DNA of 38,244 nucleotides from Anaerolineales bacterium. Its GTDB lineage: Bacteria > Chloroflexota > Anaerolineae > Anaerolineales > Villigracilaceae. Positions 1 to 38,244 of the stretch are shown here, piece after piece. Every line of letters begins with the position of its first letter. Within the stretch, counting starts at the first letter, position 1. Position numbers and translations under genes: made by a program. The notes beneath the pieces were generated by a model. That model was not told the origin of the DNA and ran no database searches. It worked only from the letters and a program-made list of their open reading frames with translations. The stretch is taken from the NCBI GenBank assembly GCA_013140605.1, contig JABFSL010000041.1:1-38244 (forward strand). The letters run 5' to 3'.

Positions 1-138
1 TATGAAAACCGTCCACGAATAAGACCACGAATTCACGAATGGGTGACGGCGTTGCGGGAGTTACAGTCCGCTGCGGGGGAGGAGTTGTCCGCGCTGCTAC
101 CGTCCGTGCTGGATAGGGCGTTTAAGGGAGAGTTGTGA
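1..138 (+). pseudogene. hsdS: R1: HsdS C-terminal tail fragment, open at left edge
   Basis: The frame is open from base 1 to TGA at 136-138 and reads NRPRIRPRIHEW, then TALRELQSAAGEELSALLPS, then VLDRAFKGEL. The usual upstream part (EQRRIVAYLDSVQAR) is replaced by an Arg/Pro-rich head that also occurs in R2 and R9 and that derives from a CACGAAT-rich repeat. The true start, if any, lies outside the window; a GTG at 43 is possible. The parent hsdS probably lies to the left. Confidence 0.75.
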
Positions 139-278
139 TGGATGAAAACCGTCCACGAATAAGACCACGAATACTCGAACGGCTGGCGTCGTTGCGGGAG
201 TTACAGTCCGCTACGGGGGAGGAATTGGATGCGTTGTTACCGTCCGTGCTGGATAGGGCGTTTAAGGGAGAGCTATGA
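138..278 (+). pseudogene. hsdS: R2: HsdS tail mini-ORF, 46 aa
   Basis: ATG at 138 overlaps the R1 stop (TGATG), and the ORF runs to TGA at 276-278. It reads MDENRPRIRPRILERLA, then SLRELQSATGEELDALLPS, then VLDRAFKGEL. It has the same Arg/Pro head as R1 and R9. Its final codons CTA TGA contain the ATG (275) of the next gene, so the tail and cargo A share an ATGA overlap. The Ser after EEL is Asp here (GAT for TCC), as in R7. Confidence 0.75.
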
Positions 279-541
279 AACTATTTCAATGGTCATTGAG
301 TTTGGGTATGCTGTCCTATGTTGTATTCGGCGTGTTCAGGCGATCCGGGTCGCCGTTGGAGACTTCCCTTGGGATACAAGGATTAGCAGTCTGGCTCTTG
401 TTGATACTACCAGTAGTCGGGACTGTACTTGGCGTGATGAGTTGGAACCGCAAGGAAGTGAAAGCCTGGTGGGCGATCGGTGTCATCGTGCTTAATATTG
501 CCATGATACTCACGGGTATCCTGCTTTTAGTCCCAACCTGA
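275..541 (+). CDS. Cargo A: small three-helix membrane protein, 88 aa
   Basis: The family is not recognised. The 88-residue product is almost entirely hydrophobic, with likely membrane segments at about residues 5-22, 34-53 and 64-86, a short Arg/Gly/Ser loop between the first two and a WNRKEVKAWW loop between the last two. The start is the ATG at 275, which overlaps the stop of tail R2 by four bases (ATGA). No separate ribosome binding site is obvious beyond the purine-rich tail end (AAGGGAGAG), which could serve as one. The stop at 539-541 is followed within ten bases by the coding remnant of tail R3. Location is inferred to be the cytoplasmic membrane. It resembles small toxin or immunity-type membrane proteins only in size. 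Confidence 0.75.
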   Translation: MKLFQWSLSLGMLSYVVFGVFRRSGSPLETSLGIQGLAVWLLLILPVVGTVLGVMSWNRKEVKAWWAIGVIVLNIAMILTGILLLVPT

Positions 542-548
542 GCCCCCA

Positions 549-710
549 CTCGACGAACGGCGGCGTATCGTGGCGTATCTCGATAGCGTCCAAGCGTGGC
601 TGGCGTCGCTGCGGGAGTTACAGTCCGCTACGGGGGAGGAGTTGCGCCCGTTCTTTGGGCGGACGTTGTTACCGTCCGTGCTGGATAGGGCGTTTAAGGG
701 AGAGTTGTGA
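549..710 (+). pseudogene. hsdS: R3: HsdS tail with in-frame hairpin insert
   Basis: This is the fullest tail: PPLDERRRIVAYLDSVQAWL, then ASLRELQSATGEEL, then an extra RPFFGRT, then LLPSVLDRAFKGEL and TGA at 708-710. The two usual codons TCC GCG are replaced by seven codons (21 bases) containing a small inverted repeat, CGCCC and GGGCG. No ATG opens this frame after cargo A stops, so it may be read only by reinitiation (for example at an internal GTG) or be untranslated. Confidence 0.75.
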
Positions 711-907
711 AAGCAGCCCCCTCCGCCTTCAGCACCTCCCCCAAATACGACATTGAAAGTATGAATGTCAATAAAGCGCTTGTCTGTCGTATTTGGAGGA
801 GGACTGGTGCGGGCGCGTCGCTGCGGGAGTTACAGTCCGCTGCGGGGGAGGAATTGTCTGCGTTGTTCCCGTCCGTGCTGGATAGGGCGTTTAAGGGAGA
901 GTTGTGA
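707..907 (+). pseudogene. hsdS: R4: HsdS tail ORF with spacer-derived N-terminus
   Basis: A GTG at 707 overlaps the R3 stop (GTGA) and opens a 66-codon frame. The first 33 or so residues come from an inverted-repeat spacer (735-802). The last 30 are SLRELQSAAGEELSALFPS then VLDRAFKGEL. TGA is at 905-907. Whether the GTG is used is unknown; the junction style matches the other tails, which supports coupled translation. The N-terminal part has no recognisable relative. Confidence 0.6.
735..802. repeat. Inverted repeat in the spacer before R4
   Basis: The 17-base arms 735-751 (CCTCCCCCAAATACGAC) and 786-802 are complementary with one mismatch and enclose 34 bases. A structurally similar but sequence-different hairpin precedes R7. 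It could be a transcript hairpin, a short non-autonomous palindromic element or part of the cassette boundary. Confidence 0.7.
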
Positions 908-936
908 TGATGTTCGTCTGGATGTCAAAGGAGTAA
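907..936 (+). CDS. Nine-residue leader ORF before cargo B
   Basis: ATG at 907 overlaps the R4 stop (TGATG) and encodes MMFVWMSKE before TAA at 934-936, three bases before the cargo B start. Its last codons (AAG GAG) are the ribosome binding site of cargo B. It may only pass ribosomes from R4 to cargo B. No conserved peptide is recognised, and translation is inferred from position alone. Confidence 0.35.
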   Translation: MMFVWMSKE

Positions 937-939
937 ATT

Positions 940-1467
940 ATGGCGCTTCTTGCCGAAGAACTTGTAGAAGAATGGCTAAACAGAAACGGTTACTTCACTA
1001 TTCGAGGAATAAAACTTGGCGTTCATGAAATCGATTTGTTAGCCATACGGGTAAATGGGACAAAAATAGAAGCACGCCATGTCGAAGTTCAGGCTTCAGT
1101 ACATCCGATAAGTTACTTGAGCCCCTTACCCAAGGAAATTCGCAAGAGCATTGGTCGCGGAAGTGCTAGTACTAAGACACGATCAGAACAAGAACTAAAA
1201 GATGGCATTAAGGAATGGGTAAACAAAAAGTTCTATTTGGAAATAAAAGAGAAAATTAGACAAAAACTCTTTCGCGGAACCTGGAGTTTTGAGTTGGTTG
1301 TTCATCAGGTGAAATTCCCGCAAGAACTTGATTTACTGAGAGAAAAAGGTATATTGATTCATAATTTGGATGAAATAGTTGCAAGTTTATCCAATGGTCA
1401 GACTACTATGATTCCAAGTGCATCTGGCTCGGATTTATTTGAATTGGTCATGCTTGGAAGAGAATAA
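940..1467 (+). CDS. Cargo B: PD-(D/E)XK nuclease-like protein, 175 aa
   Basis: The N-terminus (residues 1-60) reads AEELVEEWLNRNGYFTIRG, then a segment HEIDLLAIR, a short turn and ARHVEVQAS. The order helix, E-x-D-x-L-A-I, then a strand with E-V-Q resembles Mrr/Holliday-junction-resolvase-type PD-(D/E)XK folds, where E/D-D and E-x-K/Q bind metal. Here the last position would be Gln. The C-terminal half is charged and helical with no clear motif. A ribosome binding site (AAAGGAG) lies nine bases before the ATG. Between two HsdS tails, a DNA-targeting or defence role is plausible but inferred. It could also be an inactive nuclease-fold protein. Confidence 0.65.
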   Translation: MALLAEELVEEWLNRNGYFTIRGIKLGVHEIDLLAIRVNGTKIEARHVEVQASVHPISYLSPLPKEIRKSIGRGSASTKTRSEQELKDGIKEWVNKKFYLEIKEKIRQKLFRGTWSFELVVHQVKFPQELDLLREKGILIHNLDEIVASLSNGQTTMIPSASGSDLFELVMLGRE

Positions 1468-1471
1468 TAAA

Positions 1472-1645
1472 ATGAAAACAGTTTATCGACATCCCTTGCT
1501 TGACGAACAGCGGCGTATCATGGCGTATCTCGATAGCGTCCAAGCGCGGCTGGCGTCGCTACGGGAGTTACAGTCCGCTACGGGGGGGGAATTGTCCGCG
1601 TTGTTACCGTCCGTGCTGGATAGGGCGTTTAAGGGAGAGTTGTAA
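1472..1645 (+). pseudogene. hsdS: R5: HsdS tail mini-ORF, 57 aa
   Basis: ATG at 1472 follows GGAAGAGA, a fair ribosome binding site. The product reads MKTVYRHPLLDEQRRIMAYL, then DSVQARLASLRELQSATGG, then ELSALLPSVLDRAFKGEL, with TAA at 1643-1645. The frame keeps the PLLDEQRR entry typical of HsdS after the second target-recognition domain. The last base of its stop is the first base of the cargo C start (TAATG). Confidence 0.75.
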
Positions 1646-2829
1646 TGGCAAATGAAGAGCAATTAGAAATTTTGAAACAAGGTGTCGATATTTGGAATGA
1701 GTGGCGAAGGAACTATCCTGATCTGGTTATTGACCTAAATGAGGCTGATCTATCTGGGAGCAGCCTCAGAGGGATTGATTTTAGGCGGGTCAGTCTAAAA
1801 CACGCCAATCTAGTTAAAGCTAGTCTCCCTGAAGCTGATTTCCGAGAAGCAGATATGAGTAAAGCTGATCTTGGTTTGGCATTCATGGCTGGGTCTAATT
1901 TGGATGAAGCAAATCTAACCGACGCGTGTCTGGTTGGGACTCAACTTTATAGGTCTAGCTTAACTCGAACTAAACTCAAAACCGCCATTCTGACTGGCGC
2001 CAACTTCATGGACTCCAATTTAATGGACGCTGATTTAAGGGATGCTAACCTCGTTAGGGTGAATTTCACAGACGCCAATCTCACTGGAGTAGATCTCACA
2101 GGTGCGTGCTTGAGACAAACCGTATTGGTGGGTACGAAGATTGATAAGGCAAAAATTTCTAACTGTGAGGTCTACGGAATTAATGTTTGGGATTTGGATG
2201 GTGTATTTGGTGAACAAAAAGATTTAGTCATTACGCCTGACCACGTACCTTCAATTACAGTCGATAATATTAAGGTTGCTCAATTTGTTTACCTGATCCT
2301 AAACAACGAAGAGATACGAGATGCAATTAATACACTGACATCTAAATCTGTTCTTATTTTGGGTCGATTCGCTATTCCAGAACGCAAAGCAATATTAGAT
2401 GCATTAAGAAATAAACTACGTGAATACGACTTACTACCAATTGTTTTCGATTTTGACCGACCTGCGGATAAAGACTTTACAGAAACGATTAAAACTTTGG
2501 CTGGTCTATGTTATTTTGTGATTGCAGACGTTACCAACCCAAAATCATCTCCGCTTGAATTGCAAGCAACGGTTCCAGATTATCAAATTCCGTTTGTGCC
2601 GATTATTCAAGAAGGTGAAAATCCCTTTGCCATGATGGCGGATTTGCAGGGTAAATATAGCTGGGTATTAAATACAGTAACATATGATTCAATTGATACA
2701 CTTATGAAAATACTGAAACCATTGATAATTGACCCTGCTATGAAAAAGCGTAACGAACTTAGGATTATCAAGGCACAAGTGCCAGAAGTAATTTCAGGCA
2801 AAGATTTCTTGGAAAAAGGAAAAGCATGA
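1645..2829 (+). CDS. Cargo C: pentapeptide-repeat protein with TIR-like C-terminal domain, 394 aa
   Basis: Residues about 32-180 are pentapeptide repeats of the A(D/N)LXX type (LNEADLSGSSLRGIDF, DANLTGVDLTGACL), expected to form a right-handed beta-helix. A linker is followed by an alpha/beta domain at about 225-375: SVLILGRFAIPERKAILDAL, then LLPIVFDFDRPADKDFTETI, then YFVIADVTNPKSSPLELQ, then VPIIQEG. This second half recurs behind pentapeptide repeats in other bacteria and looks TIR- or nucleotide-binding-like (assignment from memory of the pattern, not a search). The start overlaps the R5 stop (TAATG); the final TGA overlaps the R6 ATG. The gene is AT-richer than the tails. A cytoplasmic defence effector is a reasonable guess, not shown. 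Confidence 0.75.
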   Translation: MANEEQLEILKQGVDIWNEWRRNYPDLVIDLNEADLSGSSLRGIDFRRVSLKHANLVKASLPEADFREADMSKADLGLAFMAGSNLDEANLTDACLVGTQLYRSSLTRTKLKTAILTGANFMDSNLMDADLRDANLVRVNFTDANLTGVDLTGACLRQTVLVGTKIDKAKISNCEVYGINVWDLDGVFGEQKDLVITPDHVPSITVDNIKVAQFVYLILNNEEIRDAINTLTSKSVLILGRFAIPERKAILDALRNKLREYDLLPIVFDFDRPADKDFTETIKTLAGLCYFVIADVTNPKSSPLELQATVPDYQIPFVPIIQEGENPFAMMADLQGKYSWVLNTVTYDSIDTLMKILKPLIIDPAMKKRNELRIIKAQVPEVISGKDFLEKGKA

Positions 2830-2981
2830 ACAGCTACAACGAACAGCGGCGTATCGTGGCGTATCTCGATAGCGTCCAAGCGCGGCTGGCGTCGCTGCGG
2901 GAGTTACAGTCCGCTACGGGGGAGGAATTGTCCGCGCTGTTGCCGAGTGTTTTAGATAAGGCTTTCAAAGGTGAATTGTGA
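2826..2981 (+). pseudogene. hsdS: R6: HsdS tail mini-ORF, second codon lineage
   Basis: ATG at 2826 overlaps the cargo C stop (ATGA). The 51-residue product reads MNSYNEQRRIVAYLDSVQAR, then LASLRELQSATGEELSALLP, then SVLDKAFKGEL. Upstream it matches the other tails. From the codon after CCG onward it uses different codons (AGT GTT TTA GAT AAG GCT TTC AAA GGT GAA), shared in style only with R8. This points to recombination between two hsdS alleles. Confidence 0.75.
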
Positions 2982-2999
2982 GAGCGACCCCCATCCCGT

Positions 3000-3036
3000 C
3001 CTTCCCCCAAATCCAAAGTGCGGATTTAGGGGAAGG
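3000..3036. repeat. Hairpin in the spacer before R7
   Basis: Arms 3000-3014 (CCTTCCCCCAAATCC) and 3022-3036 pair with one mismatch around a seven-base loop. No T-run follows directly, so it is not a clear terminator. The CCTTCCCCC word also occurs in the hairpin at 4662-4683, suggesting a common short palindrome class in this genome. Confidence 0.7.
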
Positions 3037-3052
3037 GGAATTGAGAGTTTGA

Positions 3053-3187
3053 ATGAAACGAGAGATAATCAACTTGGATTATGAAATGCGGTTGGTGGCG
3101 CTGCGGGAATTACTGTCCGCTACGGGGGAGGAGTTGGATGCGTTGCTACCGTCCGTACTGGATAGGGCGTTTAAGGGAGAGTTGTAA
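3053..3187 (+). pseudogene. hsdS: R7: HsdS tail mini-ORF, 44 aa
   Basis: ATG at 3053 opens MKREIINLDYEMRLVA, then LRELLSATGEELDALLPS, then VLDRAFKGEL, with TAA at 3185-3187. The front part is unrelated to HsdS and comes from the spacer. Gln of the usual LRELQS is Leu. Together with the hairpin spacer it forms a unit without cargo, like R4. Confidence 0.65.
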
Positions 3188-3204
3188 ACGAAAAAGGAGT
3201 TACC

Positions 3205-3660
3205 ATGTCAGACGATACGGATATCTTGTTAAGTTTCTATAATCAGGCGCGATCAGAGATGAGACATATCGAAGAACAAAGAGCTACAACTACAAACATG
3301 CTTCTTGTCATCATGTCTGCAATTGTTGGCTTTATCACGCAACAGAATCTAAGTGTAAATTTAATTCCTGTATTTCTACTGATGATCGCCTTAGGTATTT
3401 ATGGGGATTTGTTAATCATGAAACTTTACGAGCGACATCAACTTGCTCAAAACAGGTCTGAGAGCTGGGCAAAACAAATAAACAAACTTCATCCAAAATC
3501 CAATTTATTAAAAATACGAGATGATGCCGATGAAAAACATTCAGCAAAGTTTGCATGGTTACACAAAAAGTTGCATGTTCATAGTTTATGGATAATTTTG
3601 TATACAACCTTTATTATTGGCGGGATTACGATGACCGCTATAGTTCTTCTACAAGGATAA
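3205..3660 (+). CDS. Cargo D: SLATT-like small membrane protein, 151 aa
   Basis: A charged N-terminal helix (residues 1-30, QARSEMRHIEEQRATTTN) leads into two adjacent membrane segments (about 31-47 and 51-73). A 50-residue charged cytoplasmic segment (YERHQLAQNRSESWAKQ and following) and a third membrane segment at about 127-149 follow. The layout resembles SLATT-type or related small membrane proteins found beside bacterial defence genes; this is a topology match only. Cargo E has the same layout without obvious sequence identity. The ATG at 3205 has a strong AAAGGAG site, so it is translated independently of R7, which stops 17 bases upstream. Confidence 0.7.
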   Translation: MSDDTDILLSFYNQARSEMRHIEEQRATTTNMLLVIMSAIVGFITQQNLSVNLIPVFLLMIALGIYGDLLIMKLYERHQLAQNRSESWAKQINKLHPKSNLLKIRDDADEKHSAKFAWLHKKLHVHSLWIILYTTFIIGGITMTAIVLLQG

Positions 3661-3665
3661 ATTCA

Positions 3666-3824
3666 GTGTTCATTATTGCTGCCAAAAAGCGATGTATCGT
3701 GGCGTATCTCGATAGTGTCCAAGCGCGGCTGGCGTCGCTGCGGGAGTTGCAGTCCGCTACGGGGGAGGAATTGTCCGCGCTGCTGCCGAGTGTTTTAGAT
3801 AAAGCATTCAGAGGTGAGTTGTGA
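3666..3824 (+). pseudogene. hsdS: R8: HsdS tail, second codon lineage
   Basis: The frame is open from after the cargo D stop, with a possible GTG start at 3666. It reads FIIAAKKRCIVAYLDSVQAR, then LASLRELQSATGEELSALLP, then SVLDKAFRGEL, and TGA at 3822-3824. Its last ten codons follow the alternative codon set seen in R6 (AGT GTT TTA GAT), with further drift (AAA GCA TTC AGA). The EQRR entry has been lost to KKRC. Confidence 0.7.
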
Positions 3825-3967
3825 TGATGGAGAGAAACCGTCCACGAATAAGACCACGAATACTCGAATGGCTGGCGTCGCTGCGGGAGTTACAGTCCGC
3901 TACGGGGGAGGAATTGGGCGCGTTGTTACTGTCCGTGCTGGATAGGGCGTTTAAGGGAGAGTTATAA
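3824..3967 (+). pseudogene. hsdS: R9: HsdS tail mini-ORF with Arg/Pro head
   Basis: ATG at 3824 overlaps the R8 stop (TGATG). The 47-residue product reads MMERNRPRIRPRILEWLA, then SLRELQSATGEELGALLL, then SVLDRAFKGEL, with TAA at 3965-3967. It shares its CACGAAT-repeat head with R1 and R2, and the R8-R9 junction copies the R1-R2 junction. Confidence 0.75.
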
Positions 3968-3978
3968 AAGGAGAAAAT

Positions 3979-4431
3979 ATGGCGACAAAAATAAAACCCG
4001 CTGACGATAATTACGTTCGCATGTTTTATGAACACCAATATGATCGTATGGGGAAAGGAGAAAGTTATCGGCTGACGATCACCAATTATGTTCTCACTGT
4101 GAGCGCTTTAGCTTTCACGTTTGGCTATCAAAATTCCACTCAACTGACAATCATGAATGGAATTGGACTGCCTCTCGTTATTTTAATTGTCAATATATTT
4201 GCCATAGCCTATATTGATCGCACTTCGGAAGTTATAAACATCCATCTAAAACGTGCGCGGGCAGTGTTGGATCAATATGCACCTCAATTGAACAAAATAA
4301 ATAACGCTCCTGACAATACTATTCCAAAAGGTTTTCTTGGAGGGCAAAGAGGGCTTCAAAAGGCGCTGCATATTTTACTCATTCTGGTAGCACTCGTGCC
4401 TGTAATTGTCTATCTCTATCAGTTTATTTGA
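3979..4431 (+). CDS. Cargo E: small membrane protein, 150 aa
   Basis: The N-terminus (ADDNYVRMFYEHQYDRMGKG) is soluble and basic. Membrane segments are likely at about residues 34-53, 60-80 and 127-149, with a basic cytoplasmic loop (HLKRARAVLDQYAPQLNK) between the second and third. Length and topology match cargo D, suggesting the same functional class, perhaps SLATT-like membrane effectors; sequence homology was not established. The ATG has an AAGGAG site eight bases upstream, and the gene starts 11 bases after the R9 stop. The remnant tail R10 follows. Function unknown. Confidence 0.7.
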   Translation: MATKIKPADDNYVRMFYEHQYDRMGKGESYRLTITNYVLTVSALAFTFGYQNSTQLTIMNGIGLPLVILIVNIFAIAYIDRTSEVINIHLKRARAVLDQYAPQLNKINNAPDNTIPKGFLGGQRGLQKALHILLILVALVPVIVYLYQFI

Positions 4432-4447
4432 GTACTGGAATCTATCT

Positions 4448-4567
4448 GTGAAAAGTTCTTCGTTGAACGAACAACGGCGTATCGTGGCATATCTCGATAG
4501 CTTCTCGCTACCGCGAGACCTTCGGCACGCGCGGCTGGCGGCGTTGCGGGAGTTTTCTGTTCGATAG
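4448..4567 (+). pseudogene. hsdS: R10: truncated HsdS tail fused to a dispersed repeat
   Basis: From a possible GTG at 4448 the frame reads LNEQRRIVAYLDS, then an insert FSLPRDLRHA in place of VQA, then RLAALRE. It then leaves the HsdS sequence and stops at TAG 4565-4567. The insert carries a palindrome (TCTCGC and GCGAGA). The second half of the tail is missing because dispersed repeat copy A begins there. This decayed copy closes the array. Confidence 0.65.
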
Positions 4568-4636
4568 GAATTTGTTCAACGTAGAATAACTTATGCAAAA
4601 AGCCTCCCCATTTTGGGGAGGTTGGAGGGGTTGGGG
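4551..4636 (+). repeat. Dispersed repeat family, copy A
   Basis: The unit starts with TCTGTTCGATAGGAATTTG, continues TTCAACGTAGAATAA and AGCCTCCCC, and ends GGTTGGAGGGGTTGGGG. Copies B (4697-4799) and C (6355-6482) share this order. It contains the hairpin CCTCCCCATTTTGGGGAGG (4603-4621), which could end transcription of the cassette array even though a T-run is lacking. The region 4568-4832 holds no gene that can be supported. Confidence 0.75.
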
Positions 4637-4661
4637 TTGACCCCCATCTGTCCTTCGGACA

Positions 4662-4683
4662 CCTTCCCCCACTTGGGGGAAGG
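4662..4683. repeat. Perfect nine-base-pair hairpin between repeat copies A and B
   Basis: CCTTCCCCC (4662-4670) pairs with GGGGGAAGG (4675-4683) around a four-base loop. It sits between two copies of the dispersed repeat and may act as a transcript hairpin. Confidence 0.65.
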
Positions 4684-4696
4684 TCAACGCTGCGGG

Positions 4697-4799
4697 ATTT
4701 TCTGTCCGATGGGTATTTGTTCAACTTAGAATAATTGGTGCAAGAAAGCCTCCCCATTTGGGGTCCACAGGATGCTACGCAAAGGTTGGAGGGGTTGGG
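4697..4799 (+). repeat. Dispersed repeat family, copy B
   Basis: It matches copy A (TTCTGTCCGATGGGTATTTG, TTCAACTTAGAATAA, AGCCTCCCC, GGTTGGAGGGGTTGGG) but carries a 20-base insert (about 4764-4783) between the C-rich and G-rich parts. Just before it, the bases CTGCGGGATTT recall the end of R10, so the fusion of HsdS tail and repeat was probably copied as a unit. Confidence 0.7.
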
Positions 4800-4832
4800 T
4801 TTGGAATATTTGAATATAGCGGAGAGAACTTT

Positions 4833-5255
4833 ATGAAGCACAAATCCTTGCGTATTTTGTCGGCGGTGTCCATTGTGATGATGTCACTGGCCTGTTCCCT
4901 GTTCACCCGCTTCACCCGCGCAGAAGCGACGCCCACGCCCAACTATATTTTTACGCCTTCAACTACTCTGCTCAAGATCGAACCCGATTCCCTGCCGAAC
5001 GCGCAAACAGGTGTGGAGTACGAGGTTGAGATCCGCGTGAGTGATAATGTCACCCCTGTGAACGATGTGGTACTTTCAAGCGGAACACTGCCTGCGGGGC
5101 TTGAACTTGTTTTCGTGGATCACGTCAATGGTGCAAAAATCAGCGGCGTCCCAGAGGAAACAGGGACATTCACTTTCACAGTCTCTATATCGTGTTTCTC
5201 GACCATGGTCATCGGGCAGACTGGAGAAAAGGAATATGTGATCGTTGTGGAGTGA
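4833..5255 (+). CDS. Small lipoprotein with a putative Ig-like domain, 140 aa
   Basis: A signal peptide with lipobox (MMSLACS, Cys at about residue 22) is followed by a short Thr/Pro linker. An Ig-like domain of the He_PIG kind follows, recognised by LPAGLELVF, then GAKISGVPEETGTFTFTV (about residues 80-130). It is expected to be anchored on the outside of the cytoplasmic membrane. The start at 4833 is chosen because it has GGAGAG seven bases upstream and begins a clean signal peptide; an in-frame ATG at 4758 would add residues from repeat copy B. No partner gene is obvious, and binding or structural roles are typical of such domains. Confidence 0.75.
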   Translation: MKHKSLRILSAVSIVMMSLACSLFTRFTRAEATPTPNYIFTPSTTLLKIEPDSLPNAQTGVEYEVEIRVSDNVTPVNDVVLSSGTLPAGLELVFVDHVNGAKISGVPEETGTFTFTVSISCFSTMVIGQTGEKEYVIVVE

Positions 5256-5352
5256 TGTTATCCCCTGCCGCCTCACCGCACTCCTGAGAGCATCGGGACG
5301 ATAAGGCGCGCGGCGTAAGTCCCACCACTTGCATTCGCTTGGGCATCATGTT

Positions 5353-5377
5353 CACCAAATAAAGATCGCGTTTGGTG
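5353..5377. repeat. Small hairpin in the spacer after the lipoprotein
   Basis: CACCAAA (5353-5359) pairs with TTTGGTG (5371-5377). The 160-base spacer (5256-5414) has weak similarity to 6258-6345: both contain TATCCCCT, a GCATTCG word with a GGGCA end, and a G-rich exit. It is probably a degenerate member of a dispersed repeat; no gene is seen in it. Confidence 0.5.
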
Positions 5378-5414
5378 GAGGTTGGGAGTGAACTGGTATA
5401 TTTGAGATGAATAT

Positions 5415-5936
5415 ATGATGAAGTCAATTTTCAAATCAAAAGTTTCTGTCAGTAAACTAAAGTCTTTGGCAGCACACTACCCTGTGGATTATGATCACGA
5501 GATCGAGAATGTGCTCGCTCCACAGGTACGTGAGCGCGGATACTTCACCAAGGCTGAATTCGAGCAAATTTGTTACTGGAAGACGCCGCGTAGCCGTTCC
5601 AAGGTCGCCAGTAATTCCGCGGAATATATCGAAGCAGTCACACGCACTGTATTTACTACAACCAGCGAACAATTACGTATTGAAGCGTTAACTCTTTTGA
5701 ATGGTGTTAGCTGGCCGACTGCGTCTGTGATCCTGCATTTCTGCCATCAAGACCCATATCCCATTTTGGATTTCCGCGCGTTATGGTCACTTGGAGTGGA
5801 GGCGGATAAGGTCAATTACAATTTTCATCTTTGGTGGGACTATACACAGGCTTGTCGCAAACTTGCGAAGGATACGGGTTTATCCATGCGTGAGTTGGAT
5901 CGCGCCCTGTGGCAATATTCGAAAGAAAACCAATAA
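5415..5936 (+). CDS. HhH/DNA-glycosylase-like hypothetical protein, 173 aa
   Basis: The protein is soluble and mostly helical. Residues about 95-125 read LTLLNGVSWPTASVILHF, then a short turn, then DPYPILDFRALWSLG. This is similar in arrangement to the hairpin of HhH-GPD glycosylases (G-V-x3-A-S-x-I-L, then Y-P-x-x-D-x-R). The catalytic Lys or Asp of true glycosylases cannot be assigned with confidence. The N-terminal half (YFTKAEFEQICYWKTPRS) has no recognised domain. The start is either of two adjacent ATGs (5415, 5418), with only a weak GAG upstream. The next gene follows 15 bases later and may be cotranscribed. Confidence 0.55.
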   Translation: MMKSIFKSKVSVSKLKSLAAHYPVDYDHEIENVLAPQVRERGYFTKAEFEQICYWKTPRSRSKVASNSAEYIEAVTRTVFTTTSEQLRIEALTLLNGVSWPTASVILHFCHQDPYPILDFRALWSLGVEADKVNYNFHLWWDYTQACRKLAKDTGLSMRELDRALWQYSKENQ

Positions 5937-5951
5937 ATAGGAGAATCACAA

Positions 5952-6257
5952 ATGAACCAACAAAATCCCTACAACACAAATGTCCCGCAGACGAGTACGC
6001 TGGCGATTATCAGCCTCATTGCGGGGGTATTGGGATTTACGATGCTGCCTATCATTGGGAGCATCGCCGCGATCCTGACTGGGTATGCGGCACGTAAGGA
6101 AACGCGTGCGGTCCCGCCGCTGGGGGGAGATGGTCTCGCCACAGCAGGCATCATCATGGGGTGGGTGCAGATCGGGCTGGGCGTGATCGGCTTTTGTTGT
6201 TTTGCGGCGTATTTTGTTTTTGTGGCGGGAGCGGTGGGGTGGTCGTTTAATCAGTAA
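5952..6257 (+). CDS. DUF4190-type small membrane protein, 101 aa
   Basis: An Asn/Gln/Pro-rich N-terminus (residues 1-15) is followed by two membrane segments (about 16-45 and 66-97) joined by GYAARKETRAVPPLGGDGLA. The pattern S-x-I-A-G-V-L-G, G-Y-A-A-R-x-E, and G-D-G-L-A-x-A-G-I-I-M-G-W matches DUF4190 proteins, which are small bacterial membrane proteins of unknown role. The ATG has a clear TAGGAG site nine bases upstream. Spacing to the preceding gene is 15 bases. Confidence 0.85.
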   Translation: MNQQNPYNTNVPQTSTLAIISLIAGVLGFTMLPIIGSIAAILTGYAARKETRAVPPLGGDGLATAGIIMGWVQIGLGVIGFCCFAAYFVFVAGAVGWSFNQ

Positions 6258-6354
6258 AGGTGTATCCCCTCTGCCTTTTTGAGCATCTACCGCTCGCATT
6301 CGTTCGGGCACAATGTCAGAACCCGATTTGGAGGAGGCCAAGTTTTGTGAGCGT

Positions 6355-6482
6355 ACTGTCCGATGGGCACTTGTTCAACTTAGAATGACTGGTGCAAGAA
6401 AGCCTACCCTACGGGCACGATGTCCCCATTTTGGGACGCGTACCCGAGCGCACGTTGCGAGTGGTAAGTTGGAGGGGTTGGG
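6355..6482 (+). repeat. Dispersed repeat family, copy C
   Basis: It matches copies A and B: CTGTCCGATGGGCACTTG, TTCAACTTAGAATGACTGG, and a GGAGGGGTTGGG end. It is interrupted by two inserts, about 6405-6422 and 6435-6466. The whole spacer 6258-6485 lies between convergent genes and has no supportable gene. Confidence 0.65.
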
Positions 6483-6485
6483 TGT

Positions 6486-6866
6486 TTACTTCTCCAGCAG
6501 CCAGGACATGGCGTCTTCCATGTCGAGAAAGATATTTAGCTGGTGAGAGCGGTTTACCGCAACGGTCTCGACGAATTTATAATTTCTAAACTCCGCCTCG
6601 GGAACAACCACTGCGCGTCTGAATTTGAAGTAGGGTACCTTCAACTCCTGCGATTGCGATATCTGATTGAGGGGGATTGAGAAAAGTTCAGCCACTGAGA
6701 GTTGGAGGTTCATGGCTCGAAAGTCGCTCAGTACGCGGAAGCAATCCTTCTCAATCGCAAGCGCCACTCCATAGGCGATCACTTCCTTCATGTCTCTCAA
6801 ATCCGCACGTCCCTGATAGACCAGCCTGATAATTCCCACTTCATCATAATTGATCGAGTATGGCAT
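6486..6866 (-). CDS. SpoIIAA/STAS-like small protein, 126 aa
   Basis: The protein starts MPYSINYDEVGIIRLVYQGR, continues with a helix (DMKEVIAYGVALAIEKDCF), then a strand and turn RVLSDFRAMNLQLS, and ends in a second alpha/beta half (HQLNIFLDMEDAMSWL). This is the order seen in small SpoIIAA-like/STAS proteins that fine-tune signalling or bind lipids. No phosphorylatable Ser in the canonical position can be pointed to. An AAAGGGGAACT site precedes the ATG. It is convergent with the DUF4190 gene and lies 176 bases downstream of the beta-propeller lipoprotein gene on the same strand, so it may have its own promoter. Confidence 0.6.
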   Translation of the reverse strand: MPYSINYDEVGIIRLVYQGRADLRDMKEVIAYGVALAIEKDCFRVLSDFRAMNLQLSVAELFSIPLNQISQSQELKVPYFKFRRAVVVPEAEFRNYKFVETVAVNRSHQLNIFLDMEDAMSWLLEK

Positions 6867-7042
6867 AGTTCCCCTTTCTGGGATTGAATATAATAGTAGT
6901 AGACGTCAATAATGATAACGATAATATATCATGCTGAGGGGCGTTTTGCCCTGCCCCGAAACATCTCTCCCAAACCATATCCGAGACCCTTCGGTCGCTG
7001 AAAACCGCTCCCTCAGGGAGACATGATAATGGTTCGGGCCAT

Positions 7043-8995
7043 TTAGTCAGCCACTTTTAAACTTATCGGAGCCATGCTGTCCAGGCCGAAGTTGCGAGAG
7101 CTGATTCCCAGCAGCATGTTATATGTGCCTGATTGGGGGATGGAGAGTTGAACCTCATATTGACCATTTCCAACTGCAACAGCCCGGTATCTTTGACTCC
7201 AGTTTCCGCCAAGTTGATTGACCGATACGATAAAATCCTCCAACCCATCCACAGGCTTTTTATCTGCCGCATCTGTAACAAGGAATTCCAGTTTGAATTT
7301 CTCACCGGGTTTCACTTGAGCTGGAGAAGTGAGTACCTTGATCTCAATTTGCGCCTGCGCACTTTCTTCATTGGTTCCGGGTTTGGCTGAGAAATCAAAA
7401 CAATGGAGCAGACGGGGGGCATCGAGCAGCAGGGCCACCTGATAGGAGCCGCCCGTGGGGATGATGACTCGGCCCGAATATATGCCGGGTGCTTCCTGAC
7501 GCAGACTGCGATCCACGAGTCTGACTGCCCTTGGCAGGGTGGCTTGGTCCTGATAGGAACCAGCGGGAGAGAGAGTCCCTTCCAAGAGGTAATAGATCAT
7601 ATTATCGGCTGGGTTCGCAATCAGCACAGCCCCGTCATCGGGCAGGGTTGCCACGGGGTTGGAAATTGCCTGCTCATTTGATTTGCCCGGGGCAGTGCGG
7701 GCGTATGGGATCTCTGTTAATTCTGGTTTCTGAGTGCTGTCCATATCAGCCAGCGCCACGGTGAATAGACTCGTTCCGTTTAGCGGACGAATATAAACAG
7801 TTTCACTGCCAAAAGCGATCTGGTCTGGGGCATTGGGGATTTCAAGGATGTGTTGAAGTTTGCCGCTGTCTGCATCAATTACATAGACATCATCCTGGTT
7901 TGGATTCAGCGCAAAGATCCAGCGCCCGTCAGGAGATGTGGTCATGCTGGTTATGCCGGGGGGCACGCTGATGGAATCCTGCAATTTCAAATCAGGCAAT
8001 GAGTACATATCAATGGTCACATCCCCGCCGTTGGCTACAAAAGCATGTTTTCCATCCACTGCGATAACCACGGCGACGGGCAGCCGCCCGGTATCAACAG
8101 TCTTCTCAACTTCAAGAGTTTCAGTATTTATTTGCGCAAGCTCATCATCCAATTCACTGGTGACAAGAACGGTTTTTCCGTCGGGTGTAAAAGCCAGTTC
8201 GTGATGCCCCCCGCCCAAAGTCAGGGAAGAAGCGATCTCCTGTGTTTTTACATCAATGACCGTGACTCCGCTTTTGCTGCCTTTCTGACTATCATTGCCA
8301 ACCCAAAGATAGCGTCCATCTGGCTGTAGAGCCAAACGCACAGGCACATCTCCCGCATCCACCCTGTCGGTGACCCGAAACGATTGCAGATCCGCGATGG
8401 CAACTTTTCCGATCTCGGGCAGGCTAACATACAGTCTGCTGCCATCAGCGCTGGCTGTCCAATCTTCGCCGGGGCTTTCCAGTAATAGTGTTGTATAGAG
8501 TTGGGTCAGGCCGCCGACTTGAATGAGCGGGTCAATGACCGAGATCGAGTTGCCTGAATTCATGGCCAGGATGAAAAAACTATTCAGGTCAACCAGGGGA
8601 CGGTTGCTTATCTGTCCCTTAAGATAACCGTCGATCTTCGCCTGACAGGCTTGCGCGTCCGGGGTGGAGTTCCTGGCGGTCAGATCCATCCATGCGGCTG
8701 GTCGGGCATCGGTCAATGGGTTGCCGCTGGCGATGTCTGTGATGCGAAAACGCACGGTGGCGTAGGAACCTTCGGCAACTTCGGCGTTTCCAAGGAATTG
8801 GTCTTCGGCCTTGACTGTGAATTCAACCTTTACGCCATCCTGTTCGAAGGATTCATAGATCGGTTCGACTTCGGGAAAGACGTTTGCCATGTTGTGGGCA
8901 GGCGTTGCAGTGCTGGCAGATTCCGCAGGCTGTGCGCCGCAGGCAGACAGGAGGAAGGTAAATATAAGAAAGGCAATAATGGAGTTTTTTTTCAT
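7043..8995 (-). CDS. Beta-propeller (YncE-like) lipoprotein, 650 aa
   Basis: A lipoprotein signal peptide (FLLSACG, Cys at about residue 19) is followed by a region at 50-150 (EPIYESFEQDGVKVEFTV, AAWMDLTAR) resembling an FixH/YtkA-like Ig fold. A seven-bladed propeller of YncE/cytochrome-d1 type spans about 160-480, with repeated DGRYLWVGN, PDGKTVLVTSE, VDGKHAFVANG and PDGRWIFALN strands. The C-terminal third has another Ig-like module (about 555-650). Such lipoproteins sit outside the membrane and often accompany redox enzymes. It is the third gene in the - strand run after the small membrane protein and the giant oxidase, suggesting a partner role. Start: ATG with AAGGG upstream. Confidence 0.8.
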   Translation of the reverse strand: MKKNSIIAFLIFTFLLSACGAQPAESASTATPAHNMANVFPEVEPIYESFEQDGVKVEFTVKAEDQFLGNAEVAEGSYATVRFRITDIASGNPLTDARPAAWMDLTARNSTPDAQACQAKIDGYLKGQISNRPLVDLNSFFILAMNSGNSISVIDPLIQVGGLTQLYTTLLLESPGEDWTASADGSRLYVSLPEIGKVAIADLQSFRVTDRVDAGDVPVRLALQPDGRYLWVGNDSQKGSKSGVTVIDVKTQEIASSLTLGGGHHELAFTPDGKTVLVTSELDDELAQINTETLEVEKTVDTGRLPVAVVIAVDGKHAFVANGGDVTIDMYSLPDLKLQDSISVPPGITSMTTSPDGRWIFALNPNQDDVYVIDADSGKLQHILEIPNAPDQIAFGSETVYIRPLNGTSLFTVALADMDSTQKPELTEIPYARTAPGKSNEQAISNPVATLPDDGAVLIANPADNMIYYLLEGTLSPAGSYQDQATLPRAVRLVDRSLRQEAPGIYSGRVIIPTGGSYQVALLLDAPRLLHCFDFSAKPGTNEESAQAQIEIKVLTSPAQVKPGEKFKLEFLVTDAADKKPVDGLEDFIVSVNQLGGNWSQRYRAVAVGNGQYEVQLSIPQSGTYNMLLGISSRNFGLDSMAPISLKVAD

Positions 8996-9013
8996 GGTAT
9001 ACCCTTTTTGGTC

Positions 9014-9130
9014 AGGACTTACGCAGAATGAATTATTATCCGCTAATCTTCACGAATTTTCGCTAATCCTTTTAAAATTCGCGTGGATTGGCGCAGATTA
9101 GCGGATTCTTCCAGGGTTTTACGTAAGTCT
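9014..9130. repeat. Palindromic dispersed element P1
   Basis: The ends are GGACTTACGCAGAATGAA and GTTTTACGTAAGTC, with an internal imperfect palindrome rich in CGCTAATC and GATTAGCG words. A second copy with the same ends (P2) is at 38021-38116. It sits in front of the lipoprotein gene and behind the giant oxidase gene. No transposase is encoded; a non-autonomous element or REP-like repeat is the best description. Confidence 0.75.
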
Positions 9131-9158
9131 TGTTGGTTTCAATTATTACAAAATACCT

Positions 9159-9192
9159 GGACGGGTGTAATCAAATTTGATCACACCCGTCC
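9159..9192 (-). terminator. Probable terminator of the giant oxidase gene
   Basis: A 17-base-pair stem with one mismatch (GGACGGGTGT arm at 9159 onward, complementary arm ending 9192) lies 29 bases beyond the stop of the - strand oxidase gene. On that strand it is followed by AGGTATTTTGTAATAA, a moderately U-rich tract. Stem quality is strong, the U-tract is weak. Confidence 0.65.
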
Positions 9193-9220
9193 ATATATAC
9201 TACAAAATCTGAATTTCAGT

Positions 9221-12200
9221 CTACTTGATCGTGATCGTCACCGCTGTCACGGCGCTGCACAGCTTTTCGGTCGTGACGGTTTCGCAGGTCTTGTAGGTGA
9301 ATGTAACACTTCCGACAAATTTTGTGACTGGAGTGTATGCGAATGAGCCGTCTGTCTTGAGAACCAATGTGCCGCTGGCTGGGTTGGAGACCAGTGTGAC
9401 GGCGAATGCGTCAAGGTTCAGGTCGCGGTCATTGAGCAACAGACCCGTGGTTTTAGCCACCGAAAGCTTGCGATTCTTCGTGCCGCTGTAGCTGTCCGCG
9501 GCTGCGGTGGGCGCGGCATTGACTTTGATCCTGGCTGTAACCACATTGCTGCATACTCCACTGGCGATGTTTTCACATATTGCATAGGTGAAGGAATCGG
9601 TCCCGATGAACCCGGCAAGCGGTGTATAAGTAAACGTGCCGTCTTCATTAACGATCAGGGTGGAACCAGAGGTTAGCGTGATGAGGCTGCCAACGTTCAG
9701 ATTGCTGCCATTGACTTCACTGACGATGAACGGATCACCATCGGGATCTTTGTCATTGGAGAACAGACCGGGGGCCGCCATTGTCAGGGATGGAGTGCCA
9801 GCCAAAATCGAGTAAGAATCGCCAACGGCTACTGGAGCTTTTCCAACGTTGATACTGACAGTCACCGGAGCGCAGGCCGCGCAGACCTTGTATTGGAAGG
9901 AATCTGTGCCTGTGTAATTGACAGGAGGCGTGTACTTGAACGATCCGTTCGCATTGAGTATGATCGAGCCGCCAGCCTTTGTTTTGGCTCCGCTGGTCAA
10001 CGTGGCGGTGAATGTATCGCCGTCGAGATCAACATCGTTGACGAGCACACCAAAGGGAGCGGTTACGTTACGGATCGTATTCCTGGGCGTAACGTAGGCG
10101 TCAGACCTTGCCATGGGGGCGCTGACGTTCTTGCGCATGAGTCCCCACAGGCCTTGATAACTTCCAAAAGAGCCGAGGTCGCGGAACATGTAATCGCCAT
10201 TGGGGTCTGCGCTGGTGGAGACCACTACATTAAAGATACTGCCCGCGCCAATGCCTTCCTGACTGTTGGTCCACCAGGCGGTTGGGTTGATGCCGATCTC
10301 TGTTGAGTTATTGATGAAAGGCTCGCGCTGCCATGAATGACCATCCAAACCGTAGACGATACCGCGCGCGTGACCACCGGGAGCGATGATTCGCATACGT
10401 ACCTGGCTCGGGCCGAGCGGGCTGGTAACGAAGACTTCTGTCTGCGGATCGCCGCCAACAAGGCTATTGGAAAATGCGAGATGAATATCGGTTCTGCCAA
10501 GCATGTTCTCAAACGGGGTTTCGGGAGAGACACCCAGGCGATACCAGATCGGGTCGGCGCCATAGTTGATGGCCTTATGACCTGAATCCTGTGGGTCTTC
10601 GGGAGTGAATCCGCCTTCAGAGGCTATGTTTTTCACGGCGCAGAACAGGTTGTCAAGCGAGGGAGTACAACCTGAAGAGAAGCGTAAGTTCACATCGTTT
10701 TGAATGATGGTCACAAAGTCACGGAATTTGGAACCGTCGGCTTTTGTGACGGTGGCGGAGGCGCGTGAGCCTGGATCTTCAACCCAGGATGATCCCTGCG
10801 GCTCGACGATCAACGCACCGACCAGACCCTTGCTGGTGCCTTTAATGCGGTCAGCGGGTAACAGGCCTGTGGCACCGTATTCAACGGGAGTTGCGACCAA
10901 TTTGAAATCGGTGGTGTCTGCCGTGCTTGTGTCGGGAACCATGTCAACATCGCCCGCATACCAGATATAGGTTTTGCTCGCGCCCGGTAGTACAACCGAA
11001 GTTAGGGCGTTGCGGCCGGCCGCGAAACCATCTGCCTGGCGGATGTTGTAAGCCAGCAATTGTGGGTGGAGACCGATCACACTGGAGGGAGTCAGATCGT
11101 TATTGTTGAAGGTAATGATGCCGCTGCCGAAGACTGGGTCCACTACGAAATCCTTATGAACAATACCGGGCAGGTTGCTAAAGCCGGGCATATCGGGGCG
11201 CACGACGCCGTTTGGATCTGTCCAGGCCAGGCTGGCGGGCAGGGCATTTGTGAGGGTCAGTTTGATACAGTCACCGGCACGGGCGCGCAGGATCAAAGGT
11301 TCAATGGGTGTTTCGGGTCTGAGGCCAATCGGTTTTCCTACCGCGTTGAAGATCAGATCATCAGTGCGGACATACATCAACGCGCTTGGGTCATTGAGAG
11401 GACCATTGCCAACAGGGCCGAATTGAGTGGGTTCGCCAGTGATGGGGTCGAATGCGATCGGTCCAGTGAGGGCAGTGGCGCGATTATTGTAGACCAGGGT
11501 TCCGCCGGGCAGAACGTCTGCGGCACGGACAGCAGTCACTCGCATTTTCGCAAGCGGCGCGGTCAGCGGACATATATTATTGAAGTCCTTCTCGTTGGTG
11601 ATCACAAAAGGAGTCTTTCCAATTGGATTGTTCGGCAAAGCCAGAAGGTCAGGGATGGATTTGTTGTAAGCACGCATGATGCCCCAAATGCCATTCCAGT
11701 AATCCTCGAGCTGGGCGCCCATTGTATACAGGTAATCGGTCTTATGAGGAGTAGCGATGCCAATATCGGGCAGGATCGGCATTTCCATGATGGCGTATTC
11801 GGAGATGCCCATGAACTCGGCATCCTTCCAGCCGGAATTGCCGGTCAGAGGTTCCTTCTTCCACTTGAGGCCGTGGATCATGAAGTTATGTTCTTCTTCA
11901 TGCGCACCGACTTGAACGCGCAGGCGGATCTTGTCGCCCATGTAGACGCGCAGCAATGGAGTGGCAGGGTCGCTCGGATCAACACCTTGTGTAAGCGGCG
12001 GGTAGGCGTTGAAGGGTTGATTCAAAGCCGGGATGGCACGCGGGATGAACGATGAGAAGGCATATGCCAGATCGCCAGCCTGACCAAGAGCCTGAGATTT
12101 CGTGGCCGGGTCATAGACGCGCAGGGCAATCGGCTCATTGCGATAGTTGACTACATACGTACCAGGGTCATCACCTGAGATGGCTTCGGGACATGGCCGC

Positions 12201-15200
12201 GGTGATCCATCAGGACAGATTGGCGGATAGAAAGTGATCGATGATTCAAACCCTACAGGCGGCTTGACCCTGAAGGATGGGTTAATCGCATTCGGGAAGT
12301 CGGCATAGGAGGGTATAAGAACGCCAGCGCCATTATCGGTCATGGTCAACGCTCCGCCGCCCGCTTGATAGGCATGCTGGAAGTCGGCGAATTCAAAATA
12401 GAACTCGCGATGGCTCATATCTTTGCCGGTGGAATCCTGGATGTTAATGATGTCCGCGCGCCAGGAGGTTGGACCGCCATCATGACGTGTGCCCATCATT
12501 ACACCGGTCTCGGGGTCGCGATATTTTGCGTTGGAGGGTTCGATCAGCACGGTGGCATATAGGCCAACTTGTTGATGTGTTGAAGGTCCGTAGTGATCGT
12601 GGGTAAAGACTGTGCCCAAACCCTTATCCCAGGATTTGTTCAACATCGGGTCGGCATACCAGCGTTGGACCGTGGTGCGCGCGCCCACCCAATCGCCGAC
12701 GCCGTCGCCATTGTCATCGGGGCCAGCTCCAAAGAATGGATGGACTTCGGCTTCCGGACAGGTGTAGTTGCTGCAGCCATTGGCCTTGATGGCATGGATG
12801 CGTTCCTGAACTTCCATCGGGCTGAGTGTGCCGTCTTCGTAGTTGAAGCCGTTGGCGGAGCCGTCGGAAGCGATCACATCGAATTTGACGAGGTGGATGT
12901 GTTGACCAATAATGTCAGTGGGTGTGCGGACTTGATAGTCATCCAATTCGTAAACATTGGGCACAAGGTTGGCATGCCAGTAGCTGGCGCAATCGCCGAC
13001 GTTCAGGCGCATGACTAACGGCTCAGGAGCCTTGGTGCCATTGATCACGGGCAAGGCGTCATCCCAGAGCGTGACAATACGCTGCTGCGGGAAGTGCCAG
13101 CCGACCTTGTTCATGGTCAGGTCCAGTTGAATATCCACACCCTTGTAAGTTTTGTTCTGCGGGATGGCGCTGACAGACCAGCCGTTCGCGGCGGTCGGGT
13201 CAACGCGGCATGGATCAGCAAACGGCGCGCCGTGCTGCGGGGGCAAACCATTGGTTTCAAAGCCCAGCATGGGGCGTCCACTGGCGGCGTTGATGGAATT
13301 CGCCGCGCTGACCGGTGTGCCATCTGGAAGATAGGATTCATGCCAGAGTTCGCTATGGAATTGCATCGCGACAATCTCTGCCGGGGTACCTGTCTCAGGT
13401 ATGGGCAGATATCCGACCTTGTGCAGTTCCTTGTTAAAGTCGAGGCGGGTTTGGTATTGCTCATGGGTCACGCCGGGCTGTTGACCGCCGGTAATAATGT
13501 GGCGGGGTAAACCTCCATCGTTCAATATATCCAATACTGGGGTGGGCGGACGATGTCCGGCAACTCCGGGGATATAGAATGGGAAGCCAGGGTTGGAGGA
13601 AGGAGCAACAGAGAAAGCGTCCACAAGATCGGCCACGTTGTTCGAATCCAGATCGTACTGGCTGGAGTCGAGAACGCCATCGCCATTCTCATCGTAGGCT
13701 ACTACTGAAGCGTGGGCATCGGGCATGGGTGCCATGGCTTTTACAGGGCGGCCCTGACCTGCCATGGTGGGGGCGGAGCTGGGCAATGGGAGCAAGCCCG
13801 GGATGGCGGTGCCAGCGAGGATCTCACCATCGGGCAGGGCGCGCGCGTGTTCCAACGGAACGCCGTTTGCATCCAGTTCTGTACCTTGTTCAAATGTATC
13901 GTGAACACGCCACATTTCCCACATGCCCATGGCGAAGTGCGGGTAGAAGTGACAATGGAAAATGGCATCGCCAGGGGCCTTGTTACGATTGCCTGATCCG
14001 CCATAAGCGATTTCATAGGTGAAGCCGGAGCCTGGGCCAATGCCCTGACTGTCGAGATAATTGGAGTTGGGGTCGTTCCAGTTGTACTGCCATTGATGGG
14101 CATGCAAGTGGAAGATGTGATGTTCCTTGGGCCCCGCGTGTAACTGGCGGAACTTGATGTGGTCGTTCAAGTAGGAATGATGAACATTGGAAGGATCATC
14201 GGGATAGAGAGCCTTGTTGGCGCGCAGGCCATTGGGCGCAAGAGTGACCGGGTCAATTGTCTGATTGGTCGGGACATCAACGATCATGGCCGGGTCGCCT
14301 ACCGCGGTGGAGGTCAGGAAGAATTCTTCGTATTTGCATTCCACACAGTTGGCCATCGGGCCGACGCCCAAACGGTTGGCGATGATCTCGGAACCAATAC
14401 CGCCTGTTCCGTAGTTGATGGCAAAGCCGTCTTTGACGATTGCCAGGGCATGAGACAGGGTTGGGTCGTCATAGAATTGAGGGAAGGCCTGAACGGCAAA
14501 GATCTCATCATGGAAGATGACAGTAAATTCACGGAAAGGTTCGCTGCGGTCCTGTGCGCCATATACATCGTCAGCCTGATAGTAACCGCCGGGGAAATCA
14601 CCGCGTCCGGGACCGGTGATCATGGCGTTGATATCGGTATGAATGATCTCGCCATCATAACCAGCTTTGGGCGCAAGCAAGTTAATGATCGGTGAACCTG
14701 CTTTTCCGAAACCAGCTTCCGCCGGGTAAACTGCATCGTAGTCCAGGATCGGCTGTCCGCCGGGTGTGGTGCGATGAGCATCCCATACGCCGTTGTTGTT
14801 TGTATCGGTCAAGGATTCACCAGCGGCGGCGATATCCAATATTCCATTTCCATTTGTATCGACGAAGGCTTCCGCATCAACTGCGGCATCCCATGTGCCA
14901 TTGCCGTTTGCATCGGTGAAGGCTTCCGCATCGACTGCGGCATCCCAAACACCATTGCCGTTTGTATCCGTCAGGTCTTCAGCGGCTACAGCGGCATCCC
15001 AAATGCCATTGCCATTTGCATCGTCAAACAACTCTCCATCATCGAATATGCCGTTCCCATTTCCATCGGTGAAGTTTTCAGCGGAGATGGCCGCGTCCCA
15101 CAGGTTGTTGCCGTTCGCATCAACGAAAACTTCAGCGGCGACGGCGGCATCCCATGTGCCATTGCCGTTCGCATCGGTGAAGGCTTCTGCGGCGATTGCG

Positions 15201-17203
15201 GCATCCCAAATGCCATTGCCATTTGCGTCGGTAAATGTCTCTGAGGCAAGCGCGGCATCCCAGACGCCATTGCTGTTGGCATCCACGAAGAATTCCGCCG
15301 GTGTCGCCCAATCCATTTCCACGCGGGTGAGCTGACTGCGGTACCATTCTGAACCCCAGCCTGCGCTGGCGGGTTCAACATTGACCGCGCCGAATAAACC
15401 ATAAGAGAGTGTGCCGCCGGTACCTTCACCGCCAGCGGTTACACCCATATCGTAAAGAAGATAAGTATTTTCATATTGAGCATAAAGCGTGTAAACCGTA
15501 CTTCCGCCGGGGGAAACCAGGCTGCTGGGATTCTTCCCAACGAAGGAACCGCTGTCGCCAATGCTGGTCGCCATTTTCATGCCATTGACATGAATACCCA
15601 CATTGCGATCAGCGGGTTGTCCGCCGAGGGCGGTGGGGCTAAGCAGATTCGAAAAATGGATCTCAAGACAATCGCCAATGTTGGCGCGCAAAACGATCGG
15701 GCGAGGCCGCTTGTCTGAGCGCAAAGAGACCTGACCCGGATTAAGATTTCCACCTTCCATTTCGGTGAGACCTGTATTGTTATCAACCACATCTCTACGA
15801 AGGGCATAGATCATGCCGGCCGGGTTCCAGGCTCCGAGGCGGTTGTAATAGAACTGCTGGTCAATGGCGACCACATCTGCGTAAATAGTGCGAACACAGG
15901 AATTCGCCAATGCAGGTTGAGGAGTCAGAATTAAGGCAAGCGATGGTGTCGCCAGAAAGGTGATGACCGTGAGCGCAGACCGAAGCACAAGAGTCCCACT
16001 CCACCGAGTTGGTACCGATGAAATGCCAACTGGCATGCGTCGGGTTTTTCGTCCACCCTGCAAAATGGCCGCATCCATAAAATAAACGGCAATCAGAGCG
16101 ATCAACAAATTAACGGGCAATGAGGCCGCGCCTTCACCCATTGCGTATGGAAGCAAATCTGAACCATGATTGGTGGATATATCAGTTAGCGCGCTATCAG
16201 CACTGCCATCTTCATGACTGCCGTGAGTGGGTGCGGCAAAAGGAGAAAAAGCGGCGGCATCTTCAATTTGTGCGCTGCCATAAAAGGCTTCGTGAACCGG
16301 CACGCCAAGCGTAAATACGACCGATACGCATACAGCAAGAATGACCGCCAGCATGGGTTTCTGCATAGCGGGGCTGAAAGCCTTCTGATTATATTTTCGC
16401 CAGATCGCGATCCCCACAGTGACAGCGGCCAGAACGGCCGGTAAAGCCAGGCTGGAATCTCTTAACCATTGCAGCACAGGATATGTGTCTTGAAGTTCGA
16501 ATTCTCCGCGCAATGTGTGAAGAATCCGCATCCAGAACAATCCGCCAAATGATAGCGCTGCGGAAAGGATGAGAGCGGTGCGGCGCGTTTCGGAGAACCA
16601 GGAATTGAAAAGGACAAGCAAAGATGACTTGTTAAGTTCGAAGGAAATCTTTGACCCCGCCAATTGGGTTTCAAGTTCCTTAATGGTCAGATCCAAAAGC
16701 AGGGTGATTCCCATGATTACCAACACAAGACTCGCCGCGTCTTTTGACGCGATATACATCTGCGATATCTGAATGTTCGTAAAGTTTTCAAGGAGGAAGT
16801 TATGAAATGCATTGTCGGTGAAAAGGATCATGCGGCAAACGCTGACCTTAAACGCGAAATCGTTTCCAATCGCAGTCTGAAGACTGGTACTGGTCTCGAT
16901 CAGCACAAGCACCGCCGCTGACAAGATTCCGACGATCGCGGCTGTCAGCCCGGTCTGCAACCAGGAGTGCATACGTCCGCCTGAACGATCTATCAAACGC
17001 TGGGAAAGAGCGAGTCCGCCCCAAACCACTAGCATGATCGGAAGCAGGACGATCAGTGAATCGCCCAGCCAGTTCGATACAGGCATGGAATTGATCAGCC
17101 CGTGGTCATGCTCAAGGCGATGCCAGACATTGAGCCATACAACCCCGCCAAACGCAATCAAGAACGCAAGTACAAATTTTTTGGAAAAAGAATTTAATTT
17201 CAT
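9221..17203 (-). CDS. Giant membrane-anchored multicopper oxidase, 2660 aa
   Basis: Residues 1-200 and 201-395 are two copies of a multi-pass membrane module (PVSNWLGDS; PVLQWLRDSSLAL; LGVPVHEAFYG). Residues about 405-438 look like a signal peptide with an Ala-x-Ala-type end (TPQPALANS). The rest is extracellular: a cupredoxin-like region from 440, about ten Ca-binding-type loops (DANGNGIWDAA) at 635-810, then cupredoxin domains with copper ligands HIFHLHAHQW (about 1029), HCHFYPHFAMGMW (about 1086), GQHIHLVKFD (about 1434), FTHDHYGPSTHQQ (about 1535) and EEHNFMIHGLKW (about 1775). Further, less His-rich cupredoxin-like regions reach about 2375. Three cadherin/Ig-like repeats (2380-2660) end the protein. 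HxH and HCHxxxH pairs support a real type 2/3 centre. Layout recalls multi-domain manganese oxidases (MnxG class), but the substrate is unknown. The ATG has GAGGT upstream. Confidence 0.85.
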   Translation of the reverse strand: MKLNSFSKKFVLAFLIAFGGVVWLNVWHRLEHDHGLINSMPVSNWLGDSLIVLLPIMLVVWGGLALSQRLIDRSGGRMHSWLQTGLTAAIVGILSAAVLVLIETSTSLQTAIGNDFAFKVSVCRMILFTDNAFHNFLLENFTNIQISQMYIASKDAASLVLVIMGITLLLDLTIKELETQLAGSKISFELNKSSLLVLFNSWFSETRRTALILSAALSFGGLFWMRILHTLRGEFELQDTYPVLQWLRDSSLALPAVLAAVTVGIAIWRKYNQKAFSPAMQKPMLAVILAVCVSVVFTLGVPVHEAFYGSAQIEDAAAFSPFAAPTHGSHEDGSADSALTDISTNHGSDLLPYAMGEGAASLPVNLLIALIAVYFMDAAILQGGRKTRRMPVGISSVPTRWSGTLVLRSALTVITFLATPSLALILTPQPALANSCVRTIYADVVAIDQQFYYNRLGAWNPAGMIYALRRDVVDNNTGLTEMEGGNLNPGQVSLRSDKRPRPIVLRANIGDCLEIHFSNLLSPTALGGQPADRNVGIHVNGMKMATSIGDSGSFVGKNPSSLVSPGGSTVYTLYAQYENTYLLYDMGVTAGGEGTGGTLSYGLFGAVNVEPASAGWGSEWYRSQLTRVEMDWATPAEFFVDANSNGVWDAALASETFTDANGNGIWDAAIAAEAFTDANGNGTWDAAVAAEVFVDANGNNLWDAAISAENFTDGNGNGIFDDGELFDDANGNGIWDAAVAAEDLTDTNGNGVWDAAVDAEAFTDANGNGTWDAAVDAEAFVDTNGNGILDIAAAGESLTDTNNNGVWDAHRTTPGGQPILDYDAVYPAEAGFGKAGSPIINLLAPKAGYDGEIIHTDINAMITGPGRGDFPGGYYQADDVYGAQDRSEPFREFTVIFHDEIFAVQAFPQFYDDPTLSHALAIVKDGFAINYGTGGIGSEIIANRLGVGPMANCVECKYEEFFLTSTAVGDPAMIVDVPTNQTIDPVTLAPNGLRANKALYPDDPSNVHHSYLNDHIKFRQLHAGPKEHHIFHLHAHQWQYNWNDPNSNYLDSQGIGPGSGFTYEIAYGGSGNRNKAPGDAIFHCHFYPHFAMGMWEMWRVHDTFEQGTELDANGVPLEHARALPDGEILAGTAIPGLLPLPSSAPTMAGQGRPVKAMAPMPDAHASVVAYDENGDGVLDSSQYDLDSNNVADLVDAFSVAPSSNPGFPFYIPGVAGHRPPTPVLDILNDGGLPRHIITGGQQPGVTHEQYQTRLDFNKELHKVGYLPIPETGTPAEIVAMQFHSELWHESYLPDGTPVSAANSINAASGRPMLGFETNGLPPQHGAPFADPCRVDPTAANGWSVSAIPQNKTYKGVDIQLDLTMNKVGWHFPQQRIVTLWDDALPVINGTKAPEPLVMRLNVGDCASYWHANLVPNVYELDDYQVRTPTDIIGQHIHLVKFDVIASDGSANGFNYEDGTLSPMEVQERIHAIKANGCSNYTCPEAEVHPFFGAGPDDNGDGVGDWVGARTTVQRWYADPMLNKSWDKGLGTVFTHDHYGPSTHQQVGLYATVLIEPSNAKYRDPETGVMMGTRHDGGPTSWRADIINIQDSTGKDMSHREFYFEFADFQHAYQAGGGALTMTDNGAGVLIPSYADFPNAINPSFRVKPPVGFESSITFYPPICPDGSPRPCPEAISGDDPGTYVVNYRNEPIALRVYDPATKSQALGQAGDLAYAFSSFIPRAIPALNQPFNAYPPLTQGVDPSDPATPLLRVYMGDKIRLRVQVGAHEEEHNFMIHGLKWKKEPLTGNSGWKDAEFMGISEYAIMEMPILPDIGIATPHKTDYLYTMGAQLEDYWNGIWGIMRAYNKSIPDLLALPNNPIGKTPFVITNEKDFNNICPLTAPLAKMRVTAVRAADVLPGGTLVYNNRATALTGPIAFDPITGEPTQFGPVGNGPLNDPSALMYVRTDDLIFNAVGKPIGLRPETPIEPLILRARAGDCIKLTLTNALPASLAWTDPNGVVRPDMPGFSNLPGIVHKDFVVDPVFGSGIITFNNNDLTPSSVIGLHPQLLAYNIRQADGFAAGRNALTSVVLPGASKTYIWYAGDVDMVPDTSTADTTDFKLVATPVEYGATGLLPADRIKGTSKGLVGALIVEPQGSSWVEDPGSRASATVTKADGSKFRDFVTIIQNDVNLRFSSGCTPSLDNLFCAVKNIASEGGFTPEDPQDSGHKAINYGADPIWYRLGVSPETPFENMLGRTDIHLAFSNSLVGGDPQTEVFVTSPLGPSQVRMRIIAPGGHARGIVYGLDGHSWQREPFINNSTEIGINPTAWWTNSQEGIGAGSIFNVVVSTSADPNGDYMFRDLGSFGSYQGLWGLMRKNVSAPMARSDAYVTPRNTIRNVTAPFGVLVNDVDLDGDTFTATLTSGAKTKAGGSIILNANGSFKYTPPVNYTGTDSFQYKVCAACAPVTVSINVGKAPVAVGDSYSILAGTPSLTMAAPGLFSNDKDPDGDPFIVSEVNGSNLNVGSLITLTSGSTLIVNEDGTFTYTPLAGFIGTDSFTYAICENIASGVCSNVVTARIKVNAAPTAAADSYSGTKNRKLSVAKTTGLLLNDRDLNLDAFAVTLVSNPASGTLVLKTDGSFAYTPVTKFVGSVTFTYKTCETVTTEKLCSAVTAVTITIK
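14775..15297 (-). repeat. Tandem repeats encoding Ca-binding-type loops
   Basis: About ten tandem units, mostly 54 bases, encode 18-residue repeats such as FTDANGNGIWDAAIAAEA. D-x-N-x-N-G-x-x-D matches Ca-binding loops of dockerin or thrombospondin-3 type. Units differ in Thr/Val/Ile/Leu positions and one is shortened and altered (DGNGNGIFDDGEL). Such DNA is prone to copy-number change. Confidence 0.85.
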
Positions 17204-17254
17204 GTTAACCTCATCTTGTTTGTATAAGAAACCAGTGTCTGGAGTTCCAAAAAT

Positions 17255-17743
17255 TTATTCAAGTCCGCCAAGAAGAAAGATCATCAGCGCGGAAATCGCC
17301 ATGTTCACCAACCCCACAATTGAACCGTCAGTCAGCATATGGGTGATCAATTCCACGCCCATATCAAGGTGCACACCAAATAAAAACCCATGAACAGGAA
17401 TACCCAGAGCAAAAGCTGCTCCAGTGAAGACCCCTAAAACAAGAACGGTGAGAGACTGCTGTGCCAGCAGAGATAAGCGGCCGTCGGTGCGTTGGATCAG
17501 CCAGCGTAAAAAAGAAATAGACATCATGACGCCGAAAAAGATAAAGACCATTGCCAGTGTTGAATCACGCAGCCAATGAAGAATGGGCAGCATCTCGTTC
17601 ACTTCATGAGCGCCCTCCAGCTCGTGCTGGACATTGACCCATAACCCGCCAATGTAGGAAATCGCGATAACGAGCGCGATCACTTTTTGAAAGCTGATCG
17701 TCAGGAAAGATGTGGAAGAATTTGATTTGTTAATTTGTGCCAT
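17255..17743 (-). CDS. Free-standing copy of the oxidase membrane module, 162 aa
   Basis: Four membrane segments lie at about residues 18-38, 55-80, 92-115 and 140-160. Sequence blocks match the giant oxidase N-terminus: LPILHWLRDSTLAM against PVLQWLRDSSLAL and PVSNWLGDS, and LGIPVHGFLFG against LGVPVHEAFYG. The gene is 51 bases upstream of the oxidase gene on the same strand, so they are almost certainly cotranscribed. A role as assembly partner, electron-transfer membrane subunit or metal-entry component is inferred. Conserved His residues (NVQHELEGAH, PVHG) in or near the membrane could bind haem or metal. The start has GAGGG nine bases upstream. Confidence 0.75.
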   Translation of the reverse strand: MAQINKSNSSTSFLTISFQKVIALVIAISYIGGLWVNVQHELEGAHEVNEMLPILHWLRDSTLAMVFIFFGVMMSISFLRWLIQRTDGRLSLLAQQSLTVLVLGVFTGAAFALGIPVHGFLFGVHLDMGVELITHMLTDGSIVGLVNMAISALMIFLLGGLE

Positions 17744-17933
17744 GTTTTGCCCTCAAATAATATATATATGAGAATTAGATTACACATATATTAATCAGAA
17801 ATGCCTTTCAGCAGTATGGGCATTGGTATACAAAAACAGCAGTCGTTGGTCTTAAATGGTTTTGGACTTTGGAGTGAATCTGAGGGAGTGACTACTCACT
17901 CTCTAAATCGCTACTTAACCCACCTTTTTCTCT

Positions 17934-17961
17934 TAAAAAAAACAGGCCCCGCGGGGCCTGT
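17934..17961 (-). terminator. Rho-independent terminator after the pseudo-receiver gene
   Basis: On the - strand a perfect palindrome ACAGGCCCCGCGGGGCCTGT is followed directly by a run of eight T. It lies about 24 bases after the stop of the gene ending at 17986 and separates that transcript from the oxidase operon. The rest of the spacer 17744-17985 shows an AT-rich stretch near 17757-17795 that probably holds the promoter of the membrane-module gene; no exact boxes are assigned. Confidence 0.85.
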
Positions 17962-17985
17962 GATAAATGCGGAAAATATTATTGC

Positions 17986-18369
17986 TTAATTGGCAGAGCT
18001 CTGAAAATCGCCGAGCACCACAGCAACCAGTTCGTCCCTTTTTGTAATGGCAAAGCGCTTCGGCATTTCGTACACATCGATCATGCTGTTTCCAAGCCGG
18101 ACAATAATGATACACAAGGCTGTCAGGGAAGGAGTGGCAAAAAGCAGATCAAGGATGTGTGTTGGATTGATATAGGTTGATTCATTCAATAAGATCACAT
18201 CAGGCTGGCTTTGCGAAACCGCATCCAGAAGCGCCAGGTCATTTGTGTATTTCGCTCCTGATACCAAAATATCAGTTCCCAAGGTGAGGAGATGTGTGAT
18301 TCCTTCCTCAAATAATGATCCATCCCCTACGATGAAAACGCGTTTGGTTGAGAGGTTCGAGTTAAGCAT
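17986..18369 (-). CDS. Receiver-like protein lacking the phospho-acceptor Asp, 127 aa
   Basis: The protein follows the receiver plan of NarL-type regulators: KRVFIVGDGSLFEEGITHLL aligns with the usual I-L-L-V-D-D-H-x-L-F-R-E-G start, and QPDVILLNES aligns with PDLVLMDI. One of the acidic pair is Gly and the phospho-acceptor Asp is Asn, and there is no DNA-binding domain. It should therefore not be a normal phosphorylated regulator; it may bind a partner constitutively. The start at 18369 is preferred because TAGGA lies six bases upstream; an ATG at 18375 is an alternative, and longer starts would run through the upstream hairpin and give an unlikely Pro-rich leader. It is followed by a strong terminator. 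Confidence 0.65.
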   Translation of the reverse strand: MLNSNLSTKRVFIVGDGSLFEEGITHLLTLGTDILVSGAKYTNDLALLDAVSQSQPDVILLNESTYINPTHILDLLFATPSLTALCIIIVRLGNSMIDVYEMPKRFAITKRDELVAVVLGDFQSSAN

Positions 18370-18420
18370 GACCATCCTACATACCCAATCCTGTGAAAGG
18401 TTGGGATTTTCGTTTTGATG

Positions 18421-18457
18421 TGAAGGCGGCGGGGGAGGGGGATTCCCGCCGCCTTCA
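18421..18457 (-). terminator. GC-rich hairpin between secreted protein and pseudo-receiver genes
   Basis: TGAAGGCGGCGGG (18421-18433) pairs perfectly with CCCGCCGCCTTCA (18445-18457). It lies 21 bases after the stop of the secreted protein gene. No T-run follows, so it may attenuate transcription or stabilise the upstream mRNA rather than terminate fully. Confidence 0.6.
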
Positions 18458-18478
18458 TGAATAAACAATTTGTACGAT

Positions 18479-20770
18479 TTACTTGATCGTCACCGCAGAG
18501 TTTGCATAGGCGCCGCGCAGTGAGAAGAGTGTGACCCTATTCCCTGCAACCGCCCGGATGTTGGCGGGAACGTTCGAGGGTCTGATCGCCCATGCGCCTG
18601 TTGCATCCACCGGACTGGAGCCAATGAACTTGTTCGCGGCGATGGCTTCCGCTTCAGTTGCATAGTTTCCAAGGTAGGCACGGACTTCGTTGCCAGGCCC
18701 CGCGGGAATGCCCAGAATACTTGTATTCCCAACGATACGCCAGGTGTTCTTGCTGCGGGTAAACTCAACACGCAAGCCAGAGAATGTATCCACCGCAGCG
18801 CGGACTTGTACCGTATCGGTGGCAGAGCCGCCGGCATTGTTCACAGTCAGTTGGAAGGTGAGCGTGCCGGAATAGCTCGGGAAGGTAAAGGTCGGCCTGG
18901 CACTATTGGCGCCAGCGAGCGTGACAATTGGGTCGCCCACATTCACGATCTGAATCCAGTTGTAGGTACTCACGAGCTGTGAGGCTGATCCATCAAGTGT
19001 GACAGTGTTCCCAGCGTAAACTGACAACTGATCAGCGCCTGCATTGGCTACTGGAGGCTGGATGTCCAGTGTGTTGATGGTGACATTCTTCGAGTCTGAT
19101 GCGCTTGGGGCGTTACGGGTTACTGTAAGCTTGAATTCAACAGAATCGATGCTTGAAGCTGAAGTAAAGGAAGCTGTTGCGGTATTTGCGCCTGTGAGCG
19201 TTACAGGCGTGCCTGCAACCTGTTCCCAGAGGTAGCTGTCAATATCGCCAGTGGATGAAGTTCCGTCAAGAATGATCGTATGGCTTTGTTGAACATTGAA
19301 TGCAAGCGTGGTATCGGGCGGAGTGGGAGGAACAACATCTCCACCTGGAACCGTAATACCTGCTGACAGAGGAAGCGGAGCCAAACTCACGTTGCCGATC
19401 ACATCCACAGATGCGCTGTCTGAACCGCCTTTTGAAGATGTCACTGTGATTTGATCTGGCATTACAAAAATATTCGAAACTACCAACTGACCACTAGCCA
19501 GATCGCCATAAGCGCCTGCGGTCAATATCGGATCATTGAAGGTATCGCTCGATACGGCTTCAATGGTGAGTGTGCCCAGTTCAGCATCGAATATAGCTTG
19601 ATTGATCGTTACCTTGTCGGTCACAGGGATGGTCTTGGTCTCGACCGGGACATCACTGGCGTTTGAAACCTGCAATTGAGCGGGCGGGGCGCCGACGAAG
19701 TCAATGCGTCCGAAATAATTACCTAACCCATCGGAGTTCAGGAGGGTTGTTCCATAGCCCGTTCCCTTGACGATCTCGATTGCCTGACCGCCTTCGGAAG
19801 AGGCGAACACATCAAGTTTTCCGCCATCGGCGGCGCTTTGTGTGTAGGTTGCGCGAGTTGCATTCACACCGGCGTTGGTTGCGTACTTGCCCATGAGCGA
19901 GAAATCATTTATTTGGATGCAGTCATCTGTTGCAACGGGATCGTCACCAAGGGCGGGGTCTGCACATAGACTGGGGCTGCCAGTGAAGCTGCCAGCAGGA
20001 CCTTCTACGCGGAAGAAGTTTGTGTTGAATGGGCTGCCAACAACGGGATGTAATATACCAACGTCACCAATGTAACCAGCAGGAGCAGCCGGAAGAACCG
20101 CGGGATCCCATTTCAGGAAGGGTCCGATGCGGCTGTTCAAGACTCCAGTGAAATCACCAGGTGAGCCAATGCCGATATCCTCCACCCAGCGAATGGAGCG
20201 TCGGCCAGTGCCGCCCGGGCCTGTGTCCGCGGTGAAAAGATCGTAACCATATGGGTGAGTGACCTTATAGTTTGCGCCATCAATCAGATCATCAATCCAA
20301 ATGCGGACGCGCCCGAAGGTGATCTGGTCACCCGGGACAATGCTTGTGCTGAAAGCCGCTTCCACTGCGAGCACAAGGATTGCGGTTCCGCCATTGGAGT
20401 TGGTATCCATGATCGCATTGCCCAGCATGTAGAAAGCTTCACCATCGCTGGGGAAGTTGCCGGGAACGGTAACAGGTTGAGTCGCGTCGAAAGAATCGGG
20501 CAGATAACCACACAATGGGTTAAGACCGCCATCGAGGCACAACTCCAGGCGGGTACCATTTGCATCCTTGTACCAAACGGGGAAACCATGTTCGCTTGAA
20601 ACAGGACCAACTGCCACAGGATGGCTGCCGCCCGGGGTGGGGGTGGCGAATACGCTCATGGTGGTAACGAGCAATGCCAAAATGACCAGCATGATCGTTG
20701 AACTGCGCAGACCGACTTTGAGTTTTCTGTTCGAAACAGAGGCAAGAATTTGATTGATTATTGTGTTCAT
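18479..20770 (-). CDS. Secreted PKD-type multidomain protein, 763 aa
   Basis: A signal peptide (SSTIMLVILALLVTTMSVFA, cleavage expected near residue 43) is followed by an N-terminal domain (about 50-300) rich in Cys/Gly/Asp turns (GFPVWYKDANGTRLELCLDG). I recognise this domain from secreted proteins but cannot assign a function. Residues about 470-570 and 575-660 are two PKD/Ig-like domains (LDGTSSTGDIDSYLWEQVAG; PPVANAGADQLSVYAGNTV, then LDGSAS). A C-terminal domain (about 665-763) follows. Start: ATG at 20770 with AAAAGGAT upstream gives the cleanest signal peptide. An in-frame GTG at 20842 has a stronger GGAGGT site and would add 24 residues. It lies between a two-component pair and the oxidase operon on the same strand. 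Confidence 0.7.
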   Translation of the reverse strand: MNTIINQILASVSNRKLKVGLRSSTIMLVILALLVTTMSVFATPTPGGSHPVAVGPVSSEHGFPVWYKDANGTRLELCLDGGLNPLCGYLPDSFDATQPVTVPGNFPSDGEAFYMLGNAIMDTNSNGGTAILVLAVEAAFSTSIVPGDQITFGRVRIWIDDLIDGANYKVTHPYGYDLFTADTGPGGTGRRSIRWVEDIGIGSPGDFTGVLNSRIGPFLKWDPAVLPAAPAGYIGDVGILHPVVGSPFNTNFFRVEGPAGSFTGSPSLCADPALGDDPVATDDCIQINDFSLMGKYATNAGVNATRATYTQSAADGGKLDVFASSEGGQAIEIVKGTGYGTTLLNSDGLGNYFGRIDFVGAPPAQLQVSNASDVPVETKTIPVTDKVTINQAIFDAELGTLTIEAVSSDTFNDPILTAGAYGDLASGQLVVSNIFVMPDQITVTSSKGGSDSASVDVIGNVSLAPLPLSAGITVPGGDVVPPTPPDTTLAFNVQQSHTIILDGTSSTGDIDSYLWEQVAGTPVTLTGANTATASFTSASSIDSVEFKLTVTRNAPSASDSKNVTINTLDIQPPVANAGADQLSVYAGNTVTLDGSASQLVSTYNWIQIVNVGDPIVTLAGANSARPTFTFPSYSGTLTFQLTVNNAGGSATDTVQVRAAVDTFSGLRVEFTRSKNTWRIVGNTSILGIPAGPGNEVRAYLGNYATEAEAIAANKFIGSSPVDATGAWAIRPSNVPANIRAVAGNRVTLFSLRGAYANSAVTIK

Positions 20771-20839
20771 TTTTATATCCTTTTCTATTAGTAACGAAGT
20801 TCTTTTGGAATGTGTTGCCGCGGGTAGGCGTAATATTTT

Positions 20840-20857
20840 CACAAGAGTACCTCCTCG
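20840..20857 (-). promoter_or_regulatory. Strong ribosome binding site with alternative GTG start
   Basis: On the - strand GAGGAGGT is followed after six bases by GTG (20842), in frame with the secreted protein and 24 codons before its preferred ATG. It may be the real start, or drive a short leader peptide. The remaining spacer up to the regulator gene (20858-21028) shows no other gene. Confidence 0.5.
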
Positions 20858-21028
20858 AGCACAGAAAAATAACTCTATTTCTTGAAATGAAACTGCAATA
20901 TGGAAAAAATAATAGCAAAAAAAGCCCATAATCAATATGGACTTAAGTGTCTAATCTTATTCGACGTCAGAGTGATAAATTAAGAAATAAACAATCCCCC
21001 CAGGTACTAGTTACAATCGGGATCGATT

Positions 21029-21703
21029 TTACAATTTGGGCTGAATCAAACCTTGTTTGATTCCCGCTTCAGCCGCTTCGAGCCGGGATTTGACATGTAA
21101 TTTGTTCAATATATTCTTCACATGGCTTTTGACAGTTTGCAAGCTGATACCCAGTGTATCTGCGATTTCCTGATTTGAGGCCCCGGTCGCCATGACATTC
21201 AAGACTTCAAATTCCCTCGGCGAAAGAATCGGCTCAACTTCCTCGGGTGGAAGATCTTTTACGAGGCTTGAAAGTTTTGTAAATTCAGCCAGAAACTTCC
21301 TGGCAAGTTTGAGGGGAAAGGAGGCCTCACCCTCCAAAGCGCCGCGTACGCCACGGATAAGCCCCTTTGAACTGCTCGACTTCAGGATATATCCCTGAGC
21401 GCCGGCCTTGATGGCATTAAAGAGTTTCTCCTCCTCTTCATAGGCTGTCAGCATGATAATAATGCTTTCCGGCACTCTGACATGGATCAAGCCTGCGGCT
21501 TCCAGGCCGCCGCTGACTGGCATATTGATATCCATCAAGACCAGATCGGGGCGTAATTCATCAGCCTTTTTCAGGGCTTCAAGGCCATCACTTGCCTGCC
21601 CGACAATCTCCATGTCTGGCTGATTATTAAGCACCCGTGCCACTCCTTCACGAAAAAGTTCGTGATCGTCCACAAGAAGTATTCGCGCGCGAGTTATATT
21701 CAT
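21029..21703 (-). CDS. NarL/LuxR-family response regulator, 224 aa
   Basis: The receiver domain (residues 1-125) has the acidic pair in LLVDDHELFREGV, phospho-acceptor Asp in PDLVLMDINMP (about residue 57), Thr in IIMLTAYEE and Lys in GYILKSSS. A linker leads to a LuxR-type helix-turn-helix (about 155-220): LSPREFEVLNVMATGASNQE, IADTLGISLQTVKSHVKNIL. The start has a GAGGTGAT site. It lies 25 bases after the sensor kinase gene in the same transcript and should be its phosphorylation partner. Likely targets are the adjacent secreted protein and oxidase genes, by position only. Confidence 0.92.
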   Translation of the reverse strand: MNITRARILLVDDHELFREGVARVLNNQPDMEIVGQASDGLEALKKADELRPDLVLMDINMPVSGGLEAAGLIHVRVPESIIIMLTAYEEEEKLFNAIKAGAQGYILKSSSSKGLIRGVRGALEGEASFPLKLARKFLAEFTKLSSLVKDLPPEEVEPILSPREFEVLNVMATGASNQEIADTLGISLQTVKSHVKNILNKLHVKSRLEAAEAGIKQGLIQPKL

Positions 21704-21728
21704 TTCATCACCTCAATGCCAATATTAT

Positions 21729-23639
21729 CTACGAAAAGGCCGAAATGGGAATGCTGGCAAACACTTTTGTTCCAGCGCCCGGAGTCGATTCAACGGAAAG
21801 CACGCCTCCCACTCTTTCGATACGGATCTGCATGATAGCCAGGCCAAGATGATGATTGCTCTTGGAAAGGTTTGTGTCAAAGCCCCGCCCATCATCACTA
21901 ATCATAACCTCGATCCCGCCGTCGACTCTTTCCAAACCAACCCGGACTTTGTTTGCATTGGCATATCGTTCAATATTTGTCAGGGCTTCACGATAAACAT
22001 ACATGAGCTGTGTTTGAACAATTGCGGGAATATTTTTTAAAGAGGAAAAGTCTCCAATGACCAGTTCCACAGGGATTCCGTTTGAACTGCTGAACTCATT
22101 AACATATTCGGTCAACTCATCGCAGATATGATTAACAGTCTCTTCCGTTGCGGGGGTGTTCATCCCGCTGAATGCCATGCGCATCTGCGCCTGTGCCCTT
22201 TCGGTCAACTGTATGAATTGTTCCAGTTCTTCTGATACGTCTTCGTATTTCCTGTCTGAAATCTGATCGTCCAATTCACCGATCCTCAAGTTGAGCAGAC
22301 TCAGGGTTTGGGCGGCTTCATCATGCAGTTCAGAGGTAAGGCGCTGCCGTTCCGCAAGAGTTGCGTTGAATTCAGCCTGGCGGCGAGAATCTGCGATCAG
22401 GCGAATATTTGCGATCGCCACCGCCGCTGAGTTGGCAAGCAGTGTGAGCGTAAGGCGTTCAATTTCGGTAAACGGCTGATCCTTATCACGGAAAATACAA
22501 AGTACACCGATCTGACGATTCCCCAGGTGTAACGGCGCTGATAAACAACAACCCTCTGCGAGTTGAAGCTGGTGCTGTGAACAAAACTCTTCTCCCTGAA
22601 CAATGGAATTCTGAACATTGCCGATCATTTCGAAAGGCAATTGATCCCGTTCGGAATGGTCATCCTTGCCGTCAACAACGCCTTCCTCATTTTTGAATGC
22701 GGAGTCAAACCTGCCCGCAGGGCTGGCCGCAAAGCACAGGTTTGCGGATTTTGCGCGCATAATTTTTTTGGCCCGTTGAGTGACAGAATCAACAAGTTTA
22801 CTGAAATCCGGCTGGCTGACAATTTCCTGGCTGAAGTCGAAAGCGTCGGTCAAGATCCTGGTGCGTTCGTCCACGCGGTCTTCCAGTAATTTTTGAGCGG
22901 CGTAAATTTCCATGCGCATATTACCGAAAGTGCGGGCTAGTCGTCCAAGCTCATCATTTGCCATCAAATCAGATGGCGGAGTACTGTCGATCTGTCCGAT
23001 CTCCCGCATGGCTGTATCCAAATAACCCAATGGTCTGATGACCCGAAAGATAATGACATACGATCCCAACGCAAGCAGGAACAAGCCGCAGCCCAGAAAA
23101 AGTATCTGGATCCCGGTCTGATTTTTGTCCTGCATATCATCGAGGTTTTCAAGGGTGCTTGAAAATGTGTCCACCTGGGCAAACAGATGGGTCAATATAC
23201 CGATCATATTCAGTTTTGCAATTGCATAATCAGGATCAGCAGGTGAGAGGTTCGAAAATTTGCTCCAACTGATATTGAACTCGGACCAGGTTGTTGAAAT
23301 GGCATTCAGATCCGGGATGTAATCGTCGTGAGGTATCTTTGGGTAAATGAGAAAATTTCCGAAGGGTCTATCCTGCGATTCTCCAAAATCTTTTAGTACT
23401 CTCAGTTCCTGATCAATTTTCTCCTTTGAAGATGACAGGTTCGGATTATTGCCTTCAAAGGTTGTTACTTCCCGCAATATCTTTTCCAAAGTGAGGCGCA
23501 TTTGATTGAGAACAGACAATGCTTCATTATGTGTTGAATGCGCATTTATTGTGGCTTGATTTAAAGTCAGGGACAAGGCAATGATCAGTAAAAATCCGCT
23601 GAAAATTGCAAAAAGTAAATTGCGTAAAGAGTAGCGCAT
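21729..23639 (-). CDS. NarX-like sensor histidine kinase, 636 aa
   Basis: An N-terminal membrane helix, an extracellular sensor of about 130 residues (helical, four-helix type as in NarX) and a second membrane helix near residue 185 come first. A HAMP segment (RPLGYLDTAMREIGQID; NDELGRLARTFGNM), a GAF-like domain (about 285-430) and a HisKA_3 helix with LTSELHDEAAQTLSLLNL follow. The HATPase domain has EALTNIERYANANK, ISDDGRGFD and GLAIMQIRIERVGG. The phosphorylated residue should be the His in ELHDE. The start is set at 23639 because GGAG lies eight bases upstream; 23645 is an in-frame alternative. It pairs with the regulator just downstream. Confidence 0.9.
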   Translation of the reverse strand: MRYSLRNLLFAIFSGFLLIIALSLTLNQATINAHSTHNEALSVLNQMRLTLEKILREVTTFEGNNPNLSSSKEKIDQELRVLKDFGESQDRPFGNFLIYPKIPHDDYIPDLNAISTTWSEFNISWSKFSNLSPADPDYAIAKLNMIGILTHLFAQVDTFSSTLENLDDMQDKNQTGIQILFLGCGLFLLALGSYVIIFRVIRPLGYLDTAMREIGQIDSTPPSDLMANDELGRLARTFGNMRMEIYAAQKLLEDRVDERTRILTDAFDFSQEIVSQPDFSKLVDSVTQRAKKIMRAKSANLCFAASPAGRFDSAFKNEEGVVDGKDDHSERDQLPFEMIGNVQNSIVQGEEFCSQHQLQLAEGCCLSAPLHLGNRQIGVLCIFRDKDQPFTEIERLTLTLLANSAAVAIANIRLIADSRRQAEFNATLAERQRLTSELHDEAAQTLSLLNLRIGELDDQISDRKYEDVSEELEQFIQLTERAQAQMRMAFSGMNTPATEETVNHICDELTEYVNEFSSSNGIPVELVIGDFSSLKNIPAIVQTQLMYVYREALTNIERYANANKVRVGLERVDGGIEVMISDDGRGFDTNLSKSNHHLGLAIMQIRIERVGGVLSVESTPGAGTKVFASIPISAFS

Positions 23640-23673
23640 TGCCATGACTCCAAAATTATAAAACAAGATAATG

Positions 23674-23742
23674 ACTTGAGTTTAGAGTTCAAAAAACCTT
23701 TGCCGCGAATTTCGCCAATTCACGCGGACTCTAAACTCAAGT
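23674..23742. repeat. Perfect 15-base inverted repeat, palindromic element
   Basis: Arms ACTTGAGTTTAGAGT (23674-23688) and its exact complement (23728-23742) enclose 39 bases containing a second imperfect palindrome (CCGCGAATT and CACGCGG words). It lies between the divergent sensor kinase gene and hydrogenase operon. It may be a short mobile palindrome or a regulatory structure. The remaining intergenic part (23743-23996) must contain the hydrogenase promoter, but no convincing boxes were found; an AT-rich tract lies near 23905-23940. Confidence 0.75.
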
Positions 23743-23996
23743 AATGATACAGACCGGTTTTATTTTTACCACACAATCCAGACTGGCCCTGTCAGATTTT
23801 AAGGGTAGAAGATGGTTCAATGGGAGCTGCTTGATCCACATTCCTTTGACCAGATCCAACTTACTGGTTTGTAAAGAATAGGATACAGCCGCATAGTTGT
23901 GGTATATTTCACAATTGAGAATGATTTTTAACTTAATGGAGGTGAGAGGTGTGGCGCTGAAACGCCCATGCTAAGTTTAAGTTGGAGATTTTACAA

Positions 23997-24491
23997 ATGG
24001 AAACTATTGCGTATTTTCTACTTCTCGCGGGGGCCATCTTTTGCGCGTATCGCGCCACTGTATCCAAACGGATTCTATCGTCAACTTTATATCTGGCTTG
24101 TATCAGCGCATTGATCTCAGTGGTTATCTTCATGCTGGGCGCTACTCAAGTTGCAGTAATGGAACTCTCGGTGGGTGCGGGGCTGGTCACTGTGCTGATG
24201 GTGTACGCGTTGAGTGTTGTGGGCGAAGACGCCCTTGACCCTGCTTCTGTGATTCCCAAACCACTGGCCCTCGGACTCATTGGCGCGGTAACGATCCTCC
24301 TGGGATGGATGGTGTATCCTGCAATTCAAGTAACCATCGCCACAGGGGATGTTGATCTCGCGAGCGTTCTCTGGCAAAGCCGCGTGCTGGATGTTTGGAT
24401 CCAGATCGTGTTGATCTTCTCAGGTGTGATGGGCGTTTTAGGATTGTTATCTGAACGAACACCTGTGCAAACCGAAGAGGTACACAAATGA
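23997..24491 (+). CDS. MbhD/MrpB-like hydrogenase membrane subunit (DUF4040), 164 aa
   Basis: Four to five membrane helices are seen. The segment LGATQVAVMELSVGAGLVTVLMVYALSV (about residues 50-75, quoted in part by its core VAVMELSVGAGLVTVL) matches the MbhD/MnhB DUF4040 family, where a conserved Glu in the helix is part of the ion path. The C-terminal half (about 90-155) resembles MbhE/MrpB-like extensions. The start at 23997 is chosen for GGAG nine bases upstream. This is the first gene of the hydrogenase operon; it overlaps the next by four bases (ATGA). Confidence 0.8.
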   Translation: METIAYFLLLAGAIFCAYRATVSKRILSSTLYLACISALISVVIFMLGATQVAVMELSVGAGLVTVLMVYALSVVGEDALDPASVIPKPLALGLIGAVTILLGWMVYPAIQVTIATGDVDLASVLWQSRVLDVWIQIVLIFSGVMGVLGLLSERTPVQTEEVHK

Positions 24492-24799
24492 ACTTTACCC
24501 CTCTCAATATTATTCTGATCGGGATCGCAGGTTTGCTCGGCGTTGGCTTTTATGGACTCCTAATCACACGCAACTTGATCAAGGTCGTGATGATGCTGCA
24601 AATCCTCATCAAGGCCGTGGTACTGGCTTTGGTGTTTGCAGGAAAATTAAGCGGCAATTTAGGGCTGGGACAATCCGCCGCCGCGACAGTCATCGTAGCC
24701 GACACCATTGTTGCAGTAGTTGGCTTGGCGCTGGCAGTCCAAGTACGTCGTCGCTTTGGCACATTGGATGTGCCGAAGATTTCCACACTAAAAGGTTGA
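24488..24799 (+). CDS. NuoK/MnhC-like hydrogenase membrane subunit, 103 aa
   Basis: Three membrane helices have the NuoK/MrpC pattern: NIILIGIAGLLGVGFYGLLI, NLIKVVMMLQILIKAVVL, and AATVIVADTIVAVVGLALAV. In complex I the family carries buried Glu residues in the proton path; here the second helix has Lys instead (LIKAVV) and Asp in helix three, as in MrpC/MbhG members. It overlaps the upstream gene by ATGA and ends one base before the next start. Confidence 0.85.
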   Translation: MNFTPLNIILIGIAGLLGVGFYGLLITRNLIKVVMMLQILIKAVVLALVFAGKLSGNLGLGQSAAATVIVADTIVAVVGLALAVQVRRRFGTLDVPKISTLKG

Positions 24800-24800
24800 T

Positions 24801-26552
24801 ATGGCTGGCAACTTGATTCTTCTCATCATCGGAATTCCCTGGTTGGGCGCGCTCGTTGTTTGGTCGATTGGCGATAAACATGAAAAGGCTCAGCATACAT
24901 TAGCTGTGATTTTTAGTCTGTTATCTGGGATTGCCTCGCTGTTCCTTTTAGCCTTCGTCGACTCACGCTTCGCTCTTAACTTTGAGCTTGCTCCTGCCTT
25001 CGGTAACCTAACCTTCGTCCCTGACGGACTCGCCGTGACATTGACAGTCATTGCAACTGTTATCGGTTCACTCGCGGTTTTGTTCTCAGTTGATTACATG
25101 CGCGGAGAAGCACAACTCGGGCGCTACTACTTCATGGTCTTGTTCTTTATCGGCGCAATGGCTGGGTTGGTTTTGAGCGGCAATTTGCTGTTCACATTTT
25201 TCTTTTGGGAGATCACCGCGCTTTGTTCTTATGGACTGATCTCTTTCTACAATGACGATCCAAAAGCTGTGGCGGGCGGAATCAAAGCGCTCATCATTAC
25301 CCAAGTCGGCGGCGTGGGTTTATTAGCTGGCACTTTGATCGCCTATGCAAATCTTGGAAGTTTTCAAATCTCAGATGTGCTTGCAAACGCCAGCACAATT
25401 CCAGCAGCAGCACTATCGTTCATGGCATTTAGTTTCCTAATTGCCGCCGCAGCAAAATCGGCGCAATTCCCATTTCACACATGGCTGCCAGATGCAATGG
25501 AAGCGCCGACACCGATCAGCGCGCTCATTCATGCCGCGACGATGGTCAATGCGGGCATTTATTTACTGGCGCGTTTTTATCCTGCATTTGAGTCAGTTCC
25601 AAATTGGAAGACTGCCGTCATTTTAGTCGGTGTCATTTCGGCATTGCTAACTGCCTTTATGGCGCTCACCGCCACCGATCTAAAACGCGCGCTGGCATAT
25701 TCAACAGTCAGTCAACTTGGTTATATGGTTTATGCAATTGGCGCGGGCGGTGTGCTCGCGAGTCAATTCCATTTGTTGAGTCACGCTGTTTTCAAAGCTT
25801 TGCTCTTCCTCACGGCAGGTTCGGTCATTCATGCAGTTGGCACGCGCGACATGCGCCGCATGGGTGCGCTCAGCACAAAAATGCCATTCGCTCGCAACGT
25901 CTTTATCATCGGCGCACTCGCGTTGATGGGGCTTCCCATCTTCAACGGCTTCTGGAGCAAGGAACTTATTCTCGAAGTCGGCCTCGAACACTCGCCGCTC
26001 TGGGCATACATCCTCATGCTGATCGGCGCAGGCCTGACCGCCTTCTACACCTTCCGCATGACATGGATGGTCTTCTTCGGCACACAGCGCGAAGAATTGC
26101 ATGTCCACGAAACTGGCATCGCGATGAAAGTTTCGCTCGCCTTGTTATCCATTGGCACATTTACCACATGGTTATTTTTTGGCGGATTAAATGAGCTGTT
26201 GACTGCATCCATGCCTTTTCATGCAATCGAAGAAGAGTCTACTCTTGAGATAGTCAAAGCGATCAGCTTCGCACCCGCCACCTGGATCGCATTACTGGTA
26301 ATTGCTCTTGGTTTGACATTATTCTTCACTTTGAGACGAAAGGCTGCGCTTTCAGAAAGTCCACGCTGGCTTAATACATTGACTGAATCATCCTTCGGAT
26401 TTGAATCAGTCAATCATTTTGTCGTGAACACAGTCAGCAAATTTGCTGAAAGTTTACGCGCCACACAAACTGGTCAATTGAATTGGAATATTCTCGGCAT
26501 CATCGGCGCGTTATTCGTGGTGCTGGCTATGCTGTTATGGGGTGGTGCATAA
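24801..26552 (+). CDS. NuoL/MrpA-type antiporter-like hydrogenase subunit, 583 aa
   Basis: About 14-16 membrane helices are seen. Conserved ion-path residues are present: Glu in FFFWEITALCSYGLISFYN (about 115-135), Lys in IAAAAKSAQFPFHTWLPDAM, then EAPTPISALIHAATMVNAG (about 215-250), and a later Lys in LSHAVFKALLFL. This is the signature of the antiporter-like subunits of complex I, Mrp and energy-converting hydrogenases. The C-terminal extension is shorter than NuoL's lateral helix. It should translocate protons or sodium coupled to the redox module. It is immediately followed by the second antiporter-like gene with no spacer. Confidence 0.9.
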   Translation: MAGNLILLIIGIPWLGALVVWSIGDKHEKAQHTLAVIFSLLSGIASLFLLAFVDSRFALNFELAPAFGNLTFVPDGLAVTLTVIATVIGSLAVLFSVDYMRGEAQLGRYYFMVLFFIGAMAGLVLSGNLLFTFFFWEITALCSYGLISFYNDDPKAVAGGIKALIITQVGGVGLLAGTLIAYANLGSFQISDVLANASTIPAAALSFMAFSFLIAAAAKSAQFPFHTWLPDAMEAPTPISALIHAATMVNAGIYLLARFYPAFESVPNWKTAVILVGVISALLTAFMALTATDLKRALAYSTVSQLGYMVYAIGAGGVLASQFHLLSHAVFKALLFLTAGSVIHAVGTRDMRRMGALSTKMPFARNVFIIGALALMGLPIFNGFWSKELILEVGLEHSPLWAYILMLIGAGLTAFYTFRMTWMVFFGTQREELHVHETGIAMKVSLALLSIGTFTTWLFFGGLNELLTASMPFHAIEEESTLEIVKAISFAPATWIALLVIALGLTLFFTLRRKAALSESPRWLNTLTESSFGFESVNHFVVNTVSKFAESLRATQTGQLNWNILGIIGALFVVLAMLLWGGA

Positions 26553-28073
26553 ATGACACTATTGACTTTCATTGGGATGATCGTAATTCCGCTGGTTTCC
26601 TCTCCGCTTGTTTATCTGTCAGGCCGCCTCGGGATGCATGAGACAACCTTGCATCGCCGCTCCTATCTCGTGCGCGGACTGGCGCTGCTCGCCATTCTCC
26701 TCGCGTGGATTCCATTTGTGCTTTCAGTACAAACTTTCCTCACAGGCGGTACACAGGAATTCAACATCGAAGCCATTTGGCTAAGAGTAGACGGTATCAG
26801 TCTGTTAACCGCCGCCATGATTCTCACACTCGGCACTTTGGTTATCCTATTCTCTGGTCCCTATATGGCTGGTGAAGTTGGCGAAGAAAAATATTACGCC
26901 ATGCTGCTGGCAATGATCGGTTTGATGATCGGTCTTGCCTGCGCCGGTGACCTGTTCAATTTATGGGTCTGGTTCGAAGGCATGGCGATCTCATCTTATT
27001 TGCTGGTAGCTTTTTATCGTGAACAAGCCGCTTCTTTGGAAGCAGGCATGAAATATCTTGTTCAAAGTGCAACGGGGTCTGTGATGGTGCTGATGGGCAT
27101 TGCACTTGTCCTCGCCAATGCCGGCACGCTGGATATGCCCGGGATACGTGAAGCAGTCAGCGGGTCAGATGTGAACCGTTTGGCCTTGCTCGGAGCGGGC
27201 GCGTTATTTATCATCGGCTTCGGAGTCAAAGTCGCGATTGTCCCGCTGCATACATGGCTGCCCGACGCGCATTCCCAGGCGCCAAGCGGAATCAGCGCCA
27301 TGCTTTCGGGTGTGGTCATCGAAGTCGGTTTGATCGCAATGCTGCGCGCGCTTTCTGTGTTACCGGGTTTCTCGCTATCATGGGGTGTCCTGTTCATGGC
27401 TTTCGGCGCGCTGAATATGTTGTATGGGAATTTATTGGCCTTGCGGCAAACTGTTGTCAAGCGCATGCTGGCGTATTCGAGCCTGAGTCATATTGGCTAT
27501 ATCCTTTTGGGACTTGGCATCGCACTTTATTCTGGAATGGAACTTGGCGCGCAAGGCGCGTTCTTCCATCTCTTCAACCACATGCTGATGAAGGGACTCG
27601 CGTTCCTGTCCGTCGGCGCGTTGATCTATGGTCTCTTCCTGCAAAATGACTCTCACGCTTCGTTGAAGATAACCGACCTTGCTGGGACCGCGCAAAAGTA
27701 TCCATTGGTTGCGCTTGCCCTGAGCATCGCCGTGCTGGGACTCGGCGGCCTGCCACCATTGGCTGGCTTCATGTCCAAGTGGCAGATTTTTGTGGCTGGC
27801 TTTCAAACTCAAAATACCTGGATCATTGCGTTGATGGTTTTCATGGCGCTCAACAGCGTACTATCCCTCGCGTATTATGCGCCGCTTGTGAACATGATGT
27901 ATCGCAAATCACCATCCGCGCAGGTGTTGGCAGGCAAACAATTATCGCTTGCAATCGTATTACCGCTGGCGGTCATGATGTTCGCAGTGATTATCCTGGG
28001 CTTTGCTCCTCAGCTGATGGATTGGGTGACAGTCCCCGCCGCGCAAATTTTGATCACAATGTTTGGACAATAA
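26553..28073 (+). CDS. NuoM/MrpD/MbhH-type antiporter-like hydrogenase subunit, 506 aa
   Basis: About 14 membrane helices. Ion-path residues: Glu in LFNLWVWFEGMAISSYLLVA, Lys in IGFGVKVAIVPLHTWLPDAH followed by SQAPSGISAMLSGVVIEVG, and Lys in FNHMLMKGLAFLSVG. It is closest in feel to MrpD/MbhH, which sits next to the hydrogenase membrane arm. The ATG directly follows the upstream stop (TAAATG), implying tight coupling. Having two such subunits in one operon suggests two ion channels. Confidence 0.9.
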   Translation: MTLLTFIGMIVIPLVSSPLVYLSGRLGMHETTLHRRSYLVRGLALLAILLAWIPFVLSVQTFLTGGTQEFNIEAIWLRVDGISLLTAAMILTLGTLVILFSGPYMAGEVGEEKYYAMLLAMIGLMIGLACAGDLFNLWVWFEGMAISSYLLVAFYREQAASLEAGMKYLVQSATGSVMVLMGIALVLANAGTLDMPGIREAVSGSDVNRLALLGAGALFIIGFGVKVAIVPLHTWLPDAHSQAPSGISAMLSGVVIEVGLIAMLRALSVLPGFSLSWGVLFMAFGALNMLYGNLLALRQTVVKRMLAYSSLSHIGYILLGLGIALYSGMELGAQGAFFHLFNHMLMKGLAFLSVGALIYGLFLQNDSHASLKITDLAGTAQKYPLVALALSIAVLGLGGLPPLAGFMSKWQIFVAGFQTQNTWIIALMVFMALNSVLSLAYYAPLVNMMYRKSPSAQVLAGKQLSLAIVLPLAVMMFAVIILGFAPQLMDWVTVPAAQILITMFGQ

Positions 28074-28077
28074 ACCT

Positions 28078-28392
28078 ATGACAAACTTTCTCCTTACACC
28101 CTTGATTGCATTCCTTGTTTACGGTCTCGCCGTTTCCGCCGCATCTGGCCTCGGACGGTTGTTCGCAGCCAAAGGACACAAGTCTCAATTCAAATCAGAA
28201 CCCTACGCGAGCGGAGAAGATTACGATCCGATCCCAGCGGCGCCAGGCTATCGTCAGTTTTTTGTGATCGCGTTGTTTTTTGCAGTATTACATCTCGGTG
28301 TAATTATGGTCGGCAGCAGTGACTTGTCCTCGGTCACAGTAGTTTATTTGCTCGGGCTGATGCTGGCATTAGTCGCTTTGATCCTCGGATAG
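28078..28392 (+). CDS. NuoA/MbhI-like hydrogenase membrane subunit, 104 aa
   Basis: Three membrane helices lie at about residues 5-25, 60-78 and 83-103. Between helices one and two, a polar loop reads SEPYASGEDYDPIPAAPGYRQF, the counterpart of the NuoA loop (P-F-E-C-G) that approaches the quinone or redox site in complex I; the Cys is Ser here. The start is the ATG at 28078, four bases after the preceding stop, rather than an upstream in-frame ATG inside the previous gene. Its position between antiporter and NuoB-like genes matches mbhI. Confidence 0.75.
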   Translation: MTNFLLTPLIAFLVYGLAVSAASGLGRLFAAKGHKSQFKSEPYASGEDYDPIPAAPGYRQFFVIALFFAVLHLGVIMVGSSDLSSVTVVYLLGLMLALVALILG

Positions 28393-28405
28393 AAATGGTG
28401 AAGCC

Positions 28406-28912
28406 ATGAATAATAATTCTCAACTTTGGACAAAGGTCATTAATCAAGTACGCGACTGGGCGCGGCAAAACTCCATTTGGGCGGTGCATTTCAACAGCGG
28501 TTCCTGCAACGGCTGTGACATAGAAATTCTCGCCACGCTGACACCGCGCTACGATGTGGAACGCTTCGGCATCAAACTGCAGGGCAGTCCCCGTCATGCT
28601 GATGTGCTGATCGTGACTGGACCAGTTACCCGTCAGGCAAGAGAGCGCTTGATCCGCACCTATGAACAAATGCCCGAGCCTAAATTTGTCATCTCGGTTG
28701 GTTCGTGCAGTATTTCGGGCGGTGTCTTCGAAGGCTGTTACAACTGCGTCGGCTCGGTTGATGATGTCATTCCAGTGGATGTGTACATCCCCGGTTGCCC
28801 GCCGCGCCCCGAAGCCATCATTGACGGCATCGTTCAATTGTTGACCGAGCTAAAGGGCGGCAAAGCCCGCAAACAGCAAAGACCAGTTACCGCCGAGGAG
28901 ATTCCCGCATGA
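28406..28912 (+). CDS. [NiFe]-hydrogenase small subunit, NuoB/MbhJ-like, 168 aa
   Basis: It carries the Cys ligands of the proximal [4Fe-4S] cluster: GSCNGCDIEIL (two Cys, about residue 33-36), VGSCSISGGVFEGCYN and IPGCPPRPEAI. This is the family plan for NuoB and group 4 hydrogenase small subunits. There is no Tat signal, as expected for a cytoplasm-facing enzyme. It passes electrons from the ferredoxin-like subunit to the nickel site of the large subunit. It overlaps the large subunit gene by ATGA. Confidence 0.92.
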   Translation: MNNNSQLWTKVINQVRDWARQNSIWAVHFNSGSCNGCDIEILATLTPRYDVERFGIKLQGSPRHADVLIVTGPVTRQARERLIRTYEQMPEPKFVISVGSCSISGGVFEGCYNCVGSVDDVIPVDVYIPGCPPRPEAIIDGIVQLLTELKGGKARKQQRPVTAEEIPA

Positions 28913-30579
28913 ACATCGAACAACTTTTAACACAGGCCGAAGGACTTCTCGCTTCGTGGAATAAGGAAACCATTCGCCCTGAATCAAATCGGCTGGATGT
29001 GGTTATTGCTGGCGATGATCTACGCGCGGCGGTGACCGCATTACATGAAGCACACTGGGGATATTTATCCGCAGTCACCGGTCTGGACCTTGGGCCGGCT
29101 TCTGCTCAAATGGAAGCGCTCTATCACTTTTGCAGCGGCCCCGCCATCACATCCTTGCGCATTCGTTTGCCGCACGATAACGCCAGCCTGCCAAGCATCG
29201 CGGATATTCTTCCGCCCGCATCATTTTTTGAACGCGAGATGCAGGAAATGCTGGGCTTCAAATTTAGCGGATTGAACATCAGCGAACGACTCTTTCTCCC
29301 CGATGACTGGCCTGAGGATGTGTATCCAATGCGGGCAAATTTCACGCTCGATCAAGCCGCGCCGGTAGCTGGCCGCCATGCTGACGAATTACCCGAGCAG
29401 GGAGTCGTTGGCGGAAATACTTTCGTCATCCCAATTGGCCCGCAGCACCCCGCACTCAAAGAACCCGGCCATTTTGAATTCACCGTGGACGGAGAAATCG
29501 TCACCGCCGCGCGTATGCGACTCGGCTATGCCCATCGTGGAATCGAGAAGGCCGCTGAGAGCCGCAACTGGATCCAGAACTTATATCTCTTCGAGCGCGT
29601 GTGCGGAATCTGTTCACATACTCACGCCATGGCATACAGCCTCGGCGTGGAAAAACTCGCGCAAGTCGAAGCGCCGCCGCGCGCGCAAGCCATCCGCGAA
29701 TTGGTGGCGGGTCTTGAACGTGTTCATAGTCATTTGCTTTGGCTGGGAGTTGCCGCTCACGAAGCAGGCTTTGATACTTTGTTCATGTACTCATGGCGTG
29801 ACCGCGAAACCGTGATGAATCTGCTTGAGCAGATTACAGGCAACCGGGTTAACTATTCTGCGAATCTACTTGGCGGGGTCAAATGTGACATTGGCCCCGA
29901 ACAAGCGAAAGCCGTCAAGGAAGGATTAACTTATCTCGAAACACGCATCCGCCATTATCTCGAAGTCGTGACCACGGATGTGATGTTCCTTAATCGCACA
30001 CGCAACATCGGCACGATCTCATTCGATGAAGCTGTGAGATTTGGTTTGCTTGGTCCAACCGCGCGCGCCTCCGGGTTGGTACGTGATGTGCGTGTTGAAG
30101 CACCGTATGGCGCATACGGTCATTTCCCTGTCAGCGCGGTAACAGAGACCAACGGCGACCTTGAAGCCCGTTGTGAAGTTCGGTTAAAGGAATTGCTGGT
30201 TTCATGTTTCACCATGCGCACCATCGTGGACAATCTCCCCGAAGGCCCGCTGACTGTCCGTATGCCGCGCAAAATTCCCGCAGGAGAAACGATTTCCCGC
30301 ATCGAAGCGCCGCGCGGAGAATTATTTTATTTCATAAAAAGTAACGGTGGGGAAACCCCCGCGCGGATTCATATCCGCACGCCCAGCCTGTGCAATTGGG
30401 TCTCTGTACTTGAGAAGGCAGTCGGCCGTCAACTGGCAGACGTGCCGATGTTGATCGCCGGCATGGATCCATGCTTTTCTTGCAATGACCGAGTTGTCAC
30501 GGTGACGCGCCCCGGCAGCAATGAGAACTGGTCGTGGAAGCAGCTGCGCGAATATGGAATTGAGTATTACAAACGATGA
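28909..30579 (+). CDS. Group 4 [NiFe]-hydrogenase large subunit with fused NuoC domain, 556 aa
   Basis: Residues about 1-145 are a NuoC-like domain (FEREMQEMLGFKFSGLN; LPDDWPEDVYPMR), and about 165-556 a NuoD-like domain. Both nickel motifs are present: RVCGICSHTHAMAYSLG (about residue 230) and DPCFSCNDR (about 520). Hence this is an active-site-bearing hydrogenase, not complex I or a cysteine-less relative. The C-terminal extension after DPCxxC is about 30 residues and would be cleaved by the protease encoded at the operon end. The C-D fusion resembles HycE/HyfG. The reaction is H+ reduction to H2 or the reverse. Subgroup within group 4 not resolved. Confidence 0.93.
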   Translation: MNIEQLLTQAEGLLASWNKETIRPESNRLDVVIAGDDLRAAVTALHEAHWGYLSAVTGLDLGPASAQMEALYHFCSGPAITSLRIRLPHDNASLPSIADILPPASFFEREMQEMLGFKFSGLNISERLFLPDDWPEDVYPMRANFTLDQAAPVAGRHADELPEQGVVGGNTFVIPIGPQHPALKEPGHFEFTVDGEIVTAARMRLGYAHRGIEKAAESRNWIQNLYLFERVCGICSHTHAMAYSLGVEKLAQVEAPPRAQAIRELVAGLERVHSHLLWLGVAAHEAGFDTLFMYSWRDRETVMNLLEQITGNRVNYSANLLGGVKCDIGPEQAKAVKEGLTYLETRIRHYLEVVTTDVMFLNRTRNIGTISFDEAVRFGLLGPTARASGLVRDVRVEAPYGAYGHFPVSAVTETNGDLEARCEVRLKELLVSCFTMRTIVDNLPEGPLTVRMPRKIPAGETISRIEAPRGELFYFIKSNGGETPARIHIRTPSLCNWVSVLEKAVGRQLADVPMLIAGMDPCFSCNDRVVTVTRPGSNENWSWKQLREYGIEYYKR

Positions 30580-31499
30580 ACACATTTACATCACTATTCA
30601 CACTGTTGATATTTCCCGCCGGGCTGACTCTAATGTTGGTTGGGATGTTCTACGAATGGATCGACCGTAAACTGGTCGCCCGCTTTCAGAATCGAGTGGG
30701 TCCGCGCTGGTTCCAGCCCTTCGCAGACACGCTCAAACTTTTTGCCAAGGAACAGATCAAGCCTGCGATAGTAAATCCATACCTGTTTTTTGGATTGCCT
30801 ATTGCTGCACTCGCAGGCGCGCTGACCGCCGCTTTGTATGTTCCATTAATGGGATTAAACCCCGCATCCAACTTCCCCGGTGATCTGATCGTGACCATCT
30901 ACCTGCTCAGCCTGCCGACGATGTGTGTCGGCCTGGCTGGCTGGAACACCAGTGGACGTTTCTCATTGATCGGCGCCACACGCACGCTGACCCAGTTATT
31001 TGCATATGAAGCGCCATTCCTGCTGGCAATGCTCGGACCCGCTTTGGTTGCAGGGAGTTGGCAGATCAACACCATTAACGGCTACGCCCAAAACCATTGG
31101 CTTATCTTCACTCAACCCGTTGGATTCATTGTTGCGCTGATCGGCTTGATGGGAAAGCTCGAACTGCCGCCCTTTGATGCCCCCGAGGCAGAGACCGAAA
31201 TCGTCGCTGGTGCGCTCACCGAATACAGCGGACGCGGCCTGGCCATGTTCAAAATAAGCAGGTCCGTGGAGTTGATCATCGGGCTGTCGCTGGTTTCCTC
31301 CTTTTATCTCGGCGGATTGAACGGCATCCCTTCATTTTTATTCAAGTCGCTTGCCTTGCTTTTGGTAATGTCCGTGCTTCAGGTTTTGCTGACCCGTCTG
31401 CGTATTGACCAGACCGTCGGGCTTTGGTGGCGATTCGGCGCGATTCTGGTTTTGGCTCAGCTTCTAGTTATGATCTTGTGGAAAGGATTAGCGTTATGA
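30576..31499 (+). CDS. NuoH/MbhM-like hydrogenase membrane subunit, 307 aa
   Basis: About eight membrane helices. Family features are the first cytoplasmic loop YEWIDRKLVARFQNRVGPRW (the NuoH-type R-x-x-x-R-x-G-P segment), FADTLKLFAKE, and the acidic segment LPPFDAPEAETEIVAGALTE, which couples redox chemistry to ion movement. It anchors the small and large subunits to the membrane. ATGA overlaps occur at both ends. Confidence 0.92.
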   Translation: MNTFTSLFTLLIFPAGLTLMLVGMFYEWIDRKLVARFQNRVGPRWFQPFADTLKLFAKEQIKPAIVNPYLFFGLPIAALAGALTAALYVPLMGLNPASNFPGDLIVTIYLLSLPTMCVGLAGWNTSGRFSLIGATRTLTQLFAYEAPFLLAMLGPALVAGSWQINTINGYAQNHWLIFTQPVGFIVALIGLMGKLELPPFDAPEAETEIVAGALTEYSGRGLAMFKISRSVELIIGLSLVSSFYLGGLNGIPSFLFKSLALLLVMSVLQVLLTRLRIDQTVGLWWRFGAILVLAQLLVMILWKGLAL

Positions 31500-31918
31500 A
31501 AATTGGAACCATGCTCAAGGATGTGATTGAGTCTTTTTTCAAAAAGAATGCCACTCAACTGTATCCAATCGAAAGAACCCCCACTCCTGAAAGATTTCGC
31601 GGCAACCTGCAATATAACCCCGCCGCCTGTACAGGCTGCTGTCTGTGTGTCAAAGACTGCCCATCCAAAGCCATCGAACTCGTCACGCTCGACCGTGCCG
31701 CAAAACGCTTTGTCCTGAAATATCACATGGACCGCTGTATCTATTGCGGGCAGTGCGCGGTCAATTGCAGATTCAAATGCATGGGCATGTCCAATACAGA
31801 CTGGGAACATGCATCCCTAAATAAAGAGGAGTTTACAATTTATTATGGAAAAGATGAAGATATCGAACAACTCCTGGCAAACCTCGCTAAGCCGCTTATT
31901 GAATCAACTGACAAGTGA
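31496..31918 (+). CDS. NuoI/MbhN-like ferredoxin subunit, 140 aa
   Basis: Two [4Fe-4S] motifs: CTGCCLCVKDCPSKAI (about residues 42-57) and CIYCGQCAVNCRFKCMG (about 81-97). This is the 8-Fe ferredoxin subunit that hands electrons from ferredoxin to the small subunit. In the second motif the usual Pro after the last Cys is Arg. The start at 31496 overlaps the nuoH-like stop (ATGA). Confidence 0.9.
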   Translation: MKIGTMLKDVIESFFKKNATQLYPIERTPTPERFRGNLQYNPAACTGCCLCVKDCPSKAIELVTLDRAAKRFVLKYHMDRCIYCGQCAVNCRFKCMGMSNTDWEHASLNKEEFTIYYGKDEDIEQLLANLAKPLIESTDK

Positions 31919-32396
31919 ACTTGGCGAACCCCCGCGCGTCGCCATTGTTGGAATTGGAAATCAACTGCGCAATGACGATGCCGCTGGAATGTTGGTGGCG
32001 CGCAATTTGCTTCGCAAGGAATGTGCTTCAGATGCCAGCCACTTGCTTGTCATTCAAGCAGGCCACGCCCCCGAAAATGTGACGGGGGAATTGCGCAGTT
32101 TTGCGCCTGAATTAATTCTCTTGATAGACGCCGCTGAAATGCGTGATGTCCCCGGCGCGATCTGCTGGGTGCCGATCCAATCCATCGAAGGCATGAGCGC
32201 GTCCACACACAGCCTGCCGCTCTCCATGCTCGCGCGCTACCTGACCCTTGAACTTAATTGCATGGTGGCGTTGATCGGTATTCAGCCCAAGTCCAATGAT
32301 TTTGGCGAAACCATCAGCGCGGAAGTATCTCAGGCTGTTAACGAAATCGTTGAAGAAATTTGCAAGACATGTTTTGCACTTAAGCCCGCGTATTGA
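31845..32396 (+). CDS. Hydrogenase maturation endopeptidase (HycI/HybD family), 183 aa
   Basis: The motifs are VAIVGIGNQLRNDDAAGML (about residues 32-50; the Asp-Asp region binds nickel), ELILLIDAAEM and STHSLPLSMLARYL, and it ends with VALIGIQPKSNDFGE. The family cleaves the C-terminal tail of the large subunit after nickel insertion. The reading frame overlaps the ferredoxin gene by 74 bases if the ATG at 31845 is used. Residues before about 30 are not conserved in the family, so a later start (31854 or a TTG near 31899) is possible. Last gene of the operon; no hyp genes follow. Confidence 0.88.
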   Translation: MEKMKISNNSWQTSLSRLLNQLTSELGEPPRVAIVGIGNQLRNDDAAGMLVARNLLRKECASDASHLLVIQAGHAPENVTGELRSFAPELILLIDAAEMRDVPGAICWVPIQSIEGMSASTHSLPLSMLARYLTLELNCMVALIGIQPKSNDFGETISAEVSQAVNEIVEEICKTCFALKPAY

Positions 32397-32439
32397 AATC
32401 CAACTTGTTTGAAATGGTTTATGTGTACAACAGCATCTC

Positions 32440-33084
32440 TTACGATAGCAGCCCGTTTTGCGATGCGACTGCGATCGCTCCCGCGCGTGAATCAACCCCC
32501 AACTTATTATAGATACTTGCAAGGTGCGCTTTCACTGTCCGCTCGGTGATCTTGAGTTTCAATGCAATTTCCTTGCTGCGCTCACCGAGTGCAACGGCGT
32601 TCAATACTTCCTGCTCACGCTCGGTTAAGTTAAAAGTCGCTGTGGAGGAAAAAGATTTCTCACCCACTTTTGAAAGCAATCGCGCAAGCACTTCAGGTTG
32701 AAAGAGGGTCTCGCCGCGCGCGGCGGCGCGGATGGCGCTGAATAATGTTTGACGATCCGTGTCTTTAAGCAAATACCCCTTTGCGCCCGCGCGCAACCCG
32801 CGCAGCATCAAATCATCTTCATTGAAGGTGGTCAAAATGACAATGGCGATTTGCGGCTGTTCAACATGCAAGTGTTCAATGGCAGTCAGGCCGTCCATGC
32901 CGGGCATGCGCAAATCCATCAGTACCACATCGGGTTTCAATTCGGCACAGCGTTGAATTGCCTCCGCGCCATCGGACGCTTCACCGACCAGTTCAAGTCC
33001 ATTTTCAGTTTCGAGGATCAATCGCAAACCCTGGCGTACTATCAAATGGTCATCGGCGATCAAAATGCGGATTGGGGGATTCAT
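32440..33084 (-). CDS. NarL/LuxR-family response regulator, 214 aa
   Basis: The receiver has ILIADDHLIVRQGLRLIL, phospho-acceptor Asp in PDVVLMDLRMPGMDG (about residue 55), Thr in IVILTTFNEDD and Lys in GYLLKDTD. A LuxR-type helix-turn-helix follows (about 150-212): LTEREQEVLNAVALGERSKE and ERTVKAHLASIYNKLG. It is translated after the sensor kinase gene with a ten-base gap. It is tail-to-tail with the hydrogenase operon (43 bases) and divergent from the ABC exporter operon, which is its likely target by position. Confidence 0.92.
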   Translation of the reverse strand: MNPPIRILIADDHLIVRQGLRLILETENGLELVGEASDGAEAIQRCAELKPDVVLMDLRMPGMDGLTAIEHLHVEQPQIAIVILTTFNEDDLMLRGLRAGAKGYLLKDTDRQTLFSAIRAAARGETLFQPEVLARLLSKVGEKSFSSTATFNLTEREQEVLNAVALGERSKEIALKLKITERTVKAHLASIYNKLGVDSRAGAIAVASQNGLLS

Positions 33085-33094
33085 GTTACCTATT

Positions 33095-34270
33095 CTACTT
33101 TGTCTCGATGGGAAGACTCAAAATTAATTGTGTGCCCTTTCCCGCTTCACTGCGGACCTCGAGCCTGCCTCTGTTTAAACGGGCACGTTCCTGCATCCCA
33201 AGTAGACCGTAATGTCCTGAGGCAATGGCATTGGGGTCAAATCCGATTCCGTTATCTTTGACTTCAATCGTTAATTCATTTTCGTTTGCTGTTACATTGA
33301 CTGACGATGTACTTGCTTTGGCGTGGCGGGCGATATTTGTCAGCGACTCTGCTACAGCGCGGATGACTATCTCTCGGACAGAGTCAGCTATCGGCTGGGA
33401 AAGATCGAGCTGGAAACTGCAAGGGATGCCAGTCGCTTCGGTGAAGCGGGAAATTTCAAGGCGCAGAGAATCTTCCAATTCCACTGATTCATGACGCAGG
33501 TCACTGATGGCGTTACGCGCGTCGCCTAAAACTGAGCGCGCCGTTTCCATGGATTGCTGAACAATTTCCTGAGCGCGTTCAGGCCGCTTGTTACTGAGAT
33601 GCGCATCGGCGGCTTCGAGTTGCAGGATCAACCCCGCGAGTCCCTGCGAGAGTGTGTCGTGAAGTTCGCGTGCCATGCGCTGACGTTCATTGGTGATGGT
33701 CAGGTCCTCAACTTTGGCAACGTATTCGCTGAGTTCATCAGCGAGGGCTTGCGCGCGTTCACGCGCTTCGGCCTGACGGGTGTATAGCACTACATACAGG
33801 CTGACAAAAATAACGACGGGAATGGCGGTGGCAAGCCAATAGATCGAGTTTGCTATGCTGGTGAAGAGTACGAAATTGATCAACGAGAGCGCAAGATAGA
33901 AAGCGATGGCCAGTGCGCCGCGCCAGTTGACGCCGAGAAAGCCAATGGTCTCGCCGATGAGCGCCATATATAGCGCGAAGACCATGCCGATATTTTCTGA
34001 AAGCTGAATAATGATAAATGCAAGAACAGCCTGGCCGATAATAAACAAAAATTTGTTGGCGGGCTTTTGGATAATGCGAGTGACATTCCAATGCAATGTG
34101 GTGTGAATGGACATCAAAATAATGAACAATGCGCCAGGCCAAAAATGTTGCAGGGCGGGGTTTTCCACAATTGACACAACTGTCATGCCGATCATGATGA
34201 CGGTCATGAAGATGAAAAAGATTCGGTAATCCTGTTCAACTTTGGTGCGGTTGGATGTTTTGGTTTGCAT
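33095..34270 (-). CDS. LiaS/DesK-type sensor histidine kinase, 391 aa
   Basis: Six membrane helices fill residues about 12-165, with very short extracellular loops, so it probably senses the membrane itself. A coiled coil (ARERAQALADELSEYVAKVE) leads to HisKA_3 with RMARELHDTLSQGLAGLIL (phosphorylated His) and a HATPase domain with AESLTNIARHAKAS, VKDNGIGFD and GLLGMQERARLNRGRLEV. The family responds to envelope stress, drugs or membrane fluidity. It is divergent from the ABC exporter operon with a 211-base intergenic region. Confidence 0.9.
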   Translation of the reverse strand: MQTKTSNRTKVEQDYRIFFIFMTVIMIGMTVVSIVENPALQHFWPGALFIILMSIHTTLHWNVTRIIQKPANKFLFIIGQAVLAFIIIQLSENIGMVFALYMALIGETIGFLGVNWRGALAIAFYLALSLINFVLFTSIANSIYWLATAIPVVIFVSLYVVLYTRQAEARERAQALADELSEYVAKVEDLTITNERQRMARELHDTLSQGLAGLILQLEAADAHLSNKRPERAQEIVQQSMETARSVLGDARNAISDLRHESVELEDSLRLEISRFTEATGIPCSFQLDLSQPIADSVREIVIRAVAESLTNIARHAKASTSSVNVTANENELTIEVKDNGIGFDPNAIASGHYGLLGMQERARLNRGRLEVRSEAGKGTQLILSLPIETK

Positions 34271-34309
34271 GGTGAATTCATTTTATCGCAGGATGGTGGG
34301 GGAGGACAT

Positions 34310-34331
34310 TGTACGAAGGTACAGTGTACGA
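34310..34331. promoter_or_regulatory. Possible operator: TGTACGA repeats
   Basis: TGTACGA occurs twice (34310-34316, 34325-34331), and between them GTACAGTGTAC is a near-perfect small palindrome. It lies between the divergent kinase and exporter genes, where a NarL-type regulator would be expected to bind. The assignment is a guess from symmetry and place. Confidence 0.3.
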
Positions 34332-34416
34332 ATCAGGCGAAGGCACAATAGTGTTGCTTAGGTGCTATGTGTATACTGGAGGCAATCAAAACCGACCCCA
34401 CCCGCGCTGAAGCGCA

Positions 34417-34460
34417 CCCTCCCCAAATGCGACCGAAGTTCAGGTCGCATTTGGGGAGGG
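34417..34460 (+). promoter_or_regulatory. Perfect 18-base-pair hairpin in the exporter leader
   Basis: CCCTCCCCAAATGCGACC (34417-34434) and its exact complement (34443-34460) enclose an eight-base loop. It ends 21 bases before the ATPase start, just before the AAAGGAAT ribosome binding site, so if transcribed it would sit in the leader. It may be an attenuator or 5' stabiliser, or just another palindromic repeat (CCTCCCCA words recur at 4603 and 4750). Confidence 0.6.
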
Positions 34461-34481
34461 AAAAGAAAAAAGGAATCAATT

Positions 34482-35420
34482 ATGCCCAAGGCAATCGAAG
34501 TTAATAATCTAAAGAAATCTTTCGGTGAATTACAAGCTGTGCAAGGCGTGAGTTTCTCCGCAGAGGCTGGCGAAGTATTGAGTCTGCTCGGGCCAAACGG
34601 AGCGGGAAAAAGCACGACCATTTCGATGCTCTCTGGTCTGCTTGCCCCGAGCGATGGTGACGCCTCCATTATGGGACATTCCATCAGCCGCGAGCCGCTT
34701 CTGGCGAAATCCGCGCTGGGAGTTGTGCCACAGGATATTGCCCTGTATCCCGATCTGTCAGCCCGCGAGAATTTGGATTTCTGGGGCAAGATGTACGGCT
34801 TGCGCGGGGGCGCACTCAAAACCCGCGTGGGTGAAGTGTTGGAAATCATTGGGCTGAGCGACCGACAGAAAGATAAGGTCGGGACGTTCTCAGGCGGCAT
34901 GAAGCGCAGAGTCAACATCGGCGCGGCATTGCTGCACAAACCCAAAGTCATCATCATGGATGAGCCGACGGTCGGCATTGACCCGCAGTCCCGCCGCCAT
35001 ATTTTGGATAACGTCAAATTATTGAACTCACAAGGCATGACCGTGCTTTACACCACGCACTACATGGAAGAAGCCGAAGAACTCTCGAATCACATCGCGA
35101 TCATGGATAAAGGAAAGATCGTCGCAATGGGAACATACCGTGAACTCATCCAACTGGTCGGCGGACAGACACGCATTGACCTATCGGTCAACATCGAAAA
35201 GGAAAGAATCATTCCTGCCTGGAAAACGGTGGAAGGCGTCAGTCAAATTGATTCCACGAACGGCACGATCAGCGCCATTGTCACAGACAGCAATCTTGTT
35301 CTTCCGAAACTTTTTGAAACCGCAGCGAAACTCAATGCGCGCATTACTTCGGTTGAGATCAAAGAGCCGAACCTCGAAACAGTGTTCATGCATCTGACGG
35401 GGAAGGCGTTGAGGGATTGA
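34482..35420 (+). CDS. ABC-2 exporter ATPase subunit, 312 aa
   Basis: Walker A is LLGPNGAGKST (about residues 36-46), the Q-loop is GVVPQDIALYP, the signature is FSGGMKRRVNIGAALL (about 134-150), Walker B is VIIMDEPTVGIDPQ, and the switch His is in YTTHYMEEAEEL. The C-terminal 90 residues resemble the regulatory domain of DrrA/CcmA-type drug exporter ATPases. The start at 34482 is chosen for its AAAGGA site and because the family begins right before KAIEVNNLKKSFG; upstream in-frame codons come from the leader hairpin. First gene of a three-gene exporter operon. Confidence 0.92.
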   Translation: MPKAIEVNNLKKSFGELQAVQGVSFSAEAGEVLSLLGPNGAGKSTTISMLSGLLAPSDGDASIMGHSISREPLLAKSALGVVPQDIALYPDLSARENLDFWGKMYGLRGGALKTRVGEVLEIIGLSDRQKDKVGTFSGGMKRRVNIGAALLHKPKVIIMDEPTVGIDPQSRRHILDNVKLLNSQGMTVLYTTHYMEEAEELSNHIAIMDKGKIVAMGTYRELIQLVGGQTRIDLSVNIEKERIIPAWKTVEGVSQIDSTNGTISAIVTDSNLVLPKLFETAAKLNARITSVEIKEPNLETVFMHLTGKALRD

Positions 35421-35424
35421 TATG

Positions 35425-35491
35425 GTAGGGGCGAGGCCCTCTCGCCCGGGGAGGGAGCCCCTTGCCCTAGGCGGGGAGACCCCGCCCCTAC
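35425..35491. repeat. GC-rich palindromic repeat between ATPase and permease genes
   Basis: The ends GTAGGGGCG (35425) and CGCCCCTAC (ending 35491) are exact inverted repeats around a G/C-rich centre. It starts right after the ATPase stop and ends twelve bases before the permease start. No stop codon occurs in the permease frame across it, so an ATG at 35422 could add 27 residues, which look unlike a permease N-terminus. Confidence 0.7.
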
Positions 35492-35502
35492 GGAGAAACA
35501 AA

Positions 35503-36783
35503 ATGAAAATATTAGATATTGCCTTCAAGGATTTGACTCATTCTTTCCGCAGCGCCTTCGCTATCGGAATGATGGTGGTCGCGCCGCTGATGCTGACTGG
35601 GCTGATCTATTTTGCCTTTGGCGGAATGTCGAGCGGCGATGTGAGTATGACCGCCATCAAGGTGGGCGTGGTCAATGCGGATGAACTGCCTGACAACTCT
35701 GTGCTCAATGCGCCGATCGGCGACAATATCCGCTCAATGTTTTTTGATGAAAGCGTGAAATCATGGATCGAAGCGAGTGACTATGCAGACGAAGCATCCG
35801 TTCGCGCGGCTGTCGATAAACAGGAAATTTGTGTGGCACTCATCATTCCACAAGATTTCACAAGCAGTTATTTGAGCGGCGAGAAAAATGTGCAGGTGCT
35901 GATTGTCAGCGATCCAACTTTATCCATTGGCCCGGCCGTCGTTGAGGATATGGTCACGATGATGGTGGATGGAGTCGCGGGCGGCGGTATCGCCATCGAG
36001 ACAATGATGGAACGATTGCAGGCCAATGGCGTTCAATCTGGCGTGGCGCAAATCCCTGCATGGATCGAGCGCTACACCAACTGGTACAAAGACTTTCAAC
36101 GCAACTTATTCCACAACCCTGAAAAAGCTGCGCTGGTAATAGCTGCACCGTCCGCAGGCGAGACTGAAACCGCCGACCCGTTCAAGCAGATGATGGGACT
36201 CACCATGGCGGGGCAGATGATCTTCTTTGCCTTTTTCACTGGTGCAAATTCCATGTTGTCCATTCTGCGTGAAGATGAAGAAGGCACGCTGGCGCGTCTC
36301 TTTTCCACACCTACTGACCGCACAAATATCCTCGCGGGAAAATTCCTGGCGGTATTCATCACGGTCATCATACAAGGTTTGGTGATGATCGTCGCTGGCC
36401 GATTTGCTTTTGGAATCAATTGGGGCGAGCCGCTTGCCGTTTCATTGGCGCTGCTTGGGCAGGTCGTTGCGGCGGCTGGACTCGGTGTGCTGTTGATCTC
36501 CTTCGTCAAGACCACAAAGCAGGGCGGCCCCGTGCTCGGCGGCGGATTGACGATGCTTGGCATGTTGGGCGGTCTGTTCACAGCCAACCTTCCGGGCGGA
36601 GGTCCAGCAGCATTCGAAGCCATCGGCAACTTCATTCCGCAGGGCTGGGTGCTCAAAAGCTGGCGCATGGTGCTTGGCGGTCAATCTGTAAATGATTTGT
36701 TCATTCCCTTTGCGGTCATCGTGGTGATGGGAATCGTCATGTTCGCGATTGGCGCGATGAAGTTCAACAAGCGGTTTGCTTAA
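35503..36783 (+). CDS. ABC-2 type exporter permease, 426 aa
   Basis: The layout is that of ABC2_membrane_3 permeases: one N-terminal membrane helix (residues about 22-42), a large external domain (about 55-235), then five helices from about 240 to the end with the conserved segment LREDEEGTLARLFSTPTDR before the LAGKFLAVFITVII helix. Start at 35503 is chosen for GGAG at good spacing; a longer start would include the palindromic repeat. It should form a heterodimer with the next gene product. Substrate unknown; drug or lipid export is usual. Confidence 0.88.
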   Translation: MKILDIAFKDLTHSFRSAFAIGMMVVAPLMLTGLIYFAFGGMSSGDVSMTAIKVGVVNADELPDNSVLNAPIGDNIRSMFFDESVKSWIEASDYADEASVRAAVDKQEICVALIIPQDFTSSYLSGEKNVQVLIVSDPTLSIGPAVVEDMVTMMVDGVAGGGIAIETMMERLQANGVQSGVAQIPAWIERYTNWYKDFQRNLFHNPEKAALVIAAPSAGETETADPFKQMMGLTMAGQMIFFAFFTGANSMLSILREDEEGTLARLFSTPTDRTNILAGKFLAVFITVIIQGLVMIVAGRFAFGINWGEPLAVSLALLGQVVAAAGLGVLLISFVKTTKQGGPVLGGGLTMLGMLGGLFTANLPGGGPAAFEAIGNFIPQGWVLKSWRMVLGGQSVNDLFIPFAVIVVMGIVMFAIGAMKFNKRFA

Positions 36784-36795
36784 CTGGAGAATTCC

Positions 36796-37983
36796 ATGAG
36801 AATTTTTGACCTTACTCTCAAAGACCTGACTCAAATTTTGCGCGACAAGAAATCGCTTTTATTTCTGGTTGCCATGCCGATTGTATTCACACTGTTTATG
36901 GGATTTGCCTATCGCGGAAATAGCAGTGATGAAAATGCGGATACCCGCATCCCGCTCGCTGTTGTGGACCCTGAGCCTGAGTCCCGTTTAAATAAGATGC
37001 TTCTGTCCCGATTAGATTCTTCCGACACAATCAGGACCGTCCACTTGAGCGAAGCAGATGCAATCGAATCTCTGCGCAAGAGCGAAGTGGCCGGGGTGTT
37101 GGTCATCCCCGTTGGGTTCAGCGAACAGGCAGAGGCGGGGAAAGAAGCGCAGTTGAAACTCATCGCGCAGGCATCCTCCAGCGAAGGACAATCCCTTTAT
37201 CAGCTGCTGAGAGTCCCAATATCCCAACTGATGAGCGCTGTGGAAATTGCGCAAATTAGCGCGGAAAATAACGCAAATGAATTTGCGCCGACGATTGAAT
37301 TGGCGTGGAGCAAATGGGAAGTTCAATCACAGCGGAGCTTGGTGCGCGTGGAGCAAGCCGCCGCGCAGGAAACGTCAGACTGGGCTGGCGGCAATCCGTA
37401 CAATCAGGCATCACCCGGCATTCTGGTGCAGTTCGCAATTTTTGGGCTGGTGACTTCGGCGCAGATTCTTGTGCAGGAACGCAAGAGCCGCACATTGCAG
37501 CGCCTGATGACAACTGCCATGCGCCCGTGGGAAATCGTAGCGGGACATTTGCTGGCGATGTTCACGCTGACTTTTTTGCAGACTGCCATGCTGGTGATCT
37601 TCGGTCAACTGGTGCTTAGTGTGAATTATTTCCGTGAACCGCTTGGCACGCTGCTGGTCTCGGTTGCGCTTGGGCTGTGGGTTGCTTCGCTGGGATTGCT
37701 GATCGGCGTGGTTGCAAAAGAAGAACAGCAGGTAATTTTATTTTCGATGATCGCGATGTTTCTGTTCTCGGCATTGGGCGGAACGTGGTTTCCGCTTGAA
37801 GCCGCTGGTGGCGCGTTCGCCGCGATTGGAAAACTGCTGCCTTCCGCATGGGCAATGACAGGTTTGCAAAACATCCTCATCCGCGGTTTGAGTCTATCCT
37901 CCACTCTGTTACCTGCGGGAATCTTATTCCTCTATGCAGTTGGGTTCTTCGGGCTGGCGGTTTGGAGATTCAAGAAGGTGTGA
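36796..37983 (+). CDS. ABC-2 type exporter permease, 395 aa
   Basis: It has the same plan as the preceding permease: N-terminal helix (KKSLLFLVAMPIVFTLFMGF), external domain to about residue 205, then membrane helices with VQERKSRTLQRLMTTAMR before IVAGHLLAMFTLTFLQ. The final segment has GGTWFPLEAAGGAFAAIGKL followed by LPSAWAMTGLQNIL, typical of the family. A GGAG site lies seven bases before the ATG, and the gene starts 12 bases after its partner's stop. Confidence 0.88.
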   Translation: MRIFDLTLKDLTQILRDKKSLLFLVAMPIVFTLFMGFAYRGNSSDENADTRIPLAVVDPEPESRLNKMLLSRLDSSDTIRTVHLSEADAIESLRKSEVAGVLVIPVGFSEQAEAGKEAQLKLIAQASSSEGQSLYQLLRVPISQLMSAVEIAQISAENNANEFAPTIELAWSKWEVQSQRSLVRVEQAAAQETSDWAGGNPYNQASPGILVQFAIFGLVTSAQILVQERKSRTLQRLMTTAMRPWEIVAGHLLAMFTLTFLQTAMLVIFGQLVLSVNYFREPLGTLLVSVALGLWVASLGLLIGVVAKEEQQVILFSMIAMFLFSALGGTWFPLEAAGGAFAAIGKLLPSAWAMTGLQNILIRGLSLSSTLLPAGILFLYAVGFFGLAVWRFKKV

Positions 37984-38020
37984 GTTAGGATCGCAAAATT
38001 AACTGATAAAGGATGAATCA

Positions 38021-38116
38021 TAGGATTTACGCAGAATGAAATTTTTATTCGCCAATCTGCGCCAATTTAAATTGGCGCAGATTGGCGAACTCTTTTAAGG
38101 TTTTGCGTAAGTCCTA
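38021..38116. repeat. Palindromic dispersed element P2
   Basis: The ends TAGGATTTACGC and GCGTAAGTCCTA are near-perfect inverted repeats. The core 38048-38089 is a perfect 42-base palindrome centred on TTTAAA (halves TTCGCCAATCTGCGCC and AATT). Ends and the GCAGAATGAA word match P1 at 9014-9130, while the core differs. It lies 38 bases after the exporter operon and could also end its transcription. The remaining bases to 38244 show no gene. Confidence 0.85.
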
Positions 38117-38244
38117 AATAACCCAAGTTGCTACCTACCAAAGGAAAGTGATGCTACAAGCGAGCACAAAAAGCGCAACTTTGATTTCAAAACCTTTGGC
38201 AGTGACAGCATGAATCGATTTAGGTAATAAGCGTTCAATTAGAC

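Follow-up and report, generated by a model that had tools for sequence, protein, structure and literature searches.

The oxidase described here is closest to the MnxG proteins of Pseudomonas putida GB-1 and Bacillus sp. PL-12. The role of MnxG in P. putida GB-1 was established through deletions (PMC11930936). For this enzyme class, loose attachment to the cell surface has been described (PMC8218464). The putative mnxG operon of GB-1 contains mnxG, a YVTN propeller gene, two successive SCO1/SenC genes, a gene for a protein with a substrate-binding and a cytochrome c domain, and SurA (PMC11409713), and PMC8218464 names a lactonase-family propeller. GB-1 requires MnxS1, MnxS2 and the sigma-54-dependent regulator MnxR (PMC11409713). 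Bacillus Mnx depends on the copper-binding accessory subunits MnxE and MnxF (PMC5622069).

The window analysed in this study is a stretch of 38,244 nucleotides from an Anaerolineales bacterium of the Chloroflexota (contig JABFSL010000041.1). Its giant oxidase belongs to a known kind of enzyme, the MnxG-like oxidases, and carries unusual extra parts. The gene and its parts are listed below, with residue numbers of the protein.

9221..17203, minus strand: giant gene for an MnxG-type multicopper oxidase (open ORF, 2660 aa, with intact homologues)
16637..17203, minus strand: membrane module copy 1, residues 1–189, 4 TM helices (profile match, helices in model)
16013..16588, minus strand: membrane module copy 2, residues 206–397, 4 TM helices (profile match, helices in model)
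15905..15994, minus strand: ninth hydrophobic helix, residues 404–433, signal-peptide-like, with the end ALA/NSC
10124..15904, minus strand: MnxG core, residues 434–2360, collinear with NF041487 positions 1–1892
14780..15283, minus strand: ten EF-hand-like Ca-type loops, residues 641–808
14102..14119, minus strand: motif HxxHxH, H1029, H1032 and H1034 (from alignments)
13922..13957, minus strand: motif HCHxxxHxxxxM, H1083, C1084, H1085, H1089 and M1094 (from alignments)
12893..12901, minus strand: motif HxH, H1435 and H1437 (from alignments)
12593..12601, minus strand: motif HxH, H1535 and H1537 (from alignments)
9254..10120, minus strand: three C-terminal Big_9/cadherin-like (tandem-95) repeats, about residues 2362–2650 (bounds approximate)

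The start codon is the ATG at 17203 (minus strand; the preliminary description had named no strand). Two other Chloroflexota assemblies (L008 and L009) carry intact homologues of 2661 and 2659 aa that are 80% identical, which rules out that the ORF is an assembly artefact or a product of chance. The best NCBIfam model for the oxidase was NF041487 (copper_ox_MnxG, 1894 positions) with 1568 bits, and the four matches to this model followed one another in order (1–219, 221–665, 692–1385 and 1432–1892). The top PDB match was MnxG of Bacillus sp. PL-12 (9bxa; E 9e-83, and 1.7e-155 with a profile). An AlphaFold2 model of residues 434–1620 had a mean pLDDT of only 46, and its top Foldseek match was again 9bxa (E 1.4e-16). 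Pfam gave a weak Cu-oxidase_2 match at residues 991–1097, under the cut-off. The curated NF041487 cut-off of 3100 bits was also missed by the oxidase, so it is filed as MnxG-like, outside the equivalog of NCBI. This cut-off was reached in none of the 369 genomes from the class of Methylobacter luteus and none of the 400 from the phylum of the window, and it may have been set for close Pseudomonas orthologues.

The eleven His and Cys copper ligands in the four motifs are identical in all 15 aligned proteins, a set that includes the window protein and excludes the incomplete L014 and the MnxG-like paralogues. The axial ligand M1094 is Met in 13 of the 15 and Phe in two distant Chloroflexota proteins (L031 and L111). 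A separate alignment with 12 relatives showed that the paralogues retain all of the ligands and that the incomplete L014 is gapped at H1535 and H1537. The 9bxa chain shows Ala at one T1 His position when aligned, which is probably explained by the H340A mutation given in the entry title. Individual ligands were assigned to T1, T2 and T3 by the canonical motif order. The preliminary description had reported His-rich motifs in at least three separate regions. Such motifs are present, but together they make up the canonical set of four for a single T1 plus trinuclear site, and several independent copper centres were ruled out for this reason. Additional conserved His residues at 1768–1777 correspond, in the alignment, to a part of Bacillus MnxG that these motifs do not cover. 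At the level of sequence, the complete T1 plus T2/T3 ligand set is in place, so the lack of such a set, which would have refuted the preliminary description, does not apply at this level. The range of 500–1200 residues given earlier for multicopper oxidases does not fit the MnxG family, as relatives without the membrane module (L010–L013 and L106–L110) have 1692–2144 aa. The size of the core, the scatter of its His motifs and its catalytic set are thus nothing unusual in an MnxG of the P. putida type.

The additions to this core agree with what had been noticed before, namely a duplicated multi-pass membrane module, Ca-type loops and three cell-surface repeats. The ten Ca-type loops at 641–808 have a spacing of 18 residues save for one step of 15 residues, and two extra loops are located at 1171 and 1496. 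The strict loop pattern occurs 11–13 times in L008 and L009, and once or not at all in 14 other oxidases counted. The repeats correspond to three Big_9/tandem-95 stretches. The module profile matched residues 1–189 (E 8e-76) and 206–397 (E 3e-61), and these E-values are flattered because the profile contains rows from the window. A membrane model of residues 1–440 (17 rows, pLDDT 71, pTM 0.55) contains, besides short helices, long helices at 6–32, 42–73, 80–104 and 143–181 in the first copy and at 205–231, 242–275, 278–318 and 350–375 in the second. The ninth long helix of the model is formed by two pieces (404–425), which gives 4 + 4 + 1 helices overall.

When the N terminus is placed inside and the helices alternate, the inner loops have 21 Lys + Arg and 6 Asp + Glu, and the outer loops have 6 Lys + Arg and 21 Asp + Glu. 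This strong charge bias supports a cytoplasmic N terminus and an oxidase on the outer side. The end of the ninth helix coincides with the start of the core, and the core of relatives without the module is preceded by 35–65 residues, so this helix is read as a putative old signal peptide. His28 and Asp48 of the module (His229 and Asp249 in the second copy) are conserved without exception, both in a set of 17 rows and in a broader set of 16 that overlaps with it, and one Trp and one Arg are nearly invariant. All four conserved residues are on the predicted outer face. R47 is replaced by Gly in the first module copy of the window protein. A bis-His heme in the module was ruled out, because each module has a single invariant His.

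Relatives of known function were not found for the module in the sequence and structure libraries tried. No Pfam-A family exceeded its cut-off for six modules (best Htr2, 18.7 of 25 bits), and the best E for nine module members against Pfam at E <= 5 was 0.0018, in one member. The best E against PDB sequences was 0.31, and the module profile matched no chain of 9bxa. Foldseek returned no match to the membrane model at E 0.001 or less, and the best VIA-align match had a Z of 7.2, a range that this tool deems common for helical models. Published accounts of the module or of its oxidase fusion were not found either, which is a weak negative since mostly papers outside subscription were covered; the accessible parts of PMC10732223 and PMC9224936 hold nothing bearing on it. 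The transfer of electrons or substrate between the membrane and the surface, as proposed in the preliminary description, found no backing: the oxidase sequence contains no CxxCH heme motif, the Pfam scan of the oxidase detected no cytochrome family, the module is without a relative of known function, and one invariant His and one invariant Asp per module are compatible with several jobs.

The occurrence of the module was counted across genomes. Module matches came from 9 of 301 genomes of the order and 11 of 400 of the phylum, and 2 of 369 genomes in the class of Methylobacter luteus gave marginal matches (G836 and G991, about 7e-4), which were left out. Three of the matching genomes of order and phylum, G101 (7e-4), G322 and G373 (both about 1e-5), gave weak matches that were also taken off the census; by Pfam, their ORFs are two ABC permeases and one proton-antiporter-type subunit. 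Among the 25 module genes kept from the loci examined, 24 either are part of a multicopper oxidase gene or lie near one. Fourteen are fused (window, L008, L009, L028, L034, L031, L032, L112, L138, L141, L142, L143, L144 and L059). The fused protein of L031 has 2558 aa, that of L138 has 549 aa with Cu-oxidase_3 and Cu-oxidase_2 domains, and the L059 gene shows the beginning of an oxidase core followed by a run of N. The other eleven stand alone. Nine of them adjoin an oxidase gene (window at 17255, L008, L009, L029, L031, L055, L056, L057 and L137), that of L058 is two genes away from one, and that of L033, the sole exception of the 25, is at a contig end with no oxidase visible. The partners in Chloroflexota are multicopper oxidases of four kinds. 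The module was not found in any of ten MnxG loci from other phyla (L010–L014 and L106–L110, with two mnxG genes in L012) or in the Chloroflexota MnxG locus L111. The partial L068 also gave no match, and its gene start may fall outside the locus.

The census is biased, as several fused genes were first found via oxidase searches and some of the proteins that went into the profiles were fused ones. Out of sample, profile A2 recovered seven oxidase-linked genes (G293, G299, G111, G134, G177, one of G027 and one of G016), with the marginal G101 as the exception. Profile A6 recovered five (G111, two of G027, G528:C537 and G380; E 3e-8 or better) besides the two weak matches G322 and G373, which are not oxidase-linked. 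The new part of this locus is the membrane module together with its close link to copper oxidases.

Two groups of module-associated oxidases were also observed. A second class of Chloroflexota oxidases has the same module and the T1 region HCH(I/V)xxHYxxGMW, and some members are cut at contig ends (L028 7991–15493, L034 1917–9434, L032 2775–8432, L112 4842–11009 and L141–L144). For six of these oxidases, the preceding gene encodes a conserved protein of roughly 190–300 aa (L028 15523–16242, L034 1269–1886, L032 8478–9137, L112 4265–4858, L141 3058–3894 and L142 7144–8055); the one copy tested had no Pfam match. Relatives of the Tat-exported CueO/PhsA-like oxidases, with 904–923 aa, were found in L055 (2864–5626), L056 (2592–5306), L057 (9591–12311) and L058 (13623–16394). 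They are longer than the forms of 709–724 aa in L008, L029 and L031, and have module and SCO1-like genes nearby.

The neighbourhood of the oxidase gene in the window contains the following features.

7043..8995, minus strand: YVTN beta-propeller protein, 650 aa, with a YtkA-like C-terminal domain, downstream of the oxidase
9158..9193, minus strand: 16-pair inverted repeat, terminator-like with a weak T run, between oxidase and propeller
17255..17743, minus strand: single membrane module encoded on its own (stand-alone), 162 aa, with the gene ending 51 bases ahead of the oxidase start
17942..17961, minus strand: terminator-like hairpin with a T run, upstream of the stand-alone module gene
17986..18468, minus strand: small receiver-like gene, weak NarP/NarL match and no Pfam match, start codon uncertain
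21029..21703, minus strand: LuxR-type response regulator, with relatives by module/oxidase clusters in L009, L029 and L059
21729..23666, minus strand: HAMP-GAF sensor histidine kinase, with relatives by the clusters of L009, L029 and L059

The propeller gene is the counterpart of gene 2 in the mnxG operon of P. putida GB-1, and the start of its product, by eye, may be a lipoprotein signal. A profile search detected the propeller in 12 of the 13 MnxG loci whose flanks are long enough (window, L008, L010–L013 and L106–L111), the one without it being the distant MnxG-like locus L031; L009 and L014 end too early to be judged and are not among the 13. Its gene is on the other strand in L109 and separated by other genes in L012, where a second, distant propeller of 380 aa also scored with the profile. 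The propeller is absent from the other clusters examined, which comprise MnxG-like paralogues and Tat oxidases. Because of the inverted repeat between oxidase and propeller, co-transcription or read-through of the two genes is doubtful. Terminator-like sites in the region number 12 against 11.7 expected by shuffling, and the one at 17942..17961 was judged on its stem and T run only. No Rfam family matched in the window.

SCO1-like and cytochrome-c-like genes were not seen near the oxidase in scans of the window and L008. SCO1-like genes and a homologue of a 555-aa protein of L013 are next in L107, L108, L109 and L110, and both also occur in L012; the L013 protein combines a periplasmic-binding with a cytochrome c domain, as in GB-1. 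MnxS1, MnxS2 and MnxR of GB-1, by the sigma-54 label, are of another type than the kinase and LuxR-type regulator of the window. Small receiver-like proteins recur by oxidase clusters (window, L008 6012–6422, L055 1980–2360 and 7649–8041, L057 16890–17282), and an LLNE stretch, noticed by eye, may place Asn at the phospho-acceptor Asp position of the window copy. Elsewhere in the window, 23982–31499 and 31845–32396 contain a Complex-I-like operon with traits of [NiFe] hydrogenases. It encodes a small subunit, a large subunit with the motifs RVCGIC and DPCFSC, further subunits of antiporter-like and NuoH-like type, and a maturation protease of the HycI type, and looks like a group 4 membrane hydrogenase. 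Methylobacter luteus (L012 9884–20896) has two tandem mnxG genes with 87% identity, followed by a third multicopper oxidase and then the propeller.

The full gene was found only in the source genome and in G016 when 25 genomes of the genus were searched. NF041487 matched in 14 of 400 genomes of the phylum, near full length only in the source genome. The MnxG tree (midpoint root, two long branches flagged) grouped three Chloroflexota rows with three gammaproteobacterial MnxG proteins at 100/100 support, near Candidatus Methanoperedens, and placed two other Chloroflexota proteins far off. Candidatus Methanoperedens is an anaerobic methane-oxidising archaeon. Its loci contain MnxG and the propeller (L010 9854–16877, L011 2832–10236), with 56–58% identity to the core of the window oxidase. 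The source genome has a second giant oxidase, L028, of 2500 aa, with the same double module and 34% identity to the window oxidase over residues 1–614; its core is more distant, with 132 bits to NF041487. These data suggest that mnxG was transferred into the lineage and then fused to a module already used there, the second step because L028 bears the same double module on a distant core in the same genome.

The protein is probably a surface Mn(II) oxidase of the P. putida MnxG type which is tethered to the membrane by its module, and the module perhaps also handles copper. Single electrons from Mn(II), and also from Mn(III), would enter at the T1 copper and move on to the trinuclear copper centre, where O2 would be reduced to water; Mn oxide would be deposited outside the cell. 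The two 4-TM modules and the former signal peptide would fix the oxidase to the cell, with the N terminus in the cytoplasm and the oxidase outside, and the Ca-type loops and the three Ig-like repeats would form a surface arm, so that module, loops and repeats may all contribute to surface retention. The propeller protein would be an old operon partner of the oxidase, and the module may help to load the overlying oxidase with copper or to hold copper ready for it. Mn(II) is the likely substrate by homology with MnxG of GB-1. To our knowledge, no diagnostic Mn-binding residue has been described, so this reading rests on the family. O2 is the presumed electron acceptor, and its use is plausible because the source genome contains a gene for a COX1-type heme-copper oxidase. 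The copper-handling role assigned to the module is suggested, and since each module has a single invariant His, a defined metal site in it is only putative.

An Fe(II) or Cu(I) oxidase, or one for another metal, could have been misread as a Mn oxidase from its sequence. The missed NF041487 cut-off would fit this, and so would the relatives in Candidatus Methanoperedens, an anaerobe, where O2-dependent Mn oxidation would be odd. We regard another metal substrate as unlikely, given the collinear full-length match, the conserved mnxG–propeller pair and the gammaproteobacterial MnxG proteins as the nearest bacterial rows of the tree. For the membrane part, the module could merely hold the oxidase on the cell, with conserved residues serving as helix caps or salt bridges. 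MnxG relatives of other phyla manage without it (0 of 10 loci), and the helix behind it resembles a signal peptide, as though the module had been prefixed to a finished exported enzyme. However, one helix would suffice for this purpose and eight are present, the His and Asp are invariant across 16–17 rows, and stand-alone modules beside Tat-exported oxidases hold nothing covalently. A plain anchor is possible on these grounds, if somewhat doubtful. The invariant His at the outer end of TM1, the invariant Asp at the outer start of TM2 and the diversity of the oxidase partners make it probable that the module does more than anchor the oxidase.

The module might instead oxidise quinol at an outer-face His-Arg-Asp site and feed the T1 copper, which would turn the protein into a quinol:O2 oxidoreductase that works with copper only and may or may not use Mn as a side substrate. 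A conserved His and an Arg-Asp pair at the predicted outer membrane face, next to the oxidase, could form such a site, and a module common to oxidases of different kinds is expected of a shared electron donor. We nevertheless hold this to be quite improbable, as no family with a known quinone site was matched, R47 is Gly in the first copy of the window protein and a classical heme-copper oxidase is encoded in the genome. A flow of electrons from Mn to quinone was set aside as probably uphill in view of the redox potentials. Beside the preferred reading of a membrane-tethered Mn(II) oxidase, a broader idea is offered tentatively: the 4-TM module, undescribed and with His and Asp on its outer face, might be a general membrane partner of Chloroflexota multicopper oxidases (MnxG, MnxG-like paralogues, small laccase-like and CueO/PhsA-like), making them membrane enzymes that exchange copper or quinol electrons with the membrane.

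These results place the mnxG–propeller pair of known Mn oxidisers in a genus of Chloroflexota. As the pair extends from Proteobacteria to Chloroflexota and Candidatus Methanoperedens, the propeller is argued to be part of the Mn-oxidising machine. The window oxidase also represents a membrane-fused form of an enzyme class that is described as loosely surface-bound (PMC8218464), and the module census provides a concrete protein family for questions of copper handling or quinol use.

Compared with MnxG of P. putida GB-1, through the NCBI model NF041487, the window protein shares a collinear core, the full ligand set and a YVTN-propeller neighbour. It differs by 434 additional N-terminal residues that hold two 4-TM modules, by ten Ca-type loops and by three Big_9 repeats, and no SCO1-like, cytochrome-domain or SurA gene, as in the GB-1 operon, was seen next to it. 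The best solved relative is MnxG of Bacillus sp. PL-12 (9bxa), which has the same order of motifs. In contrast to the window protein, it has 1217–1227 aa and no membrane module, and acts with MnxE3F3 (PMC5622069); by analogy, the membrane module might play a part like that of MnxE and MnxF. The Tat-exported CueO/PhsA-like oxidases of Chloroflexota (L029 11725–13887 and its kin) are likewise located beside one copy of the module, but they are smaller proteins of 709–923 aa, belong to another multicopper class and leave the module unfused.
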